A stretch of DNA of 46,437 nt from a virus: IMG/VR virus record IMGVR_UViG_3300022890_000037, positions 1-46,437 of that record; one strand, given 5' to 3'. This document shows, one piece after another, positions 1 through 46,437 of this stretch. Position 1 is the first letter of the stretch. Every line of letters starts with the position of its first letter. Under the pieces are notes generated by a model. It ran no database searches. It had not been told where the DNA came from and saw only the letters and a list, made by a program, of their open reading frames with translations. Position numbers and translations under genes: made by a program.

Positions 1-517
1 TAGCTTCCTGTTTTGGCTTTGCTTCAGGGGTTGCCTCTGGGGTTGCTTCGGTTGCGTTCTTCTGAAGGTCTGCGACCCTACTAAGAATTGCATTACCAAG
101 GCGTTCTGCACGCGCTACTTTTTCCGGAGTGGTTTCAACAGTTATATTTTCTGTCACTGTTTCACTGGCATCAAGAGATTTTGGTCCCTGGTCGTCTGTA
201 GGTTCTTCACCGTCACCATCATTATTGGTGGCTTCAGGAGAGTCTGCTTCAACGCCTGCGATACCGGCTTCCATATCTTGCTGCTTCTCTTTGCCCGCTG
301 CGCCTTGTCCCGCTGGGGTGTCGGCTACGTTTTCGCTAGTCTTGCCTTCTGGCTCAGTCTTGGCGTTATCGTTGGGTCCTGGAGTCGGAGCTTCGGCTGT
401 TTTTTCAACAACTGCTTCTGCTGCTGCGTCAGCTGCTGTTTTAGCCATGGACTTTTCTTCTTCTACTGAATGTAGAAAGTCGCCCATCATTGTTACTACA
501 TCACCATAATTCTTCAT
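1..517 (-). CDS. Acidic Ala/Glu/Pro-rich protein, possible head scaffold (3' end beyond window)
   Basis: The reading frame opens at ATG 517, five bases after an AGGAA ribosome site, and is still open at base 1, so 172 codons are visible. The protein starts MKNYGDVVTMMGDFLHSVEE and soon becomes low-complexity: Ala, Glu, Pro, Thr and Asp dominate, with TPEATPEA-type runs near the window edge. No enzyme motif is visible. It contains three hydrophobic-x-K-x-A sites (MAKTA, VEKTA, LQKNA), the motif proposed here to be the maturation-protease signal. It lies directly downstream of the protease gene. In T4-like gene order that is the place of the scaffold, followed by the major capsid protein. Scaffold is therefore an inference from position and composition, not from homology; a tail or decoration protein is possible. 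Confidence 0.7.
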   Translation of the reverse strand, partial: MKNYGDVVTMMGDFLHSVEEEKSMAKTAADAAAEAVVEKTAEAPTPGPNDNAKTEPEGKTSENVADTPAGQGAAGKEKQQDMEAGIAGVEADSPEATNNDGDGEEPTDDQGPKSLDASETVTENITVETTPEKVARAERLGNAILSRVADLQKNATEATPEATPEAKPKQEA

Positions 518-550
518 AACTATTCCTGTGTTGAGTTATGTCTATTCCTA

Positions 551-3172
551 TTATATACTATTAGCGATAGTTTGACCTACTGTCAAGTTCAACTTGTCTT
601 CGGGTAAACCATCAACGAACGAGATAACGTATCTCGCATACTCCCTGGCAAGGAAATCAGCCGCGGCATCATGTATTTCTGAGGCACATTTCAGCATCCC
701 ACCATCAAGTCCAGTACAACCGCTGATTGAATTACGTATCACGCGATCGTTTATAGGACTTGCCGCCAAGGAGTGGGACCCAATAAGGCGACTGACTTCA
801 CTTTCAAGTTCCTGGCCTCCGTACGAGCCGGAGGGTTCATAGCTTCCATCTTCCAGTAATGATTCAATACATGGATCATTAAGCATGCGTCCGAATACGC
901 CGTTAAGAGCGTTCTTAGCACCTGGTAGAAGACTGGCTACCTTGTCAAAGTTGTCCCCTGTGGTAACCTTATAAAAAGATTCCATTGGCAGAACAACCAT
1001 CTTATCCTTAAGTGACCCAAATAGAGCACCGGGATCTTGGTTCTTCATTGCACTCACCGTAGAGTTCTCTAGCTCCTTCACTTTACCGTCGTCAGAACGG
1101 AAGGGAACAGTTAGAGAGTTCATGGGTGAATCAGATGTAGCAGTCAGTATCTCCTTCTCTATCGCAGCAAGCTTACTTAAAAGCGCTATACGATTTGAGG
1201 ATTTGACGCCGGCATACTTTCTCATTATATCAACACGTGGGGCTAACCCGTGAAGGTCAGCTAACTCAGCTGAAGACAGGACACGATCAGATGCTACCTT
1301 ACGGAGAGCAAATGCGATCTTATCTGCAGGTTTGAATACACCGCTGATATCGTGAAATAAAGGTTTATCATTTATAGCACCTATCTGGTGCCCTTCTTTA
1401 GTAATAGTAAGCATATCATTCTTCAGGTGATCACAATAATCAGATAATTTAGAGGCCTTATTCCCACAGGCTGTACAAATGTCGTACTTAACATCCGCCG
1501 CCATTGAAAAAAAGATGGGCTTCTCATTTGCAACTTTCTGCAGTTCTTTATCCCATTTATCATTTTCGACACCTACAATAAGTTCCCCTCGGTTCATATC
1601 ATTATTATAAGCCGCCTTTACGATATAACCGGAAGGTGTACCGTTCTTATGTCTATTACAGTTATGAACCAGTAAACCCTCTACAAAATATTCAGGTGCA
1701 TCCTCCACCTCGAGATTATATACCAACTCATCCAGTTCACAAGGGCTTACGTCTTTTATTTTATGTAAACGCATATCATCCAACATAACTGTAACGAAGG
1801 CGGAACGTCTCCGTCCAATGCTTACCCTTACATATTTATTACTATAATCAGTCATATCAAGATTATCAGACGAGGCCACGCTAACGTAGCCACTGCCATT
1901 TGATTTATAAGTCTTACCGTTGGTAGGGGATATCATAGTAGACGAGTTGTTGTCCCATAAGGTGTTTGCCGCTATGCCTAAGGAGCTAACTAGGTCGGAT
2001 AACATCCTGAGCATGGAGGGTGAGGAGCTTCTTATACGAAGATAGCCTGGCGTGGGACCTTCGGGCTTGGTGTAACACCCGTCACCATCAACATATGCTC
2101 CCAGTAAATGTAATTTGGATTCATTATCCAGTTTGAATAACTCGGCTGTCAGTGTTTTATCAGAGTATGTGCCTTTTATATATTGTGAAAGCTCATGATG
2201 TAGCAATTTGGAGCCTGTATTTATTGCTATGCACCCGTATTTAGTAGGTGTAAGCGTGACATTGTAGCCTGCTTTCTTTATGCAGTCACATATATCATCT
2301 ATAGCATACTGATCTTTCTGGCTTATTGTATATTGTATGTGACAGCCATTCTTAGCTAGATAGCCCTCAGCGGCCGTCCAACCTATTAAACGGGCCATGT
2401 AAGTCGGTAAAGAAGTTGTGCCTCCGCTAACAGCGTGGGATACCAACCAATCACCTTTCTGCAGGCTATATGCGGGTACCTCGGTTATAAGGGATGTAAT
2501 TTCTTTTTTATTCTTAGAAGCCCACTCTCTACAATGTGTACTGTGCCCTTGATATTTTTGTTTATTTAATATTGTATACTTGTGCTTACAACATGTATCA
2601 ACTGCTCGTAATACAAAAACAGGATGATCTACTGTACATTTGAAGGATCTGAGATCTGAGCAGTCTACGCTCACTCCTGCTCCTTTATAAGGTCTTTTAA
2701 AAATATGACTCACTGCACGAGGGCCTTTTCTAGTATTGACAGCATCCCCCTGAGCATAGGACTCAATTGGCTTATAAGAGCCCTCACCACTCTGAACCAG
2801 GGTCCTCCCCGGAAAGCAGTGATTTTTATATACCTTACCAAATTCCATAAATGTAGGGTTATGATATTCCAACATACCGCCCCCTGTTCTATAGGGAGCA
2901 GCTGACTTATTCAAGAAAGGAGTAAACATGTAACTTTCACGGGGGAAGCCATCTCCATTATTATTAAAACCATAAGTCTCTTGGGCACCTGTAGTTATAA
3001 GATGCAGGTATGTATACCCGGGTTTACGTTCAATTTCATTTAGGTCAGTGTCGAACTCTGCTGCACGTTTCTGTAGGGTCTCCATACGGAAGCCTTTAGA
3101 ATATGTATCAATCAATGCCACTGTGGGCATTCCGAAATCAAATGCGTCTGGATGTATAATCTTGGGTATCAT
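551..3172 (-). CDS. Probable capsid maturation (prohead) protease, interrupted by an intein
   Basis: The 873-residue precursor has an intein at residues 119-504, leaving a 487-residue extein. The N-terminal extein (residues 1-118) ends ...GKVYKNH and the C-terminal extein resumes CNRHKNGTPSGYIVKAAY. Next comes IFFSMAADVKYDICTACGNKA with a downstream YCDH, a CxxC...CxxH zinc-like cluster. A His-rich segment followed by a strand bearing an F-S-M Ser resembles the His and Ser sites of herpesvirus/HK97-type prohead proteases, and the S-M...C-x-x-C-G-N-K-A block looks like phage head-maturation proteases I recall. The extein carries nine hydrophobic-x-K-x-A sites (LQKRA, LNKSA, IVKAA, LQKVA, LRKVA, MRKYA, LSKLA, FDKVA, MLKCA), which fits self-processing. 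The gene sits between an unknown KxA-rich protein and a scaffold-like gene. The protease call is inference; a zinc-binding structural protein is the alternative. Confidence 0.6.
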   Translation of the reverse strand: MIPKIIHPDAFDFGMPTVALIDTYSKGFRMETLQKRAAEFDTDLNEIERKPGYTYLHLITTGAQETYGFNNNGDGFPRESYMFTPFLNKSAAPYRTGGGMLEYHNPTFMEFGKVYKNHCFPGRTLVQSGEGSYKPIESYAQGDAVNTRKGPRAVSHIFKRPYKGAGVSVDCSDLRSFKCTVDHPVFVLRAVDTCCKHKYTILNKQKYQGHSTHCREWASKNKKEITSLITEVPAYSLQKGDWLVSHAVSGGTTSLPTYMARLIGWTAAEGYLAKNGCHIQYTISQKDQYAIDDICDCIKKAGYNVTLTPTKYGCIAINTGSKLLHHELSQYIKGTYSDKTLTAELFKLDNESKLHLLGAYVDGDGCYTKPEGPTPGYLRIRSSSPSMLRMLSDLVSSLGIAANTLWDNNSSTMISPTNGKTYKSNGSGYVSVASSDNLDMTDYSNKYVRVSIGRRRSAFVTVMLDDMRLHKIKDVSPCELDELVYNLEVEDAPEYFVEGLLVHNCNRHKNGTPSGYIVKAAYNNDMNRGELIVGVENDKWDKELQKVANEKPIFFSMAADVKYDICTACGNKASKLSDYCDHLKNDMLTITKEGHQIGAINDKPLFHDISGVFKPADKIAFALRKVASDRVLSSAELADLHGLAPRVDIMRKYAGVKSSNRIALLSKLAAIEKEILTATSDSPMNSLTVPFRSDDGKVKELENSTVSAMKNQDPGALFGSLKDKMVVLPMESFYKVTTGDNFDKVASLLPGAKNALNGVFGRMLNDPCIESLLEDGSYEPSGSYGGQELESEVSRLIGSHSLAASPINDRVIRNSISGCTGLDGGMLKCASEIHDAAADFLAREYARYVISFVDGLPEDKLNLTVGQTIANSI
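1661..2818 (-). mobile_element. Intein with LAGLIDADG homing endonuclease in the putative protease
   Basis: This 386-residue in-frame insertion begins at Cys119 (CFPGRTLVQSGEG, block A) and ends FVEGLLVHN at Asn504, followed by Cys505 as the +1 nucleophile. The block B motif is TVDH (residues 180-183). The endonuclease motifs are LIGWTAAEGYL (about 262-272) and LLGAYVDGDGCY (about 356-367), both with their acidic residue. Block F is VYNLEVEDAPEYFVEG. All splicing residues (Cys1, TxxH, His-Asn, +1 Cys) are present, so splicing should be intact. It lies between His118 and the CNRH segment, next to the presumed catalytic histidine. Confidence 0.93.
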
Positions 3173-3173
3173 A

Positions 3174-4799
3174 TTAAAATCCTAATCTAGCGTTTGTATC
3201 CTTCTTAGGTTTACGTTGACCTAGATATCTTGAAAGACTTTCTGAACCTGAACTACCTTGTCTACTATCACCGGGGCCTGCTTTGTCGGTTGTCTCCTCG
3301 TTATAGCCTTGATCATTAGCAGGCTCTTGAGGGGATCTTCCTTTCTCGGCATTATGTTTATCAAGGAGCTCAGCAAGCTGTGTAACCATAGGCATCTTCT
3401 TCTCTTTAGCCTCGCCGTCCTTGTCTTTACCACCCATGCGTAGAACATCCAAGAGATCTGCAGATGGTCCAGTGTCTCCGCCAACTGTTGCCATGTTCTG
3501 AGCTTCGTCAAGTTCTCTACGAGTCTTCTCACTAGCTGTATAGGATTTCTCCAGGTCAACTAATTGAGAGATTTCAGCTGGGTCCATTAATTGTTTCTGG
3601 GCCAGTTGACGTTTAACCATAGATTTTAAAGCTGGTTGCATTGCTTTATCGCGCATCATAGGTGAGACATTAATAATATTGTTATAGGCTTCTGTTATGT
3701 CTTCTATAGGATAGTTCTTAATAGACTGATCAGATGCAATAGCTACCCAGCCCTGCATATTGTCGATACTATCAATGTTGCCCATAAATGCCGGGTCCAT
3801 TACTTTTAACATTTTAGGATCTGGATTGGCGCTTGTAATGTCAGACCATTTCTGGACTTCGTCGGAGATAGTGTCTAAGCCTTTCTTAACACCGCCTTTT
3901 ACTGCGCCTGCTGCGAAACCTGGGGCAGTTGCTCCCATGAATTTACCGCTCTCTAATATACTTTTTGTATCTAAGGGAGCAGCGTCTTTTTCAAAAAAAA
4001 AATCTCTAGCATCTTCTGCCAGCTTCGTGAGCTCAGCCTTCTCGTCGGCGTACTCGCGGGCATGTCTGATAGCTTGATCAATCTCAGGATAAGGGGAGTT
4101 GAAAGGAAGTACAGCACCATTGGCTGTCTTCTCTAGGGGAAGGTCACGTTGAATCTTAGCACCGATAACCTGGAGCATCTTAGCGCCTTGGTCACCGAAA
4201 CGATTGACTATAACATGAGCAATCTTCTGTAATTCTTTATCTTTAGTATAACGCATATGCTCAGCCGCTTTCATCAGGGAGTCCTGTGTAGATAGGCGTA
4301 ACTGATTAACTGTGCTCTTCTGACGATCAAAGTTATCAAGTACTTCCATGCGTTTATTCATATCTCTACGATATTCGACATCACTAGCTGTTTTAAGCAT
4401 AGCATCTCTGTCGATGGGTTCTTCTACAGGTTTCTCAGCTGCTGCCTTCTCGAAGGACATTTCCAGCTTAAGACCTATTTCAGAGAAATCTTGTTTGGGT
4501 AGTGTAATTGAAGCTGCCTTTTCTGTTCCACCAAAGATAGCCTTAACGACTTCTTTAGGGTCTGCGTGCTCGAATGATTCCGCCCGGTCACTCGACTTAC
4601 GACTAGATAGTACGTGTACAGTTTTGGATTTATTAAAGGCTTCACATGCACGCTTAGTGATTTCCGGCGTGAATTCCAACTCAGTTGCCATCTTTATAAG
4701 CGCATCATTGGGTGAACTACCAGACCTCGTTGAAGCTACTGCTTTCTCGATGCCTCGCATGATTCGACGCTCTTGACTGGCGGATAGTTTGTCGATCAT
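3174..4799 (-). CDS. Unknown head-region protein rich in K-x-A sites (candidate internal/scaffold protein)
   Basis: This 541-residue protein is not recognised. The first 300 residues are charged and probably helical. They hold ten K-x-A sites, nine with a hydrophobic residue two before the Lys: LIKMA, ITKRA, FEKAA, MLKTA, LMKAA, LQKIA, LEKTA, LTKLA, FEKDA. A Gly/Ala stretch (GKFMGATAPGFAAGAVKGG) lies in the middle. The tail is polar and disordered-looking and ends KPKKDTNARLGF. The stop lies two bases before the protease start (TAG at 3174, protease ATG at 3172), and the start overlaps the upstream gene by four bases (ATGA), so the genes are translationally coupled. The dense repeated sites, as in head scaffolds that are cut into peptides, suggest a protease substrate (inference). 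Confidence 0.8.
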   Translation of the reverse strand: MIDKLSASQERRIMRGIEKAVASTRSGSSPNDALIKMATELEFTPEITKRACEAFNKSKTVHVLSSRKSSDRAESFEHADPKEVVKAIFGGTEKAASITLPKQDFSEIGLKLEMSFEKAAAEKPVEEPIDRDAMLKTASDVEYRRDMNKRMEVLDNFDRQKSTVNQLRLSTQDSLMKAAEHMRYTKDKELQKIAHVIVNRFGDQGAKMLQVIGAKIQRDLPLEKTANGAVLPFNSPYPEIDQAIRHAREYADEKAELTKLAEDARDFFFEKDAAPLDTKSILESGKFMGATAPGFAAGAVKGGVKKGLDTISDEVQKWSDITSANPDPKMLKVMDPAFMGNIDSIDNMQGWVAIASDQSIKNYPIEDITEAYNNIINVSPMMRDKAMQPALKSMVKRQLAQKQLMDPAEISQLVDLEKSYTASEKTRRELDEAQNMATVGGDTGPSADLLDVLRMGGKDKDGEAKEKKMPMVTQLAELLDKHNAEKGRSPQEPANDQGYNEETTDKAGPGDSRQGSSGSESLSRYLGQRKPKKDTNARLGF

Positions 4800-5656
4800 T
4801 TGTCTAAATCTCCATCTTCATATTTATGTATGTTCGCGTCTAACTTCTCTATCTTCTTTACTACTGCTTCTGCATCTTTCAGTTTGATTCTACCATGAAA
4901 TGTAGCTAAACTATCAGGTATTAACCCGTCGTCATCTTGAGCAGCGAGCTCATCAAGCTTGTATGTTCTATCTTCCCAAACACTCAATGTGCGTTGCTGC
5001 GTAGGTATAGTAAGCTCTTTTGGTAATTTACCACTAGTGTGCACGTATTTCAAAGTTTCCCTCGCGTTCTGGCTTACCACATGGTCTATAATCCAGTCGG
5101 CAGTCTTGCCTTTATATGTATGGCCTCTTATGCAATCCATAAGTAGACGCTCTGGTCCTCCGGACCACCCCACAACTTTCCAGATCAAATCTGAGTTCAG
5201 ATAGTCATCCTTCTTATGTGTGGCTGCCGGTGCGAATATGTACTTCTCTACCCAAAAGGGTGAATCTAATTTAGTTCTCACATCATAAAACAAAAGCTCA
5301 TAAGTTCTGATCATGAAAGGTGTCAGTTTCTTATGAATATTTGATTGTATGAACTGTGGCTTTGCTTTCGCCACTAGAGCTGCTTCAAGTGCATGCTTCG
5401 TACAACCCGGAGAATTCTCCTGATGTAGGTCGTATAAGAATGCCATTGCGGGCATAAGCTCTCTTGCTGGGGCACCTTGGAATCGGTCGTCTTCCCATAC
5501 CTCTAAGAATCGCTTAGCCAGTTTAACTGTTGCATCAGCGTAGGCGACGAAGTCTTTATTACTTTCCTTCTCGTTCTTCCGCTCATACAGTGCTCGCTTC
5601 CAACGCCAATCAGGCGCATTATCGAGAACGCAACTCTGATCTGATTGTTTACTCAT
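4796..5656 (-). CDS. Unknown head-region protein, 286 aa
   Basis: No family is recognised. The protein is soluble-looking and rich in aromatic and charged residues, beginning MSKQSDQSCVLDNAPDWRWK. It has no membrane segment and no cysteine cluster. It contains K-x-A triplets but none with a hydrophobic residue at the -2 position, unlike both neighbours. It overlaps the genes on each side by four bases, so it belongs to the same translationally coupled set as the 688-aa and 541-aa genes. Its place between the RNA polymerase genes and the protease suggests a virion or assembly role, but nothing in the sequence fixes that. Confidence 0.75.
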   Translation of the reverse strand: MSKQSDQSCVLDNAPDWRWKRALYERKNEKESNKDFVAYADATVKLAKRFLEVWEDDRFQGAPARELMPAMAFLYDLHQENSPGCTKHALEAALVAKAKPQFIQSNIHKKLTPFMIRTYELLFYDVRTKLDSPFWVEKYIFAPAATHKKDDYLNSDLIWKVVGWSGGPERLLMDCIRGHTYKGKTADWIIDHVVSQNARETLKYVHTSGKLPKELTIPTQQRTLSVWEDRTYKLDELAAQDDDGLIPDSLATFHGRIKLKDAEAVVKKIEKLDANIHKYEDGDLDK

Positions 5657-7719
5657 GCACCTAGATCTTCTGAAAGATCTCCTGCTAAGGCTTCGGTGGA
5701 TGTATCAGGTGCCACAGTCTTTTTACTGAGGAACAATACCAAGTCACTTAAGGACTGGAATACATCACGAAGGCTTTCTTCTAACTCAGTCAGCTCATCA
5801 GTACCATAACGGTCCTGGAAGTCATCATTGTGCCAGTAGAACAGGAACAACAGTCTACCTACGCGGTCGAGACCACGAAGTAGGTCAGGGAGGTAATCCT
5901 CAACCATGTCGATTGCTTTACTGTTCATTGCCAATGTACGGAGTACGGATACGTCCATAACTTCTTTGACACCGTTCTCGGATGCCTTAACTGCTGTGTC
6001 TATATCATCAAGCCCATCTTGAGGGGCTGTTACTTCTTCTACATCATTAGGTGCAGCTGCTGCTCCTATAGAGTTCTCAGCTGTATTGATGAACGGGTCT
6101 TTGGCCAGTTTAACAAGATACCGCATAGAGTTTGGTCTATGTTGAGAAGCTGCTTCCTTAACCATTTTCTTAGCAGTAGGTGCTGCGATACCGTAATCTC
6201 TAACTAACTTAATCATGGCTGCTGTCTTATTGATAGGGCCGTCAGATACGTCAGCATTACTAAGTGTAATAGATGCTCCATCGCTGTATACTTTAACAGG
6301 AGTGAGCTGTACCTTATTGATCAGGCTGTTAACTAGAGTATTAGGATTACCGAAACCATACTTCTGATTAAGTTTGTAATCTGCTCTGTCAATAACTTTA
6401 GCATTGTTAGGAACATATAATGTATCCGCACCAATGAAGAGTTTACCAGGTTTATCAGTGAACTGCATGCAATCTACTTTACGACCAAGATCCATACAAG
6501 CTGCTGTTCCAAGTCCTAGGCTGATTTTAATCTTATTGCCATAGGCTGTCTTAGGTCCATTGAAGTAAACCTGGTAGCTATTAGCATAAGGGTCTACAAT
6601 CACTGCATCATTGGAGCGTTCTCTGATGATACGTTTGAGATCCCTACCAAGTGATTTAAGAAGAGTTGTATCTTCATCATTGGTGATAGTTAGCTGCTTA
6701 GCTTGGATACATCCTTTGCCTGCGAGATACTTATCTTTATGGTTCAAAGGAACCAATAAGAATTTAGCATCACGTGTATTCAGTACACTGTTGTCCGGTT
6801 TATTTTCCATCTTGTTTGGAAACAAAACATAGAAACGATCAAATGTACCATCAGCCATAAGAACATCATAGAGACCTGTGCACGTAGGAGTGCTTAGTTT
6901 CGTATGATCTACTTCACCTTTAAATACAGTGGATGTTTCCTTACGGTTGTCTACAAAGAAGACCCGGTCACGCATTAACACTTCTTTCTCTGCATCTTCT
7001 AATTCAGATGCGTCTGGGGAATCAGGTGTGATTACTTTAAGTACAGTCTGACCTTGAGAAGATCCGTCGGCGGCAGGTATGTCCAACTCATCTACTCCTA
7101 CTTCGTCAGCTGTCTTAGCTAATCCGCGTAAATCATCCGCAGAATAATACTTGAGAATTGCGTTAGCGAATTCAGGGTGTTTAATCATGGTGGCTGTAAA
7201 CTGGAAAGATGCTTCTTTACCCAGCCTAGGTACCCATTCTTTCAGGTCAAATACGTCTCGGTCGAATTTAACAGGTGTCTGCATGTTCTCCCACGCGTCC
7301 TTCTCTAAGAGTGCTGCACCTTTAAGGAAAGGATCAGTTTCTGTGAGATTGACTGAACCAGGTTTACCCTGCATTGTCTTAGCGCTTTCTTCTTCTTCCT
7401 GTTCTCCTGATTCTCCTAATTCCAGCGGTTGCTGTCCTTTGAGATATGAGATCCAAGTTTCTTTGGTTGGAACAAACTGTCCTCTGTTCGGTAAGAACAT
7501 GAGATCGAGTCCTTTGATCCGTCCATTGAGATAAAAGATTGGGATGTAAATCCATTGATCATTCAATTGGAATACTGATACACCGACTCCTCGAGTCTCA
7601 TCATCATCTTTATCGATGAGCTGAAAGCCGACCTTATAAGGGGTTAATGCTGGGGCGTCCTGCGCAATTTGCGAGTCGGCCAGCTGCCCTAGTTGAACTT
7701 CGAAATTTGAACCTGCCAT
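5653..7719 (-). CDS. Unknown probable virion protein, 688 aa
   Basis: This protein is not recognised. The N-terminal third (to about residue 110) looks like a beta-rich domain (VGVSVFQLNDQWIYIPIFYL), followed by an acidic linker. The middle is again beta-rich, and the C-terminus (about 600-688) is acidic and helical with a hydrophobic LDRVGRLLFLFYW stretch. Seven hydrophobic-x-K-x-A sites are visible (FLKGA, LEKDA, LGKEA, LAKTA, INKTA, MVKEA, LVKLA), matching the density in the protease extein. The start is set by AAGGAAATTACC before ATG 7719. It precedes the unknown 286-aa gene with a four-base overlap. A structural role is inferred from position and from the shared motif. Confidence 0.8.
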   Translation of the reverse strand: MAGSNFEVQLGQLADSQIAQDAPALTPYKVGFQLIDKDDDETRGVGVSVFQLNDQWIYIPIFYLNGRIKGLDLMFLPNRGQFVPTKETWISYLKGQQPLELGESGEQEEEESAKTMQGKPGSVNLTETDPFLKGAALLEKDAWENMQTPVKFDRDVFDLKEWVPRLGKEASFQFTATMIKHPEFANAILKYYSADDLRGLAKTADEVGVDELDIPAADGSSQGQTVLKVITPDSPDASELEDAEKEVLMRDRVFFVDNRKETSTVFKGEVDHTKLSTPTCTGLYDVLMADGTFDRFYVLFPNKMENKPDNSVLNTRDAKFLLVPLNHKDKYLAGKGCIQAKQLTITNDEDTTLLKSLGRDLKRIIRERSNDAVIVDPYANSYQVYFNGPKTAYGNKIKISLGLGTAACMDLGRKVDCMQFTDKPGKLFIGADTLYVPNNAKVIDRADYKLNQKYGFGNPNTLVNSLINKVQLTPVKVYSDGASITLSNADVSDGPINKTAAMIKLVRDYGIAAPTAKKMVKEAASQHRPNSMRYLVKLAKDPFINTAENSIGAAAAPNDVEEVTAPQDGLDDIDTAVKASENGVKEVMDVSVLRTLAMNSKAIDMVEDYLPDLLRGLDRVGRLLFLFYWHNDDFQDRYGTDELTELEESLRDVFQSLSDLVLFLSKKTVAPDTSTEALAGDLSEDLGA

Positions 7720-7818
7720 GGTAATTTCCTTGTGTTAATGTTGTACTTACTTTACTTATATCTAGGCATCAATGTTGTTTATAGGCCTAGTTTATTCATG
7801 TACCATCTCAAGACTTTA

Positions 7819-8091
7819 TTAGGAGCCATGTTTTTTAGAACATCCTTTTCCTGTTGCTCTTACGGGTTTAAAACTTCCCTTAAGTGTTTCCAAATCAACA
7901 GGGCCCAGCTTCTTAGCTATGGGCTTATCCGCCTCGAAATGTGCACTCTGTGACGGGGTCATAGCTTTACCCAGGGCTGGTTTTGCTTTAACGCCTCCTT
8001 TAGTATAAGCCTGGTAAAGGCCTGTTAAAGGATCTACTGCTTCCTTCGCCAAGTAGCCTGCTAGGTATCCGTGTCTTTTACTGTCTGTCAT
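7819..8091 (-). CDS. Small protein with N-terminal GYLxGYLAKEA tag
   Basis: The start is placed at ATG 8091, because GGAG lies six bases upstream; an in-frame ATG at 8103 lies inside the preceding RNA polymerase gene and has no ribosome site. The 90-residue product begins MTDSKRHGYLAGYLAKEAV, the clearest example of the tag shared by many genes here. The next residues (DPLTGLYQAYTKGG) also match the protein at 20832-21167 (NPLAALYIAYTSGE), so the two are probably related beyond the tag. The rest is Lys/Gly-rich and basic. No function is recognised. It follows the beta' C-terminal gene directly. I infer a virion protein, possibly packaged inside the head. Confidence 0.75.
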   Translation of the reverse strand: MTDSKRHGYLAGYLAKEAVDPLTGLYQAYTKGGVKAKPALGKAMTPSQSAHFEADKPIAKKLGPVDLETLKGSFKPVRATGKGCSKKHGS

Positions 8092-8092
8092 T

Positions 8093-11071
8093 TTAATCTC
8101 CAATATTTGTTATTGCTGGGTAGTATGATGTACTCTTACGTTCGCTAGTGCCCCCGCGTGCAGCGGCCCCTAATGTTGAACGTTTGAGATTTTCTCCGCC
8201 TAAGCGAGTCATCCAATCCTTATCATGTTGTGTAAAATCCTGAGCACGAACGACAAACGGTTCAAAGGGAGGTGGTTTAGGATGCGTTGCAACCAGTCCT
8301 ACTCCGTTACTCCTCAGTTCCTTAGATACCTTCGGCGTAATTCGTGTCCCTATACTATAATGTAAATAGGGTTTCTCTAGATATAAATTACTTGCACTTG
8401 TGACTGATTTCAACTTAGAACCCTCTCTAGGTTGCCATCTGGATGCTAAATAATCATAATCCACAACGTCACCTACCATATGGCCATTGTAACCCTCGGG
8501 ATCATTTATCTTAATTTTGGATATGAAACTACGGGCAAAGAGTTCCAGATTGCGCCTGTTAGTACCTGCTCCATTCTTCTTTAATATTTTATGATACTGT
8601 TCCATGAAGTAACGTCTGCCACTGCCTATACCTTTATACTTTACAATCTCTGAAGGGTTGGGTACTCCGTTGCTAAGGACATCACCTGCTTCTACATTAT
8701 CGCCTATCTTTACTGCTGTGTGGAGTTCTCGTGGAATATGATACTGCTTACCGCTGACCATGATGTATTTACCACCCTGAGGGGCGTCTTGTATCTTTGC
8801 CACCTTACCATCAGCTTCTGATAATATTGCACCACCTACAAACTCTTTAGGGACTTGTACAAATTGATTTACTTCTTTGAAACCTGTTAGACCTACTTCC
8901 TCTTCGTCTTTACCGCCTACTCCGCCTATGTGCTTCGAACCAAGACCGGATTGTGTTAGTGCCTCTACAAAGGAACGTACAGCATTGATGCCCACAGCCT
9001 CGCCTATATCAGGTAAGGTACCTTTCTCTCTTACACCTGTGCACTGTTGGCATACGCCTTCTGGTGCTTCACATGTTAAAGGGCTACGTACTGTTACTTT
9101 CTTGTCGGTCATAAGGGGTAAGTGTTCTGCTTGTATAATTGTACCGGCTTTAAGGGTACCGACAGGCTGCAGTAGTATACTGCCTACATTGTCAGAGTCG
9201 TCACCTTCTACTTTAAGGCCTTGTGTAACTCCGCAGTCGGGCATAGTTACTATATTACGATGGGCTACGTTTGTTAATTGTTTGCTTAAATAGCCTGACT
9301 CAGCTGTACTGAATTGTGTATCGGAGTTAGATACTACCATTCCATTAGCTAGTACAAATAGATGATCAGGGTGGTTCACTGATAAATCATACGTATTTAT
9401 TTTATAGGAGTCTGATTTACCTGTATACCCGAAAACAAGACTATCGTCCCTGTTATTAGGGGTATGCTTACTAAGTAGTTCTCTAAATTCATCTGATTTT
9501 CTTCCATACGCCAGTAGTTTATTAAATTTATAAATAGAAGACTCATTAGTTACTCTAAGGGTGTACATATCAAGTCTGTGTATTATCTCTTTTCCACTCT
9601 TATTAAAGGATCTGGTCTTTGAAAGTTTAACAGGGCTTACAGTTGTTGTGTAGATGCCAAACCTGGTTTGTAACAGTTCTTTTAGTTGGTTCAATAATAT
9701 TTCTGAAGACATCGACCAGCCTACACCTGGTAAGTTAGATGTATTACTACCTTTGCGGCACCAACCGTCCGACTCATATAACCCATGTATCAAATTAGCT
9801 ATATCAGCATTTGACCATCTCTTACTCTCCTCTGGTATAAACTTAGTATGGGAATGTGTGCCCAGTAATCCAAAGGTATCAAGCCATCTTTTTATAGGGT
9901 TTCTGTGTTTTGCTTGGTCTCTAATCCCTTTTCCAATTACTACGTACTCTAAGGAGGGCTCTCCGGACGTTCTATTCCTCTTTATATGTTTAAGCTGAAC
10001 ATTGTTTAGATCCTTGTTAAGCTTCTCTATTAGATCAACATCTATTGAAGATAACGTAACACTATATTTCTCGCTTAAATGTCCATCGCCTAATAATAAG
10101 CCCAATAAACGAGCATACGGCTGTGAGGTTTCTGCCTTACATTGATAGGTGCCGGCCGGTGTCATGCCAAAACAACGCCATGCCTGGCTGAGAGGTAGCT
10201 TAGAAGGGATTCTTAGATGAGGTGTTGCCTGTCCATTCTTAATGACAGAGAGGACTTTATGGTTTTCTGTAGCTGTTAGTGTTACAAGATTATCCATCCT
10301 TCCTACCCTGAACGTGTAATCATTAACTTTTCGTTCCCCATTATCAAAAGTGTCGATAACCTCTACCGGAAAAGTATTTCCTTCAGTATCGGCTCCTATT
10401 ACCCTCTCACCTTTGGTTATGTCTTTTATAGCTTTAACGGAGAAATCAGCCATTCTAACCAATGTGCTTCCTGCGAGGCACATGCCCTTTCTGGAGGATT
10501 GAGCACCAAGCCAATAAGGTAAAGGAGATACACCACTACCATAGGAGTCCAGTCCTGGGAATGGTATTGTCTTGCCTGTAGAATCTGCCATAAGCATATC
10601 ACCGAAGACAGTCTGCATAAGCTGTGTCTTATTCCCTCTGGAGCCACTTTCTATTTGTCTGGCCATAGAGTTGTTACGGGCCAAGAGATCCCTATATACT
10701 GTTTCGGATAAGTTCTTGGAGGCTTTATTGGTTACCTTCGTAATCTCATCAAGCTTCTGCTCAGATGTAAGGCCTGTGCTATTTGTTATAAGGTGTATTC
10801 TTTGCTTGAGTTCTTGCTTCTTATTCCTGATGGAGGCAGGGACTGTTAAATCTTTGAGACTAATACTAGCTTCACGGCCATATGTAGTTGCTACATTACG
10901 ACCTATGTTATTAAGTTTTTGGAGGGTGTCGTTATACTTACCTGGATCTTTCTTAGCAAGATCAGTCATAAGATCACCGATCCGCTTACCATCTATAGCC
11001 TCTTCGGCATAAGAACGATAAGCAGCAGGTAAAGCATCTTTAACTAGTTCTTTGCCTACTGTCGTGATCAT
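8093..11071 (-). CDS. RNA polymerase beta' C-terminal part (RpoC2-like), intein-containing
   Basis: The 992-residue precursor has an intein at residues 198-582, so the spliced product is about 607 residues. It starts MITTVGKELV, matching the TTVGR segment of bacterial beta'. SGSRGNKTQ (142-150) corresponds to the SGARGSAAQ region. The bridge-helix stretch SSRKGM | SDTQFSTAESGYL is split by the intein. The second beta' zinc site is complete: Cys613, Cys667, Cys674 and Cys677, with the last three spaced as in bacteria. The trigger loop GEAVGINAVRSFVEALTQ...KHIGG (about 690-716) keeps the catalytic His but has Gly where E. coli has Arg933. With the beta-beta' fusion at 12681-19418 it makes one catalytic core. 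No alpha, omega or sigma gene is in the window. Confidence 0.95.
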   Translation of the reverse strand: MITTVGKELVKDALPAAYRSYAEEAIDGKRIGDLMTDLAKKDPGKYNDTLQKLNNIGRNVATTYGREASISLKDLTVPASIRNKKQELKQRIHLITNSTGLTSEQKLDEITKVTNKASKNLSETVYRDLLARNNSMARQIESGSRGNKTQLMQTVFGDMLMADSTGKTIPFPGLDSYGSGVSPLPYWLGAQSSRKGMCLAGSTLVRMADFSVKAIKDITKGERVIGADTEGNTFPVEVIDTFDNGERKVNDYTFRVGRMDNLVTLTATENHKVLSVIKNGQATPHLRIPSKLPLSQAWRCFGMTPAGTYQCKAETSQPYARLLGLLLGDGHLSEKYSVTLSSIDVDLIEKLNKDLNNVQLKHIKRNRTSGEPSLEYVVIGKGIRDQAKHRNPIKRWLDTFGLLGTHSHTKFIPEESKRWSNADIANLIHGLYESDGWCRKGSNTSNLPGVGWSMSSEILLNQLKELLQTRFGIYTTTVSPVKLSKTRSFNKSGKEIIHRLDMYTLRVTNESSIYKFNKLLAYGRKSDEFRELLSKHTPNNRDDSLVFGYTGKSDSYKINTYDLSVNHPDHLFVLANGMVVSNSDTQFSTAESGYLSKQLTNVAHRNIVTMPDCGVTQGLKVEGDDSDNVGSILLQPVGTLKAGTIIQAEHLPLMTDKKVTVRSPLTCEAPEGVCQQCTGVREKGTLPDIGEAVGINAVRSFVEALTQSGLGSKHIGGVGGKDEEEVGLTGFKEVNQFVQVPKEFVGGAILSEADGKVAKIQDAPQGGKYIMVSGKQYHIPRELHTAVKIGDNVEAGDVLSNGVPNPSEIVKYKGIGSGRRYFMEQYHKILKKNGAGTNRRNLELFARSFISKIKINDPEGYNGHMVGDVVDYDYLASRWQPREGSKLKSVTSASNLYLEKPYLHYSIGTRITPKVSKELRSNGVGLVATHPKPPPFEPFVVRAQDFTQHDKDWMTRLGGENLKRSTLGAAARGGTSERKSTSYYPAITNIGD
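9326..10480 (-). mobile_element. Intein with LAGLIDADG endonuclease in the beta' bridge helix
   Basis: This 385-residue insertion starts at Cys198 (CLAGSTLVRMADFSVKAI) and ends LFVLANGMVVSN at Asn582, with Ser583 as the +1 residue. The block B motif is TENH. The endonuclease motifs are ARLLGLLLGDGHL and NLIHGLYESDGWC, both with acidic residues. Block F is TYDLSVNHPDHLFVLANG. The penultimate residue is Ser instead of the usual His, a variant tolerated in some inteins. It lies between RKGM and SDTQ, a universally conserved part of the polymerase active centre. Confidence 0.93.
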
Positions 11072-11073
11072 GT

Positions 11074-11871
11074 TTATTCAGGGGGTAGTTTTGAAAGACG
11101 TTTATGCCTTGCCTGGCCTCTGTACTCATTGATGCCGATTTGTGCACCTATACCCATTAGTGCAAACAAAGCGGCCTTCTTCGCTCCTCCCTGGAGGTTT
11201 TTATAGATACTAGCACCATTAATGCTACCTTTACTGCCACCTTTCACGTACTTACCGGCGTTAGCACCCATTTGTAGATTACCAGGTTTAAGATTGGGTT
11301 TAGAGAAACTAGGCATCTTGAATTTTTTAAAGTTAGGCATCTTGAAGAGTTTAGGTACCTTTTTTAAGGCCCCAGGTATCTTGGTTACAGCCCCGGGCAC
11401 CTTGTTTAAAGATCCACTACTTAACATTTGGGCAGCTACGCCTGTTCCGGCTCCTAATGCTGCCGCACTTGGAGTGCTTTCTAGTAAACCACCTTCCCCT
11501 AAGTTCCAGCTTCTATTCATAAGCTCTGTCCCTGCTCCTTGTTCGCGCGCTGCAGAGTGTTCTCTGATTCTACGAGCGTTCAAAGCCATTACTCCAAGTA
11601 AAGATCCGCCTGCTAGGCCTGCGATGCCGCCGCCTGCTATCGCGCCGACATTATCCATACCACCTGTTACAGCGCCTAGACCTGCGCCGAGTGCTGCACC
11701 TCCGCCACCATAGAGAAGCATAAACTTAATAATCTCACCCTTGCTAAGCTCACGTGTTACAGGAGCAGCACCTACTGGTGCTGGGGCGTCCCCTTCAGCT
11801 GCTTCTTTCTGTAGCTTGGTCACTTGTATATTGGCTAGTTTATGTAATTCATCTCTAAGTTTCTGGCTCAT
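11074..11871 (-). CDS. Tagged Gly-zipper membrane protein between the two beta' genes
   Basis: This 265-residue protein is unrecognised by family. The N-terminus holds LHKLA and LQKEA, the tag signal, by residue 23. Two Gly/Ala-rich hydrophobic segments follow at about residues 50-95 (LLYGGGGAALGAGLGAVTGG, then AIAGGGIAGLAGGSLLGVMA), a glycine-zipper membrane hairpin. Residues about 150-200 are basic with repeated KMPxFxK units. A third hydrophobic segment (KKAALFALMGIGAQIGI) lies near the C-terminus. The gene overlaps the upstream gene by four bases and ends just before the beta' C-terminal gene. A membrane-inserting internal virion protein is an inference. Confidence 0.8.
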   Translation of the reverse strand: MSQKLRDELHKLANIQVTKLQKEAAEGDAPAPVGAAPVTRELSKGEIIKFMLLYGGGGAALGAGLGAVTGGMDNVGAIAGGGIAGLAGGSLLGVMALNARRIREHSAAREQGAGTELMNRSWNLGEGGLLESTPSAAALGAGTGVAAQMLSSGSLNKVPGAVTKIPGALKKVPKLFKMPNFKKFKMPSFSKPNLKPGNLQMGANAGKYVKGGSKGSINGASIYKNLQGGAKKAALFALMGIGAQIGINEYRGQARHKRLSKLPPE

Positions 11872-12605
11872 CTCTGTTTCTCCTTTAAAGAGCTAACTAG
11901 GCTAGCAATAGTGTTAGACTTGGCTGCTGCTTGTACAGGCATTCCTGGAGGCATAGGTGGAGCTGCTCCTTCTGGGGGCATTCCCATTCCTGTGCTCTGT
12001 AGTAATGCTGAGATTTCTTCAGGGGATCCTGGAGGCATTGGTGCGCCCTCTAATTCAGGAGGCATCATACCTGTATCAGCTGGAGTCGGTTCTCCGCCCA
12101 CGAGGGCCGAAAGTGACGTTTCCAACTCTGTTAATTTGTCCATGATCTCTGCATTGGTTGCACGACGTGGTTTTTCAGCGTCGCCTGCTTTGGCGCCTGC
12201 TACTTCTTCCATCAGTGCTTTAAGATCATCCATACTTACTTTAACGACATCGTCACCTTCTTCTTCCGGGGGCATTGGAGGTGCTCCGCCCAGCATAGCT
12301 GGGTCCATCGGCATTCCTGTTGCTGGGTCTATTGGCATTCCTGTTGCTGGGTCTATTGGAGGCATTCCGCCCATCATAGCTGGATCCATTGGAGGGGCTC
12401 CGCCCATAGCTGCTGGGTCCATTGGTGGCATTGGAGGTGCTCCACCCATCATAGCTGGGTCCATTGGAGGTGCTCCGCCCATCATAGCTGGGTCCATTGG
12501 AGGTGCTCCGCCGGCTGCTGCCGCTTGTGCTTCTGGTGTGAGGGGTACGAAGGCTTCTTTTTTGAGGCTTTCTCGCGCTCCTTTAAGCAGTTTTCTATCA
12601 ATCAT
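11868..12605 (-). CDS. Tagged Pro/Met/Gly-repeat protein between the two beta' genes
   Basis: This 245-residue protein begins MIDRKLLKGARESLKKEAF, so it carries the KEA tag. Residues about 27-115 consist of imperfect GGAPPMDPAMM repeats. An acidic helical section follows (EEEGDDVVKVSMDDLKALMEE), then more MPP-rich sequence and a short helical tail. The start is supported by AGGAG upstream of ATG 12605. A similar Pro/Met/Gly-rich stretch occurs at the C-terminus of the portal. No enzymatic motif is visible. It lies in the gap that splits the beta' gene in two and overlaps the next gene by four bases. A disordered virion or assembly protein is likely. Confidence 0.78.
   Translation of the reverse strand: MIDRKLLKGARESLKKEAFVPLTPEAQAAAAGGAPPMDPAMMGGAPPMDPAMMGGAPPMPPMDPAAMGGAPPMDPAMMGGMPPIDPATGMPIDPATGMPMDPAMLGGAPPMPPEEEGDDVVKVSMDDLKALMEEVAGAKAGDAEKPRRATNAEIMDKLTELETSLSALVGGEPTPADTGMMPPELEGAPMPPGSPEEISALLQSTGMGMPPEGAAPPMPPGMPVQAAAKSNTIASLVSSLKEKQR
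12290..12520 (-). repeat. Imperfect ~33-bp tandem repeats encoding GGAPPMDPAMM units
   Basis: The DNA contains repeated versions of a 33-bp unit (ggaggtgctccgcccatcat agctgggtccatt on the plus strand), with shorter GMPIDPAT variants in between. The copies are close in DNA as well as protein, so the repeat is recent and likely to vary in number between related phages. Confidence 0.85.
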
Positions 12606-12631
12606 TGTATTCTCCTGTTTATATTTGAAAT

Positions 12632-12647
12632 GTCTAACGCGTTAGAC
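12632..12647. repeat. 16-bp perfect palindrome, copy 1 of 3
   Basis: GTCTAACGCGTTAGAC lies in the 75-bp gap between the stop of the beta-beta' gene and the start of the Pro/Met repeat gene, about 27 bases before that start codon. Read in the direction of transcription it is preceded by AAAA and followed by A. Identical copies are at 30286 and 39459. Confidence 0.9.
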
Positions 12648-12680
12648 TTTTTAGATACATCCTTAAATATACGTGGGTAT

Positions 12681-15600
12681 TTAGCTTTTGTCCACTATAC
12701 GAATAGGATCATCTACGTCTATCTCGCCTTTCCTGTAAGCTTCTTTGGCGTCTGCCTTACTCTTAAAAACTTTAACAGGTGGACCTGGTTTTTGTCTTGT
12801 TGCTATGTTAAGGCCCTGCAAATATTCCCTCATTGGTTTATAATGAGCTTTAAAGTCTTTTATATCCAAAAGGTTCTGTTCGGGCATCATCTTGCTCGCA
12901 ACTTCTTGTGCCGCCTTACGTGATACAGGTACGTGGAAGTTTGCTGCATCTCCATCAAAATCCATATTGAATGGTCCTACAATACTAGGACTAACCTGTA
13001 TAGTGCTACCCTTTGTCAGTACTGGCCAGAAACCCATTAAGCTAAACTTATGGAGTGAAGGTGCTCTGTTCAGAATTACAGGACGTTCCTCAACTGCCTT
13101 TTGTAGTAGAGAATAAGCCGCTGGGTGTTTCTCAGCTGTCATCTTAACTGCGTCTGTTGCTTTATATCCACCCTGTATGAGTGCTTTAACAACAAATGGT
13201 TCATAGATGTTCCAAGCCTGTTCCTCTGGGAGTCCGATCTGATTAAGCTTTAATGCTGGGTTAGGTGTGACTGTTCCTCTGCCCACCATGTCAACAGCAG
13301 ATCCTACAACACGGCGTTGGAAGGCACCATACTTAGGGGAACTCTTACCGAATACCCACTTAAGTAATCCACCTACATTCTTCTGCTGTAGCTTAATTCC
13401 ATCTGGGTCGTGTAATCCTGTTATTGCTTTAAAGCCTCTATAGATCTGAGCTCTAGCATCTCCCAGCATATCATCAGGTAGTTGTTCTCTGGCGTCTTTA
13501 AAATCTTTGTTAGCATCTATCAGTGCTTTATAGAGGTAGTTAGCATCAGCAACCATTGTCATACCATCTACAGATGTAATAGGTCTGTACTTAGGTGGTA
13601 GGACTGGTATTCTATCAAGCATGAAGTCTTTAGGGTGCATCTTCTGCAGTTTGATGCTGGCTAATGCTCTATACTTCTTAATCGCATTGTCCCTACGCGT
13701 ACCCGTGCTACGCTTTATATCTTCCATGGCATACTTGACCTCTCTGGTAAGGTCGATCTTACCTAGGGCTTTCTTTAATGCGTTACCCCCTGTATCACCA
13801 TTCAACTCTTTACGGCCCTCTGCTACTGCTTCGAAATCTTTTAATGTCATATCTAAGGATCTGCGTAAGCTATCAGCCATTACAGGATTAGGGATAGGTT
13901 CATCTAATGGGATATAACCCCACTGGTTACCGTCCGGTCCAAATACATCTTTACCGAACAAGCCACCATCAATTGGTCTGTATGTGTTAGTCTCAAATGT
14001 ATCAGCTGACTTAACCTGTCGACCCTGGCTGAGACGGCCTACATCATCATTGTTCATGCCGAAGATATCAATACTGCTTTTGCCTTTACGTACATTAATA
14101 CCAGCACCCTTTAGGTGTTCAAAGAACTTGCTATGTACTAAAGGTGTACCAGGCATAGTAGGAGTCTTACCAAATTTAAATGCACGCCAGAACTCATCGT
14201 TGGCCTGCCCTTTAACTATCTTAGCATCTTTAAGGACTTCCATAACAGAGTGACCTATTAAAGCTGAGGTTTCTAAGCCACCAAGCCGTTTGCTACCTTC
14301 ATAGCCACCTGACGCTGGGACGTTATCCATTGTATATCCAGCTGTACCACGGCCTGACTCTTTAGATTCAGCTGTATGTTTTAATTTATAATAGTAAGCC
14401 ATCCCGTTAAATACCTTAGGAATAGTCTTACCAGTTTCAGGATCAAGCAGATCATCTGTATCTGATAGTCCGTTTTCTTTTAGATCAGCCATCGCCTTCT
14501 CCGCCGCATCTTCAGTCATAAAGGCCGGTAGATCTATGGCTTTACCTCTTTTCTGGGCTATCTTACCATAGGCAACTTCAATTAACTGGGCCGGATTAGT
14601 ACGGGAAACGACGCTTAGAGGACTCATTAATATTTCGAATGGTTTACCCTTCTTATCTAAAGGCATTTGGTTATCAGGTACAACCTCTGCTACTACTCCC
14701 TTTGAACCATATCTATTTGAATTACCGGACCACACTGTTTTACCATTACGTCTCGTATAGACTATGTGATTAAAAGGCATCTCAGGGCAATAGACCTTTC
14801 CTGAATAGTTTTCATCCCAGTATTCCGTCTGACCCTTCTGTGTCTTGGCATGCCCGTGGTTGATCGTGGGTTGGTTTTTATATCGGTATGTGCTTACCGT
14901 GTAGGATGGTTTAGCAAAACAATTTCGTCCGCATATAATGCGTGGTCCACCTTTATCTGTAAGTCTTACAGTGGCGGACATTCCCATATGAAGACATAAT
15001 CTTTGCCAATCCCCTGCGAGACGGCTGGAGACTGTAGTTATTCCGTGTCCTGCTTGGGTTCTGTGCCCGTCGCCGAACATGAACCACTCATAAAAAATGG
15101 CCAAAAGATCAGGTGACAGGGTCAGTATGTTATCAGGTATGTACTTTTCGGGTGCTTTTCCAAATTGTTTGAGATAAGAAGCCCAGTGCTTACTATACAC
15201 TCTTATTTTTTCAGAATGAGACCCTTCACACCACTTCACACCTAATCTGGTAAAGGCCTTTTGCAGTATATATTTATTATTACCTTTTGTTTGGCTTATA
15301 TCAAAACCATAAGAACCACTACTAGGCTGCCACACTGAATTGCCGTCGGATAGGTAGATGCCCATTATAGTCAGATAAGCCTCTATCGAAACCTCAGGCC
15401 CCTCAACAAGTTTCATGGTTCTACCTACACCCATAACAACGGGTGGTAATTTGAACGTATCCTGGTGTATGCCTTTCCACTTACCCGTTTTTTCCAGCCT
15501 GTACTTTTTACCATATAAATCAGAGGCCTTATGAAGACCATATTCCCACCTTGCTTCTTTACCCTTTCTAAGGGCTGCATAATGTTTATGCTCCTCAGTA

Positions 15601-18600
15601 ACACACAGGCTGACCTGTGTTGTTTCTACTACATGCATACTACCAGAGTGGTCGTAGCTATGCAATGCTGAAGGGTTGATGTATTGTATGTTTTTTGTAT
15701 CAGGATCTAGGGTGGCCAATTCATCAGCCAGTGTTACAGTCGTAATATTCTTCCACCCCTTTGAGGTTAGCAGATCTGTATCCTCAGAGTAACACATCTT
15801 ATCGCCTACCTTCATAGGTACATTGGCTCTGGAGAAGACTGTGTGATTCTCGCGACCTGTAACTACATCTGTTATAACTCCCGGGTAATCATGTTCCCAC
15901 TTCTCGGAGACATCTGTAAATGTACGACGACCCGCGGTACCGGGGGATGGCTGGTTCTCTCTGATACCTAGTATAAGTGGATCACCTTTGTCAACAACTG
16001 AACCCGTTTTAATCATACCGTTAGGATCCATCTTATCAAATTGATCTGCCGTATACTTGCCCGGGAACATGTTAACATATCGTTTGGTATCTGTGGATAG
16101 ATGTTTTTCTTTAGGTAGCTTTGTATTGTACATATGCTCGGATGTTAATCTCTTAGCTGCTGCCTCTGATATTACGATAGCATCCTCATAGTTAGAGCCT
16201 TTAAAGTTCATGAAAGCTGTACGAAGATTCAAACCACCCGCGAACACACCATCATTAGCTGTGTAGTTGCTTGAGGCTAGTGCTTGACCTTTCTTAAACG
16301 TATCACCAGCTTTAACTTCAGCATGGCTCCTTAGGTAACCCTTCTGGTTGGCCGGGAAGTTATCATAAAGCTCATGCTCTGCTTGTTCCCCGTCTATATA
16401 TTCAACGATTATTTTATCTTTACGTACTTGTTTTACGACACCTGCTTTAGGTGCCTGGACCGCTCCTGTGTATTTACCTGCTAATCTTTCTACAGAACCG
16501 GTACCTGTACCATCTGCGCTACGTGTTAGTGCTGCTTCTCTATTAACTAAGGGTAAAGCCTGTGTAGCGTATTTACTATTATGTACAAATATACCTTGAC
16601 CTACTGAGAATGTGTGGTCATTGAGATCCAGATCATATGTAATGGCTACAGGGTCTACGTCCTTTATACCAACCACGCTATCCCACCTTATCTCACTATC
16701 TAACCAGATGCATTCCTCGGAGGATATGCGCTCTTGTAATGATTGTTTCGTATGTTGATTAACATATGCGCGATGTCTAAAGTGCTCCTTACGGGTAGAT
16801 CGCTGTAGTACGCTGGCATGAAGATCTTTATACATAGGTATGTAATCTATATTCTTTTTACCGGACCACAGTTTCAGCGTAGACATCCTCTTAGCTTTTT
16901 CGTTATGAGTAAGCACCGGGACTTTATGTAAATGCTGGGACCTTACTTCGAGTAAGTAGATAGGTTTATCGAGGGCTGTGGTTTCTCTAACCACTGTATC
17001 AATCTGTAGTGTGCTGAATAGGTTCGACAAACCCTCTATAAGGTCATAACTTCTCACACCTGTAATTAGCCTGGCGTAGCCTCTTCTATCCATCACAGTA
17101 CCATCTCCGTCAAAAAATCCAGCTATAAAACCTTCCCTACACCCTAAGGGGGCCTGCAGGATCAGTCCCGCAACCTTCTTCTTGTAAGAACCCGTTTCCA
17201 AATTAGCATGTAACCAACGTGCAAACCCTGAGTGATTGACCACTACCTTCTTATGAGGGTCGGCACCATTGCGTCTTATTTTATACTTAAGATCCAAGTC
17301 ATCTAATACAGCACATAATCTCTTCTGCAATTCCGGTCTATCAACTGCCCAGCTTGTTGTACCATATCCATGGCCCCTATCTCCTTGTAACCAGCCCTCT
17401 GCAGTATATAAACCCAGCATGTATCCCACGCCCTCTGTGAGCTCCATCTCAAAGCCCGAAAAACTATTATGCTTGGCCCCCTTCCCTATGGTCACAGATG
17501 TGATGCCTTCTTCCATGGGGAAGTCTAACCAACCTTCTCTGGGGATGGGTGTACCCATAACTAGATTCTGAGCTGTGATCTTTTCTAAAGTTCCTTGTTC
17601 ACTCATAGTCACCCATTTATGATTAACAGTTGTAGTTAGTTTTCTACCACTTTTTAATTTAACTTCTAACATATCTATTTTATTATAATTAGGCACCAAT
17701 CGCTCAACCCCTCTCCAGGTTGTCTTTCCAGTAGTCTGATCAACTGAGTGCGCTTGGTCTCCTTGGTGCCATTCGTAATTCTCTATATGACCATAAAATA
17801 TACTATTATCAGCTTTTTTAATTATAATATTAGTATCAGGAGCCAGGCACCCCATCAATAATCTCATACCTTTAACACCGCCCTTGAATGGTACCATGTT
17901 AGAACCCAATGAGAACATGTTATTATCATCACTAAGATAGTAGTCCACATCTTTACGGGGTGCTATATGTACACCACGCTCTCCACCCACTAGAGGGATA
18001 TAAGGGTCTTTAGTATCCATGTACTCCGAAGTAGCTATATTGGCTGTTGCTGCTGTCTTAGAGTCTACCCATTCTTTCTTACCTGTGCGTGGGTTGAATA
18101 ACTGTGTATATAGTAGGCCATCATGTCCTTTACGTGTATTCTGTGTCATGAACATTTGTAGTCCCACGGCGAGAGACTCTGGTGATCTGATCGGGTCTAT
18201 GTATCCTTTAAAGGAGTTCTGTACCAATCTCATCTCATCAGATGCTAAACGTTGGCTGCTCAAGCCTCCCTCGCCTAGACGTGTAATACGTGTAGCTGAG
18301 TCAATAGCATCAAAAGGGCTTGACCCGTCAATGTACTGTGCTAATTTTGATTCATTAAAGACTCCGTCAACATGTGCATTAAGTGCACCAGATGACATAA
18401 AGTCCAGGTTCTTTTTGTTTGTAGCCTTCCATAAGAGGGCACGGCCTAGTCGGCCACCATCTTTGACAATACGTTCTGCAAAAATCTCAGCAGGTCCATA
18501 TACTTTCTGAAACTGCATGCTATCCCTATTATCTGCCTTTGATGTGCCTTTAGCTAATCTTAATAGTTTATCCGATGTACCTAACAGCATATCAGGTGAT

Positions 18601-19418
18601 ACTCTGTCATAAGGCTTGCCAAGAGTGGCTTCTGTGGATACAGGGTCTAGTCGCATCGTTCCAAACGATTCTAAGAGCGCTTTAGCATCATCCGGACTCA
18701 GAGTCACGTAATTGGCTTTCGTGCCGTCAGAGGCTTCCTTGGGTAGTAGCTTTTGAAGATTACGTGTTACCATAGTTCCGGAACTTGCCAGCCTGTTGGT
18801 ATTGAGCAATTCAGTGCCCCACATCTCCTCTATTTTCTTATCAGGGATACCCATGGATCTGAGAATAGGATAAAGCCTTGCATTGACATTACCCTTACGA
18901 ATATTAAATACACCAGTCTCTGGGTCGATCTCCATCTTAAACTGGGAACCTGTACCTTGTTCTACATTAACATGGGCCTCATATAATCCATTAGCCTTTA
19001 CCCGCGAGTAAACACCCGGGTTTAGGCGCAGCACGTGTCCAATAGTCATCTCATGGCCATTACGGATATAAGTACCACGTGGAGTAATATAAGGAACATT
19101 AAGTAAAGTAACTTTCTTAGTCTGGCTTACTGGTTTGCCTGTGAGTTTATCGGTAAGTGTCCATCTACCCTTAAGTCTACGACCTAGGCTTCTACCTTTT
19201 AGGATTGCTTCTTTCTGCTCCTTTAGGGAATAACTATCCGGGCCATCGTAATCCACTTCATCTACAGCTAGAGTATAATCATCATTCTCTAAAGGGAAAC
19301 GTTGCGATACAGCAGCTTTGACATTATCCATTGTGGCGTTTCTTATGCCATCAAAATCTAAAATGTCATACCTGTACGTAGGTTGCTTCTTTAATTCCGA
19401 TAAAAATGTTTGGGTCAT
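12681..19418 (-). CDS. RNA polymerase beta fused to beta' N-terminal part (RpoB-RpoC1-like), two inteins
   Basis: The precursor has 2245 residues and splices to about 1463. Beta landmarks: SLGSNMVPF...LLMG | SKYATQALPLVNREAAL (bacterial MGSNMQRQAVP region, intein after residue 523), NYEDAIVISE, and VGDKM | SNRYGSKGVVAEV (bacterial GDKMAGRHGNKGV, intein after 1208). Beta' begins near residue 1805 with TFETNTYRPIDGGLFGKDVFGP. The N-terminal beta' zinc ribbon that normally follows is missing. Later come FMLDRIPVLPPKYRP, RPVILNRAPSLHKFS and the catalytic NMDFDGD (D2153-D2157), which binds the active-site magnesium. The protein ends about 90 residues later, at a point matching E. coli beta' before TTVGR. 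The remainder is the gene at 8093-11071. The start overlaps the upstream gene by four bases. Placement among head genes suggests a virion-packaged or late polymerase (inference). Confidence 0.97.
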   Translation of the reverse strand: MTQTFLSELKKQPTYRYDILDFDGIRNATMDNVKAAVSQRFPLENDDYTLAVDEVDYDGPDSYSLKEQKEAILKGRSLGRRLKGRWTLTDKLTGKPVSQTKKVTLLNVPYITPRGTYIRNGHEMTIGHVLRLNPGVYSRVKANGLYEAHVNVEQGTGSQFKMEIDPETGVFNIRKGNVNARLYPILRSMGIPDKKIEEMWGTELLNTNRLASSGTMVTRNLQKLLPKEASDGTKANYVTLSPDDAKALLESFGTMRLDPVSTEATLGKPYDRVSPDMLLGTSDKLLRLAKGTSKADNRDSMQFQKVYGPAEIFAERIVKDGGRLGRALLWKATNKKNLDFMSSGALNAHVDGVFNESKLAQYIDGSSPFDAIDSATRITRLGEGGLSSQRLASDEMRLVQNSFKGYIDPIRSPESLAVGLQMFMTQNTRKGHDGLLYTQLFNPRTGKKEWVDSKTAATANIATSEYMDTKDPYIPLVGGERGVHIAPRKDVDYYLSDDNNMFSLGSNMVPFKGGVKGMRLLMGCLAPDTNIIIKKADNSIFYGHIENYEWHQGDQAHSVDQTTGKTTWRGVERLVPNYNKIDMLEVKLKSGRKLTTTVNHKWVTMSEQGTLEKITAQNLVMGTPIPREGWLDFPMEEGITSVTIGKGAKHNSFSGFEMELTEGVGYMLGLYTAEGWLQGDRGHGYGTTSWAVDRPELQKRLCAVLDDLDLKYKIRRNGADPHKKVVVNHSGFARWLHANLETGSYKKKVAGLILQAPLGCREGFIAGFFDGDGTVMDRRGYARLITGVRSYDLIEGLSNLFSTLQIDTVVRETTALDKPIYLLEVRSQHLHKVPVLTHNEKAKRMSTLKLWSGKKNIDYIPMYKDLHASVLQRSTRKEHFRHRAYVNQHTKQSLQERISSEECIWLDSEIRWDSVVGIKDVDPVAITYDLDLNDHTFSVGQGIFVHNSKYATQALPLVNREAALTRSADGTGTGSVERLAGKYTGAVQAPKAGVVKQVRKDKIIVEYIDGEQAEHELYDNFPANQKGYLRSHAEVKAGDTFKKGQALASSNYTANDGVFAGGLNLRTAFMNFKGSNYEDAIVISEAAAKRLTSEHMYNTKLPKEKHLSTDTKRYVNMFPGKYTADQFDKMDPNGMIKTGSVVDKGDPLILGIRENQPSPGTAGRRTFTDVSEKWEHDYPGVITDVVTGRENHTVFSRANVPMKVGDKMCYSEDTDLLTSKGWKNITTVTLADELATLDPDTKNIQYINPSALHSYDHSGSMHVVETTQVSLCVTEEHKHYAALRKGKEARWEYGLHKASDLYGKKYRLEKTGKWKGIHQDTFKLPPVVMGVGRTMKLVEGPEVSIEAYLTIMGIYLSDGNSVWQPSSGSYGFDISQTKGNNKYILQKAFTRLGVKWCEGSHSEKIRVYSKHWASYLKQFGKAPEKYIPDNILTLSPDLLAIFYEWFMFGDGHRTQAGHGITTVSSRLAGDWQRLCLHMGMSATVRLTDKGGPRIICGRNCFAKPSYTVSTYRYKNQPTINHGHAKTQKGQTEYWDENYSGKVYCPEMPFNHIVYTRRNGKTVWSGNSNRYGSKGVVAEVVPDNQMPLDKKGKPFEILMSPLSVVSRTNPAQLIEVAYGKIAQKRGKAIDLPAFMTEDAAEKAMADLKENGLSDTDDLLDPETGKTIPKVFNGMAYYYKLKHTAESKESGRGTAGYTMDNVPASGGYEGSKRLGGLETSALIGHSVMEVLKDAKIVKGQANDEFWRAFKFGKTPTMPGTPLVHSKFFEHLKGAGINVRKGKSSIDIFGMNNDDVGRLSQGRQVKSADTFETNTYRPIDGGLFGKDVFGPDGNQWGYIPLDEPIPNPVMADSLRRSLDMTLKDFEAVAEGRKELNGDTGGNALKKALGKIDLTREVKYAMEDIKRSTGTRRDNAIKKYRALASIKLQKMHPKDFMLDRIPVLPPKYRPITSVDGMTMVADANYLYKALIDANKDFKDAREQLPDDMLGDARAQIYRGFKAITGLHDPDGIKLQQKNVGGLLKWVFGKSSPKYGAFQRRVVGSAVDMVGRGTVTPNPALKLNQIGLPEEQAWNIYEPFVVKALIQGGYKATDAVKMTAEKHPAAYSLLQKAVEERPVILNRAPSLHKFSLMGFWPVLTKGSTIQVSPSIVGPFNMDFDGDAANFHVPVSRKAAQEVASKMMPEQNLLDIKDFKAHYKPMREYLQGLNIATRQKPGPPVKVFKSKADAKEAYRKGEIDVDDPIRIVDKS
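14721..15794 (-). mobile_element. Intein with LAGLIDADG endonuclease at the beta GDKM site
   Basis: This 358-residue insertion spans residues 1209-1566. It starts CYSEDTDLLTSKGWKNIT and ends RRNGKTVWSGN, with Ser1567 as the +1 residue. The block B motif is TEEH. The endonuclease motifs are LTIMGIYLSDGNS and FYEWFMFGDGHRT, both keeping an acidic residue. The last two residues are Gly-Asn, without the usual penultimate His; the RRNGK-x-VWxGN ending is one I recall from other phage and bacterial inteins. The host site GDKM/NRYGSKGV is one of the most conserved parts of beta. Confidence 0.93.
16578..17849 (-). mobile_element. Intein with LAGLIDADG endonuclease in the beta rifampicin-pocket region
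   Basis: This 424-residue insertion spans residues 524-947. It starts CLAPDTNIIIKKADNSIFYG and ends DHTFSVGQGIFVHN, with Ser948 as the +1 residue. Block B is TTVNH. The endonuclease motifs are VGYMLGLYTAEGWL and FIAGFFDGDGTV, both with acidic residues. Block F is AITYDLDLNDHTFSVGQG. All splicing residues are standard (Cys1, His-Asn, Ser+1). It splits the sequence equivalent to bacterial MGSNMQRQAVP. Confidence 0.94.
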
Positions 19419-20503
19419 AGTAATGCCATTGTTCTGTCCGACTTATCTTTGTTGAGACCTGAGACAGGCATGTCTACAGGGGTCTCTTCGATTTTGGACG
19501 GTAAACTATGGCTTACTGCTGATTGTGGGCTACCCAGGTGTTTGTTAAGGTTCTGTTCGAGCGCTGGTGCTATTGGAGCTATTGATATAGGAGTTTTACG
19601 CTGTTCTCTCATCTTTAACTCTTTAAGAGCCTGCTGCATTTCGCTGTACTCTGCTCTCTGTGGATCTTCTCCGTCGAAATATCGTTTCGTAAGTACACCA
19701 CTACTCGCTGCAACACTTAGCATAACTAATGCTGCCATAGATTTAATTGCATTTTTAGCTGAATCCTCAAGGGCTTGTTTAGGTATAGGAGATACCTGCC
19801 CGTCTGCGCTCATCTCTTGTCCAGGTGGTACAGGAGGTGGTAGCTCATCTGGATCTAGGCCCCGTGCTCTCATTAATTTAGTATAGTTGGCCTTATCTAA
19901 TTTATTACTAAGCTCATCAATGTCAGTGTCTAGTTCACTTTTACGATTACGCTCTAATATTTTATCAACACCTTGATATCCTATCATACCGCCGCCTATC
20001 ATCATGGATAAAGGAACTATAGCTTTGAGCCATGGGCTGATATCGACGCCGCCTGTATCAGGCTTGGGTTCTTCTTTGACAGCTTCTTCCGCAGACTTAT
20101 CGATGCCTATGCCCTGCTGGGCCTGCTCTTCTGCTAAATCATCTAAGTAGGGGTCTGGTGAGAATATAGGATTAGTAGCGCCTACGGTCGCCTCACGTGA
20201 GTCTGTTCTAAGTGTTTTGTCTAGCTCTTTATCCTGCGATGTATGCATGATGTACCGAGCCAATGCTGCTAGAGCCATAGCTGTACCACCTGTTGCCATA
20301 CCATGAAACAGATTCTTATCAAAAGATGCATTACCTGTAAAGGGTATTGGAGGGTTATCCCTATACTTAGCCTTCATATTCTCAATAAACTCGGGTATAA
20401 AGTATTTAGAACCCGGCAGTACTGATGCCCACGGATTCAGTGCGAGATTCGCGAGTGTACCGGGAGTCATCTCTGATGTGGACTCGGCTTGTTTCTTTAT
20501 CAT
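19415..20503 (-). CDS. Tagged multi-pass membrane protein upstream of RNA polymerase
   Basis: This 362-residue protein begins MIKKQAESTSEMTPGTLANL, so the tag signal IKKQA sits at the very start; IDKSA and IPKQA occur later. Three hydrophobic segments are visible: GMATGGTAMALAALARYIM near residue 75, WLKAIVPLSMMIGGGMIGY near 160, and SMAALVMLSVAASSGVL near 255. The regions between are acidic and Pro-rich. It overlaps the polymerase gene and the upstream gene by four bases each, so its translation is coupled to the polymerase. No family is recognised. A membrane-active virion protein is an inference. Confidence 0.8.
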   Translation of the reverse strand: MIKKQAESTSEMTPGTLANLALNPWASVLPGSKYFIPEFIENMKAKYRDNPPIPFTGNASFDKNLFHGMATGGTAMALAALARYIMHTSQDKELDKTLRTDSREATVGATNPIFSPDPYLDDLAEEQAQQGIGIDKSAEEAVKEEPKPDTGGVDISPWLKAIVPLSMMIGGGMIGYQGVDKILERNRKSELDTDIDELSNKLDKANYTKLMRARGLDPDELPPPVPPGQEMSADGQVSPIPKQALEDSAKNAIKSMAALVMLSVAASSGVLTKRYFDGEDPQRAEYSEMQQALKELKMREQRKTPISIAPIAPALEQNLNKHLGSPQSAVSHSLPSKIEETPVDMPVSGLNKDKSDRTMALL

Positions 20504-20835
20504 TTTTCAGGTTCTCCCAGTGGACTGTACCAGTAGTCTATCCATCGTACTAAAGCTACCCAATGCTTTTCATCAGGTATGTACTCCATTTTCTCATAGG
20601 ATTGTTGTGCGTGGCCATCCTGTATTTTTTGACATACTTCTTCATATTCTTTAAGCTGTTTCTCATCAGACAGCTCAAACCGTTTGACGTATAATACCGT
20701 GTTCAACTTCATGAAGTCTTCGGGCTTATCCGTCTTCTTCAGATTGATTGGAACACCTCTATATGGTATTCCCTCGAAGTCCCCTGTTATCTTGATAGAT
20801 GTGGGTTCTTCTACCTCCTTAATTGTGTCACTCAT
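20500..20835 (-). CDS. Unknown small soluble protein, 111 aa
   Basis: The protein begins MSDTIKEVEEPTSIKITGDF and is acidic, with Trp/Tyr-rich sequence near the C-terminus (HWVALVRWIDYWYSPLGEP). It has no tag, membrane segment or cysteine cluster, unlike the neighbours on both sides. Four-base overlaps at each end place it firmly in the coupled gene string between portal and RNA polymerase. It could be a chaperone or assembly factor for the neighbouring membrane proteins, but the sequence does not show this. Confidence 0.75.
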   Translation of the reverse strand: MSDTIKEVEEPTSIKITGDFEGIPYRGVPINLKKTDKPEDFMKLNTVLYVKRFELSDEKQLKEYEEVCQKIQDGHAQQSYEKMEYIPDEKHWVALVRWIDYWYSPLGEPEK

Positions 20836-21167
20836 ATATGTAAACTCTTAGGTTTGGGAGCCCCAGGTAAACTCTGTTCTTTTAACTGAGAGAGCTGTTC
20901 CTCGCGATTAGACCTCGACAGTTCACTCTGCAATTTATCCCGAAGGAAAGCTTTTTGTACGTTCTTAACATCTCTCTTACCTGGAGAGGTGAGTTTAGAC
21001 GCGACATAACCTCCGGTTCCTCCTGCTAGTGCAGCTAGAGCGAGCCCCATGGACATAGCCTGTCCTGAGAGTGCTTCTCCAGATGTATAAGCTATATATA
21101 AGGCTGCTAATGGATTAACCGCCTCTTTATGCATATAGTTACAATATTGTTCTATTGGTTTTGACAT
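20832..21167 (-). CDS. Tagged small membrane protein, 111 aa
   Basis: The N-terminus MSKPIEQYCNYMHKEAVNPL carries the tag ending MHKEA. The continuation LAALYIAYTSGEALSGQAM resembles the protein at 7819-8091 (DPLTGLYQAYTKGG...GKAM), so these are probably paralogues over about 30 residues. One Gly/Ala membrane segment follows (GLALAALAGGTGGYVASKL), then a charged helical tail. The start follows the stop of the 279-aa gene with no gap (TAA at 21168-21170 followed by the ATG). It is part of the set of tagged Gly-zipper proteins. Confidence 0.78.
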   Translation of the reverse strand: MSKPIEQYCNYMHKEAVNPLAALYIAYTSGEALSGQAMSMGLALAALAGGTGGYVASKLTSPGKRDVKNVQKAFLRDKLQSELSRSNREEQLSQLKEQSLPGAPKPKSLHI

Positions 21168-22007
21168 TTAAATTACTCCTGTATTCTTTAACATACCTGC
21201 TAAGGCACCTGTTGCTGACAGTGTTTGGGTGACTGCCTGTGGTGCACTTAATACTTTACCCATTGTATTGGCTAGAAGATAACCTGCGCCTGCTCCGAAC
21301 CCGGCCCGTAGTGCGCCTCGTGCGAGATCCCCTGTGGAGATCATACCTGATTTACCTTCCCCAGCATTCTCAAATGGTTTGCTGGCATTGATCTTCTCTT
21401 TACCATTAAGATACTTGTCTCCCCATATAAGGTCAAGCGAGTAATCAACAGGAATACCAGGATGGTCGTGTAAAGGATTCATATAAGCTGCATTGTAGCC
21501 TGCTTCTTTAGCCATCTGTTGCTTCTGAAGATAGTTAGGCGGTATCTTTGGGATAGCGTCCTTCCTCTTATTAAACTCGTCTGGAGACATCGTACCATCG
21601 TCAGGCCACTTGTGATCCCAGGTTAGAAGGCTCTTAAGCCCTCCACTGTCTGGCTGCACTGACTTAGGTACATAATTGTGTGCTAAAGACCCACCTGCTG
21701 CTAGTAAACCTAAGATAGTAGCTAGGCGACCTCTGAAGTCTCCTGCATTGTTTACCTTAGCTAATTCAGCTTGGATCTGTTCAGGTGACTGCCTTAGTAG
21801 TCTACCTTTTAAATTTGTGAGCCCTCTAGCCATTGGTCTAGCCATGAAGTAAGCAGGCAAAGCAACAGCTGCTCCTGTGGCAAGTGCGGACCCTAGTGGA
21901 TTCCCAGTCATCTTGCGCCATGTCTTAGGAATAGATGCTAAGTCGAATTTACCGACTTGGTCCAACATATCATCCACAAATGCTTCTTTTGCTAACCTAT
22001 CATCCAT
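21168..22007 (-). CDS. Tagged membrane protein, 279 aa
   Basis: The protein begins MDDRLAKEAFVDDMLDQVGK, with the LAKEA tag at residues 5-9 and a second MAKEA near residue 165. Hydrophobic Gly/Ala segments are at about residues 37-60 (LGSALATGAAVALPAYFMARPM), 95-110 (LATILGLLAAGGSLAH) and 225-265 (GALRAGFGAGAGYLLANTMG and beyond). Its ATG overlaps the stop of the upstream gene as TAATG. No family is recognised. The shared tag and glycine-zipper character group it with the putative internal virion proteins. Confidence 0.8.
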   Translation of the reverse strand: MDDRLAKEAFVDDMLDQVGKFDLASIPKTWRKMTGNPLGSALATGAAVALPAYFMARPMARGLTNLKGRLLRQSPEQIQAELAKVNNAGDFRGRLATILGLLAAGGSLAHNYVPKSVQPDSGGLKSLLTWDHKWPDDGTMSPDEFNKRKDAIPKIPPNYLQKQQMAKEAGYNAAYMNPLHDHPGIPVDYSLDLIWGDKYLNGKEKINASKPFENAGEGKSGMISTGDLARGALRAGFGAGAGYLLANTMGKVLSAPQAVTQTLSATGALAGMLKNTGVI

Positions 22008-22831
22008 TATGCTCTACCTCTGAAGTTATAGCCTCTAAAGTTTTTATTAGCCCACCACGGTGAGGGTGCTTGTGGTTGTTGCTGCTGTTGTTGGGCTTGT
22101 TGTTGCCCGCCTGACATCATGAGGGTTGTGAGTAATAGACCTAATCCACCTACGCCGATACCTGCTGCAATTAACCACTCTTTATTCTTAGCCCAGAAGG
22201 CTGCTAAAGCTTCTTGCTGCTGTTGCTTTACAGCGGCTGGTATATTGGCGGCTACTGACTTATCTACAATTCCTCTATTAATAGCACTTGAACCCCACGT
22301 ACTGGGATTCCAGAGGGAGCCGGGTGTAAACCCTGCCTGCCGGGCTGCTTCTCCGTCAGGGTTGGCTTTGATATCTTTTAATAGGGCATCCATTTCCGTT
22401 GCTTTCCTATTCTGAGACCCTGTTGCCCATCCTAGAAACTTATCAAACGTGCTGTCTTCTTTTCCTAGGTGCTTGCCCATACGACTAGCAACGCCTGATG
22501 TGTATCGTGACTGGGCGGGGGTTGTAAGTGAAACTTTGGATTGAGCTCTGAAGGGTTTATCAACACGGGCTACGCGTTCACGTTTTGCTTTGAGCTGGTC
22601 CATAGAAAGACCTGCATCAGAAGATGATATAAGGTTTCCCTGTTCTCTGGCCTGGGCGGCCGATGGAGCAGCGCGCTGCATCTGCCACTGAGCCTTTGCT
22701 CTGCCTTTGAGGGCATCCAATGCACCCGGTTTATCATCACCATATATACCCTTAGCGGCTTTTATAGTGTCATCTGTGTAACCAGGTCCTGCCTGTTTAT
22801 TCATATATTCAACAAATTGAATGCTGTTCAT
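22007..22831 (-). CDS. Tagged protein with one membrane segment and Gln-rich tail, next to portal
   Basis: The protein has 274 residues and begins MNSIQFVEYMNKQAGPGYTD, with the tag signal MNKQA at residues 10-14. The central part is basic and polar. A single hydrophobic segment (WLIAAGIGVGGLGLLLTTLM) is followed by a Gln-rich run and a Trp/Asn/Arg-rich end. The position immediately downstream of the portal would suit an internal core or ejection protein. The family is not recognised. Confidence 0.8.
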   Translation of the reverse strand: MNSIQFVEYMNKQAGPGYTDDTIKAAKGIYGDDKPGALDALKGRAKAQWQMQRAAPSAAQAREQGNLISSSDAGLSMDQLKAKRERVARVDKPFRAQSKVSLTTPAQSRYTSGVASRMGKHLGKEDSTFDKFLGWATGSQNRKATEMDALLKDIKANPDGEAARQAGFTPGSLWNPSTWGSSAINRGIVDKSVAANIPAAVKQQQQEALAAFWAKNKEWLIAAGIGVGGLGLLLTTLMMSGGQQQAQQQQQQPQAPSPWWANKNFRGYNFRGRA

Positions 22832-22896
22832 AGTTTTACTCCTACATATTTATACTATTAATATAACCTCAGAAAGCACTATTGGCCATTCCGTGA

Positions 22897-24795
22897 TTAC
22901 ATAGCACCGCCGCCTTGTGACGCTTGTTGCTTAGCTTGGGCTAGGGCGTTTGATTTAACACCCTGCTCCATGTCTGATATCATTTGCTTAACTTGAGCGT
23001 GTAATGTAGGATTGCTCTTCTTGAGATTAGTGAGCTCATTACGTCTAGTTGTTGGGTCCATAGACATAATCTGCTGAGCTGTCTGCTCAGCTTGTGCCAT
23101 CATATCATCCATAGAAGGTGTACCACCGCCCATAGGAGCTGCTCCTGCTGGAGGCATAGGTGCTGCGCCTACTGGTCCGCCTGCAGGTGGTGCTCCACCT
23201 TCTGCGCCCGGAGGCATACCCATATTCTGAGCTGCTGCGTCTGGAGGAATAGTAGCCATCTGCTCCGTGAGCATCATAGTCTGTTCATCCTTCTTCTGTT
23301 CTTCGCGCATTAACTCGTTCATAATACGGTCTTCTTCGATGATCTGTTCGCGTTCACGGTCCATATCAATACCGAATGCTTTAAGGGCTGTACGGTTAGA
23401 GATGACTTTAGCGCTAGCTAGATTAAGCTTAACTTGTTTACCCATTTCGTCTTCAACAATACTAGTACGTTCAAGTTTTCCGGTAATGTTACCTTCCCAT
23501 CCCATGATACGACCGCACTGGACTAGAAACCAACCTAACCAGTCGTCAAGCATAGTGGTATAATGCGTCCAAGTCTTTTCGAACATACGAAGAGAGATTG
23601 GAGGACCACTGCCTCCCATAGTGATAGACCCACGATAGAACTCTTGTGGAACACCCATACTAGTTAACAGTACGTCTTGTGCTCTGTCAATAAGTTCAAC
23701 AGGTACCAGTGATTTAGCTTCTCCACCGATTGCCTGATATTCTAGAGGGAATGGTAATGTATGCCAAGAAGTCGGGTCCTGGCGATGCTGTTTGACCATA
23801 CGTCTTACAGCTCCCATAAAGTTACCCATGTTATTAGATAACATAGGATCTGTTTTTGAAGCGCCCCCAGTTGTCGGAGGAGTCAGAACTCTGAATGGTA
23901 CGATGTAATCCATCGCAATCGCCTCATTAAATCTCTCAAGTATTTGGAGGTGAACAACTTGTGAGAAGTTAGACATAAACAGAGGTAAGCCCCAACCCTT
24001 CAACATAGGGACAAGATTTGCTGCAGTATTACATTTTAGATGATAAAATGTTTCCTTATTAAACTTAAATGGCCTGTCGTTCTTAACAGACTCTATAAGT
24101 TCCCACGGCATAGAACGTATAAACACAGGGTCACCGTCCTTGATACGTCTTTTCTCTTCCGCCGGGATCTCATAGTAGTAATCGGATTCACCAGTGATAG
24201 AGCAATGTTTAATAGAAACATACTGAGGTGCCCATCTAATGATTTTAATTTTTGAATGCTTACTGACACCGCTGGCATCAATGCGTCTAAAGGTTTGTGC
24301 TTTCATTTTACACTGAGGACAGTCCCCTACAAAGCTATAATCTTTCCACTTGTAGTCTTCATCTAACTTCAGTGTTTCAAGAGGTCGGGATAGTCCACAA
24401 TCTTTATTAGGACATACCAAGGACCGCCTTAACGGTACTGATACTGATGTGAAGCTGTTACCATAGGCGATTACATCATCACCTACCTGCCCAAGCTGGT
24501 CCAGTATATTCATCTGTTCCATTAGGAAGGTTTGGTATTTCTTACGTGTGTCATGGCTTAGGTCGTCCCCTGTCAGGTCTATGTCGTTAAGGAAGTAACG
24601 AACACATTTTTTAATGGCCTGAGAATAGATCCCATTACGTAACCATAGCCTGTCTGCCCAATAGAATACTTCCTGTACTGTGGATGGGTAGATAATGTTC
24701 GAGAAGCTCATGAACGGGTCAGGGAAGTCAATGATCCTGCTGTTCAACGGGAATTTAGTTGAGTACATCTTTGTTGTGTCTCCATAATTGTTCAC
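22897..24795 (-). CDS. Portal protein
   Basis: The portal forms the twelve-fold ring at the capsid vertex through which DNA enters and leaves. The 632-residue protein shows portal-type features: an N-terminal region with YWADRLWLRNGIYSQAIKK, the DDVIAYGNSFTSV strand, the MGVPQEFYRGSITMGGSG motif near residue 400 and a long charged helix with MDREREQIIEEDRIMNELM. A four-cysteine insertion (CPNKDCG...GDCPQC, about residues 128-161) looks like a zinc ribbon. The C-terminus is Pro/Met/Gly-rich and then Gln/Ala-rich. The longest start is GTG 24795 with GGAG four bases upstream; ATG 24768 is an alternative. It lacks hydrophobic-x-K-x-A sites, in contrast to neighbouring genes. Confidence 0.85.
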   Translation of the reverse strand: MNNYGDTTKMYSTKFPLNSRIIDFPDPFMSFSNIIYPSTVQEVFYWADRLWLRNGIYSQAIKKCVRYFLNDIDLTGDDLSHDTRKKYQTFLMEQMNILDQLGQVGDDVIAYGNSFTSVSVPLRRSLVCPNKDCGLSRPLETLKLDEDYKWKDYSFVGDCPQCKMKAQTFRRIDASGVSKHSKIKIIRWAPQYVSIKHCSITGESDYYYEIPAEEKRRIKDGDPVFIRSMPWELIESVKNDRPFKFNKETFYHLKCNTAANLVPMLKGWGLPLFMSNFSQVVHLQILERFNEAIAMDYIVPFRVLTPPTTGGASKTDPMLSNNMGNFMGAVRRMVKQHRQDPTSWHTLPFPLEYQAIGGEAKSLVPVELIDRAQDVLLTSMGVPQEFYRGSITMGGSGPPISLRMFEKTWTHYTTMLDDWLGWFLVQCGRIMGWEGNITGKLERTSIVEDEMGKQVKLNLASAKVISNRTALKAFGIDMDREREQIIEEDRIMNELMREEQKKDEQTMMLTEQMATIPPDAAAQNMGMPPGAEGGAPPAGGPVGAAPMPPAGAAPMGGGTPSMDDMMAQAEQTAQQIMSMDPTTRRNELTNLKKSNPTLHAQVKQMISDMEQGVKSNALAQAKQQASQGGGAM

Positions 24796-24952
24796 TCATC
24801 TCCGCGGCAGCTTTAAGACCGAAGTCCGAGCCACTTGATGCAGTTTTCTCATGGGAGTGCGCATTGCACAGTGGGGGACTTGAGTCCTCTTCCGCCTCGT
24901 GCGAACAACCAGAGATTGAACAGATAATACGTTGTTTACTTATTTTTTCCAT
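24755..24952 (-). CDS. Small zinc-finger-like protein, 65 aa, overlapping the portal start
   Basis: The protein starts MEKISKQRIICSISGCSHEA and continues to LCNAHS, giving a C-x4-C...C-x2-H cluster typical of small phage zinc proteins. It overlaps the portal gene by 41 bases, or 14 if the portal starts at its internal ATG. No ribosome site precedes ATG 24952. A promoter-like TTGAAT/TATAGT pair lies directly upstream, so the mRNA could be leaderless. The cysteine pattern makes it more than a chance frame, but expression is unproven. Confidence 0.5.
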   Translation of the reverse strand: MEKISKQRIICSISGCSHEAEEDSSPPLCNAHSHEKTASSGSDFGLKAAAEMSEQLWRHNKDVLN

Positions 24953-24957
24953 ACAGT

Positions 24958-24986
24958 ACTATAGTTTAATACTCGGTTGTATTCAA
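24958..24986 (-). promoter_or_regulatory. Candidate sigma70-type promoter before the portal gene
   Basis: On the minus strand TTGAAT (24981-24986) is followed after 17 bases by TATAGT (24958-24963). The predicted start of transcription falls at or next to ATG 24952. It overlaps the stop of the upstream gene. Confidence 0.4.
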
Positions 24987-25738
24987 CTACCGTCCTTTAA
25001 TAAGACTATGACCTTCTCGGTCTTAGACAGTTTAAATGAGAGTCCCGCATTAATAACAGGTTGAGTCCGTTTACTGCTCTTCTCCTGCCACTCCATTAGG
25101 ATGCTTACATCATCAGCAATAGGTGGGTTATAATTGAAAGCACTGTTAGTATCTTGTACCAGTGCTACACAAAGCTCACCATCTACTACTTTCTGGAAAG
25201 GAGCGGATACTTCACCAAAGGGACCGGTAAATGTAACCGATGTATATTCGCCTTTGGTATCTGTTATGATACCATCAGTAGGTATACTGGATGACTTAGG
25301 TGGTTCGTTCTGGGGAGGTGCTACACGTTGTTGCATAACCATCTCCTTCATCATCCTCATCATCTCTAAGTTAGGATCAATCGGAGTAGTAGCCACTGGG
25401 TGCACTGATGAGATTGAGTCAGGCTGCTTAATGCCGGCTCTTGTGGGTGGCACAGGCAATGAGGGGTCCTGAATAGGGTCACCGCCTAGAGATGGTGCTA
25501 CAAACCCAATACTTGGTTCTTCTTCTACTAGTTCCGGGTGTTTAATGTTAGTAAGCTCTGATTCCTGTACCAGTCGCTCGCCTTCAAACTTACGGTACTT
25601 GATAGCAGGGTAAGGGTCTTTGACTCCTTCAATGCCTCCAGTACGGCTAGTGTGCGGTAGTATGGTCTCCTTGACCTTATCAATGTATTCATATGACTCC
25701 GCTTCCTTCTCTTCTACTAATGCTCTGTCATTGGCCAT
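24983..25738 (-). CDS. Unknown protein, 251 aa
   Basis: The protein begins MANDRALVEEKEAESYEYID. The first 150 residues are Pro/Glu-rich and look disordered. The last 90 are beta-rich (YTSVTFTGPFGEVSAPFQKV, DGELCVALVQDTN) and may form a small folded domain. There is no tag and no membrane segment. Its ATG overlaps the stop of the previous gene at 25738 (TAATG), and it lies between the 198-aa gene and the portal. The family is not recognised; a head-completion or assembly role is only a guess from position. Confidence 0.75.
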   Translation of the reverse strand: MANDRALVEEKEAESYEYIDKVKETILPHTSRTGGIEGVKDPYPAIKYRKFEGERLVQESELTNIKHPELVEEEPSIGFVAPSLGGDPIQDPSLPVPPTRAGIKQPDSISSVHPVATTPIDPNLEMMRMMKEMVMQQRVAPPQNEPPKSSSIPTDGIITDTKGEYTSVTFTGPFGEVSAPFQKVVDGELCVALVQDTNSAFNYNPPIADDVSILMEWQEKSSKRTQPVINAGLSFKLSKTEKVIVLLKDGS

Positions 25739-26334
25739 TATTTACCTCGTTTTGCTGCTTTCATTATCTTATTAGCACGTTTGGTATCGTATGTGCACTC
25801 AACCCCGTTGGCTACCTCATTACGCTTTTGCTGCATAAGGATGGAGCTTGAGACTATCTTAAGTTCCACACCCAGCGCAATATCGTCCGAACGTTCTCCT
25901 CTAGAAGGAGCCGGTGGTGGTACTGCTACATCGCCTGTAAAGTGGCTATCCATGTAGTATAGCTTACGGTCCGTGGATATTAAGGTCTTCTTTGTCTTAG
26001 TATCATAAACCAGGTCATTGACTCTTACCGCGAATAACATGTAATCACGCTTCTCCCACTGATTAAATATATGATACGGAATAAGATCGACTTGTGCCAT
26101 AGTATAGTAACCCATGCTACCTTCCTTAAGTGCATTGGGTATCTCTTCGTTCTTCATCATAGCTACATCGTCCTCAAGTAGTATGTATTCGCCATCAACA
26201 GGCTCTGCTGTTAATACATACATACACTTATCACGCGTGCGTCCTAGCATAGGCATGCACCCACCCTCCTGTGTGACCAAACTGTGTGCTGTTAGATAGA
26301 ATCCGCTTCTAAATGGTAATGGTACTTCTTTCAT
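25738..26334 (-). CDS. Unknown protein, 198 aa
   Basis: The protein begins MKEVPLPFRSGFYLTAHSLV and is a mix of beta-rich and charged sequence (YILLEDDVAMMKNEEIPNAL, YHIFNQWEKRDYMLFAVRV). The C-terminus is basic (NKIMKAAKRGK). It has no membrane segment or cysteine cluster. It follows the dNMP kinase with a gap of one base and overlaps the next gene by one base, so it is co-transcribed from the promoter at 26937-26964. The family is not recognised. Confidence 0.75.
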   Translation of the reverse strand: MKEVPLPFRSGFYLTAHSLVTQEGGCMPMLGRTRDKCMYVLTAEPVDGEYILLEDDVAMMKNEEIPNALKEGSMGYYTMAQVDLIPYHIFNQWEKRDYMLFAVRVNDLVYDTKTKKTLISTDRKLYYMDSHFTGDVAVPPPAPSRGERSDDIALGVELKIVSSSILMQQKRNEVANGVECTYDTKRANKIMKAAKRGK

Positions 26335-26335
26335 A

Positions 26336-26896
26336 TTAGTCCTCCTCCAGTATCTGCGGTACCCAAAATGTGTTAACCTGCCAATTAAGGCTACAGATTG
26401 TTGAATCGTTTGCTACTACATGGTTAATGAGTTCGTCTGGTATGCCTGCCTCACTGGAATGTTTGATAGCATTCTCAGCTTCAGGTTGGCCCGGGCGATC
26501 TATTCTGATTACTATTCCTCCAAGATCCCGGATGAACTCTGCTTCATTTAGAAATCTTATGTCTGAGATAACTACATGCTTGTCCTCGTGCTCTCTCATG
26601 TGCTTCTCAGCCATCTTAAGCCATACATCCTCTCTGAATACGTCGCGGAACATATCCGTGCCCATGATCTGCAGGAAGCGTCTAGGAGTGATATCCCAAA
26701 ACTCGTCTGTAGTCTCCTTAAGGGTGTGGTCTGTTACCTGCTCCTGTGTGAAGCCGAAGACTTCGGTAGCCATCTTCTTCATGGGTGCTGCCAATGAGTA
26801 CTTAGTAAACATTTTGCAGTCGTGTGCAATAAGCATGTCCGCGAATGTGTCCTTGCCTGCTGCAATCTTTCCTGTTATTCCGATTGGTCTTAACAT
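26336..26896 (-). CDS. Deoxynucleoside monophosphate kinase (T4 gp1-like)
   Basis: dNMP kinases of phages phosphorylate dNMPs with ATP to feed DNA synthesis. The 186-residue protein has the P-loop ITGKIAAGKDTFADML (residues 7-22), the RRFLQIMGTDMFRDVF segment (about 92-107) typical of the family, and VVISDIRFLNEAEFI with IVIRIDRPG (about 127-153), which form the nucleotide-binding core. The length fits phage dNMP kinases. The start ATG 26896 has a perfect AGGAGG seven bases upstream and a good promoter beyond it. It heads the unit that continues through two unknown genes toward the portal. Confidence 0.88.
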   Translation of the reverse strand: MLRPIGITGKIAAGKDTFADMLIAHDCKMFTKYSLAAPMKKMATEVFGFTQEQVTDHTLKETTDEFWDITPRRFLQIMGTDMFRDVFREDVWLKMAEKHMREHEDKHVVISDIRFLNEAEFIRDLGGIVIRIDRPGQPEAENAIKHSSEAGIPDELINHVVANDSTICSLNWQVNTFWVPQILEED

Positions 26897-26936
26897 AATG
26901 AATTCCTCCTATCACAATATGTTGTTTTACAATTAC

Positions 26937-26964
26937 AATATAGCAGGGGTCGGGGATAAGTCAA
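26937..26964 (-). promoter_or_regulatory. Sigma70-type promoter for the dNMP kinase unit
   Basis: On the minus strand TTGACT (26959-26964) and TATATT (26937-26942) are separated by 16 bases, followed by GTAA and then the AGGAGG site of the kinase gene. The same TTGACTT...N16...TATRTTGT layout occurs at 28919-28946 on the plus strand. Confidence 0.65.
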
Positions 26965-26977
26965 ACGACGAAACTAA

Positions 26978-28237
26978 TTACTTCTGTTGTAATTTATATT
27001 GTCTGTTGATGCTAGCCCTAATTGGACTGTCATCTGGAAGACTACTCATGTAGTTATGGACATCTTGATCGGAGATAGGCGCTGTGCCTTCTCTGTTGAT
27101 ATCTAAGGTACGTGGCATGCTTGGTTTACCTTTGGTAGCTAGGCCACCCCACCAACTACCTGCATCTCTTACTAAGGTTGCGATAGCCTTTGATTTGGTA
27201 TCTTTACCTGCTTGGCCTGTTACTAGGTTATACCCCATTCTAGTAGGGTCTAAATAGTTAGTAGTTCTGGCTGCATCTGCCATATAATCTCCGGGCCATA
27301 TCCAGGCAGCCGTTTCAGGGGACTTAGTCCCCACGGCTGCTGCACCTAGTCCTCTTACCAACGCTGAAGTTGATCTGCCTAGTTGGCGTTGTTCATAGGC
27401 CTCATTACCTGGGAGGCCTCCTTGTATGGCGAAAGAGCGTTCTCTACCTTTAGACTTATCTCTAGCAGCTCCATGTTCCTCTGAAAATCTTGCTAATGCG
27501 AACTTCTTAGCCTGCTCGGCTAGGAGTAACCCGAGAGTAAGCTTGTTGGCTACGCCCCCTACCTTACTAGCTACGCCACTTACGCCGGCGCCTCCTTTAA
27601 TACGAGAGGCTCCTAATTGTGTTCCTAATGATCCCCAGAAACCCCAGTTCATGATCTTATCCGTGATGTCTTGCTTCTGTTCAGGACTATCTGGGTTGAT
27701 TCTTCCTAAACCTAGATCCTCTGATACACCTAAGAGAAAAGAATTGGAAATACCACCACCTGTGCCGGGCATTGAATCTAATGTTGTTCCTTTAATGGAT
27801 GCATCTAAATGATCCAGGGAGGGTGGTACCTTCTGGTATTGATCATAATAATCTGCTATTTCATTCTTAATACGTTCGGGTGTGTATCCTTTACCTTCCA
27901 TGCCTTTAACCATGTAATCCATATACTGGTCGAAGCGGCTCACTTCTTTAGGGGCTTTAGTAGGTACTGTAGGAGGTGCTCCACCTTTATCCTTCATAGT
28001 AGCAAGCTTATCGTCAGTGGTGGACGTCATGTAGTTGTAGAATTTACCGAGTTGGTCTCTAGCACCTTTATCGGTGGCTAGATATCCACCAGCACCCGCG
28101 GCTGCTCCACCGAGGATACCTGTTGCGCCTGCGCGCCCTCTTATAAGGTATTCAAGAAGACCACCAACGCCGGCGCCTCCTGCTGAATAACCTAGTAATT
28201 TAGTAAGGGCCTTAAGTTGTTGCTCAGTCAATGCCAT
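26978..28237 (-). CDS. Gly-zipper membrane protein, 419 aa, untagged
   Basis: The protein begins MALTEQQLKALTKLLGYSAG. A glycine-zipper stretch follows at about residues 16-55 (GGAGVGGLLEYLIRGRAG, then GILGGAAAGAGGYLA). Further small-residue hydrophobic stretches occur mid-protein (IMNWGFWGSLGTQLGAS, SGVASKVGGVANKLTLGLLL). The rest is polar with no recognised domain. Unlike its neighbours it has no N-terminal KEA tag. It overlaps the stop of the upstream tagged gene by 14 bases. The composition matches the other putative membrane-active virion proteins. The family is unknown. Confidence 0.78.
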   Translation of the reverse strand: MALTEQQLKALTKLLGYSAGGAGVGGLLEYLIRGRAGATGILGGAAAGAGGYLATDKGARDQLGKFYNYMTSTTDDKLATMKDKGGAPPTVPTKAPKEVSRFDQYMDYMVKGMEGKGYTPERIKNEIADYYDQYQKVPPSLDHLDASIKGTTLDSMPGTGGGISNSFLLGVSEDLGLGRINPDSPEQKQDITDKIMNWGFWGSLGTQLGASRIKGGAGVSGVASKVGGVANKLTLGLLLAEQAKKFALARFSEEHGAARDKSKGRERSFAIQGGLPGNEAYEQRQLGRSTSALVRGLGAAAVGTKSPETAAWIWPGDYMADAARTTNYLDPTRMGYNLVTGQAGKDTKSKAIATLVRDAGSWWGGLATKGKPSMPRTLDINREGTAPISDQDVHNYMSSLPDDSPIRASINRQYKLQQK

Positions 28238-28859
28238 TAACTTTTTTACCTATGTCGTATTCCTTTGTGTACGCCGCGTCATTGTCCTGATTAATAGTCT
28301 TATCCGTCAGTTCTTTGGGGGTAGGAGCTGGAATACTGGTGTCTGCAGGTTTAGCCTTAGGTAGCTTTGCCAAAGGAATACTAGTATCTCTGGGTATAGG
28401 CCCAGGTGCAGGTGTATTGTTAGGCCCCGGTGTGGTTAAAGGGTTTTTCCCGGATGGGGCTACTGGTTTTGGTTTAGACCCGCTTAGGTAGGCCAGTAAC
28501 TTGCTGATATAATCATTCTTACCACTACCTGCCTGCCATCCACCGTAACCACCGGCCAATGCTGTTAGTAAGGCTATTAAAGGTGTATTCTTTGCACCCA
28601 TCATCTTACCGCCTATCGCACCGGCTAGACCTGCTCCTATGCCACCGACGCCTGCGCCGATCCATTTCTTATGTTGAGGTTTCATACCCTGCCATCCTTT
28701 ATATATGTCCTGCATAAAGCCAGCTTCTTTGCTTATGTAACCACCGTAGTACGCTTTAAGGTAAATATCTGTCTTTTTGTCTGCACTAGTCTTTTGCATT
28801 TTGTTTTGTCCTCTTTGTAGTGTGTCTTCAATTGAGGTGTCCCTCATAATGTTATTCAT
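28224..28859 (-). CDS. Tagged Gly-zipper membrane protein, up to 211 aa
   Basis: The longest frame starts at ATG 28859. An internal ATG at 28799 has AGAGGA nine bases upstream and gives MQKTSADKKTDIYLKAYYGGYISKEAG broken here as MQKTSADKKTDIYLK then AYYGGYISKEAG, which matches the GYxxGYLxKEA tag of other genes, so 28799 may be the true start. The tag is followed by a strong glycine zipper (WIGAGVGGIGAGLAGAIGG, then LIALLTALAGGYGGWQAG) and a Pro/Lys/Thr-rich linker to the C-terminus. It is the first leftward gene left of the rightward island. The family is unknown; an internal virion membrane protein is inferred. Confidence 0.78.
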   Translation of the reverse strand: MNNIMRDTSIEDTLQRGQNKMQKTSADKKTDIYLKAYYGGYISKEAGFMQDIYKGWQGMKPQHKKWIGAGVGGIGAGLAGAIGGKMMGAKNTPLIALLTALAGGYGGWQAGSGKNDYISKLLAYLSGSKPKPVAPSGKNPLTTPGPNNTPAPGPIPRDTSIPLAKLPKAKPADTSIPAPTPKELTDKTINQDNDAAYTKEYDIGKKVNGID

Positions 28860-28918
28860 TCCTTAATATAATACACGCGCCTGCATAGTACAAATAGGCA
28901 GTAACTGTTAAAGATCGC

Positions 28919-28946
28919 TTGACTTTTCAGGAAAACACTATATGTT
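28919..28946 (+). promoter_or_regulatory. Sigma70-type promoter for the rightward operon
   Basis: TTGACT (28919-28924) and TATGTT (28941-28946) are 16 bases apart, followed by the AGGAGG ribosome site of the first rightward gene. The structure mirrors the dNMP kinase promoter. Confidence 0.6.
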
Positions 28947-28964
28947 GTGTTAGGAGGAATTAAT

Positions 28965-29606
28965 ATGATAGGAATAGTAAGTCCACACATGTACCAAGAA
29001 AAATATTGGTTTGGGTTAGACGGTAAAAATGAATTCACTACAGTTAAAAGGAGGAGTGATATGATACACTTTGAAGATTCAGGAGGAAAGAAACACGCGC
29101 TTAGACCGGAGGATGTCTCTTCGATTGAGCAGAAAGAAAAGGATGGAAACTTCTTTCTATCCAGTAACATTGAAGGCACAGCAGATATAGAAATCAACGA
29201 AATCACCTATAATGAGCTTATTAGTTATTTAAGCCAGGACTACGATGGTTATTGGGAACAGAAGATGGAGACGTTTAGTGGCCTACTTAAGGAAGAGGAA
29301 GCGGGAAAGGACACACAAGAAGAGTACGATCTTAGTGGTGACTATAAGTACTCTCAACAGCCTTATGAGATTGGCTCGTCTGGTACAGGTGATAGTACTT
29401 GGAGCACTACTATTACGTCTAATAGTGTCACAGATAATTATCTGAGTGACGCGTCTGCTACAACTGCAACTACGGATACAGGTACCACCTATAAACATAC
29501 CATGACGCCTCAGGAGATAAGAAATGCTTACTCCAATTATGCAACGACAATATCTACTGCACGGAAGCAGGGGCTCGCACGGAAACTTCAAGGAGCTATT
29601 ACATAA
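28965..29606 (+). CDS. First gene of rightward operon, unknown, 213 aa
   Basis: ATG 28965 is chosen because AGGAGG lies eight bases upstream; an in-frame GTG at 28947 would lie in the promoter. The protein begins MIGIVSPHMYQEKYWFGLDG. Its first 100 residues look like a small beta-rich fold that binds or measures something (SSIEQKEKDGNFFLSSNIEG). The last 100 are Ser/Thr/Asp-rich and probably disordered. It shares with the next gene the theme of a short beta domain plus an acidic Ser-rich tail. The stop overlaps the next ATG (TAATG). No family is recognised. Confidence 0.78.
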   Translation: MIGIVSPHMYQEKYWFGLDGKNEFTTVKRRSDMIHFEDSGGKKHALRPEDVSSIEQKEKDGNFFLSSNIEGTADIEINEITYNELISYLSQDYDGYWEQKMETFSGLLKEEEAGKDTQEEYDLSGDYKYSQQPYEIGSSGTGDSTWSTTITSNSVTDNYLSDASATTATTDTGTTYKHTMTPQEIRNAYSNYATTISTARKQGLARKLQGAIT

Positions 29607-30001
29607 TGTTTATAAAATCAACAAACACCGATGGCTTTGGTGTAATCATCAACACAGATGAAATTACTGTTATTGAGAAGGATGCTGTAGAGGTTACGGT
29701 AAACTTCCGTTCAGGTAGGATAGATGTTCCGACCACAGAATTTGCCTTATTTGAGTCTATTCTGTGTGCTGAGTATAATCGTGAAGTTAAAAGTCGTATG
29801 GATGACCTCGTTGATAAACTGGATGATGATGCTGCTAAAGGATCGGCCGCTGGACCATACCGGTCTAATGAGGATATACAGGCCCTTATAGCTTCATTCA
29901 TGCAGAAGTATATTGGCCCAGGGCACGAAGAGAGTGAGGAGTCTTGGAGCAATGATAGTTCATCAACAACAGACGATGAAGAACAAGCTTATTTAACATA
30001 G
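29606..30001 (+). CDS. Unknown small acidic protein, 131 aa
   Basis: The protein begins MFIKSTNTDGFGVIINTDEI, a beta-rich stretch up to about residue 50. Then comes a helix (ESILCAEYNREVKSRMDDLV) and an acidic Ser/Glu-rich tail (EESEESWSNDSSSTTDDEE). The beta part (TVIEKDAVEVTVNFRSGRID) looks like the short phage domains that resemble YolD/DUF-type barrels, but I cannot assign it. It is coupled to the upstream gene by a TAATG overlap. Confidence 0.75.
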   Translation: MFIKSTNTDGFGVIINTDEITVIEKDAVEVTVNFRSGRIDVPTTEFALFESILCAEYNREVKSRMDDLVDKLDDDAAKGSAAGPYRSNEDIQALIASFMQKYIGPGHEESEESWSNDSSSTTDDEEQAYLT

Positions 30002-30010
30002 GAGGTAACC

Positions 30011-30361
30011 ATGTTAAAATTTGGATTTGATGAAGAGGACCCAATTCCGGAGGATGCACCAGTATCCTTTAGGGTCTATCGCAAGAAACCTGTAACTATC
30101 TTTGCATCACCTATCCACGAGGCCTTTGAGGTTATGACGCCTAATGGTGCTGTGCATGCTGAAGCAGGTGAGTATTTAGTAATGGGAGTCGAAGGAGAAC
30201 TATATCCTATTAAAGAGTCGATCTTTAAGAAGACCTATGAGTATGCGGATGAAGAGGAGATATCCCTGCACTTCGACGGGGAAAAGTCTAACGCGTTAGA
30301 CAAAGAGCCTATCCATCTACGTGAAGAGGTCAAGAGGCTTGAACGGGAGGTCTACAAATGA
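30011..30361 (+). CDS. Small protein with phage-type AxAGEYLVxGVEGELYPIK motif, 116 aa
   Basis: Residues 20-75 (FRVYRKKPVTIFA, then AEAGEYLVMGVEGELYPIKE and FKKTYEYA) resemble a widespread small phage domain of unknown function that begins YRKKPV and has PGDY[IL]...GVxGExYPIxxxIFxxTYE. AGGAGG precedes the start. The C-terminus is charged and helical. The coding sequence contains an exact copy of the 16-bp palindrome at 30286-30301, encoding SNAL. The function is unknown. Confidence 0.8.
   Translation: MLKFGFDEEDPIPEDAPVSFRVYRKKPVTIFASPIHEAFEVMTPNGAVHAEAGEYLVMGVEGELYPIKESIFKKTYEYADEEEISLHFDGEKSNALDKEPIHLREEVKRLEREVYK
30286..30301. repeat. 16-bp perfect palindrome, copy 2 of 3
   Basis: GTCTAACGCGTTAGAC lies inside a coding region on the plus strand. 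As in the other two copies it is preceded by AAAA and followed by A in the direction of transcription. Confidence 0.9.
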
Positions 30362-30438
30362 GTAAACAAGACTGGAGGCAAAGTAGTCAATACTTGAAAA
30401 TGGTTACACAACGCAGTATTGTAGGGGGTAGTACATAA
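30358..30438 (+). CDS. Very short frame, 26 aa; possible 5' remnant of an interrupted gene
   Basis: ATG 30358 overlaps the stop of the previous gene (ATGA) and follows GGGAGG by eight bases, so initiation is likely. It encodes MSKQDWRQSSQYLKMVTQRS and six more residues before TAA. The next frame (the HNH gene) has no ribosome site and ends in about 60 residues that look unrelated to HNH enzymes. The short frame may therefore be the front end of a gene split by insertion of the HNH gene. Confidence 0.5.
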   Translation: MSKQDWRQSSQYLKMVTQRSIVGGST

Positions 30439-30471
30439 TTAACAAGGTATTTTAATATAACAGCACACAAT

Positions 30472-31524
30472 ATGACGAATAGAGAGGGAGAGCGCATAGG
30501 TACATTAACTGTCCTTGGGCATGCAGGTACAAATAAGCATAGAAAAGCCCTTTGGACCTGCCTCTGTGACTGCGGTAAAACTGTTACACTTCCTAGTAAT
30601 GTTTTGGGGAACAGAGAGTTCTGTTCTAATTCGTGCCCACTCGCTACTGTTTTTACAAAACACGGCATGTATAACACCTATGAGTATATAGCGTGGCGTA
30701 ATATGAAAGCAAGATGCACGAATCCTAAGCATAAATCTTATAAAAGATACGGAGGAAGAGACATAACAGTCTGCCCTCATTGGGACACCTTTGAAGGCTT
30801 CTTTGAGGACATGGGCTTGCGTCCTAAGGATCACCCGGAGGAGGGTCCTTTTATCCTGAATAGACGGGATAATGACTTAGGCTATTTTAAATCTAATTGC
30901 CACTGGGCTACACAAAGAGAACAGGCGAACAACAGGAGTACAAACAATATGAAAACCTTGAACGGTAAAACCCGGACAATGACCCAATGGTGTCGTTATT
31001 ATAATACATCATACCACCTAGTTAAGGATCGTTTAAAACGAGGATGGGATCTTGAGCGCGCCTTAGTTGCTCCTATTACCAAAAAATCAACTGCTGCCTC
31101 TGACGACTTTAGAAGAACACCTTCTTATCGAAAATGGAGAGCAGCAGTTATAAGGCGGGATACACGATGTGCAGTATGCTCAAGCATTAAGAATAGGCAA
31201 GCACATCATAAAAACGGTGCTAAGTATTTTAAAGAGCAAAGATATGATGTAGATAACGGTATAACTCTCTGCCGGGACTGCCACATAGAGTTCCACTGTG
31301 ATTACAAAAACAGTTATAGAGAAAAATGTACAGAAAAGGATTTTATGAACTTCCAGGCTCTTATGTGTTATGCTATGGCCCTTGGAGCAGCACAGATTGT
31401 ACATGAAGGCCGTGAGGAAGCTGATACTATGGAGAGCATGATTAACAATATGAATAACATAGGTAGTTCATTCATGCAGGATATGGGCCCGGTTGACGAC
31501 TTCGAAGCACAAGGCTTATTATAA
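30472..31524 (+). CDS. HNH endonuclease with two HNH-type modules and a foreign C-terminal tail
   Basis: The 350-residue protein starts with the module of phage/plasmid HNH proteins: GERIGTLTVLGHAG, CLCDCGKTV, HGMYNTYEYIAWRNMKARC, RYGGRDITVCPHW, and DNDLGYFKSNCHWATQREQ. A second, classical HNH follows at about 220-285: RDTRCAVC...QAHHKNG...NGITLCRDCHIEFH. The last 60 residues (FMNFQALMCYAMALGAAQIV to the acidic end) are not part of either family. ATG 30472 has no ribosome site. Such enzymes are mobile and nick or cut related phage genomes. The fusion of the tail suggests insertion into a pre-existing gene. Confidence 0.85.
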   Translation: MTNREGERIGTLTVLGHAGTNKHRKALWTCLCDCGKTVTLPSNVLGNREFCSNSCPLATVFTKHGMYNTYEYIAWRNMKARCTNPKHKSYKRYGGRDITVCPHWDTFEGFFEDMGLRPKDHPEEGPFILNRRDNDLGYFKSNCHWATQREQANNRSTNNMKTLNGKTRTMTQWCRYYNTSYHLVKDRLKRGWDLERALVAPITKKSTAASDDFRRTPSYRKWRAAVIRRDTRCAVCSSIKNRQAHHKNGAKYFKEQRYDVDNGITLCRDCHIEFHCDYKNSYREKCTEKDFMNFQALMCYAMALGAAQIVHEGREEADTMESMINNMNNIGSSFMQDMGPVDDFEAQGLL

Positions 31525-31533
31525 AGGAGGATA

Positions 31534-31896
31534 ATGATGGAAGCTGAAATGTATTACACAAAGGATGAGAAGACCGGTCGCTATAAGGAGGCCGGCTTCC
31601 GTCATGAGGTTATGACAGGTACTGGTATATGGTTGCTACAGCAGCATAAGTCTGGTTGTAGTTACCATAACATAGTAGCTAGAATGGCTGACCTACCTGA
31701 ACCAGTTGAGATGGCTGACCTAGCTAAGTGCATTATGCTTGAGGACATTGTAAGTCATGCTGTATTGAGATGGATGGAGACAGGTACTTCCATAAGCCCC
31801 AGTGATGCTGCTATGCAGATCTGTGCTAATGTCTATGAGAAGATGCAGGAGAATAAAAAGAAACTAGAAGACTTCTCGGAGGCATTAGAAAGATGA
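31534..31896 (+). CDS. Unknown small protein, 120 aa
   Basis: An AAGGAGG site precedes two adjacent ATG codons (31534 and 31537). The protein is helical and Met-rich (VMTGTGIWLLQQHKSGCSYH, PVEMADLAKCIMLEDIVSHA) with no membrane segment or metal cluster. The stop overlaps the start of the small membrane protein (ATGA). The family is not recognised. Confidence 0.75.
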   Translation: MMEAEMYYTKDEKTGRYKEAGFRHEVMTGTGIWLLQQHKSGCSYHNIVARMADLPEPVEMADLAKCIMLEDIVSHAVLRWMETGTSISPSDAAMQICANVYEKMQENKKKLEDFSEALER

Positions 31897-32030
31897 ACAT
31901 TCTTGCAAAATTACTAAAAGAGGCTATTATGTGGTTATGCGCCGGTTTAATAGTCATAGGCACTGGGGTTATATGTTTATGGGTAGTACTACCCTTCTGT
32001 ATACTTGGTGCTTTATTTGGAGAGGATTAA
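31893..32030 (+). CDS. Small single-pass membrane protein, 45 aa
   Basis: This frame encodes MNILAKLLKEAIMWLCAGLI and continues as an uninterrupted hydrophobic helix to PFCILGALFGED. It starts within the stop of the previous gene (ATGA) and ends in a TAATG overlap with the next, which supports translation although it is short. It has the form of a small phage membrane regulator or lysis-type protein, but no family is recognised. Confidence 0.65.
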   Translation: MNILAKLLKEAIMWLCAGLIVIGTGVICLWVVLPFCILGALFGED

Positions 32031-32191
32031 TGTTAACAGTAGACGCACAGAAGGATTTGTTTATACTTAATGCATATTATTTTGATGGTATTATAGATAG
32101 TCTTTATATAGGACCATTTGATAGTACTATGTTTAAGTGGGGAACAGGTTCCTTTACAGTAGATTTTTGGATTAACGGCGTAAAGCAATAG
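32030..32191 (+). CDS. Unknown small protein, 53 aa
   Basis: ATG 32030 overlaps the stop of the membrane protein (TAATG). The product begins MLTVDAQKDLFILNAYYFDG and is rich in aromatic residues and short beta stretches (SLYIGPFDSTMFKWGTGSFT). An upstream extension to an earlier start in this frame would overlap the membrane protein completely and is not favoured. No function is recognised. Confidence 0.6.
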   Translation: MLTVDAQKDLFILNAYYFDGIIDSLYIGPFDSTMFKWGTGSFTVDFWINGVKQ

Positions 32192-32200
32192 GAGGAGACT

Positions 32201-32614
32201 ATGAATATAGGGTATTTAAGTGGTCCGATGACTGATATTGAAGAGTACAATCATCCGGAGTTTCGTAGAGTAGGAGGCATACTGGTTAGGTCCGGTCTGC
32301 TTAGGAAGCTTATTAACCCATCAGATATGGATGAAGGTGAACAGGCCTGGAGTTATTACCTTAAAAGGGACCTATGTATGATTCTCAATGGTAACGTGGA
32401 TACTATTATCCTATTACCAGGTTGGCAGGCAAGTAAGGGCGCACGCATTGAAGTACGTGTAGCCATAGAAGTATTAGACGCAGAGGTGTACACTTATAGA
32501 GACACGGAGGAGGGTTTCTCGTTAACACCACTGCATGTGTATCCAGAGACGATGATCAAGTGTAAAGCCGCTAGATCTAAAACAATCAACGTACCTTTGG
32601 AGGTAGCAGTATGA
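32201..32614 (+). CDS. DUF4406-type protein (nucleoside deoxyribosyltransferase-like fold)
   Basis: The protein matches the DUF4406 pattern common in phages: YLSGPMTDIEEYNHPEF (residues 4-20), then INPSDMDEGEQAWSYYLKRD (38-57), then TIILLPGWQASKGARIEVRV (67-86). The family is related to nucleoside 2-deoxyribosyltransferases. A role in nucleotide metabolism is often proposed but not proven. The C-terminal 30 residues are an extension beyond the core. AGGAGG precedes the start, and the stop overlaps the next gene by four bases. Confidence 0.85.
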   Translation: MNIGYLSGPMTDIEEYNHPEFRRVGGILVRSGLLRKLINPSDMDEGEQAWSYYLKRDLCMILNGNVDTIILLPGWQASKGARIEVRVAIEVLDAEVYTYRDTEEGFSLTPLHVYPETMIKCKAARSKTINVPLEVAV

Positions 32615-32919
32615 AGAAGATATGCCCAAGTAAAGATCTCCTCGCGAAAGAGGGACTCACCGAGGAGTGTTGTGCAGAAGTATCACTAGAGGAGACCCAG
32701 CTAACGGCTCTAGTAGATCAGGCCCATAGCTTGCACATGGTGTCCATGGAAGTAAGAGAGACCACAAACCGCCATGTAGACCGTGCATTAGGGGCCACCC
32801 CTATGGACGAGTGCGGCCCGGAGTCTGAGCCCTACTCTGACCTGGAGAAGATCAGGGACTCGTTAGATCACATATCAGCGAATCTCGCAACTATCAATGA
32901 ACAAGTAACCCGTATATAG
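32611..32919 (+). CDS. Unknown small acidic protein, 102 aa
   Basis: The protein begins MKKICPSKDLLAKEGLTEEC and is acidic and helical, with five scattered cysteines that do not form an obvious metal site. The C-terminus (LEKIRDSLDHISANLATINE) could form a short coiled coil. It overlaps the DUF4406 gene by four bases. The family is not recognised. Confidence 0.72.
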   Translation: MKKICPSKDLLAKEGLTEECCAEVSLEETQLTALVDQAHSLHMVSMEVRETTNRHVDRALGATPMDECGPESEPYSDLEKIRDSLDHISANLATINEQVTRI

Positions 32920-32928
32920 GAGATAACC

Positions 32929-33258
32929 ATGACAGTAATGCAACACAAACTAGAACCCGGTGACTATGTAACAGTCAAGCCGCTTGATAAGGCGGAATTC
33001 GTAATCCAGATCATGCGTATCTCAGAACTCAATGAGGCATGGCAGGGTAAACCAGCTATGATATTTATCCTTGATCCCCATGATCCGTCTAAAGAAGGTG
33101 CTATCACAATATCCGCTGATGAGTATAAACGCCTTAAGTATATACTGACAGGTGAACTGGATGTTGCTCCTGAAGAGCTCAAAGAGGCTTATGTAAAGGC
33201 CACGGCTTCTAAGAAGAAACCAGCTAAGAGCAAAAAAAAGGAGGCTCTATTAACATGA
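32929..33258 (+). CDS. Unknown small protein with Lys-rich tail, 109 aa
   Basis: Residues 1-65 look beta-rich (HKLEPGDYVTVKPL, EFVIQIMRISE, GKPAMIFILDPHD). A helical part follows, and the tail is strongly basic (ASKKKPAKSKKKEA), so nucleic-acid binding is possible. The stop overlaps the next gene by four bases, and the ribosome site of the next gene (AAGGAGG) lies inside the Lys-rich tail coding sequence. The family is not recognised. Confidence 0.73.
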   Translation: MTVMQHKLEPGDYVTVKPLDKAEFVIQIMRISELNEAWQGKPAMIFILDPHDPSKEGAITISADEYKRLKYILTGELDVAPEELKEAYVKATASKKKPAKSKKKEALLT

Positions 33259-33533
33259 GTGATAACCCGGAAGCAATTCAGTGGAAGGAGCCTAGTTTAG
33301 ACTTCGACGTAAAGACTGATATGATGCATTTAAACTTAGGGGTAGTAGAGCTACCCCCTCATATCAACCCTGATAACACTGAAAGAATACTGGCTATAGT
33401 AACCGAACTGGTGAACCAGATGATTGAAGATGATATCCTCCCCGGTATTTTATGCCCGGAAGATGATAGCTTTACCCCTATGGTAGAAGGTGTGGCCTTT
33501 GAGGATGGCCTTAGGGAAAATGAAGAATACTAA
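33255..33533 (+). CDS. Last gene of the rightward operon, unknown, 92 aa
   Basis: The protein begins MSDNPEAIQWKEPSLDFDVK and is acidic (about one residue in four is Asp or Glu). It has a short helical centre (ERILAIVTELVNQMIEDDIL) and no membrane segment. It ends just before the rightward terminator at 33540. The family is not recognised. Confidence 0.73.
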   Translation: MSDNPEAIQWKEPSLDFDVKTDMMHLNLGVVELPPHINPDNTERILAIVTELVNQMIEDDILPGILCPEDDSFTPMVEGVAFEDGLRENEEY

Positions 33534-33539
33534 TCTTAT

Positions 33540-33572
33540 GCCTGGGTCTATCTAGGGCCCGGGCCTCCTTTC
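33540..33572 (+). terminator. Rho-independent terminator of the rightward operon
   Basis: A nine-base-pair GC-rich stem (33540-33548 with 33556-33564, two G-U pairs) is followed by the pyrimidine-rich CTCCTTTCTT. It lies seven bases after the last rightward stop codon. Confidence 0.65.
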
Positions 33573-33658
33573 TTACACATTTCTTTTATACAGAACCATA
33601 CCATACCTATTATGAATAATACTACAGCTGCCCCTAGTGCGCATCCTACCATATCCAT
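33548..33658 (-). CDS. Candidate small membrane protein in the convergent gap, 36 aa
   Basis: On the minus strand GGAG lies seven bases before ATG 33658. The frame encodes MDMVGCALGAAVVLFIIGMV and WFCIKEMCKKGGPGPR, a single hydrophobic helix with a basic end. It would lie downstream of the leftward terminator at 33672, so transcription would need readthrough or a promoter not seen. Confidence 0.35.
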   Translation of the reverse strand: MDMVGCALGAAVVLFIIGMVWFCIKEMCKKGGPGPR

Positions 33659-33671
33659 AATGATTCTCCAT

Positions 33672-33704
33672 AAAAAAAGACTGGACTGTTAACCAGACCA
33701 GCCT
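33672..33704 (-). terminator. Rho-independent terminator of the right-hand leftward block
   Basis: On the minus strand a ten-position stem (CTGGTCTG pairing with CAGTCCAG, one mismatch) with a short GTTAA loop is followed by seven Ts. It faces the rightward terminator, making a bidirectional stop region between convergent operons. Confidence 0.75.
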
Positions 33705-33733
33705 TCTAAATTTAAAGCATATTCAATGCCAGT

Positions 33734-34231
33734 TTAACGCCCTAGTGGACTCATAGCCTGTGAGGGTAATCTAAGATTGAATGCACCCTCATTTTTTAGT
33801 TTGTAGAGCCTATCAATAAGATAAGGTATTGCTGTCCCTGCTAATGCGCCTGTTCCTGCCCCTATTGCAGTAGATAGGGTTTTATTACCCTTTCCGCCTG
33901 CTAAATAGCCCAAGCCTGCACCTACACCTGCACCTGCTGTGGTTGTTGCGGGGAGATTCTCGAGTATGTTATTCTTTTTCTGTTCTTCCTCGTTGCTGAT
34001 ATAAGTCCTATCCTCTTTTAGAATCTTATCATGGAAACTAGATGGTTCATACTTCTTAGGCATGTATGGACGGAGATCTCCGAGAGCAGTATCAGCCATC
34101 ATTGTAGGTACAGGTGCTACCGCTCTTAGTATATCCTTAAGGTCTATTGCTTCTTTCTCTACTGCTTCCTTCTGGATAACACTTGCTTCTTCGTAGCCAC
34201 TCTCGTAGCCGTAAATGTATTCGTTTGTCAT
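33734..34231 (-). CDS. Tagged Gly-zipper membrane protein, 165 aa
   Basis: The N-terminus MTNEYIYGYESGYEEASVIQ leads into two tag signals, IQKEA and VEKEA, by residue 29. The GY..GY spacing of the tag is kept. A glycine-zipper region at about residues 95-145 (TTTAGAGVGAGLGYLAGGKG, then LSTAIGAGTGALAGTAIPYL) predicts a membrane hairpin. It is the last gene before the leftward terminator. No family is recognised. It belongs to the group of tagged presumed internal virion proteins. Confidence 0.8.
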   Translation of the reverse strand: MTNEYIYGYESGYEEASVIQKEAVEKEAIDLKDILRAVAPVPTMMADTALGDLRPYMPKKYEPSSFHDKILKEDRTYISNEEEQKKNNILENLPATTTAGAGVGAGLGYLAGGKGNKTLSTAIGAGTGALAGTAIPYLIDRLYKLKNEGAFNLRLPSQAMSPLGR

Positions 34232-34239
34232 AATGACTC

Positions 34240-35433
34240 CTATTTAATTAATCCTAGTTTACCTGACAGCTGTTTAATATGCGCTATCTTCTCTGTAGAG
34301 GACTCAGGCTGTATCTGCTTAGCTGATGCTGGAGCTGATCCTTGTGCTTTAACCTTACCGAACTTAACACCAAGCTCTTTAATAGCGGTCAGTTTATCCT
34401 TCTGGCTACCTGCGAACGTTGGCCCTGCGGATGGAGGTGTATTGTCTTCTGCTACTTTCTCGTTCTTTTCACCATCCTCTTCGTCCTCGTCTTCCTTACG
34501 GTCCTCAGTCTCGTCCGATATGGCGGAGACTCCTTTGGCGTCTGAGTTATCAGGGGAGTTCTTAGCAATCTGTGTAGGAACTTCTTCAGTTTCTTGGTTA
34601 TCATCATCGTCTGGTCCTTTTCGTTCTGCTACAGGGACTGCTTCTGCTTGTTTAGTAATAAATGCAAACATATCAGCTATTGTAGCCGTCATCATTGGTT
34701 TGTTGTCTGAAGCCATTTTAACGTACTCCTTCTTAGGTTCTTCTTCAGGTTTAGCTTGGTTCTCTTCAGTGACAACTTCGTCATCATCCTGTTCGAGTTC
34801 CCCATCTTCGATCTCTACTTCTTTCTCTTGGGCGTTCTGTGCTGCTTCTGCTGCTGCGGCTGGGTCATCACCTAACTCGTTGCTCATTGCAGAATAGACT
34901 GCTTCTTCACCTTCGTGTGGATCTACGCCTAAAGCCATATAAAGCTTATGCAGTGTAGCATCATCAAGGTCCTGCTGTGTCTGTAGGAAACGGAATATGA
35001 TCTCTTTATCCTCAGGGGATGGATCACCTAGTCCTTTTTCCTTTTCCATTTTGAGTTGTTCTTCCATACCACCCAGTTCATCATAGTAATCAGGTGTGGT
35101 CTCTTCAACATGGTCTGTAGCTATTTCGCCGGCCATATTAGCATCATCGGTGTGTTCCATCTCAATAGCCTGCCCTTGATCAATGGCTCCCTCTACTTCA
35201 TCTACCTCTAAACCCTGCTCATCGGCTATCTCTTCCGGTTCTTTACCGTCAGCAGCGCCGCCTTTAATCTTTTCCTCGTCTATGACGCCAACTTCTTCCA
35301 TGCCTAATCCCATCATCTGAGGACAGATAGCTGCCTTCTGTAAGATGTTCTGCATACGCGGGGAGATCTCAACAGGGGGTAGCTCACTTGCTATCTTCTG
35401 GAATGATCCTAAAATACCTTCTAATCTATTCAT
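34240..35433 (-). CDS. Highly acidic protein with KxA sites, 397 aa
   Basis: The protein begins MNRLEGILGSFQKIASELPP, with the FQKIA tag signal at residues 11-15 and LQKAA, YVKMA and ITKQA further on. Most of the protein is Glu/Asp-rich and low-complexity (ATDHVEETTPDYYDELGGME, EDRKEDEDEEDGEKNEKVAE). The C-terminal 60 residues are Lys-rich and helical. The composition resembles head scaffolds or internal core proteins of large phages. No family is recognised. There is no membrane segment. Confidence 0.78.
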   Translation of the reverse strand: MNRLEGILGSFQKIASELPPVEISPRMQNILQKAAICPQMMGLGMEEVGVIDEEKIKGGAADGKEPEEIADEQGLEVDEVEGAIDQGQAIEMEHTDDANMAGEIATDHVEETTPDYYDELGGMEEQLKMEKEKGLGDPSPEDKEIIFRFLQTQQDLDDATLHKLYMALGVDPHEGEEAVYSAMSNELGDDPAAAAEAAQNAQEKEVEIEDGELEQDDDEVVTEENQAKPEEEPKKEYVKMASDNKPMMTATIADMFAFITKQAEAVPVAERKGPDDDDNQETEEVPTQIAKNSPDNSDAKGVSAISDETEDRKEDEDEEDGEKNEKVAEDNTPPSAGPTFAGSQKDKLTAIKELGVKFGKVKAQGSAPASAKQIQPESSTEKIAHIKQLSGKLGLIK

Positions 35434-35449
35434 TTTAAACTCCTATTGT

Positions 35450-37189
35450 TTATGGCCTGAACTGCGGATATGTTTTAAGTATGTTAGCCCGCTCGTTCGG
35501 TGTACCTTTATAGTACATTTGCCTTAATAATGTCTTCTTGCTTTTTGTCTTGGGTGGGTTCTTCTTGTAACCCTCGAATTCGTCTGATAGCTTAGCTCCT
35601 AATCCTAGAATAGAGTGCAGATCTAAATCACTAGCACCCATAATATCCTTTATATCCTTCGGATTAATACCTGTTCCCTGTAACTGTGTTCCTAGAATTT
35701 CCTTAATCTTCTCAGGATTATTCCTATTAGCTGTAACCATGTGCAGCATTTGATTAATCTCATCCCTAGTAAACTGCTTAGTAGAACCTGGCATAAGCTT
35801 CTGTATGGCTAGTGGTAATGCCTCTGTAGCTACATCAAGTAACTCATGCTCTCCATTATAGCGTCTTGGTTTACCGGCCTCTCTGTCTTTTATTTCCTTC
35901 ATAGTTATATTAGGCAGCTGCTTACCTTTACGCTTCAGGGACTTCATATATAATATAGCAGCTATACCCTGTAGTGCGCCACCCCCTGTTAACCAAGCTG
36001 CACGATTATCTTTTCCTGAGAAGCCTTTAACAAGTGCTCCTGTGCCTAATGCACTAGCTGCTATGCCACCAACTTCATAAGGGTGTTTCTTAACATAGTT
36101 ACCAGCAATACGACCACCAGCCTTCAATCCTTTCCAGGCTGTTCCTGCGTGTCCTTTAAGTGCCTCAGGTGTTAATTGCTTCTGGATCTTACCGGAATCC
36201 CATACATCTAAGAGCTTATCACCGTAGCCGCCTAGATCCTCTGTGAGACCTGCTTTTTTATTTAATGCTTCTAATCTTTGTGCCAGATATTTCACTGCAT
36301 AAGGCAGAGATGCTCCAGCAAGTCCACCGCCTATACTCCAAAGGAAGTTATTCTTCTCAGGTATAGCTAATCCGGCTGCACTGCCCAGTAGACCTGATAT
36401 AATTGAAGCACGCCTTGGATTCATCTTAGCCATCCTGTTAATCATTGTCTGGTCTTGGGTTCTCTCACCTTTAAGTTCATCTGCTGTGCGTTTCTGATTA
36501 AGGTAGTCTTCCTGTTGTTTAAACCCACGAGCCTCAGCCGCCTCAGGTGCTTCATTGCGAAATGGGGCTTGCTCTGGGTCTCTTTCATCAGTGAATACCT
36601 TTCCAGCACGCCATGTGGCTGCAGCTGGTAATGCCGCTAAACCTAGTGTTGGTGTTAGTCTCCTGCCAAGCCTGTCGGCTTTTTCTATTTTTTGGAACAG
36701 ATTAGTACCATTAGCCCCCGCAAAAGGTAATCTGGCTATGTTACCTCTTGCCTTCATGCCAAGAGCCCCTCCTACATTACGTGCAGGTCCTTTGAAGGCC
36801 TTGTGGGCTAACAAGAACATCATTGCTGTGTACATTGCTGGTTCTGGTTTTACACGAAAGCGTATTGGGCCGTTCTGGAATAAGACATCACCGCCCTCTG
36901 CTTTAGTTATGCCGCCTCCTTTCCACTTCATATTAGGTACTAAGGAGCCAAGGCGTTCATTAAGCTTAAGTTTACCGATAGTAGGGTTATAGATCTTCTC
37001 AAGGAATCCTATACCCTTCTTACCCTGCTCCTGCGATATTACCTTGGGTAACATTTTAAAAGGCAGGTCAGCAGCCTTAGCGCCGTACTTTAAGCCTTTG
37101 GCCCATTTACCTGCACTCTTAATCTTGGCAGCTGTTTCTTCTGGTGTCAGTTCTGCTTGTTTATGTAAATGTTCTGATAAACTCCCCAT
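35450..37189 (-). CDS. Large tagged multi-pass membrane protein, 579 aa
   Basis: The protein begins MGSLSEHLHKQAELTPEETA with the tag signal LHKQA at residues 8-12. Several hydrophobic small-residue segments are visible: TAMMFLLAHKAF near 125, LTPTLGLAALPAAATW near 180, SIISGLLGSAAGLAIP near 260, FLWSIGGGLAGASLPYAVKY near 280, VGGIAASALGTGALV near 375 and LTGGGALQGIAAILYM near 395. The rest is basic and polar. It overlaps the upstream gene by one base. No enzyme motif is visible. It is the largest of the tagged membrane proteins and a good candidate for a DNA-ejection pilot protein (inference). Confidence 0.8.
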   Translation of the reverse strand: MGSLSEHLHKQAELTPEETAAKIKSAGKWAKGLKYGAKAADLPFKMLPKVISQEQGKKGIGFLEKIYNPTIGKLKLNERLGSLVPNMKWKGGGITKAEGGDVLFQNGPIRFRVKPEPAMYTAMMFLLAHKAFKGPARNVGGALGMKARGNIARLPFAGANGTNLFQKIEKADRLGRRLTPTLGLAALPAAATWRAGKVFTDERDPEQAPFRNEAPEAAEARGFKQQEDYLNQKRTADELKGERTQDQTMINRMAKMNPRRASIISGLLGSAAGLAIPEKNNFLWSIGGGLAGASLPYAVKYLAQRLEALNKKAGLTEDLGGYGDKLLDVWDSGKIQKQLTPEALKGHAGTAWKGLKAGGRIAGNYVKKHPYEVGGIAASALGTGALVKGFSGKDNRAAWLTGGGALQGIAAILYMKSLKRKGKQLPNITMKEIKDREAGKPRRYNGEHELLDVATEALPLAIQKLMPGSTKQFTRDEINQMLHMVTANRNNPEKIKEILGTQLQGTGINPKDIKDIMGASDLDLHSILGLGAKLSDEFEGYKKNPPKTKSKKTLLRQMYYKGTPNERANILKTYPQFRP

Positions 37190-38331
37190 TATACTCTCTT
37201 GTTCTTTTTCATCTTGTTAGCAGCAGCTAGTTCAGCCCAGTTTGTGCCGGTGTTGCCTGCTTGGTTTCTCTTAACAAATGTACTAATGTTACGTTTGCTT
37301 CTGGAATTGTTCTTACCGCGCATGTTAGCTACCATCTCTTCTTCAGGTGCACTTAGTTTATCACCAGTTCTCATACCTTGTAAAGCATTCATTACAGCCT
37401 CTGATCTACCTGGTTGGTTAGCCATATACTGTTGTACTCTATTAGCATGGTGACCGGCTCCTAGTTTAGCTGTTGCGTTATTAGGGTTTACAGCTTCCCT
37501 CTTTGCTCTCATCGCTGCTACAGCCTCTGGCCCTACTTTAACCCCTGCTGAGTATTGCCCAGTAGGTTTGACCCATTCAGAATTCTGTCCGCCGCCTTCT
37601 GTATATCTTTGGTTAGCTGGGCGTTTATCCCTACGATCTTGCAGGTTAGGCATAGCTTGACGACTGGCATAACGTTGTGTAGGAGTCATGCTTTCTTCGG
37701 CTACGGCTGCTGATGGTTTATAAGTACTTGCTATTGAACCAGCTGGAGCTGATTGGTCTGAACGGCTCTGCTTACGTTGTGCTGCAAAGGCTGCATTCTG
37801 TGCATTTCTTTTATCCGCTGACGTTCTAGCGTTGTTGGCCAGACTACCTGCTTCCATTTGGAATTGATTCTGCTCACTCTCAGCTGTAACTGGATTTAGC
37901 TGGTTCAGTGCTTTACTTGTATTACCACCTGGTCCACCATCCTGTGTAATTTGTTGTTGCTGTGCTGCGTTCTGCCTGTCCCATTCACCCCTGGACTTGT
38001 CCTGCTTCTCATTGAAAAAGCTACGTATAGGGCTACGGGTGTCTGTGTTCTTCCATGCATTATAGTCTGCATTAAAATTAGAATTCTGCACCTTACCACC
38101 GGCATTCATTGCTTTATTATTCTGAAACTGATTCATGGTGCTTGGCATTTTGATCTCTGGGGCTGCTGGTGTTTCTAACGCTGGAGGAGGTTGGAATCCT
38201 GGATTATTGTTCCCACCTGTAGCTGGAAGAGAAGACAGTACCTTAGGCGGTGGCGTAGTGCTTGCTCCAATTACTGCTTTTTTGCTCAGGTACCCTTGCA
38301 GGTATCCTGTCATATGTGTTTTATCATTCAT
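37189..38331 (-). CDS. Tagged low-complexity Gln/Asn/Ala-rich protein, 380 aa
   Basis: The N-terminus MNDKTHMTGYLQGYLSKKAV is a clear copy of the GYxxGYLxKxA tag. The rest is Asn/Gln/Ala/Arg-rich and disordered-looking, with NNxxF and NAQNAAFAAQRK-type stretches and a basic end (NKMKKNKRV). There is no membrane segment and no enzyme motif. Such proteins could condense or accompany DNA in the head, but that is inference. It overlaps the 579-aa gene by one base. Confidence 0.78.
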   Translation of the reverse strand: MNDKTHMTGYLQGYLSKKAVIGASTTPPPKVLSSLPATGGNNNPGFQPPPALETPAAPEIKMPSTMNQFQNNKAMNAGGKVQNSNFNADYNAWKNTDTRSPIRSFFNEKQDKSRGEWDRQNAAQQQQITQDGGPGGNTSKALNQLNPVTAESEQNQFQMEAGSLANNARTSADKRNAQNAAFAAQRKQSRSDQSAPAGSIASTYKPSAAVAEESMTPTQRYASRQAMPNLQDRRDKRPANQRYTEGGGQNSEWVKPTGQYSAGVKVGPEAVAAMRAKREAVNPNNATAKLGAGHHANRVQQYMANQPGRSEAVMNALQGMRTGDKLSAPEEEMVANMRGKNNSRSKRNISTFVKRNQAGNTGTNWAELAAANKMKKNKRV

Positions 38332-38358
38332 TATAGCTCCTTTAATGTGTATATTACT

Positions 38359-38967
38359 TTACCTCTTTACTACTGTTATTGCCAGTTGCCATGCGTCGCA
38401 GGCCTCTGGTCCCCATCTTACAAATCGAATGCTCTTCCACATTTTGCGTTTAAATAGCTTCTTAAGGGCCTCTACATCACTTTCCATAAATACCTGACTT
38501 CCATGGTCACCCATAGGCATCATTGCAAAGAAGGTACCTCCAGGCTTTAGAACACGGTGTATCTCATTGATGCCATCTTCTACGCTGTCCTGATATGATT
38601 CCCAGTGCTCCATGCTCTGTATAGCTGTAACGTTATCAAAGTACTGCTCGTCGAATGGAATGTTATCTGCAGTCCCTGCATACTTGTGGTTCTCTTCGTT
38701 AGCGGCCCATCTGCGTGATGGCTCTATACCATACCATACAAGTCCTTTGCGGTGCGCATTCTTAACAAGGCCCCGGTTCTTACCGTAGCCTACTTCAAGT
38801 ATGTTCTGACCTTTTTCAGTTACTTTTTGTATGAATTCTTTGCTAGCCAGTGAAGAACAACACCTCATAACAGAGGGTTTTCTACGTCTTGTGGCTGCTC
38901 TATCGTTTAATCCTTTGCACTCTGCCTTATACTGGCAGCTATGTTCACAGTTTCTTTCCATCATCAT
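38359..38967 (-). CDS. Class I SAM-dependent methyltransferase
   Basis: The fold is recognised from motif I NILEVGYGKNRG (about residues 55-66), the acidic strand end YGIEPSRRW, then TADNIPFDEQYFDNVTAIQS (motif region II-III) and INEIHRVLKPGGTFFAMMP (post-III), the pattern of Methyltransf_11-type enzymes. The N-terminus has a Cys cluster (CEHSCQYKAEC) of unknown role. The substrate is not evident; small molecules, protein or nucleic acid are possible. Start: ATG 38967 follows AGAGGA; a TTG just upstream extends the frame by one codon. It overlaps the upstream 89-aa gene. Confidence 0.85.
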   Translation of the reverse strand: MMMERNCEHSCQYKAECKGLNDRAATRRRKPSVMRCCSSLASKEFIQKVTEKGQNILEVGYGKNRGLVKNAHRKGLVWYGIEPSRRWAANEENHKYAGTADNIPFDEQYFDNVTAIQSMEHWESYQDSVEDGINEIHRVLKPGGTFFAMMPMGDHGSQVFMESDVEALKKLFKRKMWKSIRFVRWGPEACDAWQLAITVVKR

Positions 38968-39214
38968 CAAAATCCTCTTTTAAGTGTACCAGAGCTTTTG
39001 CTCTCTCCTCTGGTGTTGCATCTTCTAGTGCTTCCATATATTCTTTTAGTATATCCTGTACTGCCCATTCTACTCTTAGTTCTAGCATGCGTTCAACAGG
39101 CATGTTATGTTTCGAATAAGCTAACAACTTATTAATAAGGGTATCAGACATCTCCATGTCCATGCTAATAAGGTGCTCTTCATTTTCAGCTATTACTGTT
39201 GCAATATCCATCAT
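38945..39214 (-). CDS. Unknown small helical protein, 89 aa
   Basis: The protein begins MMDIATVIAENEEHLISMDM and is acidic and entirely helical in appearance, ending HLKEDFDDDGKKL. ATG 39214 overlaps the stop of the membrane protein upstream (TAATG), and its own end overlaps the methyltransferase start. No family is recognised. Confidence 0.73.
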   Translation of the reverse strand: MMDIATVIAENEEHLISMDMEMSDTLINKLLAYSKHNMPVERMLELRVEWAVQDILKEYMEALEDATPEERAKALVHLKEDFDDDGKKL

Positions 39215-39444
39215 TAGTGGCTACCTCCAGCGCTATCCTCTATAATCTCTTTTTCCATTTGTTTGGTTTTCTTCTCGAACTCAGCACTAATAGTACTCCA
39301 GCCTTTAACAAAACTGAAGGATATGCTGAGAGCGACTATAAGTATAGCAGCAGCAAGGAGTAACGCAACCTTGTAACTCATGTTCTTAATGGTGAATTCA
39401 CAGCCTAAGAACTTAACATTGATTTCACTAGGTTTAATTGACAT
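39214..39444 (-). CDS. Small single-pass membrane protein, 76 aa
   Basis: A polar N-terminus (MSIKPSEINVKFLGCEFTIK) is followed by one clear membrane helix (ALLLAAAILIVALSISFSFV) and a charged tail. AGGAG lies upstream of ATG 39444, and the 16-bp palindrome copy at 39459 lies just before it. No family is recognised. A holin- or spanin-like role cannot be argued from the sequence. Confidence 0.75.
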   Translation of the reverse strand: MSIKPSEINVKFLGCEFTIKNMSYKVALLLAAAILIVALSISFSFVKGWSTISAEFEKKTKQMEKEIIEDSAGGSH

Positions 39445-39458
39445 AATTGTCTCCTATT

Positions 39459-39474
39459 GTCTAACGCGTTAGAC
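39459..39474. repeat. 16-bp perfect palindrome, copy 3 of 3
   Basis: GTCTAACGCGTTAGAC contains the stop codon of the 121-aa gene (SLTR-stop) and lies 15 bases before the next start codon. In the direction of transcription it is again preceded by AAAA and followed by A. Confidence 0.9.
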
Positions 39475-39826
39475 TTTTCTTTACTTCTTTTAAATCTTCG
39501 TACAACGGGTCAATGAAGTCCTCATCTGTATCTATATCCTTTATGAACTCCTCCATGTACCCTTTAAGTTCCTTCAGTTCATCTTCAGTAACATTGTTAG
39601 GGATAAACATGTCCTGACGTGCATCGCTGTCGCCTTTATCACAGACTAGCTGCCTAACTTGTTGGATGCAGCCATCAATATCATCCTTAAGCTCCCTATA
39701 GGTAAAGGAGGTCATGCCGGAGATATCAAACTGTTGTTTGTCTTTGATATGTTTGGTCGCGTCGGTCTCACCCATTGATGACCAATAGGTGTACCAACAA
39801 CTGTTGCCCCAACGTGAATAGCTCAT
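39461..39826 (-). CDS. Unknown phage protein, 121 aa, with DPLYxDL C-terminal motif
   Basis: The N-terminus MSYSRWGNSCWYTYWSSMGE has the S-x-S-x-W...WYTYW pattern I recall from small phage proteins of unknown role. The rest is acidic. The C-terminus DPLYEDLKEVKKSLTR resembles the DPLYxDLLxVKEL ending of the Cys-rich mini-genes at 45288-46437. The coding end lies inside palindrome copy 3. Confidence 0.75.
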   Translation of the reverse strand: MSYSRWGNSCWYTYWSSMGETDATKHIKDKQQFDISGMTSFTYRELKDDIDGCIQQVRQLVCDKGDSDARQDMFIPNNVTEDELKELKGYMEEFIKDIDTDEDFIDPLYEDLKEVKKSLTR

Positions 39827-39832
39827 TATTAC

Positions 39833-40147
39833 CTACTTACTATATTGAGGGTTCTTCTTAATGAATTCCCAGTCCTTCTGGAATCCTGGCACTAACTTAG
39901 GCGGGTTCTCTGCCTTTACTGATGCCTTGGCTGCTGCCTGGTCAATCTTAGGTTCCGGTGGGTTAGCTGCCTTTACTGATGCCTTGGCTGCTGCCTGGTC
40001 AATCTTAGGTTCCGGTACTGCCGGGTTAGGTGGTGCTGTGTGGGCTGTTTGTATAGTGTCATCATTATTAGGCTTTGTTCTATATTCACCGCCTGCTTCC
40101 TTCTCAAGATATCCAATCATATATCCGTTTAAATAGCTGTTGTTCAT
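39833..40147 (-). CDS. Tagged small protein with duplicated Lys/Ala repeat, 104 aa
   Basis: The N-terminus MNNSYLNGYMIGYLEKEAGG is a clear GYxxGYLxKEA tag, almost the same as the next gene upstream. Two near-identical 19-residue repeats follow (EPKIDQAAAKASVKAxNPP). The tail is VPGFQKDWEFIKKNPQYSK. There is no membrane segment. The product is basic and Ala/Pro-rich, of the kind found in internal head proteins, but no family is recognised. Confidence 0.77.
   Translation of the reverse strand: MNNSYLNGYMIGYLEKEAGGEYRTKPNNDDTIQTAHTAPPNPAVPEPKIDQAAAKASVKAANPPEPKIDQAAAKASVKAENPPKLVPGFQKDWEFIKKNPQYSK
39911..40021 (-). repeat. 57-bp direct duplication inside the 104-aa gene
   Basis: The stretch reading gcctttactgatgccttggc on the plus strand occurs twice, 57 bases apart, with almost no differences. 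It encodes the two EPKIDQAAAKASVKA units. Confidence 0.85.
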
Positions 40148-40156
40148 AGTATACTC

Positions 40157-40624
40157 CTACCGTGGTTGAGCTGTTACGCCTTGGGCACGTTCAGCAATCT
40201 GAGCCTGTAGCGCATCGGCTTTATCTTGTTCTTTGTCTTTCTTCAAGGTCGACCCTTGTAACTGGTTATCCAGAGCCATCATTTCAGTTTCTTGCTCGTT
40301 CTGTGCAACCTGCTGTTCGATGCCTTCTCTGGCCTGTACCATAGGATCTACAGGTCCTGCACCTAATTCATTTGGTATTCCTGGTGCTCCTGCTCCTGGT
40401 GCTGGTACTCCGGGTGCCCCTGGTCCTGCTGGGGTTCCTTCCCCATTAAGCCCCGTTGGTACCGCGGGTAAACCTTGTGGTGCTGCCATATCCGGTGGTG
40501 CCATCTGCGCAGCGGGTGCTGGAGGTGGTGGTGCTACTGCTGGTGGTGCCGACATGGCTCCACCGATCGCTGCTTTCTTTGTAAGGTAACCGATTGTATA
40601 CCCTTTGTAATAACTATTATTCAT
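40157..40624 (-). CDS. Tagged Pro/Ala/Gly-rich protein, 155 aa
   Basis: The N-terminus MNNSYYKGYTIGYLTKKAAI is a near copy of the tag of the downstream gene, so the two tags are probably recent duplicates. The middle is Pro/Ala/Gly-rich with collagen-like stretches (GTPAGPGAPGVPAPGAGAPG). The C-terminus is Gln/Lys-rich and helical. There is no membrane segment. A disordered virion protein is likely; no family is recognised. Confidence 0.77.
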   Translation of the reverse strand: MNNSYYKGYTIGYLTKKAAIGGAMSAPPAVAPPPPAPAAQMAPPDMAAPQGLPAVPTGLNGEGTPAGPGAPGVPAPGAGAPGIPNELGAGPVDPMVQAREGIEQQVAQNEQETEMMALDNQLQGSTLKKDKEQDKADALQAQIAERAQGVTAQPR

Positions 40625-40625
40625 A

Positions 40626-41729
40626 TTATTCTCCTTTAGCTGTGTTTAGCTTTTCTGATAATTTAGTTGGCTTAGCTGGCCCTGACATTGACTTAATGCC
40701 GCCTTTGAGTTTGCCTGCCAGACTCTTCATTGGTCCCATAGTACCTAGTTGCTTAGCGAACTGTGGCATTACTGAATCATCCCTCATATGTGGCGCACTA
40801 TTAAAGCCCTCACCCCATAAGCGGTTCGCTGTCTGGTTATGATTCTCTGTAGATTGGTAGTTAACACTATTAGCATCTACACGGTCTTTAATTTCATTAG
40901 GATCTAACTTAGGAACATTAGATTGCCCTGCCACAATATTGGCAGCTCTGTTACGTGGATCATTCTGTAGCCCTATTCTTTCCATCAACAGTTCATTGTG
41001 GTACTTCTGTTGCTCTGGTGTCATATTGGCCCACATGTTTGGCTTATCATCCTCTGCAGCACCCTTATGTAGGGGTTCTTTAGAGGCTAGCCTTAGGTCA
41101 CGCTGCTTACGTGCTTCGGCGAAGTCTTCTTCAATAAGCTCCTTCTCGCGGTCCATACGACTACGTACAGAAGGGTCGTTGCGTTCTTCCTCGGTGAGGC
41201 GTTGGCATACGGCTTCCTTCTGTGTGTATCCCTCTAGGTATCCTTTCTGTTTAATATTCATTGCTTTTTTCTCCACCGTAAATCTTGGGTCAGACTTTAC
41301 AGATTTAAGTAAACTGTTATAGAGACCATCATGTGAGGTCTTGCCTCCTTTATCATAACTAGGAGCCCCTGTTTCCCAATCAAGTCTATCCAGCTCCGCT
41401 ATAGCTTCTTTGTCTCCTTTGTCAGCCCGGTTAACCAGCGTAGCTCTCTCGGCTAACCATCCCGTCGTATCTTTATCCGAAGAAAAAGGCCAAACTGCTT
41501 CTTTATTCATATCTCTTGTTTTCCTGCTTTGTTTATCCTTAGGTAGATCCTTTTCAATTCTAAAGCTCAATAGCTTCTTACCGTTTACTGTGGGTTGGCC
41601 TAGTTCATCTATGCCTATTTCTTTAACTACTTCACGTTGGTTCTTAAAACGACCACCTAATAATATATCACCCTTTTCGATATTTACATCCATTGCTGCC
41701 TTCTTTAATTTATCTGCTAGTGTGCTCAT
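40626..41729 (-). CDS. Composite tagged protein, 367 aa, with internal tag and start site
   Basis: The protein looks like a fusion of three tagged pieces: MSTLADKLKKAAMD at the start, MNKEAVWPF near residue 73, and MNIKQKGYLEGYTQKEAV at residue 157. The last is the full tag. Its ATG at 41261 has GGAG nine bases upstream, so a shorter 211-residue product could also be made. The second half is polar and helical (EKELIEEDFAEARKQRDLRL), with a Lys/Gly-rich end. It overlaps the upstream gene by four bases. No family is recognised. Confidence 0.75.
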   Translation of the reverse strand: MSTLADKLKKAAMDVNIEKGDILLGGRFKNQREVVKEIGIDELGQPTVNGKKLLSFRIEKDLPKDKQSRKTRDMNKEAVWPFSSDKDTTGWLAERATLVNRADKGDKEAIAELDRLDWETGAPSYDKGGKTSHDGLYNSLLKSVKSDPRFTVEKKAMNIKQKGYLEGYTQKEAVCQRLTEEERNDPSVRSRMDREKELIEEDFAEARKQRDLRLASKEPLHKGAAEDDKPNMWANMTPEQQKYHNELLMERIGLQNDPRNRAANIVAGQSNVPKLDPNEIKDRVDANSVNYQSTENHNQTANRLWGEGFNSAPHMRDDSVMPQFAKQLGTMGPMKSLAGKLKGGIKSMSGPAKPTKLSEKLNTAKGE

Positions 41730-41992
41730 AGGTTGCTTACAAACTCCCTCATTTCATGTTCTTCCTTGAATTTACAGTTTGTGCATACATCATCCTTGAG
41801 TGGTTGTACAAGGCGAGCATGCTTCTCAATGTAGAAAGGGTTAAGCCACTTAGTAGTTCCGTCGGCTAGTTCAATCCTCTTCTTGATAACCATAAGGCAA
41901 TGGGATCCACCAGGTTTGTACTCCTTCTCAAGGCACTTGGTGCATAGCTTATAGCGTTCCTCAATATCAATATTCAGTTCTTCATCACCCAT
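41726..41992 (-). CDS. Small Cys-cluster protein, 88 aa
   Basis: The protein begins MGDEELNIDIEERYKLCTKC. It has CxxC near residue 17, a single Cys near 32 and CTNC near 71, a likely zinc-binding site. The centre (LADGTTKWLNPFYIEKHARL) is unremarkable. It overlaps the composite tagged gene by four bases. No family is recognised. Confidence 0.73.
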   Translation of the reverse strand: MGDEELNIDIEERYKLCTKCLEKEYKPGGSHCLMVIKKRIELADGTTKWLNPFYIEKHARLVQPLKDDVCTNCKFKEEHEMREFVSNL

Positions 41993-42070
41993 TTCATATT
42001 CTCCTAATAAATTTAATACCTTAATATAGTACTAAAACCAGCTAATAGCGAAAAAAAAAGGAGAGGGTTA

Positions 42071-42092
42071 AGCCGGCCCCGAAGGACCGGCT
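42071..42092 (-). terminator. UUCG-tetraloop hairpin, copy 1, after the 161-aa gene
   Basis: In the transcript AGCCGGUCC-UUCG-GGGCCGGCU forms a nine-pair stem (one U-G) with a UUCG tetraloop, eight bases after the stop codon. A run of nine Ts follows about 14 bases later. It may be a terminator, a processing site or an mRNA stabiliser. An identical copy is at 43533. Confidence 0.7.
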
Positions 42093-42099
42093 GTTATTG

Positions 42100-42585
42100 T
42101 TATCTGGCAAGCTTCATGTCCAATGCCTTAATCATAACCTGGTCAAGTAGCTTTTTGGGCAGTTCCTTCTTTATTGTATACAGGGACCCTTCCTTAAGTG
42201 CCAACCTGTAAAACTGTCGGTAGAATGCATAAAGTGTCGGGCAATCATCATGCTTATGCCAGTTACTTGTCTTACCCGGGAGGAAACAGTCCAACGGGAT
42301 CCTATCAGCGGGCCTATTCCATCCTTTATCAGTACTCTTGTACTCCTTAGGCTCATACACTCTATACTGCGTATATGCACAATAGCCATCCCTGGACTTA
42401 GCGTTCTTTACAAGTGCAACCCTAAAGTTATTTATCTCAGCATAGTTACGTTCCATTGTCTTGGGTATAGACTTCTCAAGGAGTGCAATTACCTTGCGAT
42501 CCTTAACGACCTTTACAGGACGGGAAACCGTTTGGTATACCCTTCTAGTTCGTTGTACATATTCATTTACTCTTATAGTATCCAT
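42100..42585 (-). CDS. Unknown protein, 161 aa
   Basis: The protein begins MDTIRVNEYVQRTRRVYQTV and is basic overall. Aromatic and charged residues are frequent (NFRVALVKNAKSRDGYCAYT, TLYAFYRQFYRLALKE). It has no membrane segment or metal cluster. It is followed by UUCG hairpin copy 1. No family is recognised. Confidence 0.73.
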   Translation of the reverse strand: MDTIRVNEYVQRTRRVYQTVSRPVKVVKDRKVIALLEKSIPKTMERNYAEINNFRVALVKNAKSRDGYCAYTQYRVYEPKEYKSTDKGWNRPADRIPLDCFLPGKTSNWHKHDDCPTLYAFYRQFYRLALKEGSLYTIKKELPKKLLDQVMIKALDMKLAR

Positions 42586-42626
42586 AAGGCTCCTTTTATT
42601 GTGGCTTAATTAATGATAATAGTGCC

Positions 42627-43148
42627 TCATCCCTTTGTGGCCACGTGGTCTATGAGGTTATTAACGTCTTTACGGAACTTGATAACATCCTTGAATGTTA
42701 AGGGGGCCACCTTAGCCTCAATATCGAAGCCCTCCAAATAAACATATAACGAATCTGTCAAATCCCCTAACTCTACAGGATCACCTTCGTAACGCATAAG
42801 GCCATCATTGTAGGCTCTTGCATAAGTGGTTTTCTCTATATCAGCCAGTTCCCTTTCATGCATAGCTACTTTACCTTCCTGCCTTATTCTTTCGATACGA
42901 ATATCATGTAAAGCCGAATCTAACGCGTACAGCCCAGCTGTGACTGCTATCATTAATGCTGAGGAGCTATAAGGGTCTGTTAGTACCTGCTTCATAGCCG
43001 TCACCCTTCCGGGTGGCTTTCCGTACATCTCGGCCATCTGTTTTACAGTACCCAGGCCATCGATAGCACTCTGGGCTGCTTTGTGTAGGATCTTATAATC
43101 CTCCTTCATGGCTGCCTTCTGTGCTTCATTTCTTCTACCTCTACCCAT
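42627..43148 (-). CDS. Unknown protein with possible HTH segment, 173 aa
   Basis: The N-terminus is basic (MGRGRRNEAQKAAMKEDYKI). Residues 33-55 (GTVKQMAEMYGKPPGRVTAMK) have the look of a helix-turn-helix segment, so DNA binding is possible. A hydrophobic helix (SALMIAVTAGLYALDSAL) follows, then charged helices. The start follows AGGAG. No family is recognised. Confidence 0.73.
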   Translation of the reverse strand: MGRGRRNEAQKAAMKEDYKILHKAAQSAIDGLGTVKQMAEMYGKPPGRVTAMKQVLTDPYSSSALMIAVTAGLYALDSALHDIRIERIRQEGKVAMHERELADIEKTTYARAYNDGLMRYEGDPVELGDLTDSLYVYLEGFDIEAKVAPLTFKDVIKFRKDVNNLIDHVATKG

Positions 43149-43163
43149 ATCATTCTCCTTTAG

Positions 43164-43511
43164 TTAATCCTGGTCTAATATTACACCCCTCATTTTATGT
43201 GACCACATTATACCGTCACATTCCGCACATATAGTGCACCTATATACTGAACGTTTCAGGGATGCTATTATCGAGGGGGGTCTAAAGCCCTCATAAACAG
43301 CGCCGCAGTAACCGCACTCATGTAGACATGTGCTGGGATCCTCAGCGCCATTCTTCTTGCTTATAAAGATCCTGACGTTCCAACGTGAAACAGGGGGGCG
43401 TTTTCCAAAGGATACTCCCCTCCCATCCATCATCTTCCAGTCATCGTCCAACTGTACAGCTAACACGGCCAGCCTGGCAGCATCCCCTATTAAGTATTTC
43501 TTCTTCTGCAC
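43164..43511 (-). CDS. Zinc-cluster protein, 115 aa
   Basis: The protein begins MQKKKYLIGDAARLAVLAVQ. It has CLHECGYCG near residues 62-70 and YRCTICAEC near 90-98, two cysteine pairs typical of a zinc ribbon. The region between is short and basic. AAGGAGG lies upstream and overlaps the tail of UUCG hairpin copy 2. No family is recognised. Confidence 0.75.
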   Translation of the reverse strand: MQKKKYLIGDAARLAVLAVQLDDDWKMMDGRGVSFGKRPPVSRWNVRIFISKKNGAEDPSTCLHECGYCGAVYEGFRPPSIIASLKRSVYRCTICAECDGIMWSHKMRGVILDQD

Positions 43512-43532
43512 ACCGGCCTCCTTTAGCTAGTA

Positions 43533-43554
43533 AGCCGGCCCCGAAGGACCGGCT
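43533..43554 (-). terminator. UUCG-tetraloop hairpin, copy 2, after the 407-aa gene
   Basis: The same 22-base hairpin as at 42071, with shared flanks (at least 29 identical bases), lies ten bases after the stop of the 407-aa gene. No T-run follows, so it may be a processing or stability element instead of a true terminator. Confidence 0.6.
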
Positions 43555-43564
43555 GTTATATCAC

Positions 43565-44788
43565 CTACTCAGCAGCTGATGCCTTCAGCTCCTCAGCCAA
43601 CTGGATGAGCTCTGTAGCCTTTTTGGTTACAGTGTCTGCCAGTTCCTTATGGGGATTCATACCCATAACAGCAGCAGTGATCTTTGAGCCTTTAGCGGTC
43701 CTCACCATAGAATGTCCGGCTCCTTTACCTCTGCCTCTACTATAAAAACGACTTGCATTCGTTGAACGGCCTTTTTTGAGGAGGACGGTGGCTCCACGAA
43801 CTCCCTCTCCACTCAATGCTGCACGTAATGCCTCGTCACTGGCATGATTAAATACCCTACACTGTTCGCCACTCACACTCCCGACTGTACATCTAGCTGC
43901 ATGCGCTGTAATTTGTACAGCCTCTCTATAAGAACAGCCATCGTCATATGCTTTCTGGAAAACAGTATAAAGAGCGTTGAACCTAATTAACGCTACAGCC
44001 TCCGATGCATTTTCCTTAGCTCTTTTTATATTGTGGCTATTACTGGGACGCACGATATCATTATACAAAGCCAACCCATCAGCTGACTTAATATTGTGCC
44101 AACCCGGTACATTTACTGTAGCTGGTAAACCCCATGTTACGAATGTCCAGCCGCCTGTTGTTGTTTTCGAACCAGTAACGCCTTCTAGTGCTTTAAGGTG
44201 AACATTGAAGCCTAGACCCCGAGCGTGCTTAACAAAATCTATAAGCACCTCGTTCTCGATCATGCCGTGTTCCTCAAGGTGGCGCTTATCATGTCCCGCA
44301 CAGAAATGAATCATACCCTTACCATAAGGATAGTCAGTCATAAACTGCTTCATGTTAGCAACCTTGGCTATGCCCTCTTTCGTACACAGAGTCTTCATAT
44401 CGGTGTATGTGAAGATCTTGGTTGAAGAGGGGACCTTACCTTTGAGGTCCTGAGCAGATGTGCTGCTATCCTCATTAAGCAGGGTAACGTTCTCTGCGAG
44501 ACCCAGGAAGCCCCTCAAAGACGTGAATGTCTTCCCGATGAGCTCATACACAATACATACGATACCCTTCTTGGCCACATGCATACAGGTGCATTCTGTA
44601 GTCACAGATACATCCGAGTTCTTTGTTGTGTATCTTCCAGGTCCACCCGAGTTATCTACATAGAGATCGATGCGCAAGGAGTCTATAAACTCCTTGGAGA
44701 TATCATGCTTTGTCGGGGTGTAGTGACTAGTGTTACCAGTGTGGGTTTTCGCGGCGATACTACTTCTCTTGTTTTGTTTTTTACTCAT
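43565..44788 (-). CDS. Unknown protein, 407 aa
   Basis: The protein begins MSKKQNKRSSIAAKTHTGNT with a basic, low-complexity N-terminus. Residues about 38-95 include IDLYVDNSGGPGRYTTKNSD and CTCMHVAKKGIVCIVYELIG, possibly a beta-rich fold. A helical part follows with SEAVALIRFNALYTVFQKAY, and the C-terminus is basic then helical. I considered a VWA or Ro60-like fold because of the D-x-S-G-G segment but see no further support. GAGG lies upstream of ATG 44788. It stands alone between two hairpins, after a 250-base gap. Confidence 0.75.
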   Translation of the reverse strand: MSKKQNKRSSIAAKTHTGNTSHYTPTKHDISKEFIDSLRIDLYVDNSGGPGRYTTKNSDVSVTTECTCMHVAKKGIVCIVYELIGKTFTSLRGFLGLAENVTLLNEDSSTSAQDLKGKVPSSTKIFTYTDMKTLCTKEGIAKVANMKQFMTDYPYGKGMIHFCAGHDKRHLEEHGMIENEVLIDFVKHARGLGFNVHLKALEGVTGSKTTTGGWTFVTWGLPATVNVPGWHNIKSADGLALYNDIVRPSNSHNIKRAKENASEAVALIRFNALYTVFQKAYDDGCSYREAVQITAHAARCTVGSVSGEQCRVFNHASDEALRAALSGEGVRGATVLLKKGRSTNASRFYSRGRGKGAGHSMVRTAKGSKITAAVMGMNPHKELADTVTKKATELIQLAEELKASAAE

Positions 44789-44824
44789 ACTAATTACCTC
44801 ATTATTTCATTGTTGTTTCATTCG

Positions 44825-44851
44825 GATTTAGATCTGATTTAGATCTGATTT
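44825..44851. repeat. Operator-like 11-bp direct repeats before the 407-aa gene
   Basis: GATTTAGATCT occurs twice in tandem and once in part, placing two AGATCT palindromes one helical turn (11 bp) apart. It lies about 37-63 bases upstream of the start of the 407-aa gene, a plausible regulator-binding site. Confidence 0.45.
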
Positions 44852-44982
44852 CTTGTGCCTCCTCCATAAGGCTCTGTTAGTTGTTCATTGTTACTCACTC
44901 TGAGGTCATACAATAAACATACCAATCAGCGCTCTGCAGCGGCCCTGATATGTGTGGCTTTATGTATACCCTCTCCGTTATG

Positions 44983-45016
44983 TGCTAAAAATATAGCTAG
45001 TAGAACTTTCGTTCTA
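44983..45016 (-). terminator. Candidate terminator with GAAA tetraloop after the HTH gene
   Basis: On the minus strand TAGAAC-GAAA-GTTCTA (45001-45016) forms a six-pair stem with a GNRA loop and is followed by CTAGCTATATTTTTAG. It lies about 25 bases after the stop of the ParB-like HTH gene, at the left end of the Cys-rich gene chain. Confidence 0.4.
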
Positions 45017-45040
45017 GTATATAATGCCATAATTATGCGT

Positions 45041-45349
45041 TCATTTAACCTGCTTTTTGAGTAGCTCCTGAACCGCAATATTTGCAGTTATATCCCCAGA
45101 GCTCATACTTCTGATAAGACCCTTCCTACCACTCTTGAGTACTCTCACTATGCGTTCCCCAGATGAGGCACTGATTCCGAGCTCTTCAGCTATGTCCTCA
45201 GCTGCTTTACCTTTAAATGCCCCTCTAGGGCTGGGTGCATGGTTGCCCTGCCTTTCCTTGGCATCCCTTGATGCCTTTCGTAGCAGGCTACCGATCTTGC
45301 GGATCGTCTCGGTCCGTCTTATTGTAACTCCTGACAATGTTTTCGTCAT
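45041..45349 (-). CDS. ParB/KorB-like HTH DNA-binding protein, 102 aa
   Basis: The N-terminus is basic (MTKTLSGVTIRRTETIRKIG). Residues about 48-95 (AAEDIAEELGISASSGERIV, then RVLKSGRKGLIRSMSSGDIT) match the helix-turn-helix part of ParB-type proteins, where an AExLGxSxxTVxRxxxVLKxG segment is followed by LxxAVxSGExs. No ParB nuclease/CTPase domain is present, so this is a stand-alone HTH. It may regulate transcription or bind phage DNA sites. It is the last gene of the overlapping Cys-rich chain, and its ATG lies within the end of the upstream gene. Confidence 0.65.
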   Translation of the reverse strand: MTKTLSGVTIRRTETIRKIGSLLRKASRDAKERQGNHAPSPRGAFKGKAAEDIAEELGISASSGERIVRVLKSGRKGLIRSMSSGDITANIAVQELLKKQVK

Positions 45350-45626
45350 CTGTTAGCTCCTTTAGTTTAAGTAGGTCTACGTATAAACCGTCACACTTGT
45401 CTTCTATGATCTCTTTTATTAATTGCTCCTTGTTCTTAGCTTTCACTAAGGCATCAGCGGACCATGCGGGGTAGTCTGTAAAACATATAACCGATGTGCA
45501 AGTAGGTGTTATGCCTCCATTATATATGGGACACCCACTACCACAGCCCTTACAGCCCCCATCAGCAAGACAGTGGTATACTGTATCCCTAATCATCTTA
45601 GGTGTTAGTTGTATTTGTTTCTTCAT
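45288..45626 (-). CDS. Cys-rich mini-protein of tandem chain, 112 aa
   Basis: The protein begins MKKQIQLTPKMIRDTVYHCL. Eight cysteines are present, clustered in CLADGGCKGCGSGCP and CTSVIC, so it probably binds zinc or another metal. The segment DGLYVDLLKLKELTDDEN matches the DPLYxDLLxVKEL motif of its upstream neighbours. Its coding DNA contains AAGGAG, followed by the ATG of the HTH gene, with a 62-base overlap. No family is recognised. Confidence 0.75.
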   Translation of the reverse strand: MKKQIQLTPKMIRDTVYHCLADGGCKGCGSGCPIYNGGITPTCTSVICFTDYPAWSADALVKAKNKEQLIKEIIEDKCDGLYVDLLKLKELTDDENIVRSYNKTDRDDPQDR

Positions 45627-45918
45627 CGCTCAGCTCCTTAACGTGTAGTAGGTCCTGGTATAGAGGATCTATAAGCTGTAGGTGTGTATGACTACCGTAT
45701 CCGCATACTCTATGGTTGTTCTTAAACCGAGGGCATGCGACATTCCCCGCGGATAGAGGAGGCTTGCTTAATGCACAGGTATGGCAAATGTGCTCCTTAG
45801 CTTTAATTGATACCTTTTTAAACATATATGACCGCCCTCCTTGTGCTCTTATAAGGTATACCTTATTAGGCTTAACAACCTCAGCAGAGTATTCAATTAG
45901 TCTTATTGTCTCCTCCAT
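45598..45918 (-). CDS. Cys-rich mini-protein of tandem chain, 106 aa
   Basis: The protein begins MEETIRLIEYSAEVVKPNKV. A cysteine set (CHTCALSK...CPRF...CGY) suggests metal binding. It ends DPLYQDLLHVKELSDEETNTTNT. The AAGGAG inside the VKEL codons and the ATG inside SDE form the start signals of the 112-aa gene, which overlaps by 29 bases. No family is recognised. Confidence 0.75.
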   Translation of the reverse strand: MEETIRLIEYSAEVVKPNKVYLIRAQGGRSYMFKKVSIKAKEHICHTCALSKPPLSAGNVACPRFKNNHRVCGYGSHTHLQLIDPLYQDLLHVKELSDEETNTTNT

Positions 45919-46087
45919 CGCATATCTCCTTTAATGTTAATAAGTCTCTGTATAGTGGGTCACTGACATAGCGTGGTATGTACGTTTTGCACTTCAAGGG
46001 GCTGTTACCCTTCGTAAAGTCCCATTCACCATCACAAGTACGCATCAGCTTACGGCACCTCTTACAAGTTGATTTAAGACTGCTCAT
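45893..46087 (-). CDS. Cys-rich mini-protein of tandem chain, 64 aa
   Basis: The protein begins MSSLKSTCKRCRKLMRTCDG and has CKRC plus two further Cys. It ends DPLYRDLLTLKEICDGGDNK. The AAAGGAG in the LKE codons and the ATG in CDG start the 106-aa gene, overlapping by 26 bases. It is the shortest complete member of the chain. No family is recognised. Confidence 0.73.
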   Translation of the reverse strand: MSSLKSTCKRCRKLMRTCDGEWDFTKGNSPLKCKTYIPRYVSDPLYRDLLTLKEICDGGDNKTN

Positions 46088-46379
46088 CGCTTAGCTCCTT
46101 TACTTTAAGTAGATCTGCATATAATGGATCCGAGTACTGCTCTATTGCGTTCCGGAGTATTTCATCCTTATGCTTTATTATAAAGCTTACCCAAGAGCCC
46201 TCAGGCAGTTTGTGTTCATCAACCCTTATGCATTTACACCAGTTGACACACCTATCACCAGGTTCGAACAGAGGGCATTCGCTACACTCTTCACCGGGTT
46301 CTTTGCTGCGAAGTACGCATCTCTCTAAACCTTCTTTAAGGTCTTGTGGGTTTATATATTTACTCTTCAATGGTTCCAT
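46074..46379 (-). CDS. Cys-rich mini-protein of tandem chain, 101 aa
   Basis: The protein begins MEPLKSKYINPQDLKEGLER. Six or more Cys occur in CVLRSKEPGEECSECP and CVNWCKC. It ends DPLYADLLKVKELSDEQS, the best example of the shared ending. The AAGGAG and ATG in the last codons start the 64-aa gene, overlapping by 14 bases. No family is recognised. Confidence 0.75.
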   Translation of the reverse strand: MEPLKSKYINPQDLKEGLERCVLRSKEPGEECSECPLFEPGDRCVNWCKCIRVDEHKLPEGSWVSFIIKHKDEILRNAIEQYSDPLYADLLKVKELSDEQS

Positions 46380-46437
46380 TGCTTATCTCCTTTACTTTAA
46401 GCAGGTCCATGTATACTGGATCCAGGAAAGTCTTCAT
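46360..46437 (-). CDS. C-terminal end of another member of the mini-gene chain (cut by window edge)
   Basis: The visible 25 residues are MKTFLDPVYMDLLKVKEISN and five more, the same DPxYxDLLxVKE ending as the next four genes. AAGGAG in the VKE codons precedes the ATG of the 101-aa gene. The Met at the window edge may be internal, because in all other members the motif is C-terminal. Confidence 0.6.
   Translation of the reverse strand: MKTFLDPVYMDLLKVKEISNGTIEE

Follow-up and report, generated by a model that had tools for sequence, protein, structure and literature searches.

The window, by which we mean the whole stretch of 46,437 nucleotides analyzed here, covers positions 1 to 46,437 of IMG/VR record IMGVR_UViG_3300022890_000037. 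Its last 1.4 kb carries, on the minus strand, the downstream end of a chain in which small genes overlap one another (Table 1). Five of these genes share a peptide, hereafter the tail, of the form D-[PG]-[LV]-Y-x-D-L-L-x-[VL]-K-E-[LI], with each copy in frame with its own gene. The pattern matched five times in the window and had no match in 100 of 100 dinucleotide shuffles. In all five tails, the K-E codons read AAGGAG and are followed, after a spacer of 7 nt, by the ATG of the next gene, so the junctions are as a preliminary description of this DNA had reported them, read on the minus strand. That description had also stated that five genes end in DPxYxDLLxVKE(L/I). All five in-frame tails are present, but the last copy reads DGLYVDLLKLKEL and not DPxY, and the tail lies near the C terminus without forming its extreme end. 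Another 6 to 22 residues follow it in the window (5 to 34 in the whole array and 4 to 34 when a second phage is included), and these are encoded inside the next gene. Neighboring genes consequently overlap, by 14 to 62 nt in the window and by 11 to 62 nt across the array. The protein that closes the chain has no tail, no Cys-rich body, and no Pfam match.

Table 1. Features of the chain at the end of the window, in the order in which they are read on the minus strand
Feature	Position in window (strand)	Product or sequence	Remarks
Tailed Cys-rich gene, 3' end	46360..46437 (-)	113 aa (full gene)	Cut by window end; full gene at L010:8088-8429
Tail	46387..46422 (-)	DPVYMDLLKVKE	AAGGAG is the last 6 nt (46392-46387)
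Tailed Cys-rich gene	46074..46379 (-)	101 aa (...SDPLYADLLKVKELSDEQS)	
Tail	46095..46130 (-)		Embedded AAGGAG; next ATG at 46087
Tailed Cys-rich gene	45893..46087 (-)	64 aa	Shortest member; C-2-C-6-C-14-C
Tail	45926..45961 (-)	DPLYRDLLTLKE	Embedded AAGGAG; next ATG at 45918
Tailed Cys-rich gene	45598..45918 (-)	106 aa	
Tail	45634..45669 (-)	DPLYQDLLHVKE	Embedded AAGGAG; next ATG at 45626
Tailed Cys-rich gene	45288..45626 (-)	112 aa	Second body type (TPxxIR...C...CxxxC)
Last tail	45357..45392 (-)	DGLYVDLLKLKE	Embedded AAGGAG; next ATG at 45349
Chain end	45041..45349 (-)	102 aa, basic protein	Start served by the ribosome-binding site of the last tail
Promoter-like sequence	45012..45028 (-)	GGCATTATATACTAGAA	Just past the chain

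Near-identical contigs in IMG/VR continue the chain beyond the window. Extending it rightward in one of them, a contig of 96,452 bp (L010), raised the count from the five members in the window to 26 intact tailed genes and one decayed member, located at positions 1210-9501 (about 8.3 to 8.5 kb). The tail consensus across this array is D-P-L-Y-x-D-L-L-x-V-K-E-[LI]. Because the IMG/VR scan used a peptide-level pattern, neither the K-E codons nor the following ATG were prescribed. The spacer between AAGGAG and the start codon was nonetheless 7 nt in 24 of the 25 measured junctions (one start is GTG) and 10 nt in the other, which retains the frame relation. These 25 junctions leave out an inserted block and the last tail, which also has an ATG at 7 nt. 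The tail is always read in the frame of the upstream gene, the downstream gene is always in the +1 frame, and all neighbors in the array overlap except at the inserted block. The string AAGGAG-N7-ATG occurs 26 times in the array, compared with 7 times in the rest of the 96,452-bp contig. The array is broken once, at L010:7066-7945, by three or four unrelated genes that include a peptidyl-tRNA hydrolase (PTH2, E = 3.5e-32). Directly after this block lies the decayed member, which has lost its body and the Tyr of the tail while keeping the tail DNA and the geometry of the start. A one-mismatch copy of the promoter-like sequence found just past the chain also occurs before it, at base 116 of the 96,452-bp contig. 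A search of RNA families returned no match.

Peptide and start signal in one coding sequence

Conservation of the tail could reside in the peptide, in the DNA, or in both. Among the tail codons that precede the Shine-Dalgarno sequence, the six most conserved (D, L, Y, D, L, and L) had a pairwise pS of 0.71 and a pN of 0.036; for all ten of these codons, the values were 0.62 and 0.15, respectively. Since the residues are fixed while synonymous sites vary, the peptide is under selection. The conservation of the tail is thus protein-level purifying selection and reflects neither a DNA repeat nor recent homogenization.

The K-E codons behave differently. They were AAG in 26 of 26 tails and GAG in 26 of 26, with no change at all, whereas in the rest of the phage genome Lys is encoded by AAG in 50% of cases and Glu by GAG in 43%. 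With independent codon draws, the chance of such uniformity would be about 1e-8 for AAG and 4e-10 for GAG, but the tail copies are related and hence not independent. An internal control is better for this reason: the Lys two codons upstream is encoded by AAA in 18 tails and AAG in 4, compared with AAG in 26 of 26 for the Lys of the K-E pair. The invariance of codons that each account for about half of usage indicates that the DNA is also under selection. Peptide and ribosome-binding site are therefore both maintained in the tail, and the proposal that the motif is at once a peptide signature and a start signal for the next gene was borne out.

Cassette exchange and occurrence in a second phage

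A further property of the tail emerged from a comparison of strains. Contig L009 is nearly identical to L010 and has one extra 257-bp unit between two tails. In L010, L011, and the window, a single tail stands in this place, composed of the left L009 tail up to GATCCAGTATAC and the right L009 tail from ATGGACC on. The two alignments overlap by 46 bp, and the crossover falls within about 5 bp inside the tail. The difference may be read as a deletion or as an insertion of the cassette. The extra gene in L009 is shifted in frame by one base within an A run, a change that is either real or a sequencing error. The first tail in Table 1 is the window's copy of the joint that is hybrid relative to L009, and the window contig stops 15 nt away from this polymorphic site, suggesting that a mixed population brought the assembly to its end there. 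Since the strains differ by precisely one 257-bp cassette and the tail at its joint is a hybrid, the tail is also a recombination joint, and the description of the array as modular cassettes holds in this respect. In T4, short-homology recombination leads to segmental amplification and deletion of accessory genes, with incidental microhomologies of 6 to 10 bp as the repeats (PMC9391042). The two systems are alike in having short repeats that flank accessory genes and in the rapid gain and loss of copies. They differ in that here a selected coding repeat of 36 to 46 nt bounds nearly every gene of the array.

Tails were also found outside this group of contigs. IMGVR_UViG_3300022871_000011 (77,273 bp; L016 and L054) contains three Cys-rich genes that carry the tail and share the AAGGAG-N7-ATG arrangement, so that the search for the ending in other phages, which had been suggested beforehand, recovered true members besides those of the near-identical contigs. 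Both tailed phages are known from metagenome contigs only. In the 77,273-bp phage, the second tail provides the start of a 320-aa BNR-repeat protein and the third that of a 114-aa protein without a tail. The tailed genes adjoin a gene that looks terminase-like on inspection; its C-terminal part had no Pfam match. The terminase-like frame of this contig (L054, 15194-18700, minus strand; 1168 aa) is apparently split by a long Hint-like insert, again by inspection.

In scans of IMG/VR with tail patterns and with an alignment of members, all true members came from the near-identical contigs or from IMGVR_UViG_3300022871_000011. The other matches that we read, which were internal matches in ClpP-like proteins and short frames, were due to chance, as was a match in a flagellar operon of an Aquificota genome found in a scan of genome contigs. 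No match was obtained in 50,697 phage records, either by tblastn with the tail or one member as the query or by blastn with the region.

The phage carries an RNA polymerase beta-prime-type subunit (Rpb1 domains 4 and 5) at window positions 8093-11071 (minus strand), interrupted by a Hint/LAGLIDADG intein; intein and LAGLIDADG domains were likewise matched by the frame at 551-3172 (minus strand). The polymerase gene has relatives in Salmonella phage Arash, in Vibrio phages, and in about 30 IMG/VR contigs. We considered whether the array is a trait of polymerase-bearing phages and rejected this idea, as a profile of the members matched only the second tailed phage among 30 records (the 27 IMG/VR records behind the polymerase matches, 2 named phages, and the second tailed phage itself). 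A 20-residue match in G027 (E = 0.005) was judged to be chance, and absence from the polymerase-hit records is not proof because some of them are fragments. Elsewhere in these contigs, we noted a 57-bp unit in two tandem copies (96% match) at window positions 39903-40016, which gives an in-frame 19-residue repeat in the open reading frame at 39833-40147, and a cluster of 12 tRNA genes at positions 60608-65271 of the 96-kb contig.

The two tailed phages have little else in common. With the array set aside, blastp and phmmer between them gave only matches to G4 29273-30163 and 35272-36000 that were short and weak, and a further shared stretch of 25 aa that derives from an identical 176-bp segment (79384-79559 of the 96-kb contig and 69512-69687 of the 77-kb contig). 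In the 77-kb phage, a gene opens with this segment, which supplies its first 25 codons before the sequences diverge completely, and a 27-bp piece from 3 kb away adjoins the segment. The shared segment reflects either recombination or an assembly chimera. A perfect 16-bp palindrome, GTCTAACGCGTTAGAC, is present at window positions 12632-12647, 30286-30301, and 39459-39474, mostly in or at the edge of intergenic gaps. The 96-kb contig has five copies of it, and the 77-kb phage has two exact copies and one near-exact copy; it was absent from 11 other records checked and is possibly a common operator. The promoter-like sequence, which both phages contain, was rejected as a link between them; it is also present in tail-less contigs and is therefore probably an ordinary promoter of the host type. 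The tail tracks neither phage lineage, which leaves it to work either by itself or with something that both phages meet, most simply a host component.

Cysteine-rich bodies and predicted structure

Upstream of the tail, the proteins are rich in cysteine, which makes up 6.6% of body residues compared with 1.1% of residues in the other proteins of the phage. Combining the two phages, 28 of the 29 members contain a CxxC and 28 of the 29 have at least four Cys. The ligand pattern of zinc knuckles and zinc ribbons (CxxC plus two further Cys) is present at the level of sequence. The metal-binding-like character attributed to these bodies at the outset thus stands as a Cys pattern, and metal binding itself is putative.

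Once the tails were removed, blastp sorted the 29 members into groups of eight, six, and two, with the other 13 standing alone. The group of eight has an aromatic-rich start, a CxxC, and a later Cys pair, and the group of six is described by TPxxIR...C...CxxCP. No significant family match was obtained for the 29 members in Pfam, PHROGs, or NCBIfam, nor among PDB sequences; the best family E-values were 0.0063, 0.029, and 0.023 for the three family databases in that order, each from one of the 29 members.

Using AlphaFold with 20 sequences, we modeled a member of the first group at moderate confidence (mean pLDDT = 69.5), with the tail among the less confident parts. In the predicted structure, a beta hairpin is followed by a helix close to the cysteines, by a third strand, and then by a separate helix at residues 84-99. 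The tail corresponds to this separate helix, which begins directly after D83. The model for the second group was too poor to use (mean pLDDT = 54). A fold search with the better model found no match at E ≤ 0.001 and no PDB fold at E ≤ 1. Top viral fold matches in BFVD included small proteins of crAss-like phages (cr52_1, cr8_1, and cr10_1) with probabilities of 0.5 to 0.6 and E-values of 0.1 to 0.4; at 56 to 62 aa, these proteins are much shorter than the tailed query and the matches are not significant, making them a lead only.

Proposed function and competing explanations

We lean toward a reading in which the tailed genes encode swappable Cys-rich accessory proteins with a common docking helix, one coding stretch doubles as ribosome-binding site and recombination joint, and the proteins act as adaptors in host takeover or counterdefense. 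The end of the window would then be the downstream end of a polycistronic accessory-gene array in a tailed phage with genes for a multi-subunit-type RNA polymerase. Each gene would encode a variable, Cys-rich, probably zinc-binding body of the zinc-knuckle type, joined to a shared C-terminal amphipathic helix with an Asp-Pro N-cap. The whole array would be covered by an mRNA that may begin at the promoter-like sequence around base 116 of the 96-kb contig, and ribosomes are predicted from the sequence to start each gene at the site embedded in the preceding tail. The body may determine target specificity, and the helix may dock all members onto one common partner. That partner is probably a host protein, because the two tail-bearing phages share almost nothing else; given the shared 176-bp segment and the 16-bp palindrome, however, the partner or contact could be phage-derived. 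The conserved 36 to 46 nt would serve as a homology patch at which cassettes are lost or gained with the tail and the next start left intact. The most likely purpose would be to supply interchangeable host-takeover or counterdefense adaptors, a suggestion that draws on the "one tag, many variable heads" pattern of T4 internal proteins (PMC9026906, PMC9391042). Within this scheme, sequence evidence supports the array itself, the twofold constraint on the tail, the fixed start geometry, the embedded start sites, the recombination joint, and the presence of the tail in two otherwise unrelated phages, whereas the promoter, zinc binding, docking, the host partner, and the purpose are inferred.

The same T4 proteins inspire a different reading, which we regard as rather unlikely, namely that the tail is a packaging or delivery tag that sends small proteins into the virion for injection at infection. 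In T4, a terminal capsid-targeting sequence of about 10 residues, located at the N terminus and proteolytically removed, directs about three divergent internal proteins into the head; of these, IPI and probably also IPIII act against host defenses (PMC9026906, PMC9391042). In both cases a short terminal tag is shared by divergent, variable small proteins that are gained or lost, with many blastp-unrelated body groups here and a counterdefense role for at least IPI in T4. However, the tag is C-terminal in 29 of 29 members, the T4 tag is not coupled to the start of the next gene, and there are 26 intact tailed genes in the array as opposed to about three internal proteins in T4. The two phages also have no detectable head proteins in common, which makes a single head-core receptor for both unlikely, and our non-exhaustive scans found no prohead protease among the proteins scanned.

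Alternatively, the tail could be mainly an RNA or DNA element, that is, a portable ribosome-binding and recombination site whose peptide is a by-product without protein function. Conserved ribosome-binding repeats before small phage genes are known: the start-associated sequences (SAS) of Cluster K mycobacteriophages contain AGGAG and lie 3 to 7 bp before the starts of nonstructural genes, with 11 to 19 copies per genome (PMC3203893). The tails resemble SAS in being repeated directly before the starts of small nonstructural genes (26 tails, with 7 nt in 24 of 25 junctions), and the fixed AAGGAG and spacing, together with a decayed member that retains tail DNA and start geometry without body or Tyr, would fit such an element. 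SAS is conserved 13-bp DNA, however, with the consensus GGGATAGGAGCCC, and sometimes overlaps the upstream stop codon (PMC3203893). The tails depart from that consensus, having AAGGAG, a 7-nt spacer, and a start codon without the GGG...CCC ends. They are also coding and always in the frame of the upstream gene, with a selected peptide and shuffled synonymous codons (the pS and pN values given above), which is not expected of a DNA element; SAS is not described as a conserved peptide. We therefore consider this explanation unlikely.

Another reading, in our view quite improbable, is that the genes are unrelated and form an operon under translational coupling, with the tail keeping their expression stoichiometric through termination-reinitiation or mRNA melting. 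Apart from the inserted block, neighbors overlap by 11 to 62 nt and keep a constant +1 frame relation, which would fit such coupling. In 22 of 26 tails, moreover, a stop codon in the frame of the next gene lies two codons before its start, although these stops may be a by-product of the codons used for Leu/Ile-Ser/Thr. The preliminary description had called the motif a coupling device, which in the strict sense goes beyond the observations: start regions already have a low predicted opening energy (mean, 6.4 kcal/mol, compared with 12.1 kcal/mol for gene interiors as the control), and the upstream stop lies at a variable distance, 11 to 62 nt past the next start. With starts this accessible and stops this variable, autonomous initiation at the embedded site, with no contribution from ribosomes translating the upstream gene, is no less likely than strict coupling. 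Coupling would also leave unexplained why the peptide is conserved and why the tail precedes unrelated downstream genes in the second phage.

A last alternative, which we regard as highly improbable, is that tandem duplication occurred recently and that gene conversion homogenized the tails, so that their conservation is mechanical and not selected. In its favor, several tails are only 1 or 2 nt apart and cassettes do recombine at tails. Against it, synonymous sites should match in homogenized tails and instead vary, a tail resembles its neighbors no more closely than randomly paired tails resemble each other (P = 0.36), and an unrelated phage shares the conserved tails. The array is thus unlike the product of recent tandem duplication, and with most bodies unrelated by blastp, the suggestion that cassettes can be duplicated in tandem is not supported for its recent history.

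The docking-helix reading has a more far-reaching version, which we offer tentatively. The tail would define a self-propagating cassette format in which a docking peptide is also the next ribosome-binding site and the exchange joint, able to move between unrelated phages and to deliver a library of effectors onto one host partner. To our knowledge, such a self-propagating gene-cassette format is unlike known ones. The parts are known separately, as ribosome-binding repeats in SAS and as terminal tags and short-repeat recombination in T4, and a limited literature search did not find them combined in one coding sequence elsewhere.

If correct, a single stretch of 36 to 46 nt would act as docking helix, ribosome-binding site, and recombination joint. 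Phages would thereby possess a plug-in format in which small effectors could be added, lost, or swapped without damage to the operon, and the origin of variable phage accessory-gene regions would become testable at the nucleotide level. The shared tail also offers a handle, as a peptide pull-down could reveal the partner of some 29 unknown proteins together. Finally, the arrangement provides a search rule for other phage genomes, where a C-terminal peptide that doubles as the start signal of the next gene may lead to arrays built on other tails.
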